This document shows positions 1 to 64,000 of a stretch of 64,000 bases of DNA, piece after piece. The translations under genes were made by a program, and so were the position numbers. Source of the DNA: Corynebacterium urogenitale (GTDB lineage: Bacteria > Actinomycetota > Actinomycetes > Mycobacteriales > Mycobacteriaceae); the NCBI RefSeq assembly GCF_009026825.1, contig NZ_CP045032.1, positions 2,046,001 through 2,110,000 of the forward strand. Direction: 5' to 3'. Position 1 is the stretch's first letter. The number at the start of each line of letters is the position of its first letter. Below the pieces are notes generated by a model that saw only the letters and a list, made by a program, of their open reading frames with translations, was not told where the DNA came from and did not search any database.

Positions 1-1
1 C

Positions 2-931
2 TTTGACCCAACCCAATGGCGCGAAGTCCCAGGCTTCGAGTTCACGGACATCACCTACCACCGGCACGTCGGCGAGGAGCGTAAAGATGGCATCGTGCGC
101 ATCGCCTTCGACCGCCCGGAGGTGCTCAACGCCTTCCGCCCGCACACCGTCGATGAGCTTTACCGGGCCCTCGACCACGCACGGCGTAGCCCCGACGTGG
201 GAACCATCCTGCTCACCGGCAACGGCCCGAGCCCCAAGGATGGCAAGTGGGCCTTCTGCTCCGGCGGCGACCAGCGCATCCGTGGGCGTTCCGGTTACCA
301 ATACGCCACCGAGCATGATTCCGACGTCACCGCGGCGACGGCCGACACCATTGATGAAGCCCGGTCTAAGGCCGAAGGCGGGCGCCTGCACATCCTCGAG
401 GTGCAGAGGCTGATCCGCACGATGCCGAAGGTGGTAATTTGCCTGGTCAATGGTTGGGCTGCGGGTGGCGGGCACAGCCTCCACGTGGTCTGCGACCTGA
501 CGCTGGCCTCCCGCGAGCATGCGCGATTCAAGCAGACGGACGCGGACGTGGGGTCCTTCGACGCTGGCTATGGCTCCGCGTACCTCGCTAAGCAGGTTGG
601 GCAGAAGTTCGCGCGGGAGATCTTCTTCCTGGGCGATACCTACGATGCGGAGACGATGCACCGCATGGGTGCCGTCAATGCCGTGGCCGATCACGCAGAG
701 CTGGAGGCTACCGCGATTGAGTGGGCGCGCAAGATCAACACCAAATCCCCGACTGCGCAGCGCATGCTGAAGTTCGCCTTCAACCTGACGGACGATGGAC
801 TGATGGGCCAGCAGGTGTTTGCCGGCGAAGCAACGCGCTTGGCCTACATGACCGACGAGGCCGTGGAGGGGCGTGATTCCTTCTTGGAGAAGCGCGATCC
901 GCGATGGGAGAGCTTCCCTTACTACTACTAG
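2..931 (+). CDS. menB: 1,4-dihydroxy-2-naphthoyl-CoA synthase MenB (5' end outside window)
   Basis: MenB cyclises o-succinylbenzoyl-CoA to 1,4-dihydroxy-2-naphthoyl-CoA in menaquinone synthesis. It is a cytosolic crotonase-fold enzyme. The frame is open from base 2, so the start codon lies before the window. About 309 residues are visible, nearly the full family length. CSGGDQRIRG and GWAAGGGHSLH form the CoA/oxyanion region, and QTDADVGSFDAGYGSAYL is the MenB signature. The Asp in QTDADVG, rather than Gly, is what I recall of type II MenB such as the mycobacterial enzyme, which needs no bicarbonate. A GTG at 95 could be mistaken for the start, but it lies inside the conserved domain. menE and menA follow on the same strand. 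A strong hairpin terminator follows the stop. Confidence 0.95.
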   Translation, partial: FDPTQWREVPGFEFTDITYHRHVGEERKDGIVRIAFDRPEVLNAFRPHTVDELYRALDHARRSPDVGTILLTGNGPSPKDGKWAFCSGGDQRIRGRSGYQYATEHDSDVTAATADTIDEARSKAEGGRLHILEVQRLIRTMPKVVICLVNGWAAGGGHSLHVVCDLTLASREHARFKQTDADVGSFDAGYGSAYLAKQVGQKFAREIFFLGDTYDAETMHRMGAVNAVADHAELEATAIEWARKINTKSPTAQRMLKFAFNLTDDGLMGQQVFAGEATRLAYMTDEAVEGRDSFLEKRDPRWESFPYYY

Positions 932-974
932 GGATTACTCCTAGGGACGACGGCTAAGTTCCTAGGGTTTTCAG

Positions 975-1000
975 GGCCCGGGAAGTTATCCCGGGCCTTT
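975..1000 (+). terminator. Rho-independent terminator after menB
   Basis: A perfect 8-bp stem (ggcccggg / cccgggcc) with a 7-base loop ends in ttt. It lies 44 bases after the menB stop. Confidence 0.8.
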
Positions 1001-1112
1001 ACGCAACCTGGGCAGCTTGTGGTGGCCCCGCTCTTTTTGGGGGCGGGCCCACTTTTTCATCGGCAGAAGAGCGCTTTCATGGGGAAAGAGCTACGATGGA
1101 ACACATCAATGC

Positions 1113-1141
1113 TTGACACTCCCCACTATTTTTCTTAGGGT
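1113..1141 (+). promoter_or_regulatory. Consensus-like sigma-70 promoter for the 1314 gene
   Basis: TTGACA (1113-1118) and TAGGGT (1136-1141) are separated by exactly 17 bases. The predicted transcription start near 1149 gives a leader of about 165 bases before the ATG at 1314. The gap 1001-1313 holds this promoter and the leader structure listed next. I see no convincing gene in it. Confidence 0.6.
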
Positions 1142-1206
1142 GAGGTTTCATAAGACTGCCAGTTTTCACCGAAGGGCAGAATGCCATTTCAAGGCACGCG
1201 CCCTAT

Positions 1207-1247
1207 GGGCTCTCATTCACCGTGAGCCCTAAGGAATCTCATTCACC
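1207..1247 (+). promoter_or_regulatory. Structured leader: hairpin plus 11-base direct repeat
   Basis: gggctc (1207-1212) pairs with gagccc (1224-1229) to form a hairpin. The loop-side sequence tctcattcacc occurs at 1211-1221 and again at 1237-1247. In one alternative fold the second copy could replace the first. A regulatory role is inference. It matches no riboswitch class I know. Confidence 0.3.
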
Positions 1248-1313
1248 TTCAGAACTGTCAACCCAAAAACTCTGGAGAGCTACCCCAGACAACACACCGG
1301 AAGGAGTGACCCG

Positions 1314-1736
1314 ATGCTTTCCCGCCTGAAGAAGTTCCTCGCCCCCTTACGAGCAGCTCGAACATCGAGTCACTCGGGTTCTATCCGCGCACTCACCCCA
1401 GCTCATACGCGGATCATCAACCGCGAACCCGTCCTCGTTCCAGTTGGCGCACGGATTCCACTACCCGATGGTTCCTGGCTACCAGCAACCGAACGTCGAC
1501 TCGCCCGCTACTTCCGTGCAGAAGCCGACCTAGCAACGCCTTCACTCAACGCCCTAGACACGCGTAGCCCCAGCTACCTCAATGTCATCAGCTACTTGGT
1601 GGACGTGGGTCGCACCCCCGCAACCTCGATGGATGCTCAAGAGGCTTTCGTGGCGATTCACGGCCGTGTTCCAGGCCCAATCGAACTGGATATTATTCGT
1701 ACGCAGCTCAAGCAGTTCGGTTTCCTCGCCGACTAG
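1314..1736 (+). CDS. Conserved-looking hypothetical protein, 140 residues
   Basis: I do not recognise this protein. The start is well supported: aaggag lies about 8 bases before the ATG and a good promoter lies upstream. The N-terminus is basic and Arg/Ser/Ala-rich (LKKFLAPLRAARTSS). The middle is Pro-rich with PVGARIPLPDGSWLPATERR, and the C-terminal 60 residues look helical (SMDAQEAFVAIHGRVPG). There is no signal peptide, membrane segment or catalytic motif. Its position between menB and menE need not mean a role in menaquinone synthesis, since it has its own promoter and a terminator separates it from menB. It may be lineage-specific. Confidence 0.6.
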   Translation: MLSRLKKFLAPLRAARTSSHSGSIRALTPAHTRIINREPVLVPVGARIPLPDGSWLPATERRLARYFRAEADLATPSLNALDTRSPSYLNVISYLVDVGRTPATSMDAQEAFVAIHGRVPGPIELDIIRTQLKQFGFLAD

Positions 1737-1740
1737 CAAC

Positions 1741-1831
1741 AAGCCCTCCCTACCCAAGCCCTCGCTGTCCAAACTTTCACTGCCCGAACTCTCACTGTCC
1801 CCAGCCCTCGCTGTCCCGCCCCTCACTGTCT
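1741..1831. repeat. Degenerate 10-base repeats before menE
   Basis: CTCRCTGTCY occurs at 1761-1770, 1791-1800, 1807-1816 and 1822-1831, with a weaker copy near 1775. It lies in a pyrimidine-rich strip between the 140-residue gene and menE. The function is unknown, and slipped-strand expansion is possible. Confidence 0.5.
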
Positions 1832-1842
1832 CAGGGGTTGTC

Positions 1843-1848
1843 TACACT
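1843..1848 (+). promoter_or_regulatory. -10 element for a leaderless menE transcript
   Basis: TACACT is followed by exactly seven bases and then ATG at 1856, so transcription would start at the start codon. No ribosome binding site lies before this ATG, which fits leaderless translation. Confidence 0.45.
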
Positions 1849-1855
1849 TCGAGTC

Positions 1856-3133
1856 ATGAGTACTGCACTGCGCACGGTCATCGCCGATCCCTCTAACTTG
1901 CCCCCCTTGATCGCTGCTTTGGCCGAGGTCCTGGAGGGAAGCCAGTCCTACCTCCCCCTACCACCGGCCTCCACTCCCGCGGCCACTGTGGCCAACGAGG
2001 ACCTCGCCTCGCTGATGCGAGCCGGCACAGAGATCATGCCAGGGACTCTCATCGCCTGCACTTCTGGTTCCACGGGCACCCCGAAGGGAGCCCTGTTGAC
2101 CGCCAGCAACCTGCGCTCCTCCGGCGAGGCGACCGCCGCCTATCTCCAAGAGACGTTCGGCTCCAAACCCGGCGCGTGGCTCCTCACGCTCCCTCCGCAC
2201 CACATTGCAGGTCTGCAAGTCATCCTCCGCAGTATCTCCGCAGGCTGCACCCCGCTCGTCGCCTCCCACTTAGTCGACTCCGCACCATTCACCGTCGAGA
2301 GTTTCATCGCCGATACCGAGCGCCTGCAGCAGGCTTACCCAGATCGGGACCTCTACACCTCCCTCGTTCCCACCCAGCTCGAGCGGCTCGCCGCAAACCC
2401 CGGCACTCCACAGCGCACCGCAGCACTCGAGGCACTAGCCTCCTATTCCGCAATCCTCGTCGGCGGGGCCGCCAGCCGCACCGAGCTCATCGACTCGCTC
2501 CGTGCCCAAGGCATACACCTCACCCTGACGTACGGCTCCAGCGAAACCGCAGGTGGAATGGTCTACGACGGGCACCCACTACCCGGCGCCAGCGTCACCA
2601 TCGAAGATCCTGACGATACCGGTCGCGGCCGCGTGATTCTCTCCGGCCCCATGGTCGCCCGCGGATACCGGAACGCCCCAGGTAGCCCAGCCTTTCCGCT
2701 CGCCGGGACGTTCGTCACTTCCGACCTTGGCACCATGACCGACGCCGCCCTCTCCATCCTCGGACGCGCCGATGGAGCCATCAACTCAGCCGGTTACAAA
2801 GTCCTCCCCGAGGATGTCGAGCGTGCAGTACACGCCACGCTCCCAGAAGTCACCCTCGCCGATGGCAGCACCGTGCCCACACAAACCCTGTGCGCCACCG
2901 GCATCGAAGATCCCCAATTCGGCCAAGCGATCGCATTGGCGATAGAGGGTGGCGTCGAAGAAAAGGACGGTCACCACAAGCCAACCGACATCACCACACA
3001 GGTGCGCGACGCCCTACGCGGCCGGGTTACGAAGCACTTGATTCCACAGCGGGCCGTGCTCGTTTCGCAGTTGCCAACAAGCGGCCCCGGCAAGATCAAT
3101 CGCAAGGAGGTCGCGAAGATTTTCCAGCAGTAG
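1856..3133 (+). CDS. menE: o-Succinylbenzoate-CoA ligase MenE
   Basis: MenE adenylates o-succinylbenzoate and joins it to CoA, giving the MenB substrate. It belongs to the ANL adenylate-forming family. The P-loop CTSGSTGTPKG is at about residues 68-78, TYGSSETAGG is the A5-type motif, SDLGTM lies in the TSDLG-type hinge region, and PTSGPGKINRKEV near the C-terminus carries the catalytic lysine region. At 425 residues it is shorter than typical acyl-CoA ligases, as actinobacterial MenE usually is. I chose ATG 1856 over a TTG 18 bases upstream because a -10 element sits just ahead of it. One copy of the repeated motif GGTGGCGTCG lies inside the gene at 2948. Confidence 0.92.
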   Translation: MSTALRTVIADPSNLPPLIAALAEVLEGSQSYLPLPPASTPAATVANEDLASLMRAGTEIMPGTLIACTSGSTGTPKGALLTASNLRSSGEATAAYLQETFGSKPGAWLLTLPPHHIAGLQVILRSISAGCTPLVASHLVDSAPFTVESFIADTERLQQAYPDRDLYTSLVPTQLERLAANPGTPQRTAALEALASYSAILVGGAASRTELIDSLRAQGIHLTLTYGSSETAGGMVYDGHPLPGASVTIEDPDDTGRGRVILSGPMVARGYRNAPGSPAFPLAGTFVTSDLGTMTDAALSILGRADGAINSAGYKVLPEDVERAVHATLPEVTLADGSTVPTQTLCATGIEDPQFGQAIALAIEGGVEEKDGHHKPTDITTQVRDALRGRVTKHLIPQRAVLVSQLPTSGPGKINRKEVAKIFQQ

Positions 3134-3261
3134 CGGACTTGTTCCGAGAATAACAGGAACGGAAGGACGCGCTTTGTCATCGACTCGCCTACTGATCCCT
3201 GCACGCCGCGGACTACAGTAAGGGAGTTGATTTCCGCACAGTTCACTGGAGGATCACCCAC

Positions 3262-4173
3262 ATGACTGAGGGCACCACCCCGGCCCACAACGGCGCACGC
3301 TACTCGGGCGCCAGCTTCGGCGAATGGCTCGAAGGAGCGCGACCCCACACGTGGGCCAACGCCTTCGCCCCAGTGCTTGCAGGCACCGCAGCAGCTCAAC
3401 TTGGCGGTGGCGCGGACTGGCTGCGAGCTATTCTGGCGGCGATCGTGGCACTGGCTCTCATCATCGGCGTGAACTACGCCAACGACTACTCAGACGGTAT
3501 TCGCGGTACCGACGACGACCGCTCCGGCCCGCTGCGCCTCACCGGGTCAGGACTGGTCGAGCCCAAGAAGGTGAAGTACGCAGCGTTTCTTAGTTTCGCG
3601 GTGGCGGGTGTGGCCGGTGTTGGGCTGAGCTTCATGAGTGCCCCGTGGCTGATCCTCATCGGCGCGGCATGCATCCTCGGCGCGTGGTTCTACACAGGGG
3701 GTAAGAATCCTTATGGCTACCGTGGCCTTGGGGAGGTCGCAGTCTTCATCTTCTTCGGTTTGGTCGCGGTTCTCGGCACGGAGTTCACCCAGACGGACAC
3801 CGCGTCGTGGCGCGGCGTTGCCATGGCCGTTGCTGTCGGCGCACTGTCCAGCTCTGTCAATCTGGCTAATAACTTGCGCGATATCCCCACCGACCGCGAG
3901 GCCGGCAAGATCACCCTCGCTGTCCGTTTAGGCGACGCCAACACCCGCTACCTATGGCTTTCCCTCATCGGTATCGCAGTATTGCTGACGGTGGTGATGT
4001 CTGTCGGCCACTGGCCAGCGTTGCTGGGGCTGATCGCTGTTCCTTTGTGGGGTATCGCTGCGCAACCGGTCATGAGGAAGGCCATGGGGCGTGAGCTCAT
4101 CCCCGTGCTGGGGCTGGTCGGCCGCGGCATGCTGCTGTGGAGTGTCGTCATGCTTCTCGGTGCGTTTCTCTAG
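3262..4173 (+). CDS. menA: 1,4-dihydroxy-2-naphthoate polyprenyltransferase MenA
   Basis: MenA transfers a polyprenyl chain to dihydroxynaphthoate and releases CO2, forming demethylmenaquinone in the membrane. It is a UbiA-family prenyltransferase of 303 residues with about eight or nine membrane segments. NYANDYSDGIRG and the acidic stretch TDDDRSGPLRLTGSG form the first Mg-prenyl-diphosphate site, and NLRDIPTDREAGKITLAVRLG forms the second. GGAGG lies about 8 bases before ATG 3262. It follows menE by 128 bases on the same strand. The last coding bases run into a repeat-rich intergenic region. Confidence 0.93.
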   Translation: MTEGTTPAHNGARYSGASFGEWLEGARPHTWANAFAPVLAGTAAAQLGGGADWLRAILAAIVALALIIGVNYANDYSDGIRGTDDDRSGPLRLTGSGLVEPKKVKYAAFLSFAVAGVAGVGLSFMSAPWLILIGAACILGAWFYTGGKNPYGYRGLGEVAVFIFFGLVAVLGTEFTQTDTASWRGVAMAVAVGALSSSVNLANNLRDIPTDREAGKITLAVRLGDANTRYLWLSLIGIAVLLTVVMSVGHWPALLGLIAVPLWGIAAQPVMRKAMGRELIPVLGLVGRGMLLWSVVMLLGAFL

Positions 4174-4227
4174 GCGCCCCTAGGCGCGGCTTCCCCTTCG
4201 CCACGCGAACCCATCATTGTCAGCTAA

Positions 4228-4286
4228 TGCCAGGTTTTTGGAGGAAATCAGCACCAAAACCACCCAAAACACGGCAAAACCTGACA
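4228..4286. repeat. 59-bp element with terminal inverted repeats, copy 1
   Basis: The element begins tgccaggtttt and ends aaaacctgaca. These ends are inverted repeats with one mismatch. A second copy at 5087-5145 differs at one base. The two bracket the gntR gene, 860 bp apart in the same orientation. This looks like a miniature mobile or REP-like element. Confidence 0.7.
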
Positions 4287-4352
4287 CATGCCATCACTGC
4301 ACAACCCCTCTCCTCACCACCGTCGCCCGCAAACCCTGACACACCACCCTCG

Positions 4353-4450
4353 CCCGCTAACCCGCTACCATCGCCGCGCGGTAGCCCTCTACCACCACCG
4401 TCACCCGCTAACCCGCTACCATCGCCGCGCGGTAGCCCTCTACCACCACC
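4353..4450. repeat. Two exact 47-bp tandem repeats, each with a hairpin
   Basis: Copies at 4353-4399 and 4404-4450 are identical over 47 bases (period 51). A partial degenerate unit lies just upstream. Each contains gctacc...ggtagc, a 6-bp stem, and ggtag...ctacc, which can pair. They occupy most of the 4174-4574 gap together with the 59-bp element. No gene is visible there. Unit number may vary between strains. Confidence 0.75.
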
Positions 4451-4518
4451 TCGCGCAACACACCGCCGCGACTCATTTGAGCCACCTGTCCTGTACCGGC
4501 CTAAGCAATACACTGTGT

Positions 4519-4557
4519 TATAGTCTGTAATACAGATTGTATTATTAATAGCGATAC
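4519..4557 (+). promoter_or_regulatory. gntR promoter overlapping a palindromic operator
   Basis: TATAGT (4519-4524), preceded by TG one base upstream, is an extended -10. Directly after it, CTGTAATACAG (4525-4535) is a perfect odd palindrome covering the expected start point. GTAT-N11-ATAC (4539-4557) forms a second dyad. The layout suggests self-repression by the GntR protein encoded next. Confidence 0.5.
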
Positions 4558-4574
4558 AGGAGGGTGGCCTCAAC

Positions 4575-5156
4575 GTGTTCATCCACCTCAACCCCACCTC
4601 CACCATCCCAATATTCCAGCAGATCCACGACAGGATCATCGAGGGAATCGCCCGCGGAGAGATCCGCCATGGCGACAAACTCGACCCCGTGCGAAGGGTC
4701 GCTGCGGAATTTGGCATCAACCCAGCCACTGTCCAAAAGGCCTATGACCTGTTGCGGGCAGATGGTGTCGTGGTCACCGAAAAGAGAACGGGAAGTACAG
4801 TCCGCATTTCCGCACGGCCCACTGATGAACAGCGCGCCCAGCTGCGTGAAAAGCTCAACCGGACAGCATCCCGCGCGGCCATCCAAGGTTTCACCGAAGA
4901 GGAGATCCATGCCGAGTTGGCCAGCGTCCTCGCGGAAATCACAATCGCCGGTTCCAGCAAAGCCGAAAGCAATGGGCAGATCCGGAAGACAAGCGCCGTA
5001 AGAGGGCCACAAGTTCTGCAGCGTGGGGCCACTTCCGCCTCGGGAGCTCCCGACTCCAGTCGCACGGCCACCACCACGTCAGGAGATGCCAGGTTTTTGG
5101 AGGAAATCAGCACCAAAACCACCCAAAACACGGCGAAACCTGACAGGTCACCGTAG
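4575..5156 (+). CDS. GntR-family transcriptional regulator, YtrA type
   Basis: This is a DNA-binding repressor with the short YtrA architecture: a winged helix at about residues 1-75 and a brief helical dimerisation tail, not a large ligand domain. PIFQQIHDRIIEGIARGEI and NPATVQKAYDLLRADGVVV are the GntR wing-helix signatures. Translation starts at GTG 4575, about 10 bases after caggaggg. The last 25 or so residues are read from the second copy of the 59-bp repeat (5087-5145) and look unlike a conserved domain, so the original C-terminus has probably been replaced or extended. The membrane protein gene at 5257 follows on the same strand. YtrA regulators usually control an adjacent transporter or membrane operon. 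Confidence 0.85.
   Translation: MFIHLNPTSTIPIFQQIHDRIIEGIARGEIRHGDKLDPVRRVAAEFGINPATVQKAYDLLRADGVVVTEKRTGSTVRISARPTDEQRAQLREKLNRTASRAAIQGFTEEEIHAELASVLAEITIAGSSKAESNGQIRKTSAVRGPQVLQRGATSASGAPDSSRTATTTSGDARFLEEISTKTTQNTAKPDRSP
5087..5145. repeat. 59-bp element with terminal inverted repeats, copy 2
   Basis: Same sequence and orientation as 4228-4286, with one base changed. It lies inside the 3' end of gntR and supplies codons for that protein's C-terminus. Confidence 0.7.
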
Positions 5157-5256
5157 AACACCGCCAACGCCAGCACACGCCACCACCACCGCACTAGCCC
5201 AGCACACCCCAACCCCTGACACACCGCCACAAACACCAGAAAGGACGAAACCAACC

Positions 5257-6387
5257 ATGGCTTCCGCAGTCTTCCCGCTGACACTCGTGGCAATGATCGT
5301 AGCACTGACCGCCACCATCGCATTCACCCCGACCATCAGCACCCCAACAACCCCCCTCGGCGTCCGCGTGCCGAAAAATCACCTCGATGACCCCGCGGTC
5401 ACCCGCGCATTGAGAAACTTTCGCCGCATCGTCCTCGTCACCGGCGCCATCGCGGTCCTCGTCACGCTCGCTGCCTGGAATCAGCCGATCATCGCCTCTC
5501 TGACCACGTTCATCGTGGTGGCAGGCAGCCTGTTCGCTTACGTTTCCCCACGCAAAGGCATCATCGCCGCGAAGCAGCAGGGCCGCTGGTTCGACGACAT
5601 TGAAACCATCATCGCTGGCCGCGTTGCCCAGTCCCGTTTCCCACAAAAGCTCCGGGAACTCACCACACCACGTTTCCCTTGGATTTGGGTGCTGGGGTCC
5701 TTGTTGGCCATCTCAGCTTCGGTCGTTTTCGTTCTAACGCACTGGTCAGAGATCCCGGATGTCATCCCGACGCACTGGAATGGCTCGATGGAGGCTGATG
5801 CGTGGTCGGAGAAGTCGGTCGGTTCGGTGTTCTTCGCAACGTGGGTGGGCCTGGGAATGCTGGCGTTGCTGGCCGGTGTGGCCTCGACGATCCAGTGGGC
5901 TCACGTCCACAATCGTTCGGATCGCTCCATCAAGGGCAGCATTCGCACCGCAGCGAACTTGGCCGGTACGAATACCGCGCTGGGTGTGCTCATCTTCATG
6001 TTGTGCGTGCCAACGGCTTTTCTGCAGGTCGTGTCGGTGGTTCCGCAGTACATGGATCTTCTGCCGTTTGCGTTCACTAGTTTGTTGATCTGCGCTGCGC
6101 TGGGATCTGTGATCGTGCTTGCGATCGTTTACGTCACGATCAGCCGCGCGGATGACGCGCTACAGGGCATCGAGTTCGGCGATGAATCGGAGCTTGAGTC
6201 CCCGGATAATGACAAGTTCTACAAGTTGGGCATGTTTTATTACAACCCTGATGACCCGGCCGTCATGGTGGAGAAGCGCTTTGGCACGGGCATTGATTTC
6301 AATTACGCCCACTGGCAGGGGAAGGTCTTCCTGACGTTCGTCTTGCTCGTTCTCGTGGGTTCCCTCTCCCTCCCCTTCCTCCTCTAG
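5257..6387 (+). CDS. DUF1648-domain membrane protein (SdpI-like) with DUF5808-like tail
   Basis: An integral membrane protein of 376 residues with seven or eight hydrophobic segments. The central segment carries SEIPDVIPTHWNGSMEADAW, the DUF1648 signature also found in SdpI-type immunity proteins. The C-terminal YKLGMFYYNPDDPAVMVEKR resembles a DUF5808 module. I chose ATG 5257 because agaaagga lies about 10 bases upstream and the first helix starts right after it. Upstream in-frame sequence is repeat-derived. It is probably regulated by, and cotranscribed with, the preceding YtrA-type gene. A role in cell-envelope stress is only inferred from similar pairs in Firmicutes. Confidence 0.8.
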   Translation: MASAVFPLTLVAMIVALTATIAFTPTISTPTTPLGVRVPKNHLDDPAVTRALRNFRRIVLVTGAIAVLVTLAAWNQPIIASLTTFIVVAGSLFAYVSPRKGIIAAKQQGRWFDDIETIIAGRVAQSRFPQKLRELTTPRFPWIWVLGSLLAISASVVFVLTHWSEIPDVIPTHWNGSMEADAWSEKSVGSVFFATWVGLGMLALLAGVASTIQWAHVHNRSDRSIKGSIRTAANLAGTNTALGVLIFMLCVPTAFLQVVSVVPQYMDLLPFAFTSLLICAALGSVIVLAIVYVTISRADDALQGIEFGDESELESPDNDKFYKLGMFYYNPDDPAVMVEKRFGTGIDFNYAHWQGKVFLTFVLLVLVGSLSLPFLL

Positions 6388-6435
6388 TTTTCTCTCCTTC
6401 CCTTTCTGCCCGACGCCACCAGTCCGCTCCCACAG

Positions 6436-6474
6436 AACAACACCCCAAGGAACAAATGTTCGTGGGGTGTTGTG
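6436..6474. terminator. Bidirectional hairpin terminator
   Basis: aacaacacccc (6436-6446) pairs almost perfectly with ggggtgttgtg (6464-6474), and the loop itself contains the palindrome gaacaaatgttc. It lies between convergent genes ending at 6387 and 6496. Confidence 0.65.
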
Positions 6475-6495
6475 TCGCGTGAATACGGAGCGGGA

Positions 6496-6909
6496 TTAGC
6501 CGTCGAGGCGCTCCTCCAGCTGGCGGCGCATCTGCTGCTTGTGCTCACGGCGACCAGCGTCCCAGGTGTAGAGGGCATTGGTTGCCCGTAGGCGTTGCTT
6601 CTTGAAGATGAGCATGGATAGCGGCAGCGCGACGAGAAGCGCGAGGACCATGCTGATGAGCAATGGGAAGAATTTTGCCATGCCGAGCAGGATCACAGCG
6701 GAGTGGATGATGAAGGTCAGAACGATGAACAGTAGGAGGCGAAGCGCGCCGTAGATGAGGACATCTTTGAGAGCTTGTCCACCTAGCTTCGGTTTAGCCG
6801 TGGGGTCGGTTGCACCAGCAGCATTTGTCCCCTTCGCGGCGGTGTGGTGGGCCGCCGGATCCGCAGTGTTCTCGGCTGGATTCTGAGGCTGTTCACTCTG
6901 GTTAGTCAC
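6496..6909 (-). CDS. DUF4229-type small membrane protein
   Basis: A protein of 137 residues with a disordered Ala/Asn/Pro-rich N-terminus, two membrane helices at about residues 50-75 and 79-100, and a basic C-terminal tail (FKKQRLRATNALYTWDAGRREHK). This matches DUF4229 proteins, often found near menA in actinobacteria. The function is unknown. Translation probably starts at GTG 6909, because a TAATCT -10 element lies seven bases upstream. A longer in-frame reading from 7005 has no supporting signal. Confidence 0.7.
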   Translation of the reverse strand: MTNQSEQPQNPAENTADPAAHHTAAKGTNAAGATDPTAKPKLGGQALKDVLIYGALRLLLFIVLTFIIHSAVILLGMAKFFPLLISMVLALLVALPLSMLIFKKQRLRATNALYTWDAGRREHKQQMRRQLEERLDG

Positions 6910-6916
6910 GCTGTAC

Positions 6917-6922
6917 AGATTA
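6917..6922 (-). promoter_or_regulatory. -10 element, leaderless promoter of the DUF4229 gene
   Basis: TAATCT read on the minus strand, seven bases before GTG 6909. No ribosome binding site is present. Confidence 0.4.
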
Positions 6923-7167
6923 CGGTTGACCGTGGGCTTTGGCGAATCACCACGCACTCGCAGCAGTATGACTTCTTTCCTTGCACGTGAACTCTCGCCA
7001 AGCAAGCTTCTCCCCCCCCAACACGCTCACTCGCACAGAGCACGCTTGGGCACAGCACACATACTCGCGCCGCGCTGTCATTTTCCCCTACGATGGGGTG
7101 CAGTAGTTAAAGCAGTGAAACAATGCTGCTTTCCGCCACCCAACCCCTTTTTGGAGTGATAACCACC

Positions 7168-7578
7168 GTGGGTCGCCTGGTCATCCTGGTTCTCATCATC
7201 GTCACCATCGTTGTCCTGTGGAAAGCGTTCGGCCCGGGCTCCCGCACCGGCACTTCCGCCGGAGGACGCATGGGCTCAGGCGAATGGAAGAACCTCGGGC
7301 GTAAGAAGCAGCAGGAACTGCCCGCCAAGGGGCCCGACGATGATCCTGATTTCCTGTGGAATATCGAAAAGGAGCGCTTCAAGCAGCGCCGTGAGGCCGA
7401 GCGGAAGGCGGAGCGGGAAGCGGAAGAGTTACGTTTGCGCCGGAAGATGGAGCAAAAGTACGGCAAGAATGCGGACAATAGGGCGGACAAAAAGGCGGAT
7501 CATACTGACACTCCAGAGCCACCCCGCACGAAAGACGATCCGCAATCCACTCGGGACGACGATCCGCAGGCCAGCTAA
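7168..7578 (+). CDS. Small membrane-anchored, charged coiled-coil protein
   Basis: A protein of 136 residues, function unknown. One N-terminal membrane helix (VILVLIIVTIVVLW) is followed by a Gly/Ser linker and a highly charged helix rich in Arg, Glu and Lys (about residues 60-100) that should form a coiled coil, then an Asp/Pro-rich tail. I chose GTG 7168 because ggag lies 11 bases ahead. An ATG at 7123 in the same frame would add 15 residues. It sits divergent from the DUF4229 gene across an intergenic stretch of about 250 bases without other recognised signals. Confidence 0.65.
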   Translation: MGRLVILVLIIVTIVVLWKAFGPGSRTGTSAGGRMGSGEWKNLGRKKQQELPAKGPDDDPDFLWNIEKERFKQRREAERKAEREAEELRLRRKMEQKYGKNADNRADKKADHTDTPEPPRTKDDPQSTRDDDPQAS

Positions 7579-7620
7579 AGACAAACTCACTCTCCGAGCA
7601 AGCCCCAAGCAGGCCAGCAC

Positions 7621-8712
7621 CTAGAGCAGGCTAATACGCGGCGACATACCCGTGCGGAAGTGGTCGATCAGCAGAAATACGTTGTCCCACTTCTTGTAGA
7701 TCTCGGCCCGATGCAGTAGCTCCTCGCGCTCACCCTGAAGCGGCGCACCCGCACGCTGCGCCGCTTCCAGCACCATGCCTGCCAGCTCAGGGGAGATGTC
7801 GCTGAAGTGGGCGTAGTCCAAAGCCGGGTCGCCAACGGTCATATCGGAGAAGTCGATCACTCCGATGCCTCCCTGCGGATCCCACAGCATGTGCGTGCTG
7901 TACAGGTCACTGTGTGTCAGGCACCGCTGCTGGTGGGGGCGACGGATCAGCGCATCAACCTCCGCGAAGATCTCGCGCACCACCTCCATCTCCTCACCGG
8001 AGATATTGGGCTCCAGGAACACCGGCGCGCGCCGCTTCATGAGGGCAAACTTGCCCGGAAGCGACCGTGGGGTGCTGTTGAGCTCACTCGTGGCGGCACC
8101 GTCTTTCCACCAGGACTCCACTTTCCGCACCGGCGGCAGGTCCGGATCCAGCCTGCGCATGCCGGCGAGCATACCACCCAACTGGGAGGCAGCCCACTGC
8201 CGGTCCTCATCCCCCAGCGTTTCCCACACCTCGGCGGTCAGTGGCCCGCCCCGCACCTCAGTCTGCATTGTCAGCATCAGCGGCTGGTCGGTGGCGAACG
8301 TTCCTCGCACATAGGACTGCCGCACCGTGCCAGGCACCCGCACCGTATCTGCAATGCGATTGTCGGTGGCTGCGTCCTCCGTGGCGTCGAATCCCTCGTA
8401 CTCTGCGCGCGCAGCGGCGAGACGCAGCTTCGTCAGCTGGGCCACCACAGCGGATTCCAAAGGCGCTTGCACACGATAAGCCTCCGTGTAGGGTACCCGC
8501 ACCACGACGGTCTCCGGGATCATGTCCGCCAGCTCACCCTCGCTGGAGGACACCCCGTGGAGTTTCGCCACGGCGTGATCCATCCCCTGCTCGGGAATAC
8601 TCACGGAATCCCAGGTCAAATCACGCCATGTGCGCGCAACGAGATCTTCCACGGTCTCCGGCTCAACGACCAAACCGTGGGAACCAACAGGGTGGGAATC
8701 GTGCCTACTCAT
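7621..8712 (-). CDS. Aminoglycoside/macrolide phosphotransferase-family kinase
   Basis: A protein kinase-like fold phosphotransferase of 363 residues. The catalytic loop reads THSDLYSTHMLWD, with HSD in place of the common HGD and His where Asn is usual, and the metal-binding segment is GVIDFSDMTVGDPALDYA. The family phosphorylates small molecules. Some members inactivate macrolides or aminoglycosides, but most chromosomal copies have unknown substrates. It lies 11 bases after rmlA on the same strand and is probably in the rmlC-rmlA operon. Resistance cannot be inferred from sequence alone. Confidence 0.8.
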   Translation of the reverse strand: MSRHDSHPVGSHGLVVEPETVEDLVARTWRDLTWDSVSIPEQGMDHAVAKLHGVSSSEGELADMIPETVVVRVPYTEAYRVQAPLESAVVAQLTKLRLAAARAEYEGFDATEDAATDNRIADTVRVPGTVRQSYVRGTFATDQPLMLTMQTEVRGGPLTAEVWETLGDEDRQWAASQLGGMLAGMRRLDPDLPPVRKVESWWKDGAATSELNSTPRSLPGKFALMKRRAPVFLEPNISGEEMEVVREIFAEVDALIRRPHQQRCLTHSDLYSTHMLWDPQGGIGVIDFSDMTVGDPALDYAHFSDISPELAGMVLEAAQRAGAPLQGEREELLHRAEIYKKWDNVFLLIDHFRTGMSPRISLL

Positions 8713-8723
8713 TACCTGTGAGT

Positions 8724-9593
8724 CTACTTGCCCCGCTCCAGCAGCCCGTGCAGGTACTGCCCATAGGTGCTCTTGGACAGGCGCGTGGCGGCCGCGCGCA
8801 GCTGTTCGTCATCGATGTACCCCAAGCGCCAAGCAACTTCCTCCGGGCAGCTGATCTTCAGGCCTTGCCGCTTCTCAATGGCCTGCACAAAGTCACCCGC
8901 CGCGGCGAGATCATCGACCGTCCCCGTATCCAACCACGCCGTCCCACGCGGCAGAACCTCCACGTGGAGGCGCCCCCGCTCCAGATAAGTGCGGTTAATG
9001 TCTGTAATTTCCAATTCGCCGCGTTCGCTCGGCTGCAGCCCTCGAGCGATCTCCACCACGTCATTGTCGTAGAAGTACAACCCCGGCACAGCGTAGTGCG
9101 ACTTGGGGTTCGCCGGCTTTTCTTCAATACTCAGTGCGGTGCCATCGCTATCGAATTCCACGACGCCATAAGCCCGCGGCTCCGCAACCCAGTAGGCGAA
9201 GATAGTGCCACCCTGGGGCTCGTCAAATCGGCGCAGCTGTGTACCCAGGCCCGCGCCGTAGAAGATATTGTCCCCGAGCACTAGCGCCACCGAGTCATCC
9301 CCAATGAACTCAGCCCCAACGATGAAGGCCTCCGCGAGCCCGTTGGGAGCCGCCTGTGTCGCGTAGCTGATCTCCACGCCAAACTGCGAGCCGTCGCCCA
9401 GGAGCCGTTGGAACTGTTCGGAATCTTTCTCCGTGGTGATGACGAGGATCTCCCGAATGCCGGCAAGCATGAGCGTCGTCAGCGGGTAGTAGATCATCGG
9501 CTTGTCGTACACGGGAACGAGCTGCTTGGAGACCGTTTCCGTGATCGGCCACAGGCGAGAACCCGTGCCGCCGGCCAGAATGATGCCCTTCAT
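8724..9593 (-). CDS. rmlA: Glucose-1-phosphate thymidylyltransferase RmlA
   Basis: RmlA makes dTDP-glucose from dTTP and glucose-1-phosphate, the first step to dTDP-L-rhamnose. In corynebacteria that sugar links arabinogalactan to peptidoglycan. [18 protein letters not shown] is the nucleotide-binding signature. [16 protein letters not shown] and LGDNIFYG are typical, and [20 protein letters not shown] is the sugar-binding region. The 289 residues equal the family length. agagg precedes the ATG. It is 42 bases downstream of rmlC. No rmlD is in this window. Confidence 0.95.
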
Positions 9594-9635
9594 ATCTGCC
9601 TCTTTGTCTTCTCGACTGTTCCCCGCACGTGACGG

Positions 9636-10346
9636 TTAGACTTCAGGTTCTTCCCAGGCCTCGGCGTCCGCCATGGCATCTTCCCAGCCCATGCGCAGCT
9701 CCTTCTCCCAGCCGCGCGCGTCGTTCCACGTGCTGAGGCGAGGATCAATGTCCTTAAGGCTCGGCGCCTGCGCATCCTTGTCGGAGAGCACCGCTTGTTC
9801 CTTGGTAATGCCCCAATCAATGTCCAGCGTGGCGTCGAAGGGATCGACCCCGTATTCCTTCTCCGGGTTGTAGGCCTCCGTCACCAGGTAGCTCAGCGTC
9901 GCGGTCTCGGACGTGGCAACAAATCCATGACCGACGCCAATAGGCACGTACACCCCACGGTTCGTTTCATCGTCCAGCTCCACCACAACGTGCTTGCCAA
10001 ATGTTGGGGAACCCTTGCGCAGATCCACGAGCACATCGCGCACGGACCCTGCGACGCAGGTGACGAACTTGGCCTGTCCCGGTGGAACATCGGCCAAGTG
10101 AATGCCGCGCACCACGTTCTTCTGTGATCGGGAGAGGTTGGCTTGCGCAGGCACGAACGGGAAACCCAGATGTTCTGTGAACTGTTCTGCCCTGAACCAT
10201 TCGTGGAAGGTGCCACGTTCATCACCGAATACGCGCGGGGTGTACACCCACGCCCCTTGGATGGGGAGGTTGACGATGCTGCCGGGCTCCGCAGTGGTCA
10301 GGGAGTCGGAGATGTCGATGCTGGTGGCGCCCTTGGATTCAGTCAT
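9636..10346 (-). CDS. rmlC: dTDP-4-dehydrorhamnose 3,5-epimerase RmlC
   Basis: RmlC epimerises dTDP-4-keto-6-deoxyglucose at C3 and C5. The cupin signature RGIHLADVPPGQAKFVTC contains the catalytic His, and VDLRKGSPTFG and PIGVGHGFVA follow. At 236 residues it has an acidic C-terminal extension (WEDAMADAEAWEEPEV) beyond the usual 200 or so. I chose ATG 10346, preceded by gaaggg, over a GTG nine bases upstream. In some corynebacteria rmlC is fused to rmlD, whereas here it stands alone. It shares an operon with rmlA. Confidence 0.93.
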   Translation of the reverse strand: MTESKGATSIDISDSLTTAEPGSIVNLPIQGAWVYTPRVFGDERGTFHEWFRAEQFTEHLGFPFVPAQANLSRSQKNVVRGIHLADVPPGQAKFVTCVAGSVRDVLVDLRKGSPTFGKHVVVELDDETNRGVYVPIGVGHGFVATSETATLSYLVTEAYNPEKEYGVDPFDATLDIDWGITKEQAVLSDKDAQAPSLKDIDPRLSTWNDARGWEKELRMGWEDAMADAEAWEEPEV

Positions 10347-10371
10347 GCCCTTCACTCTACAGCCGGGACGG

Positions 10372-11127
10372 CTAGTAGTAGCAGGCCAATGGGCCGTCCG
10401 GCCCGTCGATGACCTTGATCGGGGTGTTGAAAATACCGGTGAGGACCTCGTCCTTCATGATCTCCTGCGCCGGCCCGAACTCCACGATTTTGCCGTCCTT
10501 CACGGCACAGATGTAGTCCGCGTATTTGGAGGCGAAGTTGATATCGTGCAGCACCACCAGGATGGTGCGACCGAACTCGCTGGCAGCTCGCTTGAGGTGC
10601 TTCATCATCTGCACGGAGTGGGCAATGTCCAGGTTGTTCAGTGGCTCATCGAGCATGACGTAGTCCGTCTCCTGGCACAGCACCATCGCCACGTACGCGC
10701 GCTGGCGTTGCCCGCCGGAGAGCTGGTCCAGGTAGCGGTCCTCCAGCATCGTCAGGCCGAGGAAGTCGATGTACTGGGAGATGATCTCCTCATCCTTCTT
10801 CGTCAGTCGTCCCTTGGAGTAAGGGAAGCGGCCGAAGCCCACGAGCTGGCGCACGGTGAGCTTGGTGATGAAGTGGTTTTCCTGGCGCAGGATCGACAGG
10901 ATCTTCGCCAAATCCTTGGACTTGGTGGAGGCCACATCCATGCCGGCGACCTCAATGGTGCCCTCGTCGATATCCAGAAGGCGGCCGATCATCGTCAGCA
11001 GGGTGGATTTTCCGGCGCCGTTGGGTCCGACGAAAGCAGTGATACCACCGGCGGGAATCTCCAAGTTCGCAGGGCCGATGGCGACCTCGCTGGAGTATTG
11101 CTTCTGAACGTTATCTAGTGTGATCAC
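10372..11127 (-). CDS. Iron-siderophore ABC transporter, ATP-binding protein
   Basis: The ATPase subunit of a FecCDE/FepC-type importer, 251 residues. The Walker A is FVGPNGAGKST, the signature motif is LSGGQRQRAYVAMVL, the Walker B is YVMLDEPLNNLD, and the H-loop is VVLHDINFA. Its GTG start overlaps the stop of the upstream permease (GTGA), so the two are translationally coupled. Together with two permeases and a lipoprotein it makes a complete siderophore uptake system controlled by DtxR-like boxes. The exact siderophore cannot be read from the sequence. Confidence 0.93.
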   Translation of the reverse strand: MITLDNVQKQYSSEVAIGPANLEIPAGGITAFVGPNGAGKSTLLTMIGRLLDIDEGTIEVAGMDVASTKSKDLAKILSILRQENHFITKLTVRQLVGFGRFPYSKGRLTKKDEEIISQYIDFLGLTMLEDRYLDQLSGGQRQRAYVAMVLCQETDYVMLDEPLNNLDIAHSVQMMKHLKRAASEFGRTILVVLHDINFASKYADYICAVKDGKIVEFGPAQEIMKDEVLTGIFNTPIKVIDGPDGPLACYY

Positions 11128-12227
11128 AGCCGACCCTTTCGGAGGAGGACGAAGAGGAACACCGCGCCGCCGACGAGCTCGATGATGATGGAGACCACGC
11201 CTTGGGCGTAGAAAATGTGGTTCATGATGAAGTACGCGCCGGTGAGCACGAGGAAACCGGTGAAGAACGCCATCGGGAAGATGAAGCGGTGATCATAGGT
11301 ATCCGCGAATTGGTAGGCCAGCGTGGCGACGAGGAAGCCGAGGAAGGACATCGGCCCCACCAGGGATGTGGAGATGGCGATGAGGATGGTCACCAGCACC
11401 AGCACGTAGATGGAAAAGACCTTGTGGTTGAGTCCCAGGTTCGTGGTTGTATCCCGACCCAGCGCCAGCACGTTGAGCTTGCGAGCGGCGAAGATGAGCA
11501 GACCACCAGCAATGAGCATGAGTGGGATCGCGATCGGGTAGTACTCCGGATCGGCATTAGTGACGGAGCCGAAGAGGCGGGCGGTGAGGACATCGAACTC
11601 ACTCGGCGTGAGCAGGCGCTGCATGAAAGTAGACACCGAACCCAAGCCTCCGCCAATCACCACACCGATGAGCAGCATGGCGTGCATATTGGAGTTCTTG
11701 CCGGTGAGCAGCCAGGAGTACAGCAGTAGGGATAGGGCAACCATCACGACGATCTGGAAGATGAAGGTATCCAGTGTGCGCGCGGCCGTCAGGCCCGCAA
11801 TGCCACCGACGAAAATCGTCGTGGTGTGAATCGCCACATAAAGTGACTCAAAACCCATGATCGACGGGGTGATGATGCGGTTATTTGTCACCGTCTGGAA
11901 AGCCACGGTGGCGATCGCCTGGCAGAAAGCCACGATCAGCATGGCGATCACGGCATTCATACGACGCTCAGCAATGAGCCAGAACTGCAGTGTGCCCAAA
12001 GGCATTGGATTCTTGTAAGCGAGCAGACCAAAGGCGAAAAGCGCACTGGCCACGGCGACCGTTGCGAGGATGATCCAGTACTTCCTGGCAGCACGGGAAT
12101 CCTGGAAAGCGCCGGAGGTCCTTCGACGTCGAACGGACACATTCGGGGCTCCGGCACTGGTGGCGTCGGATGAGGAAAGAAGGTCCTCACGCGCCTCGGG
12201 GAGGTGAGCTTGTACGGTTTTAGCCAC
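11124..12227 (-). CDS. Iron-siderophore ABC transporter permease (FecCD family)
   Basis: A 367-residue permease with about nine or ten membrane helices and a roughly 50-residue hydrophilic N-terminus. FecCD-type features include LGLNHKVFSIYVLVLVTILIAISTSLVGPMSFLGFLVATLAYQFA-type spacing, where the segment starting VGPMSFLGF is the BtuC-family coupling region. It overlaps both the preceding permease (8 bases) and the ATPase gene (4 bases). A copy of the GGTGGCGTCG motif lies near its 5' end at 12159. Confidence 0.9.
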   Translation of the reverse strand: MAKTVQAHLPEAREDLLSSSDATSAGAPNVSVRRRRTSGAFQDSRAARKYWIILATVAVASALFAFGLLAYKNPMPLGTLQFWLIAERRMNAVIAMLIVAFCQAIATVAFQTVTNNRIITPSIMGFESLYVAIHTTTIFVGGIAGLTAARTLDTFIFQIVVMVALSLLLYSWLLTGKNSNMHAMLLIGVVIGGGLGSVSTFMQRLLTPSEFDVLTARLFGSVTNADPEYYPIAIPLMLIAGGLLIFAARKLNVLALGRDTTTNLGLNHKVFSIYVLVLVTILIAISTSLVGPMSFLGFLVATLAYQFADTYDHRFIFPMAFFTGFLVLTGAYFIMNHIFYAQGVVSIIIELVGGAVFLFVLLRKGRL

Positions 12228-13248
12228 GGTTACGCTGCCTCACAATCAGGGTGATGAAGACGACCGCGCCAACCACGCCCAGAATGACAGACACGGGAAT
12301 CTCGAAGGGGGCGATGATGATGCGGCTTATGATGTCGCACACCGCCACGATGGCCACACCGGTCAAACACACCCACGGCAAGTTCGAACGCAGATCATCG
12401 CCGCGGATCATCGACACGATGTTGGGAACGATCAGGCCGAGGAAAGGCAGATTGCCGACAACCACCGTGACCACACCCGTGGCGATCGCGATGAGGCCCG
12501 TGCCCACGATGACCATACGCTGGTAGTTGAGTCCTACGGAGGTCGCGATGTCCTCGCCCAGGCCAGCGACGGTCAACCGATCGGCGTAGAAAAAGACCGC
12601 GATGACTACGAGCAGAACAATCCACAGCACCTCGTATTGCCCCTTGTAGACGGAGGTGAAGCTACCCGCGAACCAGATGCCCAGAGACTGGAGCATATCC
12701 GTCTGCAGGGCAAAGAAGGTGGAGACTGAGCTCACCACGGCACCCAACATGATGCCGATGATGGGAACCACCAGAGAGGAACGCAGCGAGACGCGGCGAA
12801 GGAAGAGGAAAAATACCATCGTGCCCACGAAGGAGGCAATGACCGCGCCGACCATGCGCCCCATGACCGAAGCCATCGGGAAGAGGGCCATGACGATGAG
12901 CAGACCGAGCCCAGCCCACTCGGTCGTACCGGTGGTAGTGGGAGACACGAAACGGTTCTGGGTGAGCATCTGCATCACCAGGCCGGACATGGCCATCGCG
13001 GCACCGGCGAGGACGAGGGCGATGGTGCGAGGGATGCGGGTGATACCGAACATCTCCGCGCCGAAATCGCCATTGAAGATGTCGTACTCACCGATCAGTA
13101 GCGACGCCGCCAAGAGCGCCACAACGACAATAATGCCGATGATGAGCTTCCAGTCGAAGAGCTTGGCGCGGGTGCGAGCGATCCGCGGCGCCTCGGGGGC
13201 AGCGTGGCGTTCCGCGGACGGTGCCACGTCGGTCGGGTCAGTGGGCAC
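12220..13248 (-). CDS. Iron-siderophore ABC transporter permease (FecCD family)
   Basis: The first gene of the permease-permease-ATPase operon, 342 residues, with about nine or ten helices. GLVMQMLTQNRFVSPTTTG is the FecCD N-terminal signature, and VGNLPFLGLIVPNIV is the coupling region. I chose GTG 13248 because GGAGG lies five bases before it. A TTG at 13260 is the alternative. A DtxR-like box lies about 35 bases upstream. Confidence 0.9.
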   Translation of the reverse strand: MPTDPTDVAPSAERHAAPEAPRIARTRAKLFDWKLIIGIIVVVALLAASLLIGEYDIFNGDFGAEMFGITRIPRTIALVLAGAAMAMSGLVMQMLTQNRFVSPTTTGTTEWAGLGLLIVMALFPMASVMGRMVGAVIASFVGTMVFFLFLRRVSLRSSLVVPIIGIMLGAVVSSVSTFFALQTDMLQSLGIWFAGSFTSVYKGQYEVLWIVLLVVIAVFFYADRLTVAGLGEDIATSVGLNYQRMVIVGTGLIAIATGVVTVVVGNLPFLGLIVPNIVSMIRGDDLRSNLPWVCLTGVAIVAVCDIISRIIIAPFEIPVSVILGVVGAVVFITLIVRQRNRG

Positions 13249-13281
13249 GGGGGCCTCCAACCTTTCTTTGGGTCACATAAC

Positions 13282-13300
13282 TTGAAGTAGCCTAACCTAA
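13282..13300 (-). promoter_or_regulatory. DtxR iron box upstream of the permease operon
   Basis: On the minus strand TTAGGTTAGGCTACTTCAA matches 15 of 19 positions of the consensus TTAGGTTAGGCTAACCTAA, including the first 13 without a break. The overlapping plus-strand dyad agcctaacctaaattaggct strengthens the call. It implies repression when iron is sufficient. Confidence 0.75.
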
Positions 13301-13514
13301 ATTAGGCTGGCTTTACTAGCCGGAAATTGGCACCCATTGTCACTAAGTTTTTCGCCCCTGCCAGGAAAAATGTCGGCTTGACAAGTGGGCGCGCGATCGG
13401 CAAAAAACCAGGAGCCATGACGACTCCCGGAATTGTGACATTTTCGCAGTTCAGATGTTGCGAAATAGCGCTAGCGCGGAATATCGGACCACGCAGGGCG
13501 CGAGCTGAGCGACG

Positions 13515-14507
13515 TTACTTGGCTGCCTCGAGGGCATCCGCGAGAGCGTTGAGCACCTCGGTGTAGGTGATAATACTCTCATTCGTGTAGGTGTCCGCAG
13601 GGGCCAGGACAACGTGCTCATCCTTGATCGCAGCAACACGAGACAGTGCATCGTTGTTCTTGATCACATCGAGAGCTGGAGTGTAGCCCTCTTCCTCAGC
13701 AGCCTTCGTGCCACCGTCACGGTCGAGCACCAGCAGCCAGTCTGGGTTGGAATCCGCGATCGCCTCGACGGAGATGTCATCACCCTCGTGATCGTTGGTG
13801 GAATCCTTCACCTCAAGAGCCGGCTTCAGACCCACCCAGTCGAAGATTGGGCCGTAGAAGCGACCAACAGATGGAGCAACATAGCCGATTTCACCGCCGG
13901 AAACGTTGACTGCCATGACGCTGGACTGGCCATCGTAGGCATCCTTAGCACGCTTCAGAGCAGCATCGAAGTCCTCAACGAGCTTCTTAGCTTCCTCCTG
14001 CTTGCCGAAGACCTCACCCAGGGTGGTGACCTGGCGCTTGAGCTCAGCGTCGAATGGCTCACCGTCGCGAGGCTCGAGATTCACGAGCGGAGTATCCGGG
14101 TTCAGCTTCTTAATTTCCTCATGCTGGGAGCTGAAGCGCTGACCGTTGATGATCAGATCCGGCTGGGCAGCAACGAGGGCCTCGAGGTTCGGCTCACGGT
14201 GGGAGCCCATGTCGGCAATATCATCGTTGTTCTTGTATCCATCAACAGTCTTTGGCACGAGACCCTTTGGAGCGGCGACCAGCTCAATGCTCCACTGGTT
14301 GAGGATCTCGAAGGTGCGGTTGTCGGTGGATGCCACAGCCTTTGGCTCGGTTGGCACCTCCTGAGTACCGAAGTTGTCCTCGATGGAGATAGTCTCGGCA
14401 GCGGCGGTATTCTCAGAGGAAGAACCCTCATCGGTGGAAGCGCAGCCAGTAAGGATCAGGCCGGAGGCCATGATGGCAGCGAGCAGCTTGGAGCGGGTGG
14501 AAGCCAT
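13515..14507 (-). CDS. Iron-siderophore ABC transporter substrate-binding lipoprotein
   Basis: A 330-residue extracellular lipoprotein. The signal peptide ends in a lipobox LILTGC (Cys22). The rest is a FatB/CeuA-like periplasmic-binding fold with ADMGSHREPNLEALVAAQPDLII, typical of helical-backbone siderophore binding proteins. It is upstream of, and on the same strand as, the permease operon but separated by about 265 bases that contain an iron box, so it is a separate transcription unit. A weaker iron box lies upstream at 14631. That 265-base gap holds no gene. Confidence 0.92.
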   Translation of the reverse strand: MASTRSKLLAAIMASGLILTGCASTDEGSSSENTAAAETISIEDNFGTQEVPTEPKAVASTDNRTFEILNQWSIELVAAPKGLVPKTVDGYKNNDDIADMGSHREPNLEALVAAQPDLIINGQRFSSQHEEIKKLNPDTPLVNLEPRDGEPFDAELKRQVTTLGEVFGKQEEAKKLVEDFDAALKRAKDAYDGQSSVMAVNVSGGEIGYVAPSVGRFYGPIFDWVGLKPALEVKDSTNDHEGDDISVEAIADSNPDWLLVLDRDGGTKAAEEEGYTPALDVIKNNDALSRVAAIKDEHVVLAPADTYTNESIITYTEVLNALADALEAAK

Positions 14508-14630
14508 GTCTCGTTACAGTCCCTTGGTTTGGTCCGCACCCTCCCCAGCTCGATGAGAGGTAAGCCGGCACAGTGCGGAAATACTCGAAAAAATTCTGCC
14601 CACATCAGGCAAATTCAGGGTGAACATTAC

Positions 14631-14649
14631 AAAGGCTAAGCTAACTTAG
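14631..14649 (-). promoter_or_regulatory. Weak DtxR-like iron box upstream of the binding protein
   Basis: The 19-mer here matches the iron-box consensus at 12 of 19 positions, including the central tagct dyad. It is about 125 bases before the lipoprotein start and 115 before the symporter gene on the other strand. It could serve either. Confidence 0.45.
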
Positions 14650-14749
14650 TCAATCCTCACTAAGCCTTTACCCCTATTTTCGCTACATGTGTGTTTTGAA
14701 AATAATTTGCATTTTTCAGATTTTCTCACCAAAATCCCAGGACACCTGC

Positions 14750-14755
14750 TAGATT
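14750..14755 (+). promoter_or_regulatory. -10 element of the MHS symporter gene
   Basis: TAGATT lies eight bases before ATG 14764. No ribosome binding site is present, so a leaderless transcript is likely. Confidence 0.4.
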
Positions 14756-14763
14756 TTCCAAGC

Positions 14764-16095
14764 ATGTCGACTCCCAGCGCACAAGCGCACCTCACTCACA
14801 GCCCTACCCCCGGCAGACGCACAGCGGAAGAACGTCGCGTTCTCGGAGCCACCCTCGTTGGCACCACTATCGAGTGGTACGACTTCTTCATCTACGCGCA
14901 GGCCGCCGGGCTCGTTTTCGCCTCCCAGTTCTTCGCCCCCGTTGGCGATGACAATGCCACACTGGCACAGATCATCTCCTGGGCATCCCTGGGCATCAGC
15001 TTCCTCTTCCGCCCCCTTGGCGCTGCCGTCGCCGGCCACTTGGGCGATAAGTATGGTCGCAAGATCGTACTCGCGGGCACCCTCATCCTCATGGGCTTGG
15101 CTACCTGCCTCATCGGCCTGCTTCCCACCTATGAGTCCTGGGGTCTCGCCGCCCCCATCGCACTGGTGCTCTTGCGCATCATCCAGGGCTTTTCCGCCGG
15201 CGGCGAATGGGGTGGCGCCGCTCTTCTCGCCGTAGAGCACGCCCCGCAGGATAAGCGCGGGCTCTACGGTTCCTACCCGCAAATCGGCGTGCCATTCGGC
15301 CTGGGCGCTGCAACGGTCGTCGTTCTCATTCTCACCGCTATCGTGGGACAGGAAGCCTACCTGGAGTGGGCTTGGCGCATCCCATTCCTCGTTTCTGTGG
15401 TTCTGGTGGTCGTGGGCGTCATCGTTCGTGCTCGCGTTTCCGAGTCTCCGGTGTTCGAGGAAATCCGGGAGCGCGCCCACGAGTCCTCCGCTCCCTTGGG
15501 CGAACTCATGCGCAATCACGCTGGCCTGGTTTTCAAGGCCGCGTTCATCTTCGCCGCCAATAATGCCTGCGGCTACATGATCATTTCCTTCATGGGCTCC
15601 TACGCCACCAAGCAACTGGGCTTGCCTCAAACCCAGGTGTTCCTCGCGGTCATCGTCGCAGCGATCTTCTGGGCTTCCCTGACGCTATGGTCCGGTGTAG
15701 TGTCCGACCGTATCGGCCGCACCCAGGCCTTCTCCATCGGCTACATTCTGCTGTTCATCCTGGCCATCCCCGTGTGGCTCATCATCGACTTGGGCAATAT
15801 CTGGCTCTTCGCCCTGGCAATGCTGACATTCATTCCGGGTCTGGCCCTCAGCTACGGCCCTCAGTCCGCCATGTACGCGGAGATGTTCCCGCGGTCCGTT
15901 CGTTTCTCTGGCGTATCCGTAGGCTATGCCCTGGGCACGATCATCGGCGGCGCCTTCGCACCGATGGTTGCGGAGATCTTGCTGGATACTTTCAACGTCT
16001 CCTGGTCCGTCGGCGTCTACCTCATGGTCCTCTGCGTCATCTCCCTCATCGCCCTCGCGATGACGCCAAAGGACCTACACAAGCGCGAGCTGTAG
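14764..16095 (+). CDS. MHS-family metabolite:proton symporter
   Basis: A 443-residue, 12-helix major facilitator protein of the metabolite:H+ symporter group (ProP/ShiA/KgtP-like). TTIEWYDFFIYAQAAGLVF is the family start signature, LGDKYGRKIVL is the loop 2-3 motif, and IIQGFSAGGEWGGAALLAVEHAP is the helix-4 signature. The substrate is probably an organic acid or a zwitterion such as betaine, shikimate or citrate, which cannot be decided here. It is divergent from the siderophore lipoprotein gene, and a weak iron box lies between them. Ferric citrate or another iron-linked organic acid is therefore possible, but this is inference. Confidence 0.88.
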   Translation: MSTPSAQAHLTHSPTPGRRTAEERRVLGATLVGTTIEWYDFFIYAQAAGLVFASQFFAPVGDDNATLAQIISWASLGISFLFRPLGAAVAGHLGDKYGRKIVLAGTLILMGLATCLIGLLPTYESWGLAAPIALVLLRIIQGFSAGGEWGGAALLAVEHAPQDKRGLYGSYPQIGVPFGLGAATVVVLILTAIVGQEAYLEWAWRIPFLVSVVLVVVGVIVRARVSESPVFEEIRERAHESSAPLGELMRNHAGLVFKAAFIFAANNACGYMIISFMGSYATKQLGLPQTQVFLAVIVAAIFWASLTLWSGVVSDRIGRTQAFSIGYILLFILAIPVWLIIDLGNIWLFALAMLTFIPGLALSYGPQSAMYAEMFPRSVRFSGVSVGYALGTIIGGAFAPMVAEILLDTFNVSWSVGVYLMVLCVISLIALAMTPKDLHKREL

Positions 16096-17310
16096 CTACA
16101 GCGCCCCCAGCTCGCGTTCTGTGCGGCCGTATTTCTCTTCCGACGCCACCCTGGCCTCCTCCCACCATGTCCTGTGGTTTCGATACCACTCGACGGTGTG
16201 GCGGAGGCCTTCGTCGAAGTTTGTGAATTGTGGTGTCCAACCCAGCGAACGGATAGAGGCAGGATCAATGGCGTAGCGCTTGTCGTGGCCAGGGCGGTCA
16301 GTGACGTGCAAGAAGTGGTTGGGTTGCTCCCCGAAGATCTGTAATAGATCACGCACTACCTGAATATTGGAGCGCTCACCGTCAGCCCCGATGAGGTAGG
16401 TTTCACCTTCGTGGCCGTGCTCGAGGATGCGCCAAACAGCGTCATTGTGATCGTCTACGTGGATCCAGTCCCGCACGTTCAGACCCGCGCCGTACAGGCG
16501 CGGCTGTTGCCCTTCGATGAGTGCGGTGATCTGGCGGGGGATGAACTTCTCGGGATGTTGGCGCGGCCCGTAGTTGTTGGAGCAGTTGGAAATTGTTGCG
16601 CGCAGCCCCTTGGAGCGAACGAAGGCGCGCACAAAGTGGTCAGCGCTGGCCTTTGAAGCTGAGTAAGGCGAGGACGGACGGTATGGAGTGGCCGTTGTGA
16701 AACGCAGGGGATCGTCCAGCTCCAGATCACCGAACACCTCATCAGTGGAGATGTGATGCAGGTGGACTCCGTGCTTCACCGCCGCAGCTGCCAAATTGAC
16801 GGTGCCCTCCACGTTGGTGCGGGCGAAGATCGCAGGATCCAGCAGGGAGTTATCGTTGTGACTTTCCGCTGCAAAGTGGACGATAGCCGCTCCAGCATGA
16901 GCGCTACTATCCCCCTCACTATCGCCACGCTGAGCTTCAGGAATCTCATGGCTGGCCACCCCACGCTGTGCAGGCTGGTAGCCACCTTCAACTGTGCGCT
17001 GCTGACCATCGTGCACTGCCCCATCAGCGGCATCCTTAGCCAATTGACCAACAAGACTATCCACGAGATCCGCGTCCGCGACATCGCCGGCGGTGAAGCT
17101 AAAGCGTCCGGGATAGACCTCTTCAAGGGGCCTGTCGGCGTCGTCCAAAAGGTTGGCGGGATTGGCCGCGTATGTCATCGCATCGAGGACGTGAATGTGC
17201 ACGTCGGGGCGGGTGGCGAGGGTGCGGTGCACAAAATTGGCGCCGATGAAACCAGCTCCGCCGGTCACAAGGAGGTGTGTGAAGGTGCGTGGCTGGGCAG
17301 TGTTCGTCAT
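16096..17310 (-). CDS. rmlB: dTDP-glucose 4,6-dehydratase RmlB with an internal insertion
   Basis: RmlB makes dTDP-4-keto-6-deoxyglucose. It is an extended short-chain dehydrogenase. VTGGAGFIGANF binds NAD (about residues 15-26), ISTDEVFGDL holds the catalytic Thr-Asp-Glu, and YSASKASADH holds the Tyr and Lys. At 404 residues it is about 70 longer than usual. Roughly 49 residues (about 91-139, bases 16894-17040), rich in Gln, Gly, Ala and Glu, are inserted between FTAGDVADADLVDSLV and IVHFAAESHNDNS, just before the conserved HFAAESH strand. All catalytic residues remain. It is separated from rmlA and rmlC by the iron-uptake genes. Confidence 0.92.
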   Translation of the reverse strand: MTNTAQPRTFTHLLVTGGAGFIGANFVHRTLATRPDVHIHVLDAMTYAANPANLLDDADRPLEEVYPGRFSFTAGDVADADLVDSLVGQLAKDAADGAVHDGQQRTVEGGYQPAQRGVASHEIPEAQRGDSEGDSSAHAGAAIVHFAAESHNDNSLLDPAIFARTNVEGTVNLAAAAVKHGVHLHHISTDEVFGDLELDDPLRFTTATPYRPSSPYSASKASADHFVRAFVRSKGLRATISNCSNNYGPRQHPEKFIPRQITALIEGQQPRLYGAGLNVRDWIHVDDHNDAVWRILEHGHEGETYLIGADGERSNIQVVRDLLQIFGEQPNHFLHVTDRPGHDKRYAIDPASIRSLGWTPQFTNFDEGLRHTVEWYRNHRTWWEEARVASEEKYGRTERELGAL

Positions 17311-17358
17311 GGTTCCCCAGCCTACGCGCCCGACATGGCGCGGTCAGCACCGTTGAGA

Positions 17359-17862
17359 CTAGGCGCGCTCGAACTCGTCGGTATCGACTTCATCGAGTTC
17401 CGCATCGAGGCGCTTCATGTCCATTGCACGAGTTTTCTTGGCCGCGAACTGGGCAGCAACGCCACCTGCAATGCCCCCGACGACACCGCCACAGATGAGC
17501 CCGATGCCTGAAGAGATTTCAGCTTCGTAGGCGTTAACCCAGATACCTGCAATCCACACCGCAATGACGATGATCAGGAACGCCATCTCGAAGCCATTAG
17601 CTTTCAGCGACGAAGGGCGCGGCACCCGTTTACTCATCCACCGACCGGCAATGAACGAACAGATCGGAGCGGCGAGAATGAGCAGCAGCGACCAGAGCGA
17701 CTGAGGGCCGGGAATGACCCAGGCCAAGATCGCGGCCATGAGAACCGTCACGTAGGTCGTCAGATGGAGAGCAAGAGTCGAAGACTGATGCATAATCTCG
17801 CGCTCATACTCGTCATTTACTGCATTGTTGTAGCGCTGGAGGACACTATCGAGGTAGCTCAC
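17359..17862 (-). CDS. Membrane protein paired with an XRE regulator
   Basis: A 167-residue protein, function unknown. It has four predicted membrane helices in two pairs (about 29-70 and 92-135), a conserved-looking GRWMSKRVPRP loop, and a Lys/Arg then Asp/Glu-rich C-terminus (MDMKRLDAELDEVDTDEFE). Its start overlaps the stop of the XRE gene by four bases (ATGA), so the two are coupled. Small XRE regulators next to multi-helix membrane proteins are common in Gram-positive bacteria, and the membrane partner often modulates the regulator. No enzymatic motif is visible. Confidence 0.75.
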   Translation of the reverse strand: MSYLDSVLQRYNNAVNDEYEREIMHQSSTLALHLTTYVTVLMAAILAWVIPGPQSLWSLLLILAAPICSFIAGRWMSKRVPRPSSLKANGFEMAFLIIVIAVWIAGIWVNAYEAEISSGIGLICGGVVGGIAGGVAAQFAAKKTRAMDMKRLDAELDEVDTDEFERA

Positions 17863-18083
17863 TGGTCGTTCTCCTGTTCCGATCCAAATACTTGTTCAAC
17901 GGTCTTGTTGAGGGTGGTGCAGATATCGAGCGCTAAGTGCACCGAGGGCGAATAGTTACCGCGTTCGATGTTGGCGATGGTCTGCCGAGAAACCCCGACC
18001 TTTTCTGCCAACTCCGCTTGCGATAGCTCGTGCCACCTCCGGTACCGGCGCACCATGTTGGAGTATTGCCTGCCATCTCCCAT
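17859..18083 (-). CDS. XRE-family helix-turn-helix regulator
   Basis: A 74-residue protein made of one HTH_3 domain: MVRRYRRWHELSQAELAEKVG, then the recognition helix SRQTIANIERGNYSPS. It resembles the compact YozG/YgzD-type regulators. ATG 18083 is preceded by aggtga. A GTG at 18098 and an ATG at 18056 are alternatives. A perfect 9-bp dyad lies 60 bases upstream and is the best operator candidate. Confidence 0.85.
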   Translation of the reverse strand: MGDGRQYSNMVRRYRRWHELSQAELAEKVGVSRQTIANIERGNYSPSVHLALDICTTLNKTVEQVFGSEQENDQ

Positions 18084-18142
18084 GGAAGCTCTGATCACCT
18101 CACCATTTACTTTGTTAGTCGTTCAGTCAATCTTCCTAGCCT

Positions 18143-18166
18143 TAATGTAAAATATTCTTTACATTA
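18143..18166. promoter_or_regulatory. Perfect 9-bp dyad, candidate XRE operator
   Basis: TAATGTAAA-atattc-TTTACATTA lies between the XRE gene and the divergent membrane-protein operon. It is unusually A+T-rich for this genome. The 18084-18319 gap contains this site and no gene. Confidence 0.6.
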
Positions 18167-18319
18167 CGTCAAGCGATCGGGAGTAATTCACCGAAGGAGA
18201 GCAGATTCAATAGCGAATCACGTTTCCGCCTCACCTTTACTTGCCAAGAAGAAAAGCGCTATGTTTGCCAGTGAGGAAAGTAAATAATTCGCAGATCACC
18301 ACACCTAGCGACACACACC

Positions 18320-18793
18320 ATGAACCACAACACAGAACCCCACTCCCCCGATGAGGCGAGAAGTGCTTTGTCAGCAGTTACTGACGTCGAATGGAAAACA
18401 CGGCGACCACAACTCTGGGGAACAATTCCCTTGGGCCTCTTTGCCGCTGCATTCATCTTCGTACTGCTGCTAAAAAGCTGGTGGTTAGCCCTAGGGATCT
18501 TCGCCATAGGCTGCATCATCGGCGCGATCGCCGCGAAGAAGGATCACCTGGGAATTAGAGAAAGCACACCCTTCGACCACTTCCCCGAGAGTAGCTCGCG
18601 CGATTGGGGCTATGTTCTAGCCCATTTCGCAATGTTCTTCCTCATCGGGATCGTCGAGTTTCCTAGCGATCCCCGACCACTGTGGGTCTGGGCTTTCTTC
18701 ATCACGATCAGCTCTTTAGGCGGAATTCTTATAGCGCAGTGGTACCGCCGGATGCTTCTGGGTTCCTGGCTACAGCAGGAGGAACAGAGATGA
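18320..18793 (+). CDS. Four-helix membrane protein A of an unknown operon
   Basis: A 157-residue protein, not recognised. Two pairs of membrane helices (about 34-72 and 93-140) are separated by a hydrophilic loop containing SSSRDWGYV. A Trp-rich start to the last helix (PLWVWAFF) and a basic QWYRR end follow. The same plan is seen in the next two proteins, suggesting an old duplication. TAGCGA eight bases before the ATG may give a leaderless transcript. It is the first gene of a tightly packed four-gene operon. Confidence 0.7.
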   Translation: MNHNTEPHSPDEARSALSAVTDVEWKTRRPQLWGTIPLGLFAAAFIFVLLLKSWWLALGIFAIGCIIGAIAAKKDHLGIRESTPFDHFPESSSRDWGYVLAHFAMFFLIGIVEFPSDPRPLWVWAFFITISSLGGILIAQWYRRMLLGSWLQQEEQR

Positions 18794-19275
18794 CGGAGAA
18801 TGCACGCCAAGCAGATGACTCAGAGCGTTACATAGGGCGAAACCCAGATCAAACACCGCGAGACCAGATCGCGAAAACCCTTGCCGCTGGTGCTGGCGTT
18901 GCAGGGGGACTGGCATTCACCGCATCAATCCTGGGTGCAACTGCAGTATCCATCGCTGCGCTCTGCTTTGCCCTGGTCATGATCGCGGGACTGACCTACT
19001 TGACGAAGAGAAATCTCCTCATCCTCAACTGGCTCATAGAGACTTCCGGCGATCACTGGACGCGATGGCACTGGATAATACTTCTCTGCCCATGTGCCCT
19101 CATCCCCACTTCAATCCTTCTTGGCTGGGATACGTCAAGGTGGGCTCTACCCCTCGCAGCCATCTTTGGCGCAACCTGCGGATACGCCCTCTACCGTGTG
19201 GTTCGTTACGAAGCTTTCTGGTCCGAGGAAGCCCAAGCAGAACTAGAGACTCTCCAACCAAGGAAGAAGAAATGA
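18790..19275 (+). CDS. Four-helix membrane protein B of the same operon
   Basis: A 161-residue protein, function unknown. ATG 18790 overlaps the previous stop (ATGA), with caggagga just upstream. Helix pairs lie at about 29-73 and 93-135, the loop contains SGDHWTRW, and the last helix starts SRWALPLAAI and ends GYALYRVVR, matching proteins A and C in layout. A charged C-terminal tail ends in KKK. Upstream in-frame codons overlap gene A and are not needed. Confidence 0.7.
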   Translation: MTENARQADDSERYIGRNPDQTPRDQIAKTLAAGAGVAGGLAFTASILGATAVSIAALCFALVMIAGLTYLTKRNLLILNWLIETSGDHWTRWHWIILLCPCALIPTSILLGWDTSRWALPLAAIFGATCGYALYRVVRYEAFWSEEAQAELETLQPRKKK

Positions 19276-19277
19276 TT

Positions 19278-19949
19278 ATGGCCAGCGACAACCATGACCG
19301 AACCAATGCGCTCACCGCTTTAGGTGATATCGACCGGATGATTCAGCGAGCAGAAGCGGAGGAACGCACGCGAGCCACGCCCGTCATCGCGCTAGTGATC
19401 ATTTCCTCCATAATTGTCGCCATAACGACGTTCTGCATATTTCTCCGCTGGCAACCAGCAGCATGGATTGGGGTGGCTCTGTTATGCGTTCTGGTGATCG
19501 CCACGACTGTGCTCTCAAAGAAACTCAATGTCAGTCGAAGCTCGTTGCAGGACCCACTGGAGCGCAGATGGTCCCCATGGTCCCTGGGAATCGCCCTGCT
19601 TCCTCTGTCGCTCATCATCAGTGACATCATCGAGGACAACAACCATCCATGGTGGGGTTACTTGCTAGCCATACCCACAGCTGGGGTATGCGGTTACAGC
19701 TACTACCAAATTGGAATGGCGGACATCATCCATCCAGGTCAGCAGCGGGACCAACTCAACGGTCCCTCGGCTTTTCCACCCGATGCAGCCAACCAGAACT
19801 CCCCTGACGGTGCAGCCGCCCAAAACTCCCCTGATGGCGTGGCCAACCGAGACTCCGCACACAGCATTAAAGACCAATCCTCACCACGCAACACTGCTAA
19901 CCAAGCGTCCGCGGACGACACGGTTGATTCCGAGCGAGACCATGGCTAA
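19278..19949 (+). CDS. Four-helix membrane protein C with a repetitive tail
   Basis: A 223-residue protein, function unknown. It has two helix pairs like A and B. The loop carries ERRWSPWSLG, and the last helix runs from NHPWWGYLLAI to GYSYYQIGM. A hydrophilic tail of about 65 residues follows, with imperfect repeats of the type NQNSPDGAA / AQNSPDGVA. ATG 19278 is eight bases after aggaagaag. An ATG at 19272 overlaps the previous stop and is equally possible. Translational coupling with its neighbours is clear. Confidence 0.7.
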   Translation: MASDNHDRTNALTALGDIDRMIQRAEAEERTRATPVIALVIISSIIVAITTFCIFLRWQPAAWIGVALLCVLVIATTVLSKKLNVSRSSLQDPLERRWSPWSLGIALLPLSLIISDIIEDNNHPWWGYLLAIPTAGVCGYSYYQIGMADIIHPGQQRDQLNGPSAFPPDAANQNSPDGAAAQNSPDGVANRDSAHSIKDQSSPRNTANQASADDTVDSERDHG

Positions 19950-20265
19950 TTCCATTGATCCAGTGATCCACCCGATCAACCGGCTCCGCATCTGTGCTGC
20001 GCTTAATGCTGCAGGCGCTATCGAAGCAGGCAAAGGTGGCATCAACTATGAGATGAAGTTTGGCCGCTTACAGGCAATCGTAGAGCTCTCTGACAGCGCG
20101 TTATCCAAGCAAATATCCGCGCTCGAGCAGGCTGGATACGTAAGCAAACATCGCGAATATGGCTCCACGCGGGCCAAGGATTCAGTATGGGTCTCACTCA
20201 CCATTCAGGGGAAGCGATCCTTCGACTCCCACGTCGCAGCGCTCCGTGAACTAGCCGGACAGTAA
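19942..20265 (+). CDS. Winged-helix transcriptional regulator (HTH_34-like)
   Basis: A 107-residue MarR-like winged helix protein. VIHPINRLRICAALNAAG begins the domain, LSDSALSKQISALEQAGYVSKHR is the recognition helix and wing, and VSLTIQGKRSFDSHVAALREL is the C-terminal dimer helix. This pattern is that of the HTH_34 group. It overlaps gene C by eight bases and closes the operon, so it probably regulates the three membrane proteins. The trigger is unknown. Confidence 0.82.
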   Translation: MANSIDPVIHPINRLRICAALNAAGAIEAGKGGINYEMKFGRLQAIVELSDSALSKQISALEQAGYVSKHREYGSTRAKDSVWVSLTIQGKRSFDSHVAALRELAGQ

Positions 20266-20340
20266 AGCCTCGATCGCTAACCTCGTCCAGCCCAGCACAC
20301 CACACCGAGCCCCCGCCCGCGCACGCATTCGCCGGCCTCG

Positions 20341-20427
20341 TGAACAAATCTCCCTCACGTTGCGAATGAGCCTGCTAAAAGCCCAGGTCGGAGAAAAGCC
20401 CCACGCAACGTGAGGGAGATTTGTTCA
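20341..20427. repeat. 24-bp perfect inverted repeat with conserved loop core
   Basis: Arms at 20341-20364 and 20404-20427 pair without mismatch across a 39-base spacer. The spacer contains AAAAGCCCAGGTCGG (20377-20391), which is also the loop core of a different hairpin at 52757. It sits between convergent genes ending at 20265 and 20553 and may terminate both, but no T-tract follows. The rest of 20266-20552 shows nothing else. Confidence 0.8.
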
Positions 20428-20552
20428 ACGGCGCCGCATAAACCAGCCACATCATGGAAATAGCCGCGGATGCAGAGCAACCACGGCTACAAAGGAGGCC
20501 GCCCGCGACAAGCAGACGGCCTCACATCGAGTTCATATTCAATTCAGCACAG

Positions 20553-21665
20553 CTAGTTCAGGCCGGCGTAAGAGTGCAGGCCGGAGACAACCATGTTGAT
20601 GAAGAACAGGTTGAAGACCATCGTGGCAAAAGCAATCACGTTGATCCACGCCGCCTTATTGCCACGCCAGCCAGGGGTCGCACGCGCGTGCAGGTACACC
20701 GCGTAAATCATCCAGGTGATCAGGGATACGGTCTCCTTCGGATCCCAACCCCAGAAACGGCCCCACGCAGCATCCGCCCAGATCGCACCGAAGACCACGC
20801 CCAAGCCGAAGATCGGCAGTGCCCACACAGCGGTGCGGTAGGCCAGCGCATCCAGCTTCGCAGCATCAGGCAACGGAGAAGCAATCGCACCGAGAATGCC
20901 CTTCTCCTTGCCCTTCGGCTGGGCACGACGCACTAGGTACATGATGGAAGCCATACCGGACAGCAGACCAATGCCACCACCGATAGACACAGTAGACACG
21001 TGGATCGGGAACCAGCCAGACTGCAGGGACGGCACCACCGGAGCAGTCTCCGCATACAGGTTCGTGCCGGCATAGAACAGCAGCGCCACCACCGGGGTCA
21101 GCAGCCATGGCCACATCACACGCATGGACTTGCGCTGGATCACCGCGGCCGAAATAACCATCGCGAACAGAGTCACCACAGTCACGTACTCGAACAGATT
21201 GCCCCAAGGGAAGCGACCAGCAGCAAGTCCGCGCAGAATAACCTGCACAGCATGAACGGCAACCGCCAACCACACGAGAGCCTGAGTCACACCACCCAGC
21301 TTGTCCGCACGGTTCACGCGCTTGAGGATCGCATCGGCGCGCAGCGTCTCTGGGAGAGAGGACTCATCCACAGCGCCCGCAGCCGAAACTCCGCGCGCAT
21401 CATCGTCACTGACTCCACGGCCACCAACGCCGCTGCCAGCATCCGATCCCGCACCGGCTCCCACCGTGACCTTCTCACGCTGGGCTGCATTCGCCTTCAC
21501 TTCGCTCAGCACCTTCGCGCGCTCGCGCCGCTTCTCGCTCGCTAGGTGCGCCTGGCTGTAGTACAGCAGGGATACTGCCAGTGCCAAGAGGTAGATAGTA
21601 ACGGCAGCGATGAAAGCGCTATCGGAAAAACCAGCCAGATTCTGGTCGATGTTCGTGTTACCCAT
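20553..21665 (-). CDS. ccsB: Cytochrome c biogenesis protein CcsB (heme handling, system II)
   Basis: CcsB (also called ResC or CcsA) works with ResB to export heme and attach it to apocytochrome c outside the membrane. It is a 370-residue protein with about eight helices. The tryptophan-rich WWD-type motif appears as WGRFWGWDPKETVSLITWM, the heme-binding signature of this family, with conserved His residues in flanking loops. The N-terminal 100 residues include a Gly/Ala/Ser-rich cytoplasmic loop that is probably disordered. It is downstream of resB on the same strand, with a 180-base gap between them. The gap shows no gene. Confidence 0.93.
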   Translation of the reverse strand: MGNTNIDQNLAGFSDSAFIAAVTIYLLALAVSLLYYSQAHLASEKRRERAKVLSEVKANAAQREKVTVGAGAGSDAGSGVGGRGVSDDDARGVSAAGAVDESSLPETLRADAILKRVNRADKLGGVTQALVWLAVAVHAVQVILRGLAAGRFPWGNLFEYVTVVTLFAMVISAAVIQRKSMRVMWPWLLTPVVALLFYAGTNLYAETAPVVPSLQSGWFPIHVSTVSIGGGIGLLSGMASIMYLVRRAQPKGKEKGILGAIASPLPDAAKLDALAYRTAVWALPIFGLGVVFGAIWADAAWGRFWGWDPKETVSLITWMIYAVYLHARATPGWRGNKAAWINVIAFATMVFNLFFINMVVSGLHSYAGLN

Positions 21666-21845
21666 GATCCTTCAATCTCTTCCCCACAGCACCGCTGCGA
21701 ACCCACCTCACGGCACGATCCGTGAGGGCGCAGGACACCCTGGGGAGGTATTTCATCTCCATACTTAAGTTAGCCCGCTAGCTACGCGAAAGACAACCCC
21801 GAGCGACACACAATATTCGCAGCTAACGGCCATATTTTCAGCCCG

Positions 21846-23570
21846 CTAGTCCTCTTCGCCGCGAGCCTTGCGGATCGCCTCATCCAATCCATCGTCGAAG
21901 GACTCGGTCCAGTCCATGCCATCGGAGTTGTAATCCTCCTCCAGCTCCTCCTCGTCGAGCTCCAGGATCCGCTCGGCGCGGCGGTTAAACTCCGAACCCC
22001 AACCGGCGGAATCGGTGCGCGCCAGACCGGCGATCTCCACGTGCGTCCGTCCGCCCTCCAGTGGCGTCAAGCGCACCCAGAAGCGGCGACGCTTCACCAT
22101 CAGCGAGCCCACGAGGCTCACCAACATGAGGATGGAGAAGAACAGCACCCACAGCACCGTCGGATCGCGGGAGATCTGCAGGTTCACAAACTCCTCCGCA
22201 CCATCGAAGCTAATCTCCGTTCCATCATCCAGCGTCACGGATTCACCCTGCTTCAGGTTCACCCGATCCAGTTTCTGCATCGCACCGCTGTGCAACTGCT
22301 CCGGGTCCAAGGAGAAGATGTTCTGGCTACGTCCGCCGTCCAGGCCGGTATCGCCCCTGTAGACGTCGATCGCCACGGCAGGGTCGCGCAAGGCCGGAAA
22401 GTTGGAGCTCAGCAATTCGCCATTGTCACCCGTGAACTCTGCCGAAGGTGCAAACAGTCCCTGGATGGAGATCTGCTGCTGGCGTCGTTCCAAAAGGTCG
22501 GGGTACATGCCCGCCGGCGGGTCCCAACGCACTGCACCGGAGGACAGGAAGTAGGTCAGGTCATCCGGGCGGAACTGAATGGTCTCCGTCCGCTTCTCAC
22601 CATTGGGCCAGGTGATCGTGAAGGTCGGCGCGTAGCCGTGCCCCTGCAGGTACACGCGATCGCCCATGATGCGCAGCGGGTGGTTGACCCGCAGCTTCTC
22701 GTGCTCCCACTCATCTGTCGGCAGCATCGCCGTTTCGGCATCTGCGTAGTCGATGTTGGACTCGAAGTGCAAGGCCTGACCATTGTCCAGGTACTCCGCC
22801 TTGAAGTCCTTAATGTTCACGCAGAAAGGAGTCAGCCCTGTGCCGTCGAAGACGGGCCCGTTGCGGAAGGAATCGAAGTTGGACACGGCGGAGTTGCAGA
22901 ACTGCGACTGCTCCGTTCCCGCCACCACGATGACCTGGCCTTCGTAGTACAGCATGCGCCCGGCGGCGACGCTGATGAGGATGCCGACGAGCGAGAGGTG
23001 GAACACCAGGTTCGCGGCCTCACGCAGGTAGCCGCGCTCCGCGGATAGGGACCATTTGCCCGCGCGGTCGTCCTCGGGCTGAACCGCGTTGGACTGCCAA
23101 CCCTTGAACTCCTTCTTCAACCGGCGTTGGACCTCCTCCGGGGAGGCGTCCAGGTCCCCCTCAACGAAGTTCGGCATCCGCTTCAGCACCTTGGGCGCGC
23201 GTGGCGGTGCACTGCGCAGAGCCTTGTAGTGGTCCCAGGAGCGCGGCAGAATGCAGCCGATGAGGGAGATGAACAGCAGCACGTAGATGGCGGCGAACCA
23301 GGTGGAGCTGAAGACGTCGAAGAGCTGCAGCTTGTCGAAGATCTCAGCGGTCTTGCCGTTGGCCTCCATGTACTTGTCCACGTTGTCGCGGTTGAGCGAG
23401 CGTTGCGGCAACAGCGCACCGGGCACGGCGGCGAGCGCCAGCAGCACCATGAGCACCAGCGCCGTCTTCATTTTCGTCAGCCACTGCCACAGTGATTTCG
23501 GCCCGGAGAGGATCGTCTTCAGCATGCTGTTGCTCTTTGTCTGTCTGCTTTGTTCTGTCTGCTTCGCCAT
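21846..23570 (-). CDS. resB: Cytochrome c biogenesis protein ResB
   Basis: ResB is the partner of CcsB in system II cytochrome c maturation. It has 574 residues. Three membrane helices are in the N-terminal half (the first containing LWQWLTKMKTALVLMVLLALAAVPG, of the conserved ResB start), a large extracytoplasmic domain lies at about 230-440, and a last helix (LWVLFFSILMLVSLVGSL) precedes an acidic cytoplasmic tail. Only the opening part of each motif is quoted. It sits 33 bases after ccdA in the order resA-ccdA-resB-ccsB, the usual actinobacterial arrangement. Confidence 0.93.
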   Translation of the reverse strand: MAKQTEQSRQTKSNSMLKTILSGPKSLWQWLTKMKTALVLMVLLALAAVPGALLPQRSLNRDNVDKYMEANGKTAEIFDKLQLFDVFSSTWFAAIYVLLFISLIGCILPRSWDHYKALRSAPPRAPKVLKRMPNFVEGDLDASPEEVQRRLKKEFKGWQSNAVQPEDDRAGKWSLSAERGYLREAANLVFHLSLVGILISVAAGRMLYYEGQVIVVAGTEQSQFCNSAVSNFDSFRNGPVFDGTGLTPFCVNIKDFKAEYLDNGQALHFESNIDYADAETAMLPTDEWEHEKLRVNHPLRIMGDRVYLQGHGYAPTFTITWPNGEKRTETIQFRPDDLTYFLSSGAVRWDPPAGMYPDLLERRQQQISIQGLFAPSAEFTGDNGELLSSNFPALRDPAVAIDVYRGDTGLDGGRSQNIFSLDPEQLHSGAMQKLDRVNLKQGESVTLDDGTEISFDGAEEFVNLQISRDPTVLWVLFFSILMLVSLVGSLMVKRRRFWVRLTPLEGGRTHVEIAGLARTDSAGWGSEFNRRAERILELDEEELEEDYNSDGMDWTESFDDGLDEAIRKARGEED

Positions 23571-23603
23571 GTCTGTTCTTTGTGTTCGACGCCCACAGGC
23601 CCG

Positions 23604-24419
23604 CTAGATCGGCAACGTCGTGTCAGAAATGAAGGCCACGCGGATCCACTCAATCATGACCGCCCACTGGCCGGTGATCAAGAGGATGCCGACGATCACC
23701 AGTAGGGCTCCGCCGATCATCTGGATGGTGCGGGAGTGCTTCCTCAACCATCCCACGCCGCGCAGAGCCTTGGAAGAGCCGAGCGCCACGAGGATGAATG
23801 GCAATCCCAGGCCCAGGCAGTAGGCCACGATGAGAGTCACACCGCGGACCGCGGTCATGCCCTCCGTGCCGGCGGAGACGGAAATGATGGCTGCAAGGGT
23901 TGGCCCCAGGCACGGGGTCCACCCGAGTGCGAACACGCCACCGAGCAGGGGTGCACCGGCGATGGTCGTCCACCGCTTCGGGGCGATGCGGGTATCACGC
24001 TGCAGGGGCTTGATGAAGCCCATGAAGATGATGCCCATGAGAATCGTTACGGCACCGCCGACGCGCATGAGCAGCTCCTGGTTGAGCATCAACTGGCTGA
24101 TCATGCCGAAGACCGTGGCGGTCGCGAGGACGAATACGACTGTGAATCCCAGCACGAACAGCAGCGCTGCGGAGGCGACACGTCCCCGCTTCTTCTTCAC
24201 CACCGTGCCTTCGGCTGTGTATTCAGTCTCTGCCCCGACCACGCCGGCGAGGTAGGAAATATAGCCGGGTACCAGTGGCACTACGCACGGGGAGGCGAAG
24301 GACACCAGTCCAGCGATCGCGGCTGCGAGCAAGGCGAGAAGGATCGGGCCGGCGGCGACGGTATCGGCAAATTGTTGGCCGATGCCCTGCGCCAGGATCA
24401 AGGATGAATCGTTCATCAC
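23604..24419 (-). CDS. ccdA: Thiol-disulfide transporter CcdA
   Basis: CcdA carries reducing equivalents across the membrane to keep apocytochrome heme-binding cysteines reduced. It has 271 residues and six helices. The two redox cysteines are in SFASPCVVPLVPGY and LGWTPCLGPTLAA, both conserved in the DsbD/CcdA family. It lies three bases after the resA stop and is clearly in one operon. ResA is its likely electron acceptor. Confidence 0.94.
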   Translation of the reverse strand: MMNDSSLILAQGIGQQFADTVAAGPILLALLAAAIAGLVSFASPCVVPLVPGYISYLAGVVGAETEYTAEGTVVKKKRGRVASAALLFVLGFTVVFVLATATVFGMISQLMLNQELLMRVGGAVTILMGIIFMGFIKPLQRDTRIAPKRWTTIAGAPLLGGVFALGWTPCLGPTLAAIISVSAGTEGMTAVRGVTLIVAYCLGLGLPFILVALGSSKALRGVGWLRKHSRTIQMIGGALLVIVGILLITGQWAVMIEWIRVAFISDTTLPI

Positions 24420-24422
24420 GTC

Positions 24423-25025
24423 TTAGGCGTCCTGCTCGTTCAGCAGTGGTTCCACAGCGTCCCACAGTTCCTTGTCGGTGATTTCCTTGAGGAAGATGTG
24501 GGCTGGGCGGTGCTGCTTGTCCAGCACGATAGTCGTCGGGATGACAGAAGCCGGCACGCCACCGAGCGCCAGTGCGGACTTGAATGGCGGGTCGTAGAGG
24601 GAAGGGTAGGTGATGCCGTTGTCGCGAACGAAGTCCTGCGCCTTCTCACGCACGTTATCGCGCACATTGATGCCCAGCAGGGTTCCCTTGCCGGACTTTT
24701 CCAGCTTCTCCTGCACACGCTGCAGGTCATCGGACTCGCTGCGGCACGGACCGCACCACTGACCCCAGGAGTTGAGGACCACAACCTGGCCCTCGAAGTC
24801 CTCGAGGGAGATCTTCGAATCATCCAGGAGATCCACCCCTTGGATGTTGCCGATTGGCTGGCGATCCGCCTCTGGATAGGAAATGGCAGTCTGCCCGCCT
24901 GGGGAGACGAACTCGAAGGTGCCGCCCACGGCTACAGCATCGGTGCCCGCAGTATCGTCTGAGCTGCACGCCACGAGCAGACTCGTGGTCGCAGCTAACG
25001 TGACTGCTGCCAGTACCTTCTTCAT
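24423..25025 (-). CDS. resA: ResA/TlpA-like thioredoxin-domain lipoprotein
   Basis: An extracytoplasmic thiol-disulfide reductase for cytochrome c maturation, 200 residues. The signal peptide ends at a lipobox LLVAC (Cys20). The thioredoxin fold carries the active site WGQWCGPCRSE, with cis-Pro in GVPASVIPTT. It is the first gene of the ccdA-resB-ccsB operon. The gap upstream of it (25026-25275) holds no gene that I can support. Confidence 0.93.
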   Translation of the reverse strand: MKKVLAAVTLAATTSLLVACSSDDTAGTDAVAVGGTFEFVSPGGQTAISYPEADRQPIGNIQGVDLLDDSKISLEDFEGQVVVLNSWGQWCGPCRSESDDLQRVQEKLEKSGKGTLLGINVRDNVREKAQDFVRDNGITYPSLYDPPFKSALALGGVPASVIPTTIVLDKQHRPAHIFLKEITDKELWDAVEPLLNEQDA

Positions 25026-25275
25026 TGTCTACTGTCCTCTTTCCATCGTTTTTAGCATTGTTCGCGCTGTTGCCTGCGCTGTCTACGCTGCGTTCTCTGG
25101 CTCTTGTGTGTCCACCGTTCGCTCCGCGGACGCTGCCGATCCCAGGTCTTCCTGAACGTACGGTGCGCTCCCCGGCCCTCCACGCGGGTGGGGAATCCCC
25201 AGCACTCTCCTCGTGCGCACCCTGCTCAGGGCGCAATCGGTGTTACCCGGCATTGTCCGGCGGAATTTAAGCGCC

Positions 25276-25887
25276 TTAGACCTTCTGCGCGGGTTCGCTG
25301 TAGTAGATATCTGTGAGGTCGGCTCCGTCGAAGACCAGGGAGGTTACGGAAGCCAGCTCGCACTGACGGGCGGCAGGGTTGTGGGCCAGTGGCAGCCCCT
25401 GGGCATCTCGCTGGATCATGACGATCGGCAGTTGATGGGAGATGAGTACCGCCTCGTGGCCGCGCGCTTTATCGCGCGCGTCGTCGATCGCCTCCCACAT
25501 GCGATCACAGATCTCCGTGTAGGGCTCTCCCCAGCTGGGGATGGAAGGGTTCTTCAGCAGTGGCCACAGCTTCGGGTTCCACAGTTCACTGCGCACTCCC
25601 TTGATGTGGCGGCCTTCCAGCTGATTGCCGGCTTCGATGAGGCGCTCCTCGGTGACGATCTCCAGCCCGAGCTTCTCGGCAAACGGCTGGGCAGTCTCCT
25701 GCGCGCGCTGCATGGGGGACACGGCCAGATAGGTGACGTCGTGATCCGCCAGATCATTGGCAGTAGCTTCCGCCATCGCCCGTCCTCGCTTGGAAAGCTT
25801 GTAACCTTCCAAGCGTCCATAAAGGATCTTGTCGGGGTTGTGAACCTCGCCATGGCGCACTAGATGCACAATCGTCGTCATGATCAT
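25276..25887 (-). CDS. Histidine phosphatase family protein
   Basis: A phosphoglycerate-mutase-fold phosphatase of 203 residues. The catalytic LVRHGEVHNPD at about residues 9-19 has the phospho-accepting His, and the second His is in EAVLISHQLPI. The gene lies between hemL and resA, a position kept in mycobacteria. Substrates of these GpmB/CobC-like proteins vary and cannot be assigned here. Confidence 0.88.
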   Translation of the reverse strand: MIMTTIVHLVRHGEVHNPDKILYGRLEGYKLSKRGRAMAEATANDLADHDVTYLAVSPMQRAQETAQPFAEKLGLEIVTEERLIEAGNQLEGRHIKGVRSELWNPKLWPLLKNPSIPSWGEPYTEICDRMWEAIDDARDKARGHEAVLISHQLPIVMIQRDAQGLPLAHNPAARQCELASVTSLVFDGADLTDIYYSEPAQKV

Positions 25888-25959
25888 CGACCTTACCTGC
25901 TACCCCAAGCGAACTCCTAAGCAGATCGGGCCCCACAACCTGGGAATTTCCTGACTATT

Positions 25960-27279
25960 TTAGGCAGTCGCGGCAGCAGCAGCCTTCGCCGCAGCAGCGG
26001 CAGCAATCTCCACCGTTGCGAAATCATCATCCGTCAGAGCGGTGGAAACGAACCAGGTTTCAAAGACACTCGGTGGCGCAAACACCCCGTGGTCCAGCAG
26101 AGCATGGAAGAACGCCGGGAAGCGGAAGGTCTCGGCCGCTTGCATGTCGGCGAAGTTCTTCCCCTCCCCCTCAGCGAATCGGAAGGAGAACATGCTGCCC
26201 GCACGCTGCACGTGGTGTGCCACGGACTCTCGGCTCAAAGCTTGCGAAATAATCCCGGACAGGCGCTCCGCGTTGGCGTCGAGCACACGGTACGTTTCCT
26301 CGTCGGCGAGCTGCAGAGATGTCAGGCCGGAGGCCACGGCCACGGGGTTACCGGACAGCGTGCCCGCCTGGTAGACGGAGCCCATGGGCGCGAGGTGATC
26401 CATGATGTCCGCACGCCCACCGAAAGCGGCTGCTGGCAGGCCACCGGACACTACCTTGCCGAAGGTTGTGAGGTCGCCCGCAACCTCGTCCTTGCCGAAC
26501 CAGCCTTGCTGCCCCACGCGGAAGCCGGTCATCACCTCGTCAATGATGAGCAGTGCGCCATCGGCATGGGCGATCTCCTTGAGCTGCGCGTTAAAGGACT
26601 TGCCGTCCGCGTCGATGGAGGACACGGTGCCCATATTGCCTGGCGTCGCCTCGACGATGATCGCCGCGATCTCCCCCGGGTGCGCTGCGAAGGCGTCCTT
26701 GACCGCCTGGATGTCCCAGTAAGGAACGACGACAGTATCCGCCGCAGCGCCCTTGGTGATGCCCGGAGAATCCGGCAAACCAAACGTGGCCACACCGGAC
26801 CCTGCGGCAACAAGCAGCGAATCCACATGGCCGTGGTAGCAGCCTTCAAACTTCAGGATCTTGTCGCGGCCAGTGAATCCTCGTGCCAGGCGTGTGGCGG
26901 ACATGGTGGCCTCCGTGCCGGAGTTCACGAGGCGCACTTTCTCCACCGACGTGCGATTGACGATCTCCTGCGCCAGGTCCACCTCCATGGATGTGGCCGC
27001 ACCGAAGGACAATCCCTTGGCAGCTGCACGCTGGACGGCGTCGACGATCTGTGGGTGAGCATGGCCGTGGATCATCGGGCCCCAGGAGCACACGAGGTCC
27101 ACGTAGGTGTTGCCATCCTCATCATGCAGGTGGGACCCCTGTGCGTCGGTGATGAATGGCGCAGTGCCGCCTACAGATCCGAACGCACGAACCGGAGAGT
27201 TCACACCGCCCGGGATCAGAGCCTGGGCGCGTTCCATGGACTTGGCGCTGGTGGCGTGGACAGAGGTGTTACCGGACAA
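25960..27279 (-). CDS. hemL: Glutamate-1-semialdehyde 2,1-aminomutase HemL
   Basis: HemL converts glutamate-1-semialdehyde to 5-aminolevulinate, the second step of C5-pathway heme synthesis, using [21 protein letters not shown] opens the fold, and [18 protein letters not shown] has the PLP lysine. I chose TTG 27279, 10 bases after gaaagg, because the 25 codons upstream in frame do not resemble family N-termini. This gives 439 residues, the usual length. The C-terminus is an unusual run of Ala/Lys. hemA, the preceding enzyme, is at 38966. Confidence 0.93.
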
Positions 27280-27458
27280 CGTGACTTGGCCTTTCGTGCT
27301 CGTGGCTGGGGATCTGAAGATCCCTTGGCTTGCAATCCCCTTCAGTCTAACCACGGGTGGGACAGTGGCGGGCGGGCGCGTCCGCCGGCCCCTTCAACTG
27401 GACCGATAAACTGCTCAGTCGTCCGACTCCACGACGGGTTCAGTGTGCAGGTTTAGTA

Positions 27459-30290
27459 TTACTGCACCTTAGCCGCAGCCACCGGGTTAGGTGCTGACTT
27501 CTCCGCAGACTCCTCCAGCGCCTCCTCGCGCGCCAATTCCCTCGCCGCTGCGCGAGCCTCGGCGCGCTTCTTGAGAGCGCGGCCCGCCCGCAGGCGCTCA
27601 GTCCACCCCTGCCACGTGTGGGTGTGACGCATCATCGACTCTGCGTAGTTTTGACGAGCCACGCGCTCCGAACGCCACTCGATCAGCGCGGAGCTTGCAA
27701 GCATCGCCACCGGGGCAATCAAAGGATTGAGGAGACCAGTGATCGCCAGGAAGATCGCGAGGCCGTTGTATGTCCAGCTCATCCAGATATTCCAGTCCAC
27801 GGTGTTGCGAATGTGGCGCACCAGGTTGATCGCTTCAGGGATGGCGGAGACATCCTCGCGCATCACCACCACATCCGCAGAGTTCACGGACACAGCATCG
27901 AGGTCATCGCGCGCACCCATGAGGATGCCCACATCAGCGGCGCGCAAGGCCATCGTGATGTCCTTATCACCGACCATCGCCACATTGTGGCCACGAGCGT
28001 GCAGGCTCCGCACCGTCGCTTCCTTACGGCTCGGTTCGATACCCGCCAAGACCGTGGAAATACCCAGGGAGTTCGCGATGCGGCGCGCCACTGGATACGT
28101 GTCACGGGAGAGCATGAACGTCTCAATATCCATGCCCTCCAGCTTGTCCACCGCCACCTCGGCATCATCCCGGAACGAATCCGCCAAGTTGATCACGCCG
28201 CGGTCTTTCCCCTTCCACCGGACGATCACCGGAGTACCACCGGAGACAGCAGCCGTCGCAAGACGGTGATCCTTCAACTCCCCCAGATCGCGTGGGCGCC
28301 ACAGGCTTGCCTGCACATGGCGCAATTCGCCATCCAGAGGAATATCGACCACACCACTGAACGTGCCGTCCTTACTGATGGTCACCTCGCCGGTTTCCAA
28401 CCAGTGTGGGATCTCATCTCCACCTGCGTTGGCATCGCGAGCCTCGCGGTCAGCGCGCACGATCGCCTTGCACACAGCATGCGTGGACTCCATCGACAGG
28501 GCCGCGGCCACACGCAACAGCAAGTCGGGGTTCTCCCCCTGCGCCGGGGTGACAGCAATAACATGCATCGGGCCGGTCGTCAGCGTGCCCACGCGGTTGA
28601 AGATGATGGAATCGATCCGTGCCAACTGGTGGATCGTCCCCGTGCCGCGGAGCAGCACACCCTTGGACGCCGCGCGCCCAATTCCCAGGCGCAGAGCCAA
28701 AGGCGCAGAGAGCGCCAGCGCCACCGGCGCCACCGCCACCAGGACGGACAAGCTTGTCGCCATCGCGGCATCCAGCGATCCATAGACGAGCAGCCAGCCG
28801 AAAAAGTTCACGACCGCGATCGCCATTGCCCACGGCACGAGCAGGGAGGCCGTCCTGTTCGTCAGCTGCGTAAAGCGATTCTCATCCTGCACCGCACTGC
28901 GGAGCCAGCGCTGCATGGCCGCGAGGCGGGTCTTCGATCCCGTCTCCTGGACGCGGAGCTTCAGCGGCTGCCCCTCGTTTCTGGCGCCCGCGAACACCTT
29001 GTCGCCCACGGCCACCTTCACTCGGCGGTTCACTCCGCCCACCGGCCCCATGTCCACCTCGGATTTGCCGGAGACCACCTCACAGTCACTCGGCACCCAG
29101 GAACCGAAAGGAATGATGATGTCATCGCCGCGGCGCAGCTCCGTCGGCGCCACCTGCGACTTTGTGGTCTTTCCCTTCTTCGACTTACGCACGACGGTCA
29201 CCTCGTGCGTAAGCGCGTGTGTCGGCACGGACAGAATCTCACGGGATTTCAACTGGCTGCGTCGAGACAGAAGACGGCCAAACAGAAGCAGAATCGTCAC
29301 GCCGCAGGCCACGTCGAAAAACGATGACCCCTGGGTGTTCGGGTTCGCCCAGTCACGCGCAATGAGCACCTGGTGAGTGGTCCAGCCGAGGTCGCCGGCC
29401 TCCGTAAAGATCAACGCCCACAGGGAGTATAGGTAACCGATGAGGATCGCCGAGGAGCTTGCACCGTCCAGCGCGGACATGCCACGCCGCAATCCGCCAA
29501 CCATCGCCCGGTGGAAAGGCCACGCGCACCATGTCACGACCGGCGTGGACAGCGCCAGCGCCACCCACTGCCAATAGTCGAACTGCCAGGCAGGAACCAG
29601 TTCGATCAAAACCACCGGCAGGCCGAGCACAACTGCCACCAGCAGCCGGAGCTTCGTGATGAGCTCACGGGCTGTATGGAGTACCTCCGTGCCGTCGAAG
29701 GGGTTATGGAAGCGCCGATCGATCATCGTCGGCTCCGCGCCTCGCGTTCGGGACGACGCCAGTAGGCGCGAATTCGCCTTTTGGTAGGAGTGCCGGCGCA
29801 TCTTGCGACGCGTTTCTTGCAGGTCTAAGCGCTCGGAGCGGCGGCGCAAAGTCGAGGCGGTCATCCAGCCTTCGACCCCGAAGTTACGCATATGCTCCAT
29901 AAGCTCGGCAGGGTTGACGTACTCCTCCGCGGAGATCCACGCCATGTTGGAGGAGTACACCACAACCGCCTCCACGCCACGCATCGCGTTGAGGTCGCGC
30001 TCAAGGGCCGTCGCATCTACTGCAGATTCCAGCCCCACCAGGCGGAAGGCAAAGCTGGCGAGGCCCTGGCTCTTGGTGTATTCGCTGCGCTCGGAGGAAT
30101 CGAGCTTCTGAGCCTGATCCATGTCGAAGCCAGCTGTTTTTGCAGCTGCGCGGGCGGCCACGATGGCACGCTCGACCGACTCGACCGTGCCCTGGCCCTG
30201 ATCACCGGAGGCGACAGAAGAATCATCCAGTTCAGGGGCAGGTTCCGGAACCCCAGTGGTTCCCGCGTGACCCGCACTGTATTCAGCCAT
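27459..30290 (-). CDS. P1B-type P-type ATPase relative lacking catalytic motifs
   Basis: A 943-residue protein with the layout of a heavy-metal P-type ATPase: an HMA-like N-domain (about 78-145) without CxxC, six or more helices, and actuator, phosphorylation and nucleotide regions. The catalytic positions are altered. IIFNRVGTLTTG replaces the DKTGTLT phosphorylation motif (Asn565 for Asp), VAVAPVALAL replaces the CPC metal motif (521-523), DMGPV replaces TGES, and MVGDKDITMALRAADVG replaces GDGxNDxPAL. The fold elements around them are intact, and the reading frame is clean over 943 codons, so this looks like a maintained pseudoenzyme, not a decaying pseudogene. The C-terminal 45 residues form a charged helix. 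The location next to hemL suggests a role in heme or cytochrome biogenesis, but that is inference. Confidence 0.85.
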   Translation of the reverse strand: MAEYSAGHAGTTGVPEPAPELDDSSVASGDQGQGTVESVERAIVAARAAAKTAGFDMDQAQKLDSSERSEYTKSQGLASFAFRLVGLESAVDATALERDLNAMRGVEAVVVYSSNMAWISAEEYVNPAELMEHMRNFGVEGWMTASTLRRRSERLDLQETRRKMRRHSYQKANSRLLASSRTRGAEPTMIDRRFHNPFDGTEVLHTARELITKLRLLVAVVLGLPVVLIELVPAWQFDYWQWVALALSTPVVTWCAWPFHRAMVGGLRRGMSALDGASSSAILIGYLYSLWALIFTEAGDLGWTTHQVLIARDWANPNTQGSSFFDVACGVTILLLFGRLLSRRSQLKSREILSVPTHALTHEVTVVRKSKKGKTTKSQVAPTELRRGDDIIIPFGSWVPSDCEVVSGKSEVDMGPVGGVNRRVKVAVGDKVFAGARNEGQPLKLRVQETGSKTRLAAMQRWLRSAVQDENRFTQLTNRTASLLVPWAMAIAVVNFFGWLLVYGSLDAAMATSLSVLVAVAPVALALSAPLALRLGIGRAASKGVLLRGTGTIHQLARIDSIIFNRVGTLTTGPMHVIAVTPAQGENPDLLLRVAAALSMESTHAVCKAIVRADREARDANAGGDEIPHWLETGEVTISKDGTFSGVVDIPLDGELRHVQASLWRPRDLGELKDHRLATAAVSGGTPVIVRWKGKDRGVINLADSFRDDAEVAVDKLEGMDIETFMLSRDTYPVARRIANSLGISTVLAGIEPSRKEATVRSLHARGHNVAMVGDKDITMALRAADVGILMGARDDLDAVSVNSADVVVMREDVSAIPEAINLVRHIRNTVDWNIWMSWTYNGLAIFLAITGLLNPLIAPVAMLASSALIEWRSERVARQNYAESMMRHTHTWQGWTERLRAGRALKKRAEARAAARELAREEALEESAEKSAPNPVAAAKVQ

Positions 30291-30347
30291 GACTGCGCAC
30301 TCCTCCTACCCTCGGCCAATAGTATCGCTTAGATCCACCGCAGCGCA

Positions 30348-30890
30348 CTATCCGCGCAGGTCATCCCCAGGAAGTGTGCCGTCGCCTTCAATCGGAGCCT
30401 CCAAGCGGTGGCCAGCATCGAAGAAGGGGTCAGCGGCGGGGCGAAACGCCATGAGCAAACCCACAGCGAGACCGAGGGATAGCAGTGCCTGCCCCGTGCC
30501 CGTAAAGCCGAAGACCCAACCAAGCAGCATGAGGAAAATCGCCAGGCAAGATACCCACAGCATCCACCGCCGGCGGTTGCGGTACCCCTCCCGGAGCGAG
30601 AGCGCCAGCCACGTAATGATCGCGCCTGTGACCACATTGACACCCCCGAGGATCTGCACGTTCCTGCGCACGAAATCCATCCGCTCAGCTTCGGCTGCAT
30701 CCACTGGCGGGCGGTTCCAGTCAGCGGTGAGCATCATCACACCGGACAGCACCATCATCACGGCCACGATCACGATCACAACAGAGGCCGCGAGGACGAT
30801 ACGCGGGGTTGGATCCCCCGGCTTCCATCGCTTGACCTGGCGGTTGGCATCATCACCCGAAGATGCCATGGAAGGAAACATGCTCGGCAT
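30348..30890 (-). CDS. Four-helix membrane protein upstream of the P-type ATPase relative
   Basis: A 180-residue protein, function unknown. The helices lie at about 30-52, 80-97, 107-124 and 128-146. An N-terminal RQVKRWKPGDPTPRIVLAAS and the loop NRRRWMLWVS stand out. It is nine bases after the larger membrane protein gene and 57 before the ATPase-like gene on the same strand, suggesting one operon and possibly one complex. The start could also be the ATG at residue 4 or 8. Confidence 0.7.
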   Translation of the reverse strand: MPSMFPSMASSGDDANRQVKRWKPGDPTPRIVLAASVVIVIVAVMMVLSGVMMLTADWNRPPVDAAEAERMDFVRRNVQILGGVNVVTGAIITWLALSLREGYRNRRRWMLWVSCLAIFLMLLGWVFGFTGTGQALLSLGLAVGLLMAFRPAADPFFDAGHRLEAPIEGDGTLPGDDLRG

Positions 30891-30899
30891 ACGAATGTC

Positions 30900-31778
30900 C
30901 TATCGCTGGTTCGGGTGGTCGTTACTGTGACGCGGCCCCTGCTGGCCCCGTGGATCCTGCTGGTTATTCGGACCCTGTTGGCCGTTCCAGCCGGCCCCGC
31001 CGTGCGGCCCCTGCTGGTTGCCACCATCGTGGCCACGCGCCTGAGGCTCCTTGGCTCCCCTCGTTGACCTCTCCTTGGCCTCGCGCTCCTTGGCTTCCTT
31101 CGCTGCCTTCTTCGCAGCCTTTTCCTCCTTACGCCGGCGCTCCACGGCCTCGGCATACTTCTCCATCTCGGCCAGCGGCGGAATCCCCAGCCACTCAGCA
31201 TTCCCCGGCCGCGCGAAGAACCACATACCCAAGATCGCCGCGACACCCGACAGAATGGTGAGGATCCCCAGCATCAGCACAAAGCCCACCGGCATCGTGG
31301 TCGGAGCACTACCAAACAGCAGCAGCACGGCCTGCAACGCCAGGTACACGGAACCGACGTTGAGGAACACGCGCGAGTACGGGCCACCACGCCCGGCGCG
31401 CAGCGTCAGCCACGCGCACAGCAACGCCACTAACAGCATCCAAATCAGCATCGACACATTGACGGAAGCCACTTGCGTGGAAAGGTCAGCCTCCTTCAGC
31501 GCCCCCGCCAAGCTCCCCATGCTCTCCTCAGACTCCTTGATCTGGGAGGTCAGCGCCCGCGGATCGACGATATTCGCCACGAACTGCACGATCGCATACA
31601 ACGCCTGCATGCTGGCCACGCACAGCCACGTCATCACGCCGAAGCGCACATCCTCTGGCGCACCATTGAGGTTCTTCGCCAGTCCATCCTTGCGCCCCAC
31701 CTTCGGAGGCTTCAGCTCCTCCTGGTGGGACAAGTTGTTCTTCGTACCGTTCGAGGTGCCGTTATCTATGCCGTTCAT
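30900..31778 (-). CDS. Membrane protein with charged helix and Gly/Gln/Asn-rich tail
   Basis: A 292-residue protein, function unknown. It has four hydrophobic helices (about 48-70, 110-130, 139-160 and 167-190). After them comes a strongly charged Lys/Glu/Ala helix at about 205-245 that should be a coiled coil, then a disordered tail rich in Gly, Gln and Asn. I chose ATG 31778. In-frame codons back to 31823 would overlap the protease promoter. It is divergent from the protease gene and the likely first gene of the operon leading to the ATPase relative. Confidence 0.7.
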   Translation of the reverse strand: MNGIDNGTSNGTKNNLSHQEELKPPKVGRKDGLAKNLNGAPEDVRFGVMTWLCVASMQALYAIVQFVANIVDPRALTSQIKESEESMGSLAGALKEADLSTQVASVNVSMLIWMLLVALLCAWLTLRAGRGGPYSRVFLNVGSVYLALQAVLLLFGSAPTTMPVGFVLMLGILTILSGVAAILGMWFFARPGNAEWLGIPPLAEMEKYAEAVERRRKEEKAAKKAAKEAKEREAKERSTRGAKEPQARGHDGGNQQGPHGGAGWNGQQGPNNQQDPRGQQGPRHSNDHPNQR

Positions 31779-31847
31779 ACGGCTATCTAGCCTACTGCCT
31801 AGCCAGTACATTTTCCCCTCCACCGCCCGCTTTCGACCGCGGAGGTC

Positions 31848-31853
31848 TAGGCT
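31848..31853 (+). promoter_or_regulatory. -10 element, leaderless protease promoter
   Basis: TAGGCT is followed by seven bases and ATG 31861, with no ribosome binding site. The divergent gene starts at 31778, so the two promoters share about 80 bases. Confidence 0.45.
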
Positions 31854-31860
31854 TCAATCC

Positions 31861-33216
31861 ATGAACCGCTCAGTACGTCAACCCCTCAACCGATGGTGGC
31901 CGGTGTGGGCTGCGGTTTTTATCATTCTTTTGGTGTACGGGATTGGTGGCGTCGTTCTTCTCAACGACGCCACCAGGCCCCCATCCGCAACGCCACCACC
32001 ACGCCCCGCAGACGCCAACGAACAGGCTCCCGACACTCTCTTCACTCGGGGGCTCACGGACCTGCCACCGGACTACCCCACTGACCCGGACTCCGCGGAG
32101 CTCCAGCGCGCCAAGGATGCCGGCTCCTACCTACTGAGTCCCGGCGAAGAGGGATACACAGCCCAGGAGGACGCTGCCGTGCGGGACAACGAATATTTCC
32201 TCGGTGGCGTGCACCCTCACGAGGACCAGAGTTGGCGCACATACCCGCAGCCCACGCCGGGTATGGCGCTGGACATCGACGGTGAGTTCAGTTGCACGCT
32301 CGCGTTTGTGGGCCACTACGCGCCCGCCACGGACGGCAGCGGTTCGGTGGCGCGCGCGGAGCACGCAGCGGTCCCGGAGCCAGTAAACGGGGCCACCGAG
32401 ATCAGCCCGAGTAGTGCCAGCACAGATCGCGCGGGCAATCGGCGCGCGCCCTCACCAGCAGCGCTGACAGCAGGACACTGCATGGAGAGCGATGAGGACG
32501 GCATCGTCGAGTGGTCGCCAGGAGCGGAAGGATACCCTGTCGCACCACTGGGTCAATGGGATGCTCACCAAGCATTGGACTCGTACTCCGTTGAGGTCGG
32601 CTCGCTCTCGGAGCACTTCGCGCAAAACAATTCTGGCAGCGAAGATGCGGATGATCCTCGACAGGAAACTGAAGCTGCGGATAATCGCCCACACGAAGGA
32701 GAAGACTCGGAGGCTCGCCCGCAAGAAGCGGAAGACCTGGACAGCGACAGTGAGGACACGGAAGACTCGAGCTCGGAGCGGACGTTGATGGGCCTCGCTC
32801 CCGCGCCAAAAGCACTCCCGGCACAACTCGACACGGACTGGGCCAGCATGAGCCTGGAGCCACGCGCGGATTTCAATCCACGAATCGACGGCCGCTATGA
32901 CGTGGTCACCACCGCCGGCGCAGCCGATCTCCGTCCAGGCATGATGGTGTGCAAAATGGGCTTCCGAACAGGAGAAACTTGCGGACCCGTATTGTCCTGG
33001 AACGCCACCATGGTGCGTATTAACCTCTACTCACTCACGGGGGATTCCGGTTCTCCGGCTTATATCAAGCTCGGTGGAAACAAGGTCGCGGCTTTGGGCC
33101 TGCTTTCTGGGTCTCCAGTGGACTCTGAGAATGTCACCAATGACTACGTGACAGACTTCGCCCTCGTCGCACCAGTGATGCGAGCCACGGGTTTCCGCCT
33201 CGGTGAGGGTGGCTGA
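31861..33216 (+). CDS. Membrane-anchored trypsin-like serine protease
   Basis: A 451-residue S1-family protease anchored by one N-terminal helix (about 13-34) with the rest outside the cell. The triad is His206 in LTAGHC, Asp326 in LDTDWASMSL and Ser396 in TGDSGSPAY. Between His and Asp lies a highly acidic insert, about residues 253-306, nearly all Asp, Glu, Ser and polar residues, which is not part of the fold. Cys145/Cys207 and Cys364/Cys374 could form disulfides. I chose ATG 31861 for the leaderless promoter. A very long upstream extension of the frame is antisense to another gene and rejected. The protease is unrelated to heme synthesis and looks like an insertion in that region. Confidence 0.85.
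   Translation: MNRSVRQPLNRWWPVWAAVFIILLVYGIGGVVLLNDATRPPSATPPPRPADANEQAPDTLFTRGLTDLPPDYPTDPDSAELQRAKDAGSYLLSPGEEGYTAQEDAAVRDNEYFLGGVHPHEDQSWRTYPQPTPGMALDIDGEFSCTLAFVGHYAPATDGSGSVARAEHAAVPEPVNGATEISPSSASTDRAGNRRAPSPAALTAGHCMESDEDGIVEWSPGAEGYPVAPLGQWDAHQALDSYSVEVGSLSEHFAQNNSGSEDADDPRQETEAADNRPHEGEDSEARPQEAEDLDSDSEDTEDSSSERTLMGLAPAPKALPAQLDTDWASMSLEPRADFNPRIDGRYDVVTTAGAADLRPGMMVCKMGFRTGETCGPVLSWNATMVRINLYSLTGDSGSPAYIKLGGNKVAALGLLSGSPVDSENVTNDYVTDFALVAPVMRATGFRLGEGG
31945..31974. repeat. Inverted pair of the GGTGGCGTCG motif
   Basis: GGTGGCGTCGTT (31945-31956) and AACGACGCCACC (31963-31974) are perfect 12-bp arms around a six-base loop, inside the membrane-anchor codons of the protease. Ten further copies of the 10-mer are scattered over the window (see findings). 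Confidence 0.8.
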
Positions 33217-33246
33217 TTTCCTGGCCGTGGCTGATTTCCTGACCCT

Positions 33247-33370
33247 GGCGAAATTCGGTGCGGTGGCGAAATTTCGGGCGATCGCTAAATTTCGCCGCAG
33301 TCTTGGCGGTGAAATTGCAATATCGCCCGCGACAAGGTGGTGAAATTCCGAAGGGGGAAGAAATTTCGCC
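33247..33370. repeat. Cluster of GGCGAAATT motifs, left flank of the DUF559 gene
   Basis: GGCGAAATT occurs at 33247 and 33265 on the plus strand, and at 33288 and 33362 on the minus strand, with degenerate copies between. Just before it, gtggctgatttcctg is repeated in tandem across the protease stop codon. The 33217-33647 gap contains this cluster and the DnaA boxes but no gene. Confidence 0.7.
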
Positions 33371-33472
33371 AGGGAGCCAAAAATTGGCCAAGGCCACTGA
33401 CCTTTCGTCCCACCGCAACCCGAATACATGGGGCGAGCAGGTGTTATGGCGGGCCGGTGGCGTCGTAAAAAT

Positions 33473-33499
33473 TTATCCACAACCGCTGAGTTATCCACA
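33473..33499 (+). promoter_or_regulatory. Two consensus DnaA boxes
   Basis: TTATCCACA occurs at 33473-33481 and 33491-33499, same orientation, nine bases apart. A GGTGGCGTCG copy ends eight bases before the first. They could regulate the next gene or titrate DnaA. This is not the replication origin, as dnaA and dnaN are absent. Confidence 0.5.
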
Positions 33500-33647
33500 A
33501 CTCCCAGCACACCGGGCACCCCGCAGCGTCAACCCGAGCACCTCGATCAGCTAGGCTCCGCCCCACGAGGGATCGCGCGCGCAGGACCAGTCGCGCGCAA
33601 CCACGGGGAAGAGAAACATGGGGAAGACCAATCCAGGGGGAAGACCA

Positions 33648-34772
33648 ATGCGCCCATTCAAGCGCGAACTACCGACACTCCTACCGGAGACCGCGCCACA
33701 GCTACGCGCCCGCGGCGTGAGCGACGGTGAAATAACACGCAACCACGAACGCGTCACGCACAACACGTGGATCCACCGCAGCAACAGACAAGGCGAGCAG
33801 CACGACATCATCACGCGCACTCGCGCGCACCACCTCACCAACCCAACACGACCCGCCTCCGGTTGGTCAGTGTTGGCCTACCACGGGCTGCCATACTGGG
33901 CGGATGCCACGCCCGCGGTCTTCGCCAGCGAGCGGCGATCCAGAAAGAACACGCGCAGTGTGCTGGGGCCACATGTGGAACACTTTCCACAGCTCACGCT
34001 GGATAAGCGGCTCTACGATCCGCGGATGCCGAGTATTCGCTGTGTACCCATCGAACTCGCTATGGTCAGTGCGCTGCAAAGTATCCGCGACGGGACGATG
34101 CAATGGCACGTGCCCAACATTCCTGGATGGGCGCCGAAGGATGTGCGCGCGGTGCAGCTGTTGGACGCGGCCATCAGGCACGCGCAGACGAAGATCGAGC
34201 TAGAGACTTTCACTCAGGCTGCGGCGCACAAGCTCGACAAGCAGTGGGCGCAGAGAATTCGAATGGCCACAGACACCGGAGCGGGCTCCCCCATGGAGAC
34301 ACTGCTGAGACTGACTCTGAAGCAGGTCAACGTGGGATCATTTCCGCTGCGTTGGGAATCGCAAGTGCCTGTGTACGACGACGGTGGACTCACCCCTCCA
34401 GGCGGACCCGATCGGCCAGGCGGGATGGACGGATCGGGGAGGTCAGGTAGGACTGGTGGGCCAGCGAAGCCAGGTTGGGCCGGCGAGCGAGGGAAGCCGG
34501 GCTGGGCAAGTGATTCGACTTTTCGGCCGTGGATCACTGTTGCGGACCTGATGTGCAAGGAGCTCAAGGTCATTGTGTTCCACGACGGCGCACACCACCG
34601 GACGCCGGAGCAACACCGCAAAGACGCCGAGATCAACGCCTTCCTCCAATCCAAGGGGTACCGGGTGCTGCGCGTGACCGCCGACATGCTGAAAAATCCA
34701 GAATTGCTTCGGGTCAGGGCGGATCGGTTGCTGCTAAGCGCTATCAACGAGCGGGAGGAGATGGGCTGGTAA
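33648..34772 (+). CDS. DUF559-type (Vsr-like nuclease fold) protein
   Basis: A 374-residue protein. The C-terminal part, ADLMCKELKVIVFHDGAHH followed by HRKDAEINAFLQSKGYRVLRVT, matches DUF559 proteins, which share the Vsr/PD-(D/E)XK endonuclease fold. The N-terminal 200 residues resemble the AbiEi-like or regulatory part found with such domains in actinobacteria. A Gly/Pro/Arg-rich stretch of about 40 residues (starting PPGGPDRPGGMDG) interrupts the nuclease-like domain before its second half. I chose ATG 33648, seven bases after aggggga. An ATG at 33618 is an alternative. Repeated GGCGAAATT motifs flank both sides. A role in DNA processing or defence is inference. Confidence 0.7.
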   Translation: MRPFKRELPTLLPETAPQLRARGVSDGEITRNHERVTHNTWIHRSNRQGEQHDIITRTRAHHLTNPTRPASGWSVLAYHGLPYWADATPAVFASERRSRKNTRSVLGPHVEHFPQLTLDKRLYDPRMPSIRCVPIELAMVSALQSIRDGTMQWHVPNIPGWAPKDVRAVQLLDAAIRHAQTKIELETFTQAAAHKLDKQWAQRIRMATDTGAGSPMETLLRLTLKQVNVGSFPLRWESQVPVYDDGGLTPPGGPDRPGGMDGSGRSGRTGGPAKPGWAGERGKPGWASDSTFRPWITVADLMCKELKVIVFHDGAHHRTPEQHRKDAEINAFLQSKGYRVLRVTADMLKNPELLRVRADRLLLSAINEREEMGW

Positions 34773-34789
34773 AGGGAAAGGAAGCATGT

Positions 34790-34871
34790 GGCGAAATTCC
34801 CGCTCCTTCGAAAATTCGGCACTGAAACGGTGGCATTATTGCCATTTCGCCGTTCCGGAGGTGGCGAAATT
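34790..34871. repeat. Cluster of GGCGAAATT motifs, right flank of the DUF559 gene
   Basis: Exact copies at 34790 and 34863 and a one-mismatch minus-strand copy near 34842. gtggcgaaat...atatcgccac (34861-34895) forms an imperfect dyad. Together with the left cluster it brackets the DUF559 gene. Confidence 0.7.
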
Positions 34872-34919
34872 TTGAAAAGCCAGAAATATCGCCACATCGA
34901 CAACGAGTCGACCCGGAAA

Positions 34920-35951
34920 CTACCTGGACAGAAGCTTCGCCGCCTCCGTCGCCCAGTATGTGAGGATAATGTCCGCCCCGGCGCGCGCGATCCCCGTGAG
35001 GGACTCCAGAATGCACGCCTCACGATCCAACCAGCCCCGCTCCGCTGCAGCGCTAATCATCGCGTATTCACCGGAGACCTGGTACGCCGCGACGGGCACA
35101 GTGGACATCTCCGCCACTTCCCGCAGCACGTCCAAGTACGGCATCGCTGGCTTGACCATCACGATGTCCGCCCCCTCGTCGATGTCCAGCTGAGTTTCCA
35201 ACAAGGATTCCCGCAGGTTGCGCGCATCCTGCTGGTACTGGCGGCGGTCACCTTCCAGCGAGGAACCCACTGCCTCACGGAATGGCCCGTAGAACGCAGA
35301 AGCGTACTTTGCGGAGTAGGCCATGATCGACACGTCTTGGTGCCCAGCAGCATCCAGAGCTTCACGGATGCGCCTGACTTGGCCGTCCATCATGCCGGAG
35401 GGGCTGACGATGTGCGCGCCAGCTTCCGCTTGTGCAACGGCCATTGCTGCGTAGCTGTCCAGTGTGGCGTCGTTATCAATGATCGTGTGGCCCCAACGGT
35501 CGGTCGAGAGGACTCCGCAGTGGCCGTGGTCGGTGAATTCGTCAAGGCATGTGTCGGCGATGATGAGCACGTCGTCACCGAATTCCTTGCGCGCGCGGGC
35601 GAGCGCCTTGTTCAGCACGCCGTCCTCGGCGATTCCGGCGGTTCCTGTGGCGTCCTTGTCTTCTGGCAGCGGAACGCCGAACAGGTCGACCGCGGCCACT
35701 CCGGCCTCGATGGCCTCTTCGATTGCGGTGAGCAGGCTGTCCTCTGTGTGTTGAACGACGCCAGGAAGGCTGCTGATTGGAGTTGGCTCCGCGGAGGCAG
35801 AGTTTTCATGGTCCGCAATGAACATGGGCAACACGAAACGGTTGGGGTTCAGGTCCGTTTCTGCGGTGAAGTTGCGCATCACTGGGGATGTGCGGAGGCG
35901 GCGTGGCCGCCGGGATGGGATGTATGTGCCGGATGCAGGGGAGCTAGTCAT
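34920..35951 (-). CDS. hemB: Porphobilinogen synthase HemB
   Basis: HemB joins two 5-aminolevulinate molecules into porphobilinogen. It has 343 residues. The Schiff-base lysines are in AYSAKYASAFYGPFREA and IVMVKPAMPYLD. The metal site reads DTCLDEFTDHGHCGVL: two of the three zinc cysteines of the E. coli type are kept, and the middle one is Asp, a mixed type I have seen in actinobacteria. ATG 35951 follows ggaggcatt. It is 22 bases after hemD in the order hemA-hemC-hemD-hemB. Confidence 0.95.
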   Translation of the reverse strand: MTSSPASGTYIPSRRPRRLRTSPVMRNFTAETDLNPNRFVLPMFIADHENSASAEPTPISSLPGVVQHTEDSLLTAIEEAIEAGVAAVDLFGVPLPEDKDATGTAGIAEDGVLNKALARARKEFGDDVLIIADTCLDEFTDHGHCGVLSTDRWGHTIIDNDATLDSYAAMAVAQAEAGAHIVSPSGMMDGQVRRIREALDAAGHQDVSIMAYSAKYASAFYGPFREAVGSSLEGDRRQYQQDARNLRESLLETQLDIDEGADIVMVKPAMPYLDVLREVAEMSTVPVAAYQVSGEYAMISAAAERGWLDREACILESLTGIARAGADIILTYWATEAAKLLSR

Positions 35952-35973
35952 AATGCCTCCGATGCTAGTCCCC

Positions 35974-37800
35974 TTAAGACTGGGCCGCGGCGACCGGTGG
36001 CACTGGGGCAGCACCCGTGTTGGGAATCGCCGCGCCAGAGGCGGCATTCGCGGTGACACTAATTGCCGGGTTAGCCGCCACCCCGTTCTTACGACGGCGA
36101 CGGCGCTTGCGTGGTGGCGGCAACTGGCCTGCGGCACGCAAGTCGGCGACGTGGCTAGCCAGCGCGTCCACGAGGTCTTCCACTCCCGCGTGTTCCGGCA
36201 TCACGTCCACGCGCAGACCGTGTTCCTTGGCGGTCTGTGCAGCCATCGGGCCGATGCAAGCAATGATCGTGCGGGTATGCGGCTTACCCGCGATACCCAC
36301 CAGGTTCTTCACCGTGGAAGAAGATGTGAAGCAGACGGCGTCGAAGCCACCGGTCTTGATCATGTCGCGGATCTCTGGACTCGGAGGGGCTGCGCGCACG
36401 GTTCGGTAAGCGACCACGTCATCGACTTCCCAGCCGAGGTCGATGAGACCATCGACTAGGACGTCGGTGGCGATATCGGCACGTGGCAACAGCACACGAT
36501 CCACTGGGTCCAGGTCCTCGTCGTGCGGAGGGAAGACCTCCACCAGGCCGGAGGCGTTGCGGGCGTTGGCCTTCGGCAGCAGTTCCGGGCTGATGCCCAG
36601 GTCGCGCACGGACTGAGCGGTCTTTTCTCCAACTGCGGCTACACGCACACCCGCAAGGGCACGGGCATCCAGGCCGAATTCGTTGAGCTTCTCCCACGTG
36701 GCCTTCACGGCATTGACGCTGGTGAAGACGATCCAGTGGTAGCGGCCATCGACGAGTCCCTTGATCGCGCGCTCCATCTGCGCTGGGCTGCGCGGCGGTT
36801 CCACTGCGATGGTCGGCACCTCCACTGGGATGGCACCGTGGCTGGCCAGGCGGGCGCTCATCGGCCCCGCCTGGTTCTTCGCGCGCGGCACGAGCACAGT
36901 CCAGCCATAGAGGGAACGGTTTTCCCACCAAGAATACTTGGAACGCTTCGCTGGCTCCGCCTCCGTGCCGATGGTCACGAGCAGCTCCTCCGGCAACTCG
37001 CCATCCTTTGCTGCGGGACCGGAGGCTGCTGCGATGGACTTCAGCGTATCCAGGGTCACGTCGTAGGAGCGCTGGCGGCGGGTCGTGGCGTGCAGAGTGA
37101 CAGTCGCCGGGGTGCTGCCAGGGATATCGCGGTGCTTGAGCTCGGTGGCGATGCCCGCGAGGTTGGATGGCGCTGCCGTGAGGATCAGCGGCAGTCCGGC
37201 GCTCGCGAGCTGTTCCCAGTCCGCACCTTCGCGCACGTCGGCGGTGGTCACGTCCGGCCCCACTCCGATGCCGGTGAAGGCGGGAACGGCAGCTGCTCCC
37301 GTCATTCCAGGAATCACCTGGAATTCGATCGCGTTCGGCTCGGCGAGACGTTCGACCTCTTCCAGTTCGGCCATCACGGCTTCGTTCGATAGTGGGTTGC
37401 CTGCGACCAGCCGCACCACGTCGTCTCCAGCCTGTGCGCACTCCACCATTTGCGCCGCAATGTCCTCGGGCTGCCCATCGCCCGCGAATGGCACGGCGTA
37501 CTCAATTTCCGCGGCACTTGGCGGCTCTGGGCGCGGTGGCTTGCGGCGGGCGCCGGCTTCCTTGGCTGCCTTGACCTGCTCTTGCCAGGCGGCTTCGGCG
37601 GCGTCGAGCTTCGCTTGGGGCACCGGTACCTTGGCGGCGATGAGGCTACGCACACCCACGGTCACGGCGGGATCGACCCATGCGTAGGCAGTCTGTTCCA
37701 GCACGTCGCGTGCACGAACGGTCAGCAGATCCGGGTTGCCCGGCCCCGCACCCACGAAGAGGATGCGACCCGCGCCCAAGGTTGTTCCGGATTCGTTCAT
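35974..37800 (-). CDS. hemD: Uroporphyrinogen-III synthase fused to a methyltransferase-like domain
   Basis: A 608-residue fusion. The N-terminal half is a uroporphyrinogen-III C-methyltransferase-type (SUMT) domain beginning LFVGAGPGNPDLLTVRA. The C-terminal half (about 310-550) is the HemD cyclase with TVLVPRAKNQAGPMSARLASHG and FTSVNAVKATWE, CFTSSSTVKNL and IACIGPMAAQTAKEHG. Such fusions are normal in actinobacteria. The SUMT SAM-binding region is altered (RLVAGNPLSNEA where active enzymes have a GGDPFVFGRG-type loop), so methyltransfer is doubtful. ATG 37800 follows ggaaag by seven bases. A basic and Ala-rich tail ends the protein. The gap to hemC is about 180 bases. Confidence 0.9.
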   Translation of the reverse strand: MNESGTTLGAGRILFVGAGPGNPDLLTVRARDVLEQTAYAWVDPAVTVGVRSLIAAKVPVPQAKLDAAEAAWQEQVKAAKEAGARRKPPRPEPPSAAEIEYAVPFAGDGQPEDIAAQMVECAQAGDDVVRLVAGNPLSNEAVMAELEEVERLAEPNAIEFQVIPGMTGAAAVPAFTGIGVGPDVTTADVREGADWEQLASAGLPLILTAAPSNLAGIATELKHRDIPGSTPATVTLHATTRRQRSYDVTLDTLKSIAAASGPAAKDGELPEELLVTIGTEAEPAKRSKYSWWENRSLYGWTVLVPRAKNQAGPMSARLASHGAIPVEVPTIAVEPPRSPAQMERAIKGLVDGRYHWIVFTSVNAVKATWEKLNEFGLDARALAGVRVAAVGEKTAQSVRDLGISPELLPKANARNASGLVEVFPPHDEDLDPVDRVLLPRADIATDVLVDGLIDLGWEVDDVVAYRTVRAAPPSPEIRDMIKTGGFDAVCFTSSSTVKNLVGIAGKPHTRTIIACIGPMAAQTAKEHGLRVDVMPEHAGVEDLVDALASHVADLRAAGQLPPPRKRRRRRKNGVAANPAISVTANAASGAAIPNTGAAPVPPVAAAQS

Positions 37801-37982
37801 GTGTTGGCTTTCCATTGCTTGTTCTTGTTGCTTCCCCGACGCCACCGCGTCAGCGCCCTTAGACCGCGCTGTTGCAGCCCTTCAGGCGTTGGTGGGCAGT
37901 GCGTAGCTCAGCACTGCGTGCTCAGGGGATCACGTTGTTGGTTTGAGATCGTGGAGCTTGCGATTGTTGTGTGGGCGGCACG

Positions 37983-38969
37983 CTAGTTATCGGCCGCCAT
38001 GAGTCTTTCTGCTCCAGCGTCGAGGAGCTCTTGGCCGATCGCCCGCCCTGCAGCGCGGGCAATCTCGGCGGCCTCCGGCCACGTGCTGTCCGCGAGGGTC
38101 CCTGTGCCTCCCAGTGGGATGGTGACGGTGGCGCTGCGCACCAGCGAATCCGAACCATCCAGTGCGAAGGCTCCACCGGTGACTGTGAGGGTGGCGCTGC
38201 TGGCGTCGTCGGAGAGAGACACGGTGGAATGCGCGGCGACGGGGGCGGAACATCCGGCCTCGAGGGTGGAGAGAATGGCGCGCTCCGCAAGGGCCTGCGC
38301 GTGGCTAGGGCTGTGGTCGAGAAGAGCGACCGCCGCCCAGGCTTCCTCATCATCTGCGCGGACTTCCACACTCAGCGCGCCCTGTGCGGGGGCCGGAATG
38401 ATCAGATTCGGGTCGATCGACTCGGCGGCACGGTCCAGCAAACCCGCGCGGTCTAGGCCGGCACGAGCGAGAACGACAGCATCGAGATCCTCGCCAACAC
38501 GATCCATACGGGTAGTGATATTACCGCGGATGGGCACACACTGCAGGTCGGGGCGAGCAGCGAGGATCTGCGATACGCGCCGCGGAGCCCCCGTGCCGAC
38601 CTTCGCCCCTTGAGGCAGTTCGAGCAACGGCGTGTTATTTACGCTGACCAGCACCTCGCGCGCATCGACGCGCGGCGGGACAACAGTTTTGAACCGAGGA
38701 TCCGGTGCGGTGGGCAGGTCCTTAAAGGAGTGCACCGCTATGTCGCACTCACCGTTGGCCAGAGCAAGGCGAAGGGTCTCCGTGAACACGCCGATGCCGA
38801 TTTTCGCAACGGGAGTCTGTGCTGCCTGCGAGGCATCGCCTGGGGTGTGGACGATGTGCAGTTCGGCGGACAGGTTCTGGGCGGTGATGCCATCGCGGAC
38901 GTGACCGGACTGGGTGGTAGCCAGCAAGGAGCCGCGAGTGCCGATAAGGAACGTGCGGACGGTCGTCAT
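37983..38969 (-). CDS. hemC: Hydroxymethylbilane synthase HemC
   Basis: HemC polymerises four porphobilinogens to hydroxymethylbilane. It has 328 residues. IGTRGSLLATTQSGHV opens the fold. VHSFKDLPTAPDPR and APRRVSQILAARPDLQ are the substrate-binding segments, and STLEAGCSAPVAAHS has the cysteine that carries the dipyrromethane cofactor. Its start overlaps the hemA stop by four bases (ATGA), so the two are coupled. Confidence 0.95.
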   Translation of the reverse strand: MTTVRTFLIGTRGSLLATTQSGHVRDGITAQNLSAELHIVHTPGDASQAAQTPVAKIGIGVFTETLRLALANGECDIAVHSFKDLPTAPDPRFKTVVPPRVDAREVLVSVNNTPLLELPQGAKVGTGAPRRVSQILAARPDLQCVPIRGNITTRMDRVGEDLDAVVLARAGLDRAGLLDRAAESIDPNLIIPAPAQGALSVEVRADDEEAWAAVALLDHSPSHAQALAERAILSTLEAGCSAPVAAHSTVSLSDDASSATLTVTGGAFALDGSDSLVRSATVTIPLGGTGTLADSTWPEAAEIARAAGRAIGQELLDAGAERLMAADN

Positions 38970-40504
38970 GAATTGCTACCTCGATCGTTCTGGTTCTTGT
39001 ACTGCATGCTGGTGGAAATGTCGCCGACGGTAGTGATGTCAGCGGTGGTGGGCTGGTCGGGCTCGGCGCTGGAGCCAGTGGGCGTGCCGGGTTTGGGCAC
39101 TCTCACAGCGCTTCCCTGCATGCCAGCGCGGCTGGTGGGGACCCGGGTGCTGCTGGCCTCTGTGACGCTTTCGACGGCGCCAGTGGGCAGCTGGAACAGT
39201 GCGGCGAGTGCGTCCGGGTAGCTGACAGTGGCGCCGGCGGCGGAAAGCTTCTTGGCCTGCACAGTCGGGGTGTGCAGCAACTTATCCACAAGTTTGCGCA
39301 TCGAGCGCTCGACCTGCTGGCGGTCGGTGTCGCTCATGTCGGGTGTGCGCTGCTCCAGCACCAATAGCTCCTCAGCTAGGAGGTCCACGGCCTTCTGTCG
39401 CAGGGCCTTGACGGTGGGCACCACGGCTTGGGCGCGTTGTTGCTCAAGGAACTCAGCCAGTTCATCAGCGACGATGCGACGGGCAGGATCCTCGTCCTCC
39501 ACACCTTCGCCGGCCATGGTGGTGAGCTGCTCGATATTCAGCAGGTGCACCCCTGGCAGCTCGGCGGTGGCATGGTCGATGTCGGTTGGCATGGACAGAT
39601 CTACTAAAGCCAGGGGGCGGGTGGCAGCCTGTGCCTCATCCTGGCGTGCGGCCTTGACGTGCTCGGCGGTGACCACGTGGCCAACCGCACCGGTGGCGGA
39701 GACAACAATGTCCGCACTTCCGATGACCTCCGACATGAGATCCAGCGGTACGGCGGTGGAATCCACCCCCGCCTCGCGCGCGTGGCTCACGAGGTTTTCC
39801 GCGCGGGAGAGCGTGCGGTTGGCCACGGTGATGTGATCAATACCCATCCTACCGAGGTGGGTGGAGGCTAAGGAGGCCATGGCACCTGCGCCGATGATCA
39901 GCGCCCTGCGGCCTACCAACGGCTGGTCATCAGCCGGATCGACCCCCAGCAGCCCCATGGCCTTATCCAGCGAGAAGGACACCATGGAGGCACCGACAGT
40001 GTCGATGTTAGTTTCCGTATGCACTCGCTTGCCAGTACGCAAGGCGCGCTGGGTGAGGTCATGCAGCGTGCGACCAACCGTGCCGATCTGGCTTGCTTCC
40101 TGGTAGGCGCCGCGCAGCTGGCCGATGATCTGCTGTTCGCCCACGACCATGGAATCGAGCCCGGAGGCCACGTTGAGCATGTGCTCGGCGGCAGCATCGG
40201 AGTAGTGCACGTAGAGGTGCGGTTCTAGATCCTCTGCCGGCAGCCCAGAGAAGTCCGCGATGGTATCCACCACGTGGTCGAGCCCGGAGTGGAACGCATT
40301 GGCGACGGTGTAAAACTCCATGCGGTTGCAGGTCGACAACACGAGGGATTCAGAGATCACCTGGTTGTCCAGCAGGGCGAGCTGGAGCTTTGGTAGCTCC
40401 GTATCAGCTACGGACACCTTCTCCAGCATGGGCACTGGTGCGGAGCGGAAAGACAGGCCCACCAGCAAAACGGCTGCGGTGCCAGTAGCGGCGCTTCCGT
40501 CCAT
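38966..40504 (-). CDS. hemA: Glutamyl-tRNA reductase HemA
   Basis: HemA reduces glutamyl-tRNA to glutamate-1-semialdehyde, the committed step of heme synthesis. It has 512 residues. The nucleophile Cys59 is in LSTCNRMEFY, and IGAGAMASLASTHLGRMG binds NADPH. A C-terminal dimer helix is followed by a disordered Thr/Ser/Pro tail of about 70 residues beyond the usual end. I chose ATG 40504, 11 bases after an AGGAGG (40516-40521), over an in-frame TTG at 40525. The coding sequence contains one TTATCCACA at 39282, probably by chance. Confidence 0.95.
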   Translation of the reverse strand: MDGSAATGTAAVLLVGLSFRSAPVPMLEKVSVADTELPKLQLALLDNQVISESLVLSTCNRMEFYTVANAFHSGLDHVVDTIADFSGLPAEDLEPHLYVHYSDAAAEHMLNVASGLDSMVVGEQQIIGQLRGAYQEASQIGTVGRTLHDLTQRALRTGKRVHTETNIDTVGASMVSFSLDKAMGLLGVDPADDQPLVGRRALIIGAGAMASLASTHLGRMGIDHITVANRTLSRAENLVSHAREAGVDSTAVPLDLMSEVIGSADIVVSATGAVGHVVTAEHVKAARQDEAQAATRPLALVDLSMPTDIDHATAELPGVHLLNIEQLTTMAGEGVEDEDPARRIVADELAEFLEQQRAQAVVPTVKALRQKAVDLLAEELLVLEQRTPDMSDTDRQQVERSMRKLVDKLLHTPTVQAKKLSAAGATVSYPDALAALFQLPTGAVESVTEASSTRVPTSRAGMQGSAVRVPKPGTPTGSSAEPDQPTTADITTVGDISTSMQYKNQNDRGSNS

Positions 40505-40657
40505 CGGTTTCTCTGCCTCCTGCAAGTATGCACCCGGGTATGCCGATCAGCACCCCGGGTCGTATCGACCTATAACGGTATCCTTTAACCCACCCCAATG
40601 ACAAAACGGAGAATTCATTTGTTATAGGCACTCACACCATGCCTCTCCCCTACAACC

Positions 40658-40906
40658 CTAGCGCGCCAGCTCCTCCGCCAGCTCCTCGTTATCAACCTCC
40701 CAGCAGGCGAACTCCTCCTCATCGATGAGCACCACCGGCACCCGGTCACCGAACTCCATCTCCAGCTGCGGGTCCACCCCCTGCTTGTCGAGCTCCACAA
40801 CCTCTAGCTTCGCCCCCGCCGCCTGCACCACCGGCACAATCTGCTGGTACACCCGCGCGCAGGATCCACAGGTCGACCTCGTGAGAAGCTGAACAAAGTG
40901 CGCCAT
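40658..40906 (-). CDS. Glutaredoxin-like thiol protein
   Basis: An 82-residue thioredoxin-fold protein with the redox motif RSTCGSCARVYQ and cis-Pro in DRVPVVLIDEEEF. It matches the DUF836/glutaredoxin-like protein found just upstream of hemA in mycobacteria (Rv0508-like). ggagg lies before ATG 40906. It has 150 bases between its stop and hemA and is probably in the same unit. The function is unproven. A thiol role beside HemA, which uses a reactive Cys, is plausible. Confidence 0.85.
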   Translation of the reverse strand: MAHFVQLLTRSTCGSCARVYQQIVPVVQAAGAKLEVVELDKQGVDPQLEMEFGDRVPVVLIDEEEFACWEVDNEELAEELAR

Positions 40907-41057
40907 TCTGGCCTCCTCCAACTCACTTCCGCGCTGCGAGCCACTCCACCGCGGAGCAACCGCCAGCACGCCATTTATCCCTCGTTTACCTCCACATGTC
41001 AGCACCGATGCTAGCGAAATACCCGAGGAGTGTATCGAGCCTTCGCTAGTGACGGGG

Positions 41058-41063
41058 TAGCTT
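41058..41063 (+). promoter_or_regulatory. -10 element, leaderless HAD phosphatase promoter
   Basis: TAGCTT lies seven bases before GTG 41071. Confidence 0.4.
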
Positions 41064-41070
41064 AGTGAAT

Positions 41071-42303
41071 GTGAGAAAGCTTCTGGGCGGCAAGCGCCGC
41101 CGCAAAGATGCCCGTGTGCCCGAGGTGCCACAGGTCGTCGACGCAGTCGACAGCTCCCTATCCGGCGCTGCCCTCACGGCCCGCAGTGCTGCCCGCGACT
41201 TCCTCTCCCGCTTCGTATTCCCCACGAAGGGCGAATCAGCACAGCGCGAGGCCGGCGAAGCATCCGTGCAGCAAGCTTTGACCAGCCTGGCCTCCTCCTC
41301 TTCCGACGCCACTGCGACCGCGACCGACGTGACGTCGGACAAAGAGACGGTCACCCCGCACCAACTCTGGCAGGCGCTGGACCCAGACGCCGCAGCAGAT
41401 CAGCAGGCGATCGGTGAACTCGCAGCCGAGCTCAACCTAGACGACGAGCACCTCCGCGAAGGGCTGCGCAACATCCGCGGGGCAACAGTCGCCGCCGGCG
41501 GCAACAACAAACTCAACACACCCGACCCCGCCATCCCCCAGGACCTCGGCGCGGCAGCGTTCTTCGACGTGGATAACACCCTCATCAAAGGCGCCTCCAT
41601 TCTGCTGCTCGCACGCGGACTAGTGAAGCGCAGGTTCTTCACATTCAGGGAAATCACCGACTTCGCCTGGAAGCAGGTGAAATTCCGCCTCGGCGGCGAA
41701 AACCAGGGCGATATCGACGAAGGGCGCGAACAAGCGCTAGCACTGGTCAAGGGGCACCGGGCTAGCGAACTGACCCAGCTCGCCGAGGACATCTGGGCCA
41801 AGAGCATCTCCGAACGGATCTTCCCCGGCACCAAGGAACTCGCGGACATGCACCTGCAGGCAGGCCACCAGGTGTGGCTCGTCACCGCGGCACCAGTGCA
41901 GCTTGCGCAGATCATTGCGCGCGAACTGGGGTTCACCGGAGCCCTCGGCACGGTCGCGGAAGTCAAAGACGATGTCTTCACCGGCCGGATGGTCGGCGAT
42001 ATGCTCCACGGGCCCGGTAAAAAGCACGCGGTGGTGGCGCTGAGCTCCTACGAGAACCTGGACTTGGAGCGCTGCACGGCATACTCGGATTCAGTCAACG
42101 ATGTGCCGATGCTGTCCATGGTGGGCACTGCGGTGGCCGTGAATCCAGATTCGCGTCTGCGCAAGGTCGCCAAGCGCAACGGCTGGGAGATCCGCGACTA
42201 CCGCCGGACAATCAGGATCCTGCGTCGCGTGGGCGGATCCGCGAAGGGCGCGGCCGGCGCTGCGGTCACTTTCACTGGCTACTGGATTAAGCGTTTGCCG
42301 TAA
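41071..42303 (+). CDS. HAD-IB family phosphatase (SerB-like)
   Basis: A 410-residue protein with a long variable N-terminus of about 160 residues (basic start RKLLGGKRRRKDAR, then Ala/Ser/Thr-rich) and a HAD phosphatase domain. AAFFDVDNTLIKG is motif I with the nucleophile Asp, LVTAAP is motif II, and AYSDSVNDVPML is motif III/IV. The closest known layout is the SerB1/Rv0505c type next to hem genes. GTG 41071 is preferred over GTG 41065 because of the -10 spacing. Phosphoserine, a lysophospholipid or another small phosphate could be the substrate. Confidence 0.85.
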   Translation: MRKLLGGKRRRKDARVPEVPQVVDAVDSSLSGAALTARSAARDFLSRFVFPTKGESAQREAGEASVQQALTSLASSSSDATATATDVTSDKETVTPHQLWQALDPDAAADQQAIGELAAELNLDDEHLREGLRNIRGATVAAGGNNKLNTPDPAIPQDLGAAAFFDVDNTLIKGASILLLARGLVKRRFFTFREITDFAWKQVKFRLGGENQGDIDEGREQALALVKGHRASELTQLAEDIWAKSISERIFPGTKELADMHLQAGHQVWLVTAAPVQLAQIIARELGFTGALGTVAEVKDDVFTGRMVGDMLHGPGKKHAVVALSSYENLDLERCTAYSDSVNDVPMLSMVGTAVAVNPDSRLRKVAKRNGWEIRDYRRTIRILRRVGGSAKGAAGAAVTFTGYWIKRLP

Positions 42304-42312
42304 AATGCGAAA

Positions 42313-42356
42313 CTCCGCCTGCCAGCGGATCTGGTGAGATCAACCGGAAGGCGGAG
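42313..42356. terminator. Hairpin between convergent genes
   Basis: ctccgcct (42313-42320) pairs perfectly with aggcggag (42349-42356). It lies after the HAD gene and faces the bS22 gene from the other side. The loop is long, and no strong T-tract follows. Confidence 0.4.
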
Positions 42357-42407
42357 CAGAAAGCTACATTCGCAAGCGCGAACGGCGTCCCCTCGGACGA
42401 GTTCGGC

Positions 42408-42509
42408 CTACTTGCCCAGCTTACGACGCTGAACGCGGGTGCGGCGCAGCATCTTGCGGTGCTTCTTCTTGGACATGCGCTTGCGGCGCTTCTTGATCAC
42501 AGAACCCAT
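42408..42509 (-). CDS. Small ribosomal subunit protein bS22
   Basis: A 33-residue, extremely basic protein starting [20 protein letters not shown] and ending RVQRRKLGK. This is almost identical to the actinobacterial bS22 (AURKAIP1/COX24 family, Rv0500B-like) seen in mycobacterial 30S subunits. gagg lies nine bases before the ATG. It is downstream of the BldC-like gene, the same arrangement as in mycobacteria. Small size often causes it to be missed. Confidence 0.93.
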
Positions 42510-42661
42510 AACGGGAACCTCACTTCTATATCTGGTCGATCTGTACAGTTTGCGGCCCGCCTGTCCGTGACTGGTCTGTCAGCCGTGGCGGGCGGAAACT
42601 GTGCCGGGGGCGTGTGCCGACACGAATGGTCAATAGTTTAGCGGTTACCCTGCGCACGAAA

Positions 42662-42728
42662 CAAAAAGCCCCTCCCTTCGCTGCCGACATATCCTCGCGG
42701 ATGCGCGGTAGCCATAGGGAGAGGGAGG
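42662..42728 (-). terminator. Possible terminator after the BldC-like gene
   Basis: On the minus strand a gcctccct...agggaggggc stem with a small bulge is followed by TTTTT. It lies in the 42510-42821 gap, which otherwise contains no gene and one near-copy of the GGTGGCGTCG motif at 42791. Confidence 0.45.
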
Positions 42729-42821
42729 CGGGGTACGCCAGCCGCGGATTGCCCTTCCGGCAGCCTCGTGAGCAGCGTCCGTTGAGCCAACGACGCCATC
42801 GGCTGGCATGCCGGACTTTTA

Positions 42822-43025
42822 TTACCCAGCCTGACCAGCGGTCTTGTAGACGCTGGAGCCGAGGTATTCCTCGACTGCCCTCTCGTGCACGCGGAAGGAG
42901 CGTCCGACCTGCACGGCTGGCAGGTCACCGGAGTGCACCAGGCGGTAAACCGTCATCTTGGATACGCGCATGAGCTCCGCGACCTCTGCGACGGTCAGGT
43001 AGATTCCGTTGTCATTATTAGCCAT
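42822..43025 (-). CDS. BldC-like / excisionase-fold DNA-binding protein
   Basis: A 67-residue MerR/excisionase-type winged helix protein: YLTVAEVAELMRVSKMTVYRLVHSGDLPAVQVGRSFRVHERAVEEYL. Only landmarks within it are used: VSKMTVYRLV is the recognition helix and VGRSFRV the wing. It matches the actinobacterial BldC/Rv0500A family, which in Streptomyces controls the onset of development. In corynebacteria it is probably a housekeeping regulator. Upstream, 43026-43584 is a long non-coding region with repeats and hairpins. Confidence 0.88.
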   Translation of the reverse strand: MANNDNGIYLTVAEVAELMRVSKMTVYRLVHSGDLPAVQVGRSFRVHERAVEEYLGSSVYKTAGQAG

Positions 43026-43283
43026 TGATCATCACTTTCTTTGCGCTCACATGCGCTGCAGGCTTCCCCTCCTGCAGGACTTCACACGGGAATCGCTGGA
43101 GACCATCATAACGTGATCCATGGGGCATATGTGTAGCGAGGGGGAATTTGCAGCGATAGTTACGCGCTGATACGCGTAGTGATTGATGCCACTGATGAGG
43201 TCACATCATTCTGACGTGGTAAAAGTTATGAAAGTAAACTCATGTGACAGCGGGGGTTAAACCTGAACTTTACCCCCTACATG

Positions 43284-43402
43284 TGGCTAGCTCCCCGCCC
43301 GCCTACGGTTGGCCTCCCGCCCACCTACCGCTAGCTCCCTGTCAACACTATCCTCCCGCCTGTATGCGGCCAGCTTTCCGCCCACTCTCGACAGACCATG
43401 GC
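43284..43402. repeat. Degenerate ~22-bp repeats between proC and the BldC-like gene
   Basis: About four imperfect units of the type ggcYagctYcccgcccRcctac are strung together. They are part of the 559-base gap 43026-43584, together with the two hairpins and the 16-bp repeat below. No gene is seen. Confidence 0.4.
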
Positions 43403-43431
43403 ATTTCCTCACCCCTTGTCAGAAAATGCCA
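43399..43431 (-). terminator. Upstream-related hairpin (duplicate of the proC terminator)
   Basis: tggcatttcct / agaaaatgcca arms with one mismatch. It shares the ggcatttcctcac core with the hairpin at 43457, as if duplicated. Confidence 0.4.
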
Positions 43432-43456
43432 GCGATATCACCCCGTGAACGCGAAA

Positions 43457-43499
43457 AACCGTGGCATTTCCTCACGGACGGTAAGAAAATGCCACGGTT
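43457..43499 (-). terminator. Rho-independent terminator of proC
   Basis: aaccgtggcattt (43457-43469) and aaatgccacggtt (43487-43499) form a perfect 13-bp stem. On the minus strand it is followed directly by TTTTT. It lies about 85 bases after the proC stop. Confidence 0.75.
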
Positions 43500-43523
43500 C
43501 CTAAGAGAGGACAGCCAGCAACC

Positions 43524-43571
43524 CAGCCGGACTATCCCCCACCCGACAACCACTGCAGCCGGACTATCCCC
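43524..43571. repeat. 16-bp direct repeat after proC
   Basis: cagccggactatcccc occurs at 43524-43539 and 43556-43571, a period of 32 bases, between the proC stop and its terminator. Confidence 0.6.
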
Positions 43572-43584
43572 TGACCAGCAACAA

Positions 43585-44409
43585 CTAGCCCTCGCCGAGC
43601 TCAATCGAACGCTTCTTGCAGGCCTCCATCGCCTGGTAGAACGCCCGGCGCAGCCCCTCCTCCTCCAGCGTGCGCGTCGCCGCGGAAGTCGTGCCACCAG
43701 GGGAGGACACCTTCGTCCGCAGAACCACAGGGTCATCCCCGCCTTCAGCCTGCCCGTTGGCCATCATCGTCGCCGCACCCTCTGCCGTGGCGATCGCCAG
43801 CTCCTGCGCCAGCGGTCGTGGCAGACCCAGGTTCACGCCGGCGTCGATCATGGCCTCAGTGACCATGAAGAAGTAAGCCGGGCCGGAGCCGGACACGGCC
43901 GTCACCGCATCGATGTCCTTCTCCTTGACCTTCACCACGGTTCCGGTGGCGCTCATGAGCTCCTGCACGGCATCTACGTGCTCGGCCTTAGCGAAGCGGC
44001 CACCCGCGATCGCGGACGCACCCTTGCCCACGAGCATCGGGGTGTTCGGCATCACACGCACTACCGGGGTGCCCGCCGGCAGCAACGCTTCCATGGAGGC
44101 AATGGTCACGCCAGCGGCCACGGAGACCACCACGGTGTCCGTGTCATTCTTTTCCACCACGTCGCTGACGGATTCCAGCACGGTCGGCACGATGTCCGGC
44201 TTCACGCAGATAAATAGGTAGTCCGCATCGTCGGCTGCTTCTTGGCCGTCCTCGGTGGTCACCAGCCCGTAGGTTTCCTTGAGTTGTTCCAGTCGGGCGG
44301 TCGTGGGATCGGCAACGATCACGCTCTTCGGGTCTGTTCCGTCTCCGATGATTCCGGAGAGCAGTGCTTCGCCGATGTTTCCGCCGCCAATAATTCCAAT
44401 TCGAGTCAT
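43585..44409 (-). CDS. proC: Pyrroline-5-carboxylate reductase ProC
   Basis: ProC reduces pyrroline-5-carboxylate to proline. It has 274 residues. TRIGIIGGGNIGEALLSGI binds NAD(P)H, and DAVTAVSGSGPAYFFMVTEAM plus TVLRTKVSSPGGTT-like VLRTKVSSPGGTTSAA form the active-site signature. I chose ATG 44409, where the conserved protein begins. The upstream in-frame extension is basic, repeat-like and contains a GGTGGCGTCG copy. Next to the BldC-like gene as in mycobacteria. Confidence 0.93.
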   Translation of the reverse strand: MTRIGIIGGGNIGEALLSGIIGDGTDPKSVIVADPTTARLEQLKETYGLVTTEDGQEAADDADYLFICVKPDIVPTVLESVSDVVEKNDTDTVVVSVAAGVTIASMEALLPAGTPVVRVMPNTPMLVGKGASAIAGGRFAKAEHVDAVQELMSATGTVVKVKEKDIDAVTAVSGSGPAYFFMVTEAMIDAGVNLGLPRPLAQELAIATAEGAATMMANGQAEGGDDPVVLRTKVSSPGGTTSAATRTLEEEGLRRAFYQAMEACKKRSIELGEG

Positions 44410-44595
44410 GCGTTCAACTGTGCCAGCGTTTCCGCGCGCTCGCCATGTTCGTCCCCCTTGTCGCGGGGTCTGCTGTTTTCCTCTCCTCTTTCTTTCCGAC
44501 GCCACCAGCCCCCATTCGCCACTTCATGAAGAAGGAATAGCGGGGTGGGTTAAGCCATGCTTCCCACACTGTGTCCCACACACTGCCCACCGATA

Positions 44596-44626
44596 TGAAA
44601 AACCCGGGCTGTGGGTTGCCCGGGTT
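44596..44626 (-). terminator. Rho-independent terminator of the Rv0497-like gene
   Basis: aacccgggc and gcccgggtt (44601-44609, 44618-44626) form a perfect 9-bp stem with an 8-base loop. On the minus strand it ends in TTTTTC. Confidence 0.85.
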
Positions 44627-44646
44627 GGTTCTTCGTGTGTCTTCGG

Positions 44647-45996
44647 CTAGAGCCCCATCACGAGGCGCGGACCGATTGTGAGCGCGAGGCCCACGAAGAA
44701 GGCCAGCACCATGAGCAGTTTGTCCTTGTGGCGCAGCAGGGCGTGAACCAGACCCACGAGGACGAGTGTCACGGCCAGCGCGAGGACAATGACGATCAGT
44801 GGGTTCAGGTTGGCCCAGAGGAGGCTGAAGCCGAAGAAGATTCCCACGCCAGCGGCAACCGCGAGGATCGCCTGGAGGATCATCATCGGCCAGGAGACAG
44901 TGTTGTCCTCGTAGTCGATGACTTCGTCTTCGCCGAGGCTGGCCTCGAGTTCCTTGAACTCGTCAGGGGCATCGGTCTTGAGGTCTTCCTTGTCAGCCTT
45001 AGACCTGTCGTCCGCCTTGGACTTGTCAGCCGAGTTCTGCTTCGCCTTCGCCGCGGTGCCTGGCTGTGCTTCAGCGTCCTTCTTGGAATCCTTAGAGCCC
45101 GAGTTGCCGGCAAGGCTTGCTGCTCCCGCGGCCCCAGCAACTCCTGCAACCCCGGCTGCAGCTCCGGACTTGGAGGTCAGCTTTGCCTCGGCCTTACGGG
45201 CATCGTCGGCTGGGACGGCTTTGGCTGCGGTGGCTACAGCCGCGCCCTGGGTACCGGACTGTGCAGTGTCCTTGCTCTTGGCTTCAGTGTCCTTGGCCTT
45301 GGCTTCCGCCTCCCTAGTCTTCTGCTCAGCGTCGGTCTTGCGCTGATCGGACTTTATCTGCTCCGCAGCTTTCTTGTCGGAGATCTTCTCGTCGGAAGTC
45401 TTCTTCTGCTCTGTCGCCTTAGTCTGCTCGGCAACCTTCTGCTGCCCAGTGGTCTTGTCGGCGTTACCGGCGGCAGGAGCCTCGCTGTCGCCAGCGTGCT
45501 TGTCTGCCTTGGCGGTTGTCGCGGAGGTGGCCGCCGCAGTTGCCGAGGTTGCCGCTGCCGTATCCGGCACGGCCTTCATCTGATTAGTGGTTTCGCCGGG
45601 CTTTTCAGCCTTGCGCTTCACCAGGTTTGTGCCCTCAGCAGACTTGTCGCCTGCCTTCTCCCCGGGCTTGAAGGCGCTCTTCTCCGCTGGCTGTGCCTCT
45701 GCCTTTTCAGACTTCTCACCTGCAGCAGGAACGGAAGGGCCAGCAGCCGGGGTTGCGCCCACCGGCTTGATCGTGGCGGTCTTCTTCGCCTCAGCCTGTT
45801 CGGCCTTGGCTTTCTTTTCCTCGTGCTCGTCGACGTCCTGCTGGGTAACGACCGGGATAGACCCCGTCAGTTCAGCGACAGAAATGCCACCTTCCTCCAG
45901 GCTACGACGCCTCCGTCGCGGGCGGTTGCTAGAGCCGTCAGAAGAGCTGCGGGCGTTGCGCGCCAGCAGCTCGGCTACTGTCAGCTTCTCACTCAT
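44647..45996 (-). CDS. Rv0497-like membrane protein with a long disordered N-terminal region
   Basis: A 449-residue protein. A conserved N-terminal stretch (TVAELLARNARSS, then RRRRRSLEEGGISVAELTGS) is followed by about 300 residues of Ala/Lys/Glu/Thr-rich low-complexity sequence, and then three hydrophobic helices in the last 80 residues. The same N- and C-terminal parts with a far shorter middle occur in the mycobacterial protein beside ppx and proC. The function is unknown. The topology suggests a large cytoplasmic unstructured arm that could tether other proteins. It is 100 bases after ppx and probably cotranscribed. Confidence 0.8.
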   Translation of the reverse strand: MSEKLTVAELLARNARSSSDGSSNRPRRRRRSLEEGGISVAELTGSIPVVTQQDVDEHEEKKAKAEQAEAKKTATIKPVGATPAAGPSVPAAGEKSEKAEAQPAEKSAFKPGEKAGDKSAEGTNLVKRKAEKPGETTNQMKAVPDTAAATSATAAATSATTAKADKHAGDSEAPAAGNADKTTGQQKVAEQTKATEQKKTSDEKISDKKAAEQIKSDQRKTDAEQKTREAEAKAKDTEAKSKDTAQSGTQGAAVATAAKAVPADDARKAEAKLTSKSGAAAGVAGVAGAAGAASLAGNSGSKDSKKDAEAQPGTAAKAKQNSADKSKADDRSKADKEDLKTDAPDEFKELEASLGEDEVIDYEDNTVSWPMMILQAILAVAAGVGIFFGFSLLWANLNPLIVIVLALAVTLVLVGLVHALLRHKDKLLMVLAFFVGLALTIGPRLVMGL

Positions 45997-46097
45997 CCTT
46001 CGTTCCCATCACGATCGAACGCACTATCACCTATTACTAGAACCTTAACTTTACATTCCATGCTCAACTTTTCCGTATAAGAGCAAGGGACTTTAAG

Positions 46098-47033
46098 CTA
46101 GTTAGCCAATAATGCCTGGTCAGTCTGCCGGAAAATCACACCCTCACGGAGAGCCCACGGACACATGTGCAGAGTGTCGATGCCCAATTTACGCATCGAG
46201 GCTTCCGCGACCAAAGCTCCCGCAACGATCTGGTGAGAGCGGTCCGCAGACACACCTTCCAGCTCTGCCCTATCGGCCGACGTCATGCGAGAAATAAAGC
46301 TGATCAGCTGGCGCAGTCCCGGCTGCGTCAACGTGCGCTTCACCCGCGGACCTGCAGAGCTCGGAGCAGCACCCGTGAGGCGGGCGAGCATACGGAAGGT
46401 CTTGGACGTTCCCACCGCCAAGTCAATCGGGCCGGAATCCAGCAACTCCGCTACCGGATCATCCAGCGTCTCGTCGATATATTCGCGAAGTCTTTCAATA
46501 TCCTTCTTCTTCGGTGGGTCAGTGTCGAACCAGTCCCTCGTCAGACGCGCCGCACCAAGGTTCACAGACACTGCCACATCGGGATTCTCGTTCGTACCGA
46601 TGGACATCTCCAACGATCCACCGCCAATATCCAGGTCGCAGATACGGCCCGCGGACCAGCCGTACCAACGCCGAACAGCGAGGAAGGTCAGGCGCGCCTC
46701 GTCCTCGCCAGAGAGGATCCGCAGCCGCACGCCCGTTTCCTTCTCCAACTTGTCCAGCACTTCATCGGAGTTCGTCGCCGATCGGATGGCGGAAGTTGCG
46801 AAGGGCAGCAACTCATCACAGCGGAACTGCTCGGACATTTCCTTCGCCAGAGCCACACCGCTGAACAACTTTTCCTGGCCCTTATTGTTGATGGCACCCT
46901 TCTTATCTAGGTACTCCACCAAACGCATGGGGGTCTTCCAGTTGCTCATCGGGGTCGGCGGTCCGCCACGCTGAGCGTCAACCACCACCAGATGGACCGT
47001 GTTACTTCCAACATCAAGGACACCTAATCGCAC
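46098..47033 (-). CDS. ppx: Exopolyphosphatase / guanosine pentaphosphatase family (Ppx)
   Basis: An ASKHA-fold phosphatase of 311 residues, the short single-module type (Rv0496/Ppx1-like). [19 protein letters not shown] and [17 protein letters not shown] form the phosphate-binding parts. [12 protein letters not shown] is the second phosphate loop, and [15 protein letters not shown] follows. It trims terminal phosphates from polyphosphate, and some members also act on pppGpp. It is divergent from the Rv0495c-like gene and close to regX3-senX3, so it belongs to a phosphate-related neighbourhood. Confidence 0.9.
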
Positions 47034-47052
47034 GAGTCCAGAGTATCCCGTC

Positions 47053-47058
47053 TACGGT
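47053..47058 (+). promoter_or_regulatory. -10 element, leaderless promoter of the Rv0495c-like gene
   Basis: TACGGT lies seven bases before GTG 47066. The start codons of this gene and of ppx are only 32 bases apart on opposite strands. Confidence 0.45.
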
Positions 47059-47065
47059 AAAACCT

Positions 47066-48055
47066 GTGAGTAAAACGTCCAAGGTTTCTCAGATGGTCAC
47101 CGGCTACCCGGAGGGCACAAACGCCGACTTGTCCATCAAAGCTGGCCGCGAGCTACCCGCCGACTATCCGCGGGAGTGGTTCGAGTTCCTCGATCCGGCC
47201 GACCCGGAGCACGTGATTCAGATTGATCTCACGTGGTTGCTGTCTACCTACCGCTGCCGCTTCGGCACGGAGGCATGCCCTGGGATCGACGCCACTAATC
47301 CCGATGTCGGTTGTTGCGTACATGGAGCATTTCTCACGGACGCGGACGATCGCGAGGCACTCGCGGAAATAGCCAGCCAGCTCACAGACGCTGATTGGCA
47401 GCTCCGCCCCTCGGCTGAGGTGGACGCTTGGAAGCGGGAGCAGGTGGCGTCGGAAAAGAAGAGGGGGAACACAAAGAAGGACGCGGAGGCTAATCACGGC
47501 TACGGCGAGACCGTGGGCGCGCTGGAACCCTGGTTGGAATGGGATGAGCTGGAAAACGACGAGGGGGAGATGGAACCGGCGCTAAAGACGCTGACTGTGG
47601 ACGGCGCCTGCATCTTCGCCAACCGAGCGGGCTTCCCGGCGGGTTCCGGCTGTGCGCTGCACGCGTGGGCGGTGAAAAACGATGTGGATCTGACCGTCGC
47701 CAAGCCGGAGGTGTGCTGGCAACTACCGTTGCGGCGACTGGAGGATTGGGAGACGCGCCCGGATGGTGTGGAGCAGCTGCGTACCACCATCACCGAATAC
47801 AACCGACGCGGCTGGGGTAACGGTGGCGAGGATTTTGACTGGTACTGCAGCACGGATCCGGCTTGCCACGCTGGTGCGGAGGCGATGTGGCGGACGCATA
47901 AGGATGAGCTGGTGGAACTCATCGGTGAGCCGGCCTATGAGGTACTCGCGGAGCACTGCGCAAAGCGAGAGGAAATGGCGAAGATCTCCCCGAGTGGACT
48001 GCCGCTGCTAGCAATTCACCCCGCGACGGCCGAGGCTCGCCAGCGGGGTATCTAA
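47066..48055 (+). CDS. Conserved cysteine-rich protein (Rv0495c-like)
   Basis: A 329-residue soluble protein conserved beside senX3-regX3 and ppx in actinobacteria. Cysteines are clustered: [51 protein letters not shown] and [12 protein letters not shown]. The spacing recalls the YkgJ/DUF3109 type, which is thought to bind zinc or an iron-sulfur centre. A central charged linker (about residues 120-165) is variable and carries a GGTGGCGTCG copy in its codons. The function is not established from sequence. A redox or metal role is inference. Confidence 0.8.
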
Positions 48056-48106
48056 GGAATTCGCGACTGAGTTGCGCCACGCGGGTGCGCGACAGCTCGC
48101 GCCGGC

Positions 48107-48805
48107 TTAGGCCTCGAACTTGTAACCCAAGCCTCGGACCGTCACGAGCACCTCTGGGCGGGACGGGTTGCGCTCAATCTTGGAACGCAGGCGCTTGATG
48201 TGAACGTCCAAGGTCTTGGTATCGCCCACGTAATCCGCACCCCACACTCGGTCGATCAGCTGGCCGCGGGTGAGCACACGACCGGCATTGCGCATGAGGT
48301 ACTCCAGCAGGTCGAACTCCTTCAGTGGCATCGGCACCTGCTCGCCGTCGACGGTCACGATGTGGCGTTCCACGTCCATCATCACGCGGTCTTCGCGCAG
48401 CACCACACCGTCCTCGGCTTCCTCCTCTGCCTGCGGTGAGTTGTCCCCACCGCGTCGCAGAACAGCACGGATACGAGCAATGAGCTCACGGGCGAAGTAT
48501 GGCTTGGTCACGTAATCATCCGCGCCGAGTTCCAGGCCCACCACGCGGTCGATTTCGGTATCGCGGGCGGTCACCATGATGACGGGTACAGAGGAAGTCT
48601 GGCGCAGCTGACGGCACACCTCAGTGCCGGACATGCCGGGCAGCATGAGATCCAGCAGAACAATATCGATCTGCTCTGATGCGAAGGTATCCAGGGCGGT
48701 TGGACCGTCACTTGCCATGAAGACCTCGAAGCCTTCCTTCTTCAGCAGGAACGCCAGTGGTTCCGCCAAGGACTCCTCGTCCTCAACGATCAGCACGCTA
48801 GTCAC
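48107..48805 (-). CDS. regX3: Two-component response regulator RegX3
   Basis: An OmpR/PhoB-family regulator of 232 residues. The receiver domain has phospho-acceptor Asp52 in VLLDLMLPGMSG and Lys in DDYVTKPYFARELIARI. The C-terminal winged helix has LLEYLMRNAGRVLTRGQLIDRVWG and TLDVHIKRLRSKIE. In related bacteria SenX3-RegX3 answers phosphate limitation. It follows senX3 by 78 bases on the same strand. Confidence 0.93.
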   Translation of the reverse strand: MTSVLIVEDEESLAEPLAFLLKKEGFEVFMASDGPTALDTFASEQIDIVLLDLMLPGMSGTEVCRQLRQTSSVPVIMVTARDTEIDRVVGLELGADDYVTKPYFARELIARIRAVLRRGGDNSPQAEEEAEDGVVLREDRVMMDVERHIVTVDGEQVPMPLKEFDLLEYLMRNAGRVLTRGQLIDRVWGADYVGDTKTLDVHIKRLRSKIERNPSRPEVLVTVRGLGYKFEA

Positions 48806-48883
48806 GGCAGTACGTCACCTTTCTGTCACTTCTATTCCCCCTTATTGTCCGGTGCGCGCAACCTGCCCGCAACCGATACCACC

Positions 48884-50137
48884 CTATTCATCCTCCCCTG
48901 CATGCCGGAGGGCGGGCTCGTTCAACCCCGCTAACTCCCGCTGCGAAGGCACCACGGGCTTTTCACCTGCAGGCAGCGAGCTGCTCTCCCCCTGGTAGCG
49001 CGGAAGCTCCAAAGTGAAGGTGGATCCCGTGCCCAGGCGGGACCACACGGACACGCGGCCGCCGTGGTTAGCCATGACGTGCTTGACGATCGCCAATCCT
49101 AGACCAGTGCCGCCGGTGTTGCGGGAGCGCGCTTTATCCACGCGGAAGAAGCGTTCGAAGAGACGCTTTTGGTCCTCAGGCGCAATGCCTATGCCACGAT
49201 CGGTGACACGCACGGTGACTAGGTCTTCGGTGACCTCGCGGGAGATGGACACCTCTGTACCCTCAGGAGAATAGTTAATGCCATTGGCAACGAGGTTCGC
49301 CACGGACGTCACCAGCAGAGCCTTATCTCCGCGCACGAGTGCACCACTGCTGCCGTCCTTGATGAGGTCGATCTTCGCTGCCTCCGCGGCCATGCGGCAG
49401 CGGTCAAAAGCTTCCTCGATCACGGAGTCCATGCTGACAACTTCCGGATCCGGCAGAGATTCCGCGCCCTGCAGCTTGGACAGGGAGATGAGCTCGGCAA
49501 TCATCTGCCCCATGCGGCGAGTCTCACCCAAGAGCTTGCCGCCGAAGTACTCCACGGACTCCGGGTCATCCTTTTCCGACATCAGGGTCTCCACCAGCAG
49601 GGAGATCGCGCCGACCGGGGTTTTGAGTTCGTGGGACACATTGGCCACGAAGTCGCGCCGGGCAGATTCCATACGCACGTGCTCGGAATCATCGCTTGCA
49701 TAAACCACTGCGTAACGGTCGTCCTGCAGCGTCAGCAACTGCACCTGACCGGCAACGGCGATCACTGGCCTGTTGCCCCGGCGCGGTGGCGGCGCGAAGT
49801 GGATTTCGCGTGGCTCCTGATCCTTAAATACTGCCTCCACGGCGTCCCATACCTTGCGGTTCACGGAGCGCTCGTGGACCAAGGACAGCTCGTGAGCCCG
49901 GGGGTTGGACATCACCACATTGCGGCGCTTATCCACCACGACCACGGCGGAGGGGGAGGATTGGATGGCGAAATGTAGCACCTGGGCCACCGTGGAGACT
50001 CGGTCGCCTTGGAGTTCGGAGTGGGTGCGCCTATTGCGCATTGCTTTCAGGCGCAGCCGATAGATCTGCAGCGCAACGGCGCCAAGCACCACGCCGATGA
50101 GTAGGCCTAACAGCAGGCCGATGAGCAGATCGTTCAT
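48884..50137 (-). CDS. senX3: Sensor histidine kinase SenX3
   Basis: A 417-residue kinase: one N-terminal membrane helix (about 4-26), a PAS-like domain (about 50-150), HisKA with His169 in FVANVSHELKTPVGA, and an ATPase domain with VANLVANGINYSPEG, VRVTDRGIGIAPED and GTGLGLAIVKHVM. ATG 50137 is chosen because the helix begins there and TACCGT lies eight bases upstream. It is the partner of RegX3. gpmA lies upstream, as in mycobacteria. Confidence 0.93.
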   Translation of the reverse strand: MNDLLIGLLLGLLIGVVLGAVALQIYRLRLKAMRNRRTHSELQGDRVSTVAQVLHFAIQSSPSAVVVVDKRRNVVMSNPRAHELSLVHERSVNRKVWDAVEAVFKDQEPREIHFAPPPRRGNRPVIAVAGQVQLLTLQDDRYAVVYASDDSEHVRMESARRDFVANVSHELKTPVGAISLLVETLMSEKDDPESVEYFGGKLLGETRRMGQMIAELISLSKLQGAESLPDPEVVSMDSVIEEAFDRCRMAAEAAKIDLIKDGSSGALVRGDKALLVTSVANLVANGINYSPEGTEVSISREVTEDLVTVRVTDRGIGIAPEDQKRLFERFFRVDKARSRNTGGTGLGLAIVKHVMANHGGRVSVWSRLGTGSTFTLELPRYQGESSSLPAGEKPVVPSQRELAGLNEPALRHAGEDE

Positions 50138-50145
50138 AAGGAAAC

Positions 50146-50151
50146 ACGGTA
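50146..50151 (-). promoter_or_regulatory. -10 element upstream of senX3
   Basis: TACCGT on the minus strand, eight bases before ATG 50137. A leaderless start is possible. Confidence 0.35.
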
Positions 50152-50258
50152 GCAGGGTTTGACTCCCACTACCGTGTTGAAAATTTGCGGGGGAGGGAAA
50201 ACTCCCGTCCGGGGCTGCTTTGGCCTTGCTTAGCAAGCGCCCTTAGCTGCCCTGGCTC

Positions 50259-51017
50259 TTACTTAGCCTCACCCTGGGCTGCCACTGCCGCGGCACCTGC
50301 CGCTGCGGCTTCTGGGTCGAGGTAATCGCCACCTGGGTTGAGCACGGTGCCCTCAGCGTCGATCTTGTAGACCAGTGGAATACCGGTTGGGATGTTGAGG
50401 GCAGCAATGTCCTCATCGGAGATCTTGTCCAGGTACTTCACCAGCGCGCGCAGGGAGTTGCCGTGCGCCGCGACCAGGACGGTCTCGCCCCGAGCAATGC
50501 GTGGCGCGATCTCCTCCTCGTAGTAAGGAATGAAGCGCTTCACCACGTCCAGCAGGCACTCGGTGCGTGGGATCTCGTCGAGGTGGGCGTAGCGCGCATC
50601 GTTGGTCTGCGCGTATTCGTTGTCCTCGTCGATGGCTGGTGGCGGGGTGTCGTAGGAGCGGCGCCAGCTCATGAACTGCTCTTCGCCGTACTTGTCCTTG
50701 GTCTCAGCCTTGTTCAGGCCTTGCAGTGCACCGTAGTGGCGCTCGTTGAGGCGCCAGTCGCGGATGACTGGGATCCAGTGCAGGTCGGCCTCGTCCAGCG
50801 CGATATTCGCGGTGGTGATGGCGCGGCGCAGCAGAGAGGTGTACAGGACGGTTGGCTTCAGGCCCGCCTCCTTGAGCATCTGGCCACCGCGCTTGGCTTC
50901 CTCGCGGCCCTTGTCGGTCAGTCGCACGTCCACCCAGCCGGTGAACTGGTTGGAGGCGTTCCATTCGGACTGGCCGTGGCGGAGGAGGATCAGGGTTCCA
51001 TGTGCATTGTCGGTCAT
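50259..51017 (-). CDS. gpmA: 2,3-bisphosphoglycerate-dependent phosphoglycerate mutase
   Basis: A glycolytic enzyme interconverting 3- and 2-phosphoglycerate. It has 252 residues. [18 protein letters not shown] contains the phospho-His (His14), [16 protein letters not shown] is the substrate loop, and [15 protein letters not shown] contains the second His. The C-terminus is Ala-rich ([11 protein letters not shown]). ATG 51017 begins the conserved protein. One GGTGGCGTCG copy lies about 105 bases upstream of it at 51122. Confidence 0.95.
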
Positions 51018-51171
51018 AACTCCAGTGTGCCACGTTCGGGGGTTCAATGACCCAGCCTTGGGGTCGCCGATGCGGGGTATTCCCCCGGTTTGTGGTGAGA
51101 TTTCTGTGGTTTTCTTCCGCGCGACGCCACCAGCCCGCGCACACCAGCCCTACCGAAAGCATGATGTAGTT

Positions 51172-52713
51172 ATGCCTCCTGCCGTAACCGTGACTCCCGA
51201 GGGTCAGCGCGCCCCGACTTCCGTGGTAGGTAACTTCCGCTACGCTTTTTCTTCCCTCCCCCGCTTGCGCACTGAGGTTCTTGGTGGCCTGGTGGTGGCA
51301 CTGGCACTGATTCCGGAGGCGATTAGTTTCTCCGTGCTGGCCGGGGTGGATCCGCGCATGGGGTTGTTCGCCTCCGTGACGATGGCCATCACTATTGCTT
51401 TCACGGGTGGCCGCCCGGCGATGGTCTCTGCGGCCACGGGCGCAGTCGCGGTGGTGATTGCGCCGTTAGTGGCAGCCCATGGCGTCGATTATCTCATCGC
51501 CTGCATCATCCTGGCCGGCCTATTCCAGATCGTCCTCGCCGTGCTGGGAGTTGCGAAACTCATGCGCTTCATTCCGCGTTCGGTGATGGTCGGGTTCATC
51601 AATTCTTTGGCGATCATCGTCTTCTCCGGCCAGATTCCGCATCTGGTGGGTGTGCCATGGCTGGTCTATCCGCTGGTTGTGGTGGGTATTGCTATTGTCG
51701 TTTTCTTTCCGCGGCTGACCGCGGTGGTGCCAGCGCCGCTGATCGCCATACTCGTGCTCACGCCGCTGGTGGTTGTGCTGGATGTGCAGATTCCTACCGT
51801 GGCGGATCAGGGTGCGCTGCCGGAGAGCCTGCCCACAATCACGCTGCCTGCGGTGCCCCTAGTGTGGGAAACCTTCGAAATCATCGCCCCCTATGCGCTG
51901 GCAGTGGCCCTGGTGGGCTTGATGGAATCTCTGCTGACGGCGAAGCTGGTGGATGACATCACCGATGTGCACTCGGATAAGACCCGGGAGGGCTGGGGGC
52001 AGGGCTGCGCGAACGTTGTCACGGGCTTCTTCGGTGGCATGGGTGGCTGCGCCATGATCGGGCAGACCCTCGTCAACACCCGCGAGTCCGGTGCTCGCAC
52101 TCGACTCTCAACCCTGCTCGCTGGTGTGTTCTTGTTAGTGCTCGTGGTGAGTTTGGGGGATGTCGTGGGCATGATCCCGATGGCCGCGCTCACGGCGATC
52201 ATGCTCATGGTGGCGGTGAATTCTTTTGATTGGCATTCCGTGCAGCCTGCCACGCTGCGGCGCATGCCGCTGAGCGAGACGATCGTCATGCTGGTGACTG
52301 TGGCGGGCACTTTGCTTACCCACAATTTGGCCCTGGGTGTGACGCTGGGTGTGCTGACGGCAATGGTGATGTTCGCCCGGCGCGTAGCGCATCTCGTGCA
52401 CGTGGAGGATGTCTCGGAAGCTGAGCTGTCTAAGGCAGAGCGGGAGACGAGCAAGATGTACAAGGTCAGCGGCCAGCTCTTCTTCGCCTCCTCCAATGAT
52501 CTGGTGTATGCCTTCGACTACCCAGGGGATCCGGAGCACGTCATCATTGATCTGTCGGCTGCGGAGATCTGGGATGCATCCACCGTCGCCACTCTGGACG
52601 CGATCACCCAGAAGTACGCTGATCGGGGTAAGCGTGTGACCTTCACCGGCATTGGCGGCAATAGCAAGCGCCGCTTCGACCGGCTCTCTGGGCACTTCCC
52701 CTCTGAGGGCTAG
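51172..52713 (+). CDS. SulP-family anion permease with STAS domain
   Basis: A 513-residue SLC26/SulP transporter with 12-14 helices and a C-terminal STAS domain (about 410-513, with VIIDLSAAEIWDASTVATLDAI). GGLVVALALIPEAISFSVLAGVDPRMGLFA is the family signature, of which PEAISFSVLAG is the core, and GGMGGCAMIGQTLVN matches the sulfate-transporter consensus. The substrate could be sulfate, bicarbonate or another anion. Bicarbonate or dicarboxylate uptake is known for some. It lies divergent from gpmA. Confidence 0.88.
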   Translation: MPPAVTVTPEGQRAPTSVVGNFRYAFSSLPRLRTEVLGGLVVALALIPEAISFSVLAGVDPRMGLFASVTMAITIAFTGGRPAMVSAATGAVAVVIAPLVAAHGVDYLIACIILAGLFQIVLAVLGVAKLMRFIPRSVMVGFINSLAIIVFSGQIPHLVGVPWLVYPLVVVGIAIVVFFPRLTAVVPAPLIAILVLTPLVVVLDVQIPTVADQGALPESLPTITLPAVPLVWETFEIIAPYALAVALVGLMESLLTAKLVDDITDVHSDKTREGWGQGCANVVTGFFGGMGGCAMIGQTLVNTRESGARTRLSTLLAGVFLLVLVVSLGDVVGMIPMAALTAIMLMVAVNSFDWHSVQPATLRRMPLSETIVMLVTVAGTLLTHNLALGVTLGVLTAMVMFARRVAHLVHVEDVSEAELSKAERETSKMYKVSGQLFFASSNDLVYAFDYPGDPEHVIIDLSAAEIWDASTVATLDAITQKYADRGKRVTFTGIGGNSKRRFDRLSGHFPSEG

Positions 52714-52756
52714 CCCCCTCCCCCATCGACCCCTGCGACACCCCTATCGACCCCTG

Positions 52757-52844
52757 CGACACAGTTGCACATTTCTTGGCTCGCTCGCACGCAAAAGCCC
52801 AGGTCGGCATCCTGCGATAGGAGAAAGAATGTGCAACTGTGTCG
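52757..52844. repeat. 17-bp perfect inverted repeat with conserved loop core
   Basis: Arms at 52757-52773 and 52828-52844 pair perfectly, extended by three more pairs past a one-base bulge. The 54-base spacer holds AAAAGCCCAGGTCGG (52793-52807), shared with the hairpin at 20341. Just before it atcgacccctgcgacac is repeated in tandem. The 52714-53042 gap holds this element and no gene. Confidence 0.8.
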
Positions 52845-53029
52845 GGTTGCCCTTCCCGGCTATCCTCCGACACACCAGCCAGCCCTCCAAGCACGCCAGC
52901 CACCACCAGCCAGCCGTCCACTCACTGGGAAAAACCAACGCAACACCGCTGCAACAATGCGGCGAGCAATCCGCGTTTCGTTCATCTCTTCGCCACACAA
53001 GCCATCACTGGCACGAAACATGGGATTTT

Positions 53030-53035
53030 TAGATT
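53030..53035 (+). promoter_or_regulatory. -10 element, leaderless NCS1 permease promoter
   Basis: TAGATT lies seven bases before ATG 53043. No ribosome binding site is seen. Confidence 0.45.
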
Positions 53036-53042
53036 CCTTGGC

Positions 53043-54728
53043 ATGGCTATCCGAACAAGCACACCCGCGCCGACCTCTGAGCCGAGCGTCCAACATAATG
53101 CTGCAAAGGCAGCCCTAGCGAAAAGTGCGGAGGATTTCTCCCTGCGCTTCGCCCCTCGCCACTACCGGAAGTGGACCCCCGCGGTCGTCGCCGATTCCGC
53201 CCTGGGCGGCATCGCCTACCTCGCCGATTTCTCCATCGGCGCCACCATTGGCGTGCAGCACGGCACTGCCAACGCCATCGGCGGCATCCTCATTGCCGCA
53301 CTGCTGATCTTCATCAGCTCCTTCCCTCTGGCCTACTATGCCGCCCGCTACAACGTGGACTTGGACCTCATCACGCGTGGCTCCGGCTTCGGCTACATGG
53401 GGTCTATCCTCACCAACCTCATCTTCGTCTCCTTCACCTTCATCCTCTTCGCCACGGAGGGCGCCATCATGGCGCAGGGCTTGAAGGTCGGCTTTGACCT
53501 ACCCCTGTGGGCCGGTTACTTGGTCAGCTCCCTGATGATCATCCCGCTGGTGATATACGGCATGAAGTTCCTGGCCAAGCTGCAATCCTGGACCAACCCG
53601 CAGTGGCTAATCATGATGGTCCTGCCCATGGCGTATTTGATCTTCAAGGAGCCGGAGTCCGTCAGCACCTTCCTGTCCTTCTCCGGCGAGAACGGCTCTG
53701 CGGTGTCCTTCGCCTCCATGATGCTCGCCGCTGGCGTGTGCCTCTCCCTCACTGCACAGATCGCCGAGAACATCGATTACCTGCGATTCATGCCTCCGAA
53801 GACCCCGGAAAATGCCCCCTCTTGGTGGGCTGCAGTGATTCTGGGCGACCCGGGCTGGGTGATCCTCGGCGCCACGAAGCAGATCGTTGGCGTGTTCCTA
53901 GCTGTGTACATCATCGCGAACCTCAACCAGTCCACGGATCTCGCGATTGAGCCGGTCAACCAGTTCCTTTCCCTCTCTTCCGAGATGATGCCCGGCTGGT
54001 TGGCACTGGCGTTGGCGGTGTTCCTTGTCGTCGTGTCCCAGATCAAGATCAACGTCACGAACGCCTACTGCGGCTCTGTGGCATGGACGAACATCTACTC
54101 CCGCGCGTTCAAGAAGTACCCGGGCCGTATCGCTTTTGTGGTGCTGAACGTCGGCATTTCCCTAGCCCTGATGGAATTCAATATATTCCAGGTGCTCGGC
54201 TTCGTCCTGTCCTTCTACTCCAACTTCGCGATCGCCTGGATCTTCACCGTCGCGGCGGACATTGTCTTCAACAAGTATCTGCTGAAGCTGTCCCCGAAGG
54301 CTCCGGAGTTCCGCCGCGGCATGCTGTTTGACATTAATCCTGTCGGCGTGGCCTCCGTGCTCGCCTCCGGTGGCTTCTCCGTCGCCATGTTCTTCGGCGC
54401 CTTCGGTGAGACCATTGCTCCATTCAGCCCGCTGTTCGCCGCGGCGATCGCCACTGTGGTCACCCCTGCGATGGCCATCCTGACCAAGGGCCAGTACTAC
54501 CTGCGCCGCGACTGCGATGGTATCGATCTGCCGATGTACGACGCCCACGGGAACCCAACGCACCAGACTCTCACCTGCGCCATCAGTGGTGAGCAGGTGG
54601 AGCGCCCGGACATGATCGCCTCCGCCAAGCCTGGCCCGAATGGCGAAAAGCAGTACATTTCTTCACTCGCCTTGACGCTGGATAAGTCTGGCGAGCACGT
54701 CCTGCCCCATCGAGACGAGCGGGACTAG
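53043..54728 (+). CDS. NCS1-family purine/cytosine-type permease
   Basis: A 561-residue, 12-helix transporter of the nucleobase-cation-symport-1 family. GGIAYLADFSIGATIGVQHGTANAIGG begins the fold, with RGSGFGYMGSILTNLIFVSFTF in helix 3 and INVTNAYCGSVAWTNIYSR in helix 8. Only short parts of these are diagnostic. The C-terminal 85 residues form a hydrophilic cytoplasmic domain (YYLRRDCDGIDLPMYD). Substrates may be cytosine, purines, a thiamine precursor or a hydantoin. Its stop overlaps the convergent YbjN gene by four bases. Confidence 0.85.
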   Translation: MAIRTSTPAPTSEPSVQHNAAKAALAKSAEDFSLRFAPRHYRKWTPAVVADSALGGIAYLADFSIGATIGVQHGTANAIGGILIAALLIFISSFPLAYYAARYNVDLDLITRGSGFGYMGSILTNLIFVSFTFILFATEGAIMAQGLKVGFDLPLWAGYLVSSLMIIPLVIYGMKFLAKLQSWTNPQWLIMMVLPMAYLIFKEPESVSTFLSFSGENGSAVSFASMMLAAGVCLSLTAQIAENIDYLRFMPPKTPENAPSWWAAVILGDPGWVILGATKQIVGVFLAVYIIANLNQSTDLAIEPVNQFLSLSSEMMPGWLALALAVFLVVVSQIKINVTNAYCGSVAWTNIYSRAFKKYPGRIAFVVLNVGISLALMEFNIFQVLGFVLSFYSNFAIAWIFTVAADIVFNKYLLKLSPKAPEFRRGMLFDINPVGVASVLASGGFSVAMFFGAFGETIAPFSPLFAAAIATVVTPAMAILTKGQYYLRRDCDGIDLPMYDAHGNPTHQTLTCAISGEQVERPDMIASAKPGPNGEKQYISSLALTLDKSGEHVLPHRDERD

Positions 54729-55276
54729 TCCTGCTCACCCTCGGGGTGGTGGATATTCTCCGCCAGGTGCGAACCCGGAGGCGGCGCGAGCTTAGCGACT
54801 TCCTGCTCCGAGGGGCGCAGGTGGGCGAATGCTTTGAGGTTCATCGTCGGCTCGCCGCGGGAGAGGCGCCACGCCCACTCGTGGCGGATGGATGAGGCAA
54901 AACCGCGTTCGAGGATGCGGTTGAAGTCCGAGTCCGCGCGCTCCAAGATCTGCCCCAACACGCGTTGCAGGTCATCGGCGGTGGTGGAGTCCGGAAGCTG
55001 GCCAACCAGGTATACGTCGTTATTCGCATCGAGTGTGTAGTGCACGCCGAAGGCACGGCGGTTGGCGTGCAGCAGCAGCTTATACACCTCTTCGTGGGCT
55101 TCCTCCACGTGGCGGGCGACAAAAGCCTCCACGCGGAACATACCTTCCTGCGGGATGAAGATGCAGTTTGTCTTCAGCTTCTTCTCGCCGGGCAGTACCA
55201 CGACAATGTTGTCGCCGGCCTCCGTGTACTCCACCTCGGCCTCGTCCAACAGCTTGCAAATTCCAGCGCGATCCAT
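54725..55276 (-). CDS. YbjN-domain protein (Rv0487-like)
   Basis: A 183-residue protein with the YbjN fold, related to type III secretion chaperones. VLPGEKKLKTNCIFIPQEGMFRVEAFV and LLHANRRAFGVHYTLDANNDVYLVGQLP are the recognisable parts. The location between mshA and gpmA matches mycobacteria. The role is unknown. It is 29 bases after mshA and probably cotranscribed. Confidence 0.88.
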   Translation of the reverse strand: MDRAGICKLLDEAEVEYTEAGDNIVVVLPGEKKLKTNCIFIPQEGMFRVEAFVARHVEEAHEEVYKLLLHANRRAFGVHYTLDANNDVYLVGQLPDSTTADDLQRVLGQILERADSDFNRILERGFASSIRHEWAWRLSRGEPTMNLKAFAHLRPSEQEVAKLAPPPGSHLAENIHHPEGEQD

Positions 55277-55305
55277 GCCTCCAATCTACACCGATCGCGC
55301 TGCCA

Positions 55306-56565
55306 CTACCCTGCCGGTCGGCGCTCCGACCCGTGACCGTTGACCGGTAGCCCCTCGTAGAGACGCTTTAAGTCCTGGGCAGATTTTTCCCACGAGAAGT
55401 TCACCGCATGGGTGGGAGCATATTCGCCCATGGCGATGCGGCGAGTGTCGTTAAGCGTGAGCTCTTCCAGGGCATCTGCCCACTTCTCCGGATCCTGCCC
55501 GTCCACTAGCAGGCCGGACTTGCCCTCATCCACCGCAATCGGCAAGCCACCGACGCGCGTGGCGACGACCGGGGTACCGCACGCCTGCGCTTCCACGGCC
55601 ACCAGTCCGAAGCTCTCATTGCTGCTCGGCACCGCGATGATATCCGCTGCCTGGTACACCGTGACCAGTTCCTCAGCCGGGCGCGGGCTAAGAAAGCGCA
55701 CCATCCGCCCGATGCCCAATTCATCAACCAATCCCTGCAGTTGCTCCAGGGAGTTCACCCCGTTGCCGGAAGGACCTCCGCAGATCACGACGGTTAACAG
55801 CAGCTCAGGGTGGCGTCGAGCAAGTACGGAGACGGCCTCCACCAGCACATGCGGCCCTTTGAGACGCTGCAGGCGCCCCACGAACCCGATGACCTTCGCC
55901 CGGAACGGGATACCCAGTTCGCGGCGCGCACGCTCGGTGGCGCGGTCAGATCCCGGCGTGAAGCGCTCAACGTCCGCACCTGGGGTGACGACCTCGATGC
56001 GGCAATTGTTTGCGTCGTAGCCCTCGACGAGGTCCTGCACCTCCGCCGGAGTGTTGACGATGAGCAGGTCCGCGTTATCCACGATCTGCTGCTCACAGAT
56101 GCGGCGGCTCTCCGGCTCTGGGGAATCCCCCGACGCCAGCAGGTTGTTCTTCACGGCGGCCAGCGTGTGGGAAGTGTGCACCCACGGCACGTTCCACAGA
56201 TCTCGCAGCAACCAAGCGACTTGGCCGGACAGCCAGTAGTGGGAGTGGATTAGGTTATAGGTGATGCCCTGCTCGCGTGTGAAAGCCAGCACGCTGCCAG
56301 TGAAGGCCGCCAGCTGGGTGGGCAGCTCCTCCTTCGGCAGGCCCTCGTATGGCCCGGCCACGCAATTGATCACGCGCAGACCGGGTGCGACGTGCACGAT
56401 CTCCCCCTGCAGGGGGCGTGTGGCGCGGGTGAAGATATCGATCTCCACCCCTAATTTCGCCAGCTGGAGGGCCGTGTTCTTGATGTAAACGTTCATGCCT
56501 CCGGCATCACCAACACCGGGCTGTTCCAGCGGGGAGGTATGGATGGAAATCATCGCAACGCGCAT
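55306..56565 (-). CDS. mshA: D-inositol-3-phosphate glycosyltransferase MshA
   Basis: MshA joins UDP-GlcNAc to inositol-3-phosphate, the first step of mycothiol synthesis, the main thiol of actinobacteria. It is a GT4 glycosyltransferase of 419 residues. [23 protein letters not shown] is the family start, of which DAGGMNVYI is diagnostic. [33 protein letters not shown] and [22 protein letters not shown] (nucleotide-sugar site) follow. One GGTGGCGTCG copy lies inside at 55809 and one GGCGAAATT at 56453. Confidence 0.94.
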
Positions 56566-56753
56566 GGCTCCGAGAATACAACCGCACGAGGCAGTGTGAA
56601 AACCTTCACAGTTTTACTTTCGTTTTGCAACGCATATCGCTAAAAAAGGCTAACCTCGTGGGAACCCATCCGGAAACCACCAACGACACATCGACGACCG
56701 GACTGTTTCACCAGCAAGGACTACCGGCGTCACCCAACAGAAGGACCGAAACG

Positions 56754-58529
56754 ATGACGAGCGTGAAAGATCTCCCACCGTCCGCCAACACAAGCAGCCC
56801 GCAGGGTGAGGGAACGACCTGGAAGGACAAGCCCTACCTGAAGTACTACGCGCCATGGACTCCACACACCCTGGAGTACAAACCGGAGGCCAATATGTCC
56901 ACGATGCTGGACGAGGCCATCGAGGCCAATACTGGCCAGGATGTCGTGGAGTTCTTCGGTAAGGCCACAAGCTACGAAGACTTCGGGCGGCAAGTCAACA
57001 GCGCCGCGGCCGGCCTCCGGAAGCTCGGAGTGGGCCGCGGCACTCGAGTGGCCCTCATCATGCCGAACTGCCCACAGCACCTCGTCGCCTACTTCGCCGT
57101 GTTGAAGCTCGGCGGCGTGGTCGTGGAGCACAACCCGCTGTACACCGCCCGCGAGCTCGAGGGCCCGTTCAAGGACCACGGTGCGAAGATCGTCATCGCA
57201 TGGGACAAGATCTTCCCCGTCGTGGACAAGCTGACCCAGACCACCCAGCTGGAAACCATCGTCTCCGTCAACATGATCGAGGCCATGCCGCTGGTCAAGC
57301 GCCTAGCGCTCAAGCTGCCCATCAAGGCCATCCGCGAGAAGCGCGATCTCCTTCACGGCGAGGCCCCAGGCACCATCCCCTTCCGCCACCTCCTGTCCCC
57401 TACGTTCGGCGGCGACGGCAAGGACATCACCACCCCGGCTGATCTTGGCGCGAAGGACCCAGCGCTCATCCTGTTCACCTCCGGCACCACCGGCAAGCCC
57501 AAGGGCGCGCAGCTAACCCACGGCAACATCATGGCCAACGTGGTCCAGAGCCTCGCATGGGTGAAGGACTTAGGTCAGGGCGTGCAGGAGAAATACCTCG
57601 CTGCACTGCCGATGTTCCACGTCTACGGACTCACGCTGACCACAGCAGTTGGCGTGGCCACCGGCGGCAAGCTCTTCCTCATGCCAAAGCCGGAGATTCC
57701 GCTGATCGTCGAGCAACTGAAGAAGGAATTGCCGACCTACATGCCCGGCGTACCAACGCTCTACGACAAAATCATGGAAGCCGCCGAAGAGCACAACATT
57801 GACCTCTCCGGCATCAATAACGCCATGTCCGGCGCTGCACCACTGCCAGTGCACACCACCGAGCGTTGGGAGGAGAAGACGGGTGGCAAGATCGTCGAGG
57901 GCTACGGCCTCACCGAGACCGCGCCGATCATCGTCGCAAATCCGATCACTCCGGACCGCCGCGCTGGCTACATCGGCATCCCCTTCCCAGATACCGAGCT
58001 GCGCGTGGCCGACCCGAACGACCTCTCACGCACCATGCCGGATGGCGAGGCCGGGGAGCTGCTGGTGCGCGGACCGCAGGTGTTTAGCGGCTACATCAAC
58101 GTCGAGGATCGCGAGCAGCCCTTCCACGAGGATTGGTTCTGCACCGGCGACATGGCTGTCATGGAACCCGATGGCTTCATCAGAATCGTCTCCCGCATCA
58201 AGGAGATGATCATCACCGGCGGCTTCAACGTCTACCCGGCGGAGGTGGAGGAAGTCCTCTCCGAATATGAGCACATCGCCAAGGCCGGAGTGGTTGGTCT
58301 GGAGAAGGCGGACGGCTCCGAGGAGGTCGTCGCTGCAGTTGTTCTGGAAGCAGGCGTGTGCGAGTCCCAGTTCGACGAGGAAGCGGCAAAGGAATGGGCC
58401 CGCGAGCACATGACCCGCTACAAAGTGCCGCGTCGCTTCTTCGTGGTCGACGAGCTGCCTGCCGACATGATCGGCAAGATCCGCCGCCGCGAGGTCAAGG
58501 ACCTCATCGTCTCCATTCTTGAGAAGTAA
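56754..58529 (+). CDS. Long-chain fatty acid-CoA ligase
   Basis: An ANL-family acyl-CoA synthetase of 591 residues. ILFTSGTTGKPKGAQLTHGN is the ATP-binding motif, VEGYGLTETAP is the A5 motif, WFCTGDMAVMEPDGFIRIVSR is the hinge, and GKIRRREVKD ends with the catalytic lysine. ATG 56754 follows agaagga by eight bases. It activates fatty acids for membrane or mycolate metabolism or breakdown. It is divergent from mshA. The upstream 56640-56660 region contains a GGCTAACCT that could be a -10 or half an iron box. Confidence 0.9.
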   Translation: MTSVKDLPPSANTSSPQGEGTTWKDKPYLKYYAPWTPHTLEYKPEANMSTMLDEAIEANTGQDVVEFFGKATSYEDFGRQVNSAAAGLRKLGVGRGTRVALIMPNCPQHLVAYFAVLKLGGVVVEHNPLYTARELEGPFKDHGAKIVIAWDKIFPVVDKLTQTTQLETIVSVNMIEAMPLVKRLALKLPIKAIREKRDLLHGEAPGTIPFRHLLSPTFGGDGKDITTPADLGAKDPALILFTSGTTGKPKGAQLTHGNIMANVVQSLAWVKDLGQGVQEKYLAALPMFHVYGLTLTTAVGVATGGKLFLMPKPEIPLIVEQLKKELPTYMPGVPTLYDKIMEAAEEHNIDLSGINNAMSGAAPLPVHTTERWEEKTGGKIVEGYGLTETAPIIVANPITPDRRAGYIGIPFPDTELRVADPNDLSRTMPDGEAGELLVRGPQVFSGYINVEDREQPFHEDWFCTGDMAVMEPDGFIRIVSRIKEMIITGGFNVYPAEVEEVLSEYEHIAKAGVVGLEKADGSEEVVAAVVLEAGVCESQFDEEAAKEWAREHMTRYKVPRRFFVVDELPADMIGKIRRREVKDLIVSILEK

Positions 58530-58546
58530 CTGCGGCAGACTCTCAG

Positions 58547-58583
58547 AGCCGGTTTCCGCACTTCGGAAGCCGGCTATTTTCCT
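58547..58583 (+). terminator. Rho-independent terminator of the acyl-CoA ligase gene
   Basis: agccggtttccg (58547-58558) and cggaagccggct (58564-58575) pair over 12 bp with one G-U, followed by attttcct. Confidence 0.8.
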
Positions 58584-58622
58584 AGGCTGTAATGGGCGGC
58601 TAGCGCCTCCAACCAACGACTC

Positions 58623-60020
58623 TTAGTCCAGCGAAGCGCCCACCCAGACCGGCTCCGGCACCAGTGTCACGCCAAACGCCTCACGCACGCCATCGCGCAC
58701 GGCGCGCGCCAGCTCCACAATGTCCTTGCTTGTCGCATAGCCGCGGTTGGTCAGCGCCAGCGTGTGCTTGCTCGACAGTGCAGCTGCACCGTTGCCATCC
58801 ACATGCCAGCCCTTGGCAAACCCGGCGCGCTCGATCAACCACGCGGCGGAGAACTTGAAGCGCTCCATGCTGTTGCCCTGGGCACCACTGCTCTCAGCAC
58901 CGTCCACGGCCGCGTCCTCGGAGGCACCACCGCGGCCTGCGGAGTAAACCGGCATGCTGTCCGCCTCGGCGTCGCCGCACTTGGACCGCACGGCGGCGAT
59001 CACGGCATCGCGCGCCTCCACGCCCTCGACGATCGGGTTGGTGAAGAAGGAACCCGCGGACCAGGTGTCGTGATCCTCCGGATCCAGCACCATGCCCTTG
59101 CCCGCGCGCAGCTCCAGCACGGCCTCGCGCACCTCGGCCACGGGGCGGCGCGCATTCTCGTTGCCCGCCTTCGCATCGGCCTCATCCACGCCCAGCTTGC
59201 GCGCGAGTTCACCGAAGCGCAGCGGTTGGCTCAGCCCGTCCGTGCACAGCTGGAACTCCACCGCGGTCACCACCGCACGCTCCGTGTGCTTGAGGTTGGA
59301 GTGGCGGTAGCTCAGCTCCAGCTCCTCCGGGTCTACCCAGTGCAGGAATGGGTCCGGCCGCGTTGCGTCCATCTCCTTTTCCTCCGACGTCAGCTCGTGC
59401 TCACGGCCAGCCTGGTATTCGCCTCGCTGGCCGCGTTCGTACAGCTGCACACGAGAGAGCACCTGGGAAACTTCCGCACCATAGGCGCCGACGTTCTGGA
59501 CTGGGGTAGCACCCACGGATCCTGGGATACCGGAGAGGCACTCGAGTCCGGACAGTCCCGCCGCCACGGTCTTCGCCACGAGACGGTCGAAGGTCACGCC
59601 CGCGTAGGCGCGCACGATTCCGGAGTCCACGTCGATGGAGATGTCCCCGGTGGAATCGTTATCCGCGGAGTGCACGCCCACCGCGCCCACGTCAGCCGCC
59701 GCGATGAGGTCTTTTTGGGAGGCATCCGTCGCCCACACCACGACAGTGTTTTGAGCCTGGTCCCCATCGCCGACAACCACGTTCGATCCCCCGCCGAGGA
59801 CTAAGAGGGGGTAACCGTGGGCGTCGAAGAAGGAGACCACGGCGGCCAGGGAAGTTGGGCGGGAACACGCAACAACGGCCGCTGGCGCCCCGCCGATGCG
59901 CAGTGTCGTCAGGTCTGCAAAGGAGCGACGAACAACGCGCGCACCTGGGATAAAGCCCGGAGTGCGAATCAAATTCAGCAGCTGGGGCAAACTTTGAGTG
60001 TTAGTTCCCGAATCGTTCAC
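58623..60020 (-). CDS. murB: UDP-N-acetylenolpyruvoylglucosamine reductase MurB
   Basis: MurB reduces the enolpyruvyl group to make UDP-MurNAc for peptidoglycan, using FAD and NADPH. TTLRIGGAPAAVVAC and LVLGGGSNVVVGDGD form the FAD site, GLECLSGIPGSVGATPVQNVGAYG follows (GAYGAEV core), SAGSFFTNPIV carries the proton-donor Ser, and YSAGRGG is next. At 465 residues it is over 100 longer than usual because of hydrophilic inserts, near 205-235 (QRGEYQAGREHELTSEEKEM) and before MERFKFSAAWLIE. I chose GTG 60020, with TACCTT seven bases upstream. Confidence 0.93.
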   Translation of the reverse strand: MNDSGTNTQSLPQLLNLIRTPGFIPGARVVRRSFADLTTLRIGGAPAAVVACSRPTSLAAVVSFFDAHGYPLLVLGGGSNVVVGDGDQAQNTVVVWATDASQKDLIAAADVGAVGVHSADNDSTGDISIDVDSGIVRAYAGVTFDRLVAKTVAAGLSGLECLSGIPGSVGATPVQNVGAYGAEVSQVLSRVQLYERGQRGEYQAGREHELTSEEKEMDATRPDPFLHWVDPEELELSYRHSNLKHTERAVVTAVEFQLCTDGLSQPLRFGELARKLGVDEADAKAGNENARRPVAEVREAVLELRAGKGMVLDPEDHDTWSAGSFFTNPIVEGVEARDAVIAAVRSKCGDAEADSMPVYSAGRGGASEDAAVDGAESSGAQGNSMERFKFSAAWLIERAGFAKGWHVDGNGAAALSSKHTLALTNRGYATSKDIVELARAVRDGVREAFGVTLVPEPVWVGASLD

Positions 60021-60027
60021 ATCTATA

Positions 60028-60037
60028 AAGGTAGTCT
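60028..60037. promoter_or_regulatory. Overlapping divergent -10 elements of murB and the DUF2505 gene
   Basis: TACCTT for murB (minus strand, 60028-60033) and TAGTCT for the DUF2505 gene (plus, 60032-60037) share two bases. Each is six or seven bases from its start codon. The whole intergenic region is 23 bases, so both cannot be bound at the same time. Confidence 0.55.
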
Positions 60038-60043
60038 GTTGGC

Positions 60044-60541
60044 ATGACGACTCACAGCGAGAACACCGCAGCAATCAACTTCCCTATCGATAAGGTCCAC
60101 GAGGCACTGTCCAACAAGGCCTACTGGGAGTACGAAGCAGCCCACATCAATGACGAGCCAGGCGAGGTCAACGAGTTCAGCGCCGAGCCGATCAAGGCCG
60201 TCCTCTTCGAGCTGCTGCCAAAGGCCGCACTGCCTGAAGCCGTCCGCGGCATGGTCTCCCAGGACCTCAAGCTCAAGCGCGTCGTAGAGTTCGGTCCTGT
60301 GGCTGGCGACGTGTCCACCGGCACCGTCCACGCGGAGGTCAAGGGCGCCCCAGTGAAGTTCGACGCCGAGGCGAAGCTCACCGGCCAGGGCGACAAGACG
60401 GAGCTCTTTGCCGACGTGGCCGTGGAGGTCGCGATCCCGATGATGGGCGCCGTCCTGGAGCCAAAGGTTGCCGAGTGGGTTGAGGAGTTCCTCACCCGCG
60501 AGGCTTCCCTCATCGAGAAGTTCATTTCCGACAACCAATAA
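60044..60541 (+). CDS. DUF2505 domain protein
   Basis: A 165-residue soluble protein with a lipid- or polyketide-cyclase-like fold (DUF2505; Rv0481c-like). INFPIDKVHEALSNKAYWEYEA starts the domain, and the last helix is EFLTREASLIEKFI. The function is unknown. It lies divergent from murB in mycobacteria too. A role in handling a hydrophobic ligand is inferred from the fold only. Confidence 0.88.
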   Translation: MTTHSENTAAINFPIDKVHEALSNKAYWEYEAAHINDEPGEVNEFSAEPIKAVLFELLPKAALPEAVRGMVSQDLKLKRVVEFGPVAGDVSTGTVHAEVKGAPVKFDAEAKLTGQGDKTELFADVAVEVAIPMMGAVLEPKVAEWVEEFLTREASLIEKFISDNQ

Positions 60542-60549
60542 GAGGCCGA

Positions 60550-61392
60550 TTGGCCTTGGCTGATCACGCACACAACCTGCGGGCCCGTTCGTGGACTACG
60601 GACGGGCCCGTTGGCGTACCCACCCGCGGAACCACCGGCTACAACCGCCTGCGGAAATCCGACCGCTGGCTGGTGTCCCAACCGCGGGTACAGGCGCAGC
60701 TTAAGGGCGCCGTGCGGGAGGGTCGGGCGCCCGTGGCCATCGATGTGGGCTATGGGGCCTCCCACACGACCACCGTGGAGTGGGCGCGTTTCCTGCACAG
60801 TGTGGAGCCGAGCGTGGAGGTCACCGGCCTGGAGATCGAACCATCCCGGGTCCTGCCGCCACGCGACGGGGTGCGCTTCGCCCTCGGGGGCTTTGAGCTG
60901 GCGGGGATGCGTGCCGATGTGGTGCGCGCGTTCAACGTTCTGCGTCAATACGATGTGGATCAAGTGCACGACGCCTGGAGGACGATGCAGGCAGGTCTCC
61001 ATCCAGGCGGGGTCATCATTGAAGGCACGTGTTGCGAAATCGGCCGCCGGGCGACATGGATTCTCATCGACGGGCAGGGCCCGCAGACATTGACGATGGC
61101 CTGGCAGCCGGAGGAATTGAGCAAGCCCTCGGAAATCGCCGAGCGGCTACCGAAGGCACTGATCCACCTCAACACCCCTGGGCACGCCATTTACGCCGTG
61201 CTGCAGGAGATGGATGCCGCGTGGAATCTCGCGGCACCTTTGGCGGTCTTCGGCCCGCGGGTGCGCTGGCGGGAGGCACTGAACTATTTCCATTCGGCCA
61301 CGGGCTTGCCGCGGCTGACCTCCCGGCGTCGTCTCCAAGACAACAGCCTCACCGTGCCGTGGAGCGCCGTCGCTGAAAAAGACGTCACATAA
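60550..61392 (+). CDS. Class I SAM-dependent methyltransferase-like protein
   Basis: A 280-residue protein. IDVGYGASHTTTVEWARFL is a variant of motif I (VDxGxG), GLEIEPSRV is the acidic end of strand 2, and VVRAFNVLRQYD fits motif IV. A basic N-terminus contains TTGYNRLRKSDRWL. The substrate is unknown. The start is uncertain: TTG 60550 (eight bases after the DUF2505 stop) or TTG 60556. It is clearly in one unit with the DUF2505 gene. Confidence 0.8.
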   Translation: MALADHAHNLRARSWTTDGPVGVPTRGTTGYNRLRKSDRWLVSQPRVQAQLKGAVREGRAPVAIDVGYGASHTTTVEWARFLHSVEPSVEVTGLEIEPSRVLPPRDGVRFALGGFELAGMRADVVRAFNVLRQYDVDQVHDAWRTMQAGLHPGGVIIEGTCCEIGRRATWILIDGQGPQTLTMAWQPEELSKPSEIAERLPKALIHLNTPGHAIYAVLQEMDAAWNLAAPLAVFGPRVRWREALNYFHSATGLPRLTSRRRLQDNSLTVPWSAVAEKDVT

Positions 61393-61535
61393 GAAGAGGG
61401 GATTCTCACCACTCGTCGCCGCTTCAGGCTCCCCATGCCCGGCAGGCAACGCTTTGGTTAATGGCTGCTGGGAGTTGCCTAGCAAGCGTTTCAGCACTGT
61501 GGCGTTCCTGGTGCGATTGAGGAACACTGGGACGG

Positions 61536-62627
61536 GTGAGCAACCCGAACAACGAGACATCCGCCTACAACTTCCCGCCGCAGGGGCAGAACCCCAACAA
61601 CGCGCGGCAGGGGTGGCAGCTGCCATCCAACGGATGGAACCAGCAAACCCACGGTCAGCCCCGCTCGAGCCAGCCCGGCAACGGCTGGGGTCAGCCACCG
61701 CAGCAGCCACAGAAGAAGCGCAAGAACAGGGCGGGCATCATCGTCCTCCTCATCCTGCTCATCGTGGCTTTACTAGCCGTCGCCGCGGAATTCGGCGTAC
61801 GCGCATACTTGAAGAACCAAATGGTCACCACCATCAAGGAACAGGCCGCAGCCAATGACGTGTCGATCGAGCAGGACCCCGAAGTGAGCTTTGGTACTTC
61901 TCCGGTGTTGCTGGGACTGCTGACTTCCACAATCGGCCAGCTGGATATGACCGTGCCGTCTTCTCTGGATGTGTCCTATCCCGATGGTGATAAGTCCAAT
62001 CCAGAGGTCAAGGGCAACCCTGAGATCATCGTCCACGGTCGCGATCTAAAAATCGACCGAAATAACACGGAGAACATGACCGTCGGCGATCTCACGGTAA
62101 ATGTCACCATGCCGAGCGAACTGATCCTCGCGGAAGCGGCCAAGGCCGCAGAGCAGAACGCAGGGGATGCCTCCAACCCACTGCAGGGCGCACTGACGGT
62201 GACTGATGTGACACCGAATACGGAAGAACAGGTGCTGGAGTTCGAGATCGCCGACGGCCTGATGGGGGTCAAGATGAAGCCGATCATCGACGACGGCAAC
62301 ATGACCTTCGAGGTTGAGGGCGCCCAGCTATTCGGCTTCAACTTGCCGGAAGCGTTCGTCAATACCATTCGCGACCAGCTAAGCACCCAGGCCCAGTCCA
62401 TTGGCGGGAACTTGCGCTTCAAGGAGGTCGAGGTGACCGCGGATGGTGTGAAGATGGAGCTCAACGGCCAGGAAGTCAATTTGCAGGAGTTATCCGACAG
62501 CATTGATAGCCAGAGCACAATGGACTCCAATGGCCAAAACGGCGGGGGCAGCGGAGGCGGTGGCGCCTCCCTGACACCGAATCCGCAGGAGGAGCCACTG
62601 GGCTCCTCCGAGGCGCTGGCAGCCTAG
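61536..62627 (+). CDS. DUF2993 (LmeA-like) membrane-anchored protein
   Basis: A 363-residue protein: an Asn/Gln/Pro-rich N-terminus of about 60 residues, a basic KKRKNR, one membrane helix (IIVLLILLIVALLAVAAEFG) and an extracytoplasmic DUF2993 domain. LmeA, a family member in mycobacteria, takes part in lipomannan elongation, so a cell-envelope lipid role is likely but unproven. A Gly-rich linker and an acidic tail follow. GTG 61536 is chosen for position only. No clear ribosome binding site was seen. Confidence 0.8.
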   Translation: MSNPNNETSAYNFPPQGQNPNNARQGWQLPSNGWNQQTHGQPRSSQPGNGWGQPPQQPQKKRKNRAGIIVLLILLIVALLAVAAEFGVRAYLKNQMVTTIKEQAAANDVSIEQDPEVSFGTSPVLLGLLTSTIGQLDMTVPSSLDVSYPDGDKSNPEVKGNPEIIVHGRDLKIDRNNTENMTVGDLTVNVTMPSELILAEAAKAAEQNAGDASNPLQGALTVTDVTPNTEEQVLEFEIADGLMGVKMKPIIDDGNMTFEVEGAQLFGFNLPEAFVNTIRDQLSTQAQSIGGNLRFKEVEVTADGVKMELNGQEVNLQELSDSIDSQSTMDSNGQNGGGSGGGGASLTPNPQEEPLGSSEALAA

Positions 62628-62659
62628 GCCAGAACGAGACCACCAGAACTAGGCCAAGA

Positions 62660-63370
62660 CTAGGCCAGAATCGCGGCCGCGGCGGAGACGCCTAGGCGCG
62701 TGGCACCGGCCTCGATCATCGCCATGGCAGCATCCCAGTCACGGATGCCACCGGAAGCCTTCACGCCGATCAGCCCCGCAGCACGGCGCTCCTGCTCCCC
62801 CATCTCAAAGGGCGCGAGTTTGTTCGCCTTGCGCAGTTCATCGGCCATGATGCTGACAGCCTCCACAGTTGCACCACCCGCCGGGTGGAAGCCCGTGGAG
62901 GTCTTTACATAGTCCGCCCCCACGGCGATGCACACGCGCACCGCCGTACGTAGTGACTCCTCGCTGAGTGTGGCGGATTCCAAAATCACCTTGAGCGTCA
63001 CCGGTTGTGGCACAGCCTCACGCACGGTCATCAGCTCGCTCATCAGGGCATTCTCATCGCCGGCAATGGCCGCGGCCACATCGACGACCACGTCCACCTC
63101 GGCCGCGCCCTGCTCCACGGCGAATCGGGCCTCCGTGGCTTTGATGAGTGCGGCGTGCTTACCGCTCGGGAATCCCGCGACGGTCGCGATCAGTGGATCG
63201 GACTCCCCATCAACATCGGTCAACGGAAGCATGGAAGGGGAGACACATACGGCACCGCAGCCCAGCTCACGTGCCTCGGCGATGAGGCGCGCAACATCCT
63301 CGCGCGTGGCTTCCGGCTTGAGGATCGTCGAATCGATGACTGCTGCTACTTGCTGCTTTGTCAGTTCCAT
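62660..63370 (-). CDS. deoC: Deoxyribose-phosphate aldolase DeoC
   Basis: DeoC splits 2-deoxyribose-5-phosphate into glyceraldehyde-3-phosphate and acetaldehyde. It has 236 residues. [31 protein letters not shown] and [16 protein letters not shown] (Schiff-base Lys) are the family motifs, with [12 protein letters not shown] at the phosphate site. The start is ATG 63370 or a GTG at 63382. It lies eight bases after the DUF2516 gene (or overlaps it by four with the longer start), so cotranscription is likely. Confidence 0.93.
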
Positions 63371-63378
63371 GGGGCGAA

Positions 63379-63702
63379 TCACCAGCTTCCCGAAGCGTTA
63401 TCGAGCACGTCCTTGATGGACGGGCGCACATCCTGCCAGTAGATGCCGACGATCACGGCGCCGATGACCCACAGGATCAGCAAGTTCGGGGTGATGGCGC
63501 TGAGCAAACCAGCCACGGCAGCACCTGCGCACAGCAGGATCCAGTTCTGCTTCTGTCGGTCGATCACCATGAACGCGTCTGGGCGCGTCGTACTAGCTGT
63601 GATCGCGCCAAAGGCACCCAGGCCTGCCACACACAGGGCCAGGACCACATTGAGCCAGTAATAAAACATTCCGATCACCGCGAAAACAGTCATGGGGCTC
63701 AT
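63379..63702 (-). CDS. DUF2516 small membrane protein
   Basis: A 107-residue protein with three hydrophobic segments and the central [20 protein letters not shown], matching DUF2516 proteins found beside deoC in actinobacteria. The function is unknown. Its ATG overlaps the stop of the DUF445 gene by four bases. Confidence 0.85.
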
Positions 63703-64000
63703 GCTACCGCGAAGACCAACTCGGTCAGCGTATAGATCGCCAGCCCGGCGAGTGCGCCGACAATCGTGCCGTTGACGCGGATGAACTGCAGATCCTTACC
63801 CACCATCAACTCGATCCGGTCGGAGGCCTCCTGTGCGTCCCAGCGCTCCACTGTCTCGCCAATAATGCTGGTGACCTCCCCCGCGTAATTGTCCGCCAGG
63901 TAGGTCGCTGCACCGACCACGCGCTGCTCCAGCCGCTCCCGCAATTCTGGCTCTTCCTGCACGCGGCGACCGAACTCACGCACCCACTGAGTTATGCGGC
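63699..64000 (-). CDS. DUF445 family protein (start outside window)
   Basis: The C-terminal 99 or so codons of a DUF445 protein. The frame stays open to base 64000, so the gene continues beyond the window. VGKDLQFIRVNGTIVGALAGLAIYTL is the family C-terminus, of which LQFIRVNGTIVG is the core, ending in a membrane helix. ERWDAQEASDRIE precedes it. The function is unknown. These are membrane-associated coiled-coil proteins. It is coupled to the DUF2516 gene. Confidence 0.85.
   Translation of the reverse strand, partial: RITQWVREFGRRVQEEPELRERLEQRVVGAATYLADNYAGEVTSIIGETVERWDAQEASDRIELMVGKDLQFIRVNGTIVGALAGLAIYTLTELVFAVA

Follow-up and report, generated by a model that had tools for sequence, protein, structure and literature searches.

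A 64,000-nucleotide stretch of the Corynebacterium urogenitale genome (the window) encodes a 943-residue protein, here called pATP, whose residues mark it as a P1B ATPase of the CopA type in which neither the catalytic nor the copper sites are in working form. Homology, the loss of the catalytic residues and purifying selection on its orthologues mark it, at the level of sequence, as a pseudoenzyme. The favored reading, with a probability of about 0.5, is that pATP serves heme and cytochrome c supply as a scaffold or regulator in the membrane. Textbooks present P-type ATPases as pumps, with a phosphorylated Asp as their defining feature, and an ancient, strongly selected member lacking this residue across most of a genus indicates that the whole machine can be retained for another use; pATP probably does a different job from pumping. 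In databases its relatives go under the names of heavy-metal or copper-exporting ATPases, so that metal-transport predictions drawn from pATP are probably wrong.

As the first-pass annotation of this DNA had claimed, pATP lay beside heme genes, and the cluster also included cytochrome c genes. The names of hemL, hemB and the phosphoglycerate mutase-like gene are putative.

20553..21665, minus strand: CcsB, cytochrome c biogenesis system II (profile match)
21846..23570, minus strand: ResB, cytochrome c biogenesis system II (profile match)
23604..24419, minus strand: CcdA-like (DsbD_TM) membrane protein (profile match)
24423..25025, minus strand: ResA/TlpA-like thioredoxin (Pfam and NCBIfam profiles)
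25276..25887, minus strand: phosphoglycerate mutase-like protein, hemL operon (sequence, and synteny with cg0519)
25960..27354, minus strand: hemL, glutamate-1-semialdehyde aminomutase (sequence and synteny)
27459..30290, minus strand: pATP, pseudo-P1B-ATPase gene, 943 aa (open frame, profile and structure matches)
30348..30890, minus strand: m180, 180-aa membrane protein without Pfam or NCBIfam match
30900..31823, minus strand: m307, 307-aa membrane protein of uncertain true start, without Pfam or NCBIfam match
34920..36137, minus strand: hemB, upstream part of the conserved block (putative name)

Two plus-strand frames stood between hemB and m307 in this genome. The pATP frame started with ATG, with AGGAGG just 5' of it, and ran through its 943 residues without an internal stop, as previously claimed. 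Its scores exceeded the cut-offs of the Pfam E1-E2_ATPase and HAD hydrolase models and fell under those of the NCBIfam P1B models (332 bits against TIGR01525, curated cut-off 346), while the archaeal CopA structures 7r0g and 3j09 matched it at about 180 bits. Pfam, structure and tree placement bore out P1B homology of sequence and the retained domain order.

Catalytic and metal-binding sites were replaced throughout the protein, as displayed by alignment with canonical CopA sequences:

29841..30065, minus strand: HMA-like N-terminal domain without CxxC, residues 76-150 (canonical CopA alignment)
29028..29039, minus strand: GGVN, residues 418-421, former TGES loop (alignment; orthologues vary in length and sequence)
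28722..28730, minus strand: APV, residues 521-523, former CPC copper site in TM4 (alignment)
28584..28598, minus strand: NRVGT, residues 565-569, former DKTGT phosphorylation site (alignment)
28221..28550, minus strand: former nucleotide-binding (N) domain, residues 581-690 (conservation profile)
28101..28109, minus strand: SRD, residues 728-730, former TGD (alignment)
27954..27971, minus strand: GDKDIT, residues 774-779, former GDGxND magnesium site (alignment)

The motif changes called in the first pass (NRVGT with Asn565, APV, absence of TGES, GDKDIT) were all correct, and the loss was wider than had been claimed. The DKTGT site was occupied by FNRVGTL, in which Asn565 replaces the phosphorylated Asp, and the Arg of SRD (R729) was invariant in an alignment of 84 pATP sequences. 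Compared with 32 canonical homologues, pATP was also altered at the first HMA Cys (S89; Cys in 30 of the 32), at two N-domain sites, the ATP-binding Glu and the GxG, and at the Met/Glu/Asp positions of the copper entry known from LpCopA. The TM4 site read A/G-P-V in all 17 pATP-clade sequences, against C-P-C in 29 and C-P-H in 3 of the 32 canonical ones. Residues retained in pATP were N834, Y841 and N842 of TM5, M863 of TM6, H604, D730 and K756. The YN of CopA TM5 was kept as Y841 and N842 in 17/17 pATP-clade sequences, and the MxxSS of TM6 as M863 in 16/17, S866 in 15/17 and S867 in 12/17. The N-domain bore an insert relative to CopA, and R618, D619, R665 and P666 were invariant, and W630 nearly so, in the 84 sequences. 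The altered catalytic and copper residues support the earlier claim that pATP would be unable to pump by the known mechanism.

The same losses were found across the relatives. Among the best 120 of 1124 matches, which leave 119 relatives once the window's own protein is removed (43-89% identical), Asn-Arg replaced Asp-Lys in an N-R-x-G motif in 119/119, conserving Asn565. No D-K/R-T-G-T/S, CPC, GDGxND or CxxC within the first 260 residues was found in any of these 119, nor a TGES in place; two (P0056, P0058) displayed displaced TGE letters in a glycine-rich stretch of the former TGES loop. Loci read from DNA, several genomes being counted twice and the window's own locus included, encoded FNRxG in 75 of 76 cases and INRLG in the remaining one (L176), while the canonical ORFs examined had both DKTGT and TGE (99/99). 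Orthologues with intact DKTGT or CPC were thus absent among the relatives examined, and the motif loss is far beyond chance and not recent.

pATP formed one deep branch (stem 0.94, support 1.0), with actinobacterial CopA sequences carrying CPC as its sister. Among the 31 genera covered by the family search it was seen only in Corynebacterium, where 13 of 16 genomes, the window's own included, exceeded 600 bits; none of 185 genomes from 30 other genera exceeded 304 bits. A contig scan with six peptide patterns, all drawn from the window's own pATP, was insensitive in that it missed many Corynebacterium orthologues; it found 153 relatives. Of the 80 kept, 11 were Corynebacterium orthologues, and the other 69, none above 34% identity, all had DKTGT and TGE. 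At least 157 of 201 Corynebacterium genomes carried pATP. Among 47 genomes with a weak pATP match, inspection covered 40 (all but G051, G056, G091, G100, G108, G130 and G152), of which 37 were without the gene and 3 carried it. The 71 fetched loci (34 with pATP, 37 without) were not a random sample, 40 of them having been picked for the weak match in their genome. With midpoint rooting, on which the ancestral state rests, the common ancestor of the Corynebacterium sampled would have had pATP, with about five losses since. Its tree shared 21 of 26 splits with that of its neighbors, the most of nine genes (its alignment was also the longest), so that its inheritance is vertical.

Selection on pATP was similar in strength to that on active CopA. 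Its dN/dS was 0.033-0.035 in three close pairs and 0.06-0.16 in wider pairs, the latter being rough with pS near saturation (0.6-0.7); the overall range of 0.033-0.161, far from 1, agrees with the selective maintenance proposed before. Against G147 pATP had a lower value than CopA (0.062/0.133), as it did against C. dentalis (0.144/0.163); against C. suicordis its value was the higher one (0.161/0.129). Among 937 seven-residue windows of pATP, FNRVGTL ranked second in conservation and the former TGES loop 779th. When pATP and CopA from the same 21 genomes were compared, with conservation taken relative to each protein's mean, the N-domain showed the largest rise (1.09 in pATP, 0.67 in CopA; difference 0.35-0.50 in 200 subsamples), while the A-domain (0.79/1.06) and TM5-6 (0.96/1.34) fell. 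MA-TM2 rose slightly (1.08/0.95) and TM3-4 hardly fell (1.07/1.15), so that the shift made no clean split between cytosol and membrane.

The position of pATP was conserved in every carrying locus read. In 34/34 of these the gene adjoined heme genes, with the two small membrane-protein genes on one side and hemE or hemL on the other (the L203 stretch ends after pATP), and it remained beside hemL in lineages where hemE and hemY were missing from this place. m180 was the adjacent gene in most loci, whether or not they had pATP. Among the 37 loci without pATP, m307 was present in 37 and m180 in 30, which rules both out as exclusive partners; of the proposed link to the two membrane proteins, the shared slot stood and the dedicated partnership did not. 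These same loci retained hem genes (37/37) and, as far as the stretches reach, ccs genes, with HemL seen in 33 and ResB in 26, some stretches ending earlier; pATP was thus not lost only together with the pathway that it is proposed to serve. Evolutionary-rate covariation displayed no stable pATP partner in the locus: rho with HemD was 0.61 in 22 taxa and 0.23 in 29, values with PGM, HemL and ResA were 0.30-0.33 in 29 taxa and non-significant after 36 tests, and neither m307 nor m180 gave a significant signal.

Operon position alone is no proof of function, and pATP could be a conserved passenger, with a real non-catalytic role unrelated to heme, such as membrane or envelope organization, its position reflecting old operon history. 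The roughly five losses that left heme and cytochrome c genes in place, and the lack of a stable covariation partner, are what such a passenger would show; the invariable slot, held beside hemL even where hemE and hemY are missing, counts against it, and we consider it rather unlikely.

By its sequence, pATP descends from a CopA-type copper pump that lost the copper cysteines and the residues for phosphorylation, ATP binding, magnesium and dephosphorylation, kept the P1B domain order, and was then preserved in one operon slot. Under the scaffold or regulator reading, it would act without transport. Since selection rose on the N-domain and fell on TM5-6 and the actuator domain, the former nucleotide-binding head is probably now a membrane-anchored binding surface for a protein of heme or cytochrome c supply or for a small ligand. 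Most likely, pATP would act at the membrane, holding or regulating enzymes of the heme pathway or components of cytochrome c maturation. Two further points count for this reading. Copper export is already served by CopA, matched below 1e-140 in 199 of 201 Corynebacterium genomes and encoded in the own genome at L002:1519-3774, immediately followed downstream by a CsoR-like gene; and in C. glutamicum the part of the operon from hemL to ccsB was copper-induced 3.6-4.6 fold (PMC3140484). By its gene numbering, however, C. glutamicum may lack pATP. The old active site may be filled by the Arg that replaces Gly in TGD and by the Asn-Arg pair, locking the head in one shape. pATP would add to the pathway without being strictly needed, because about five lineages lost it yet kept the pathway. 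For the same reason, the assembly-factor role for cytochrome c proposed at first pass is weakened in its strict form, as a required factor, while the linkage to the cytochrome c cluster speaks for it. With the canonical copper cysteines and the entry site gone, the metal-sensing role proposed alongside is weakened too. A more specific version, in which a whole P-type ATPase became a stand-alone regulator or scaffold whose head, released from catalytic work and now among the main targets of selection, would tie respiratory metal status to the production of heme and cytochrome c at the membrane, is put forward tentatively. With an active CopA encoded in the same genomes and about five natural losses, the function of pATP is directly testable.

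An ATP-free role in copper handling, as a Cu(I) docking platform, buffer or passive carrier, for instance in cytochrome aa3 assembly, appears improbable. The TM5 and TM6 residues retained from CopA would suit it (N834, Y841, N842, and in most sequences M863 and S866), as would the copper induction of the neighboring operon in C. glutamicum, but both CPC cysteines, the HMA CxxC and the entry residues are changed, TM5-6 is relatively less conserved than in CopA, and CsoR-type boxes in the window stood at chance level (18 matches, 19 expected).

The cytosolic head might alternatively be a sensor, binding heme, a porphyrin, another pathway intermediate or a nucleotide and signaling to the heme operon. 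The renewed constraint on the N-domain, its insert relative to CopA and its invariant or nearly invariant residues would be expected of such a head, but no known ligand motif was recognized in pATP, and this carries a small probability. Slightly more doubtful still is pATP as a dominant partner or inhibitor of active CopA through hetero-oligomers. The two belong to the same family and CopA is near-universal, so their co-occurrence is uninformative; all 47 genomes with a weak pATP match also have CopA, pATP is encoded with heme genes and not with copA-csoR, and P1B ATPases are not known to need hetero-oligomers. A decaying pseudogene or sequencing artefact, to which the missing catalytic motifs, the reading frame in pieces in L156 (G077, a genome 77% complete) and stop codons within some matched stretches might point, is already refuted, as is recent loss, by Asn-Arg in 119/119 relatives (119 listed protein clusters), dN/dS of 0.03-0.16, invariant new residues, and the 13 loci checked for stops, of which 9 had a single stop at or near the match end and 4 none.

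The P1B-1 copper exporters CopA and CtpV, in the sister clade, have domain order in common with pATP at about 30-34% identity, along with the PFHRA region, the TM5 YN, the TM6 Met, the N-domain His604 and a HAD-like P domain. Unlike them, pATP is without the phosphorylatable Asp, CPC, in-place TGE, GDGxND, ATP-binding Glu and GxG, and HMA CxxC, and its conservation is spread differently over the domains. The CopA structure 7r0g aligned over residues 322-861 and the copper efflux ATPase 3rfu over residues 212-870; these two and the copper-exporting ATPase A 3j09 are pumps and differ from pATP in the same ways. No description of pATP or of a stand-alone bacterial P-type pseudo-ATPase with a function was found among the titles and abstracts listed by searches of an open-access library. 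P1B ATPases of the CcoI/FixI/CopA2 type serve cytochrome oxidase assembly and are catalytically active; they are tied to the biogenesis of respiratory complexes, as proposed for pATP, and unlike pATP they pump copper. The Plasmodium falciparum guanylyl cyclase GC-beta has a degenerate P4-ATPase domain (PMC6592433), and that of the related GC-alpha was inferred to be active (PMC7858053). The GC-beta domain differs from pATP in being P4 and not P1B, eukaryotic, and fused to a cyclase rather than stand-alone.

The reading frame that the first-pass annotation had proposed for the degenerate P-type ATPase was borne out, in a genome consisting of a single contig of 2,351,892 bases. The features considered are:

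27459 to 30290, minus strand: pseudo-P1B-ATPase gene (pATP), 943 residues
30348 to 30890, minus strand: membrane protein of 180 residues (m180)
30900 to 31823, minus strand: membrane protein of 307 residues (m307)
31834 to 34772, plus strand, between hemB and m307: a frame resembling by impression a secreted trypsin-type protease, with no Pfam match, and a DUF559 protein (PF04480, E 1e-8)

Family scans placed pATP among the P1B ATPases, with a TIGR01525 score of 332 bits, under the curated cut-off of 346. The nearest named relatives were from C. dentalis (73% identical) and C. suicordis (72%). Solved structures of CopA, the active copper-exporting relative, could be aligned with pATP, and its membrane helices were assigned via alignment to P1B ATPases. 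Residues were compared in an alignment of 17 pATP orthologues and 32 canonical P1B ATPases. Among positions identical in all 32 canonical sequences, the orthologues were changed at D, K and T of the phosphorylation site, T and E of TGE, the Gly of TGD (to Arg), the second G, N and D of GDGxND, the N-domain Glu preceding the HP motif and the second Gly of GxG, the first Cys of CPC, and three positions matching the Met, Glu and Asp that we take to be the copper entry. In the HMA CxxC, 30 of 32 canonical sequences have the first Cys, which the 17 orthologues replace by Ser, Asn or Thr. Both groups shared N834, Y841, N842, M863, H604, D730 and K756, along with several glycines and prolines. What is lost is thus the ATP engine together with the copper cysteines; the domain order is retained, and pATP is almost certainly a pseudoenzyme.

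The motif losses extended to the relatives surveyed, which were the best 120 of 1124 protein search hits minus the window's own. All 119 carried N-R-x-G, and none displayed D-K/R-T-G-T/S, CPC, GDGxND, TGES in place or a CxxC within the first 260 residues; the letters TGE occurred displaced near the former TGES loop in two. At the DNA level 76 loci were read, with some genomes represented twice; 75 encoded FNRxG and one INRLG. Public records name pATP relatives (P0069 and others) heavy-metal translocating or copper-exporting P-type ATPases, and these function names are probably wrong. One relative is assigned to Staphylococcus chromogenes and may be a contaminant.

The pATP group formed one fully supported clade on a long stem (0.94), sister to CopA. 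Of 26 splits, its gene tree shared 21 with the tree of the neighbouring genes, the highest agreement among nine genes, pATP being also the longest. Three close pairs around C. jeikeium gave dN/dS of 0.033-0.035, and the window's pATP against three relatives gave 0.062, 0.144 and 0.161; the corresponding comparisons for active CopA gave, in order, 0.133, 0.163 and 0.129, so the two proteins are similar in this respect. Stop codons within the match lay at or near its end in 9 of 13 loci (all loci where any was found). In locus L156, from a 77% complete genome (G077), pATP and the adjoining phosphoglycerate mutase-like gene (PGM) each matched in more than one frame piece, maybe an assembly error.

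Gene order was the same in 11/11 named loci: (hemA hemC) hemD hemB - m307 - m180 - pATP - (hemE hemY) - hemL - PGM - ResA - CcdA - ResB - CcsB, the last two being cytochrome c biogenesis genes. The stretch of L008 starts within hemD; hemE and hemY lay at the pATP locus in L013 only, whose m307 was found only with a closer query. Sixty further loci were fetched, 40 of them picked because they had given no more than a weak pATP match. All 34 carrying loci had pATP in the same slot (the L203 stretch ends after it), and in the remaining 37 the slot was empty, m180 or m307 being followed by hemE in 36 and by hemL in L157. In the latter (genome G079), pATP, m180, hemE and hemY were all absent between m307 and hemL, one independent loss. 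A pATP match below 1e-150 was obtained in 154 of 201 genus genomes, and 3 of the 40 inspected among the 47 others held a diverged or fragmentary copy, so that at least 157 of 201 encode it. On a 58-locus tree of eight neighbouring proteins, presence and absence required five changes, and the gene was placed at the midpoint root; the likeliest history is therefore an ancestral pATP with several later losses that left the heme and cytochrome c genes in place. In a family search over 201 genomes of 31 genera, 13 of 16 Corynebacterium genomes scored above 600 bits and none of the 185 others above 304; the 17 non-Corynebacterium loci examined were all canonical. As far as tested, pATP is restricted to Corynebacterium.

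The exporter's job is already taken, since in the window's genome copA is followed directly by a csoR-like gene (locus L002), and 199 of 201 genus genomes gave a CopA match below 1e-140, among them every one of the 47 whose pATP match was weak. The copA promoter of the window's genome carries the perfect palindrome ATACCCCCAGGGGGTAT. Palindromes of ATACCCCC-GGGGGTAT type were seen in copA promoters of this genome (L002:1241-1530) and of two relatives (L206 and L208), four relatives' loci having been examined; this palindrome is perhaps the CsoR operator. In C. glutamicum under copper excess, mRNA of hemL, cg0519, cg0520, ccsA (cg0522) and ccsB (cg0524) rose 3.6 to 4.6 fold (PMC3140484); their names and order identify them as the genes that lie downstream of pATP in the window, the ResB gene being absent from the table of that paper. 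The response reported there ties the operon to copper and bears nothing on the pATP protein itself.

As exclusive partners of pATP, m180 and m307 were ruled out. Covariation among genes of the locus was unstable across taxon sets: pATP and HemD correlated strongly in their relative evolutionary rates over 22 taxa (rho 0.61) but not over 29 (0.23), and HemD would be a weak lead as a partner. Given an exporter's job already taken, an operon linked to copper, no exclusive small partners and unstable covariation, pATP may be a membrane-anchored scaffold or regulator of heme or cytochrome c supply, at about even odds.

Conservation rank of windows at former motifs (84 pATP orthologues, 937 windows)
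FNRVGTL: 2/937
Former CPC: 17/937
Former TGD: 55/937
Former GDGxND: 335/937
Former TGE loop: 779/937

The strongest result on which part of pATP is in use is a matched control, with pATP and active CopA from the same 21 genomes.

Conservation per domain relative to the protein mean, pATP/CopA
HMA-like: 0.83/0.86
MA-TM2: 1.08/0.95
A-domain: 0.79/1.06
TM3-4: 1.07/1.15
P1: 1.05/1.16
N-domain: 1.09/0.67
P2: 1.11/1.02
TM5-6: 0.96/1.34

Over 200 random subsamples of 14 genomes each, the difference between pATP and CopA was 0.35 to 0.50 for the N-domain and -0.31 to -0.44 for TM5-6. The split of this shift between cytosol and membrane is imperfect in pATP, because the first helices also rise slightly. 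We read the shift as transport giving way to binding by the cytosolic head. Constraint in CopA was highest in the last two helices and lowest in the nucleotide head, whereas in pATP the head ranked with the most constrained parts and the actuator came last.
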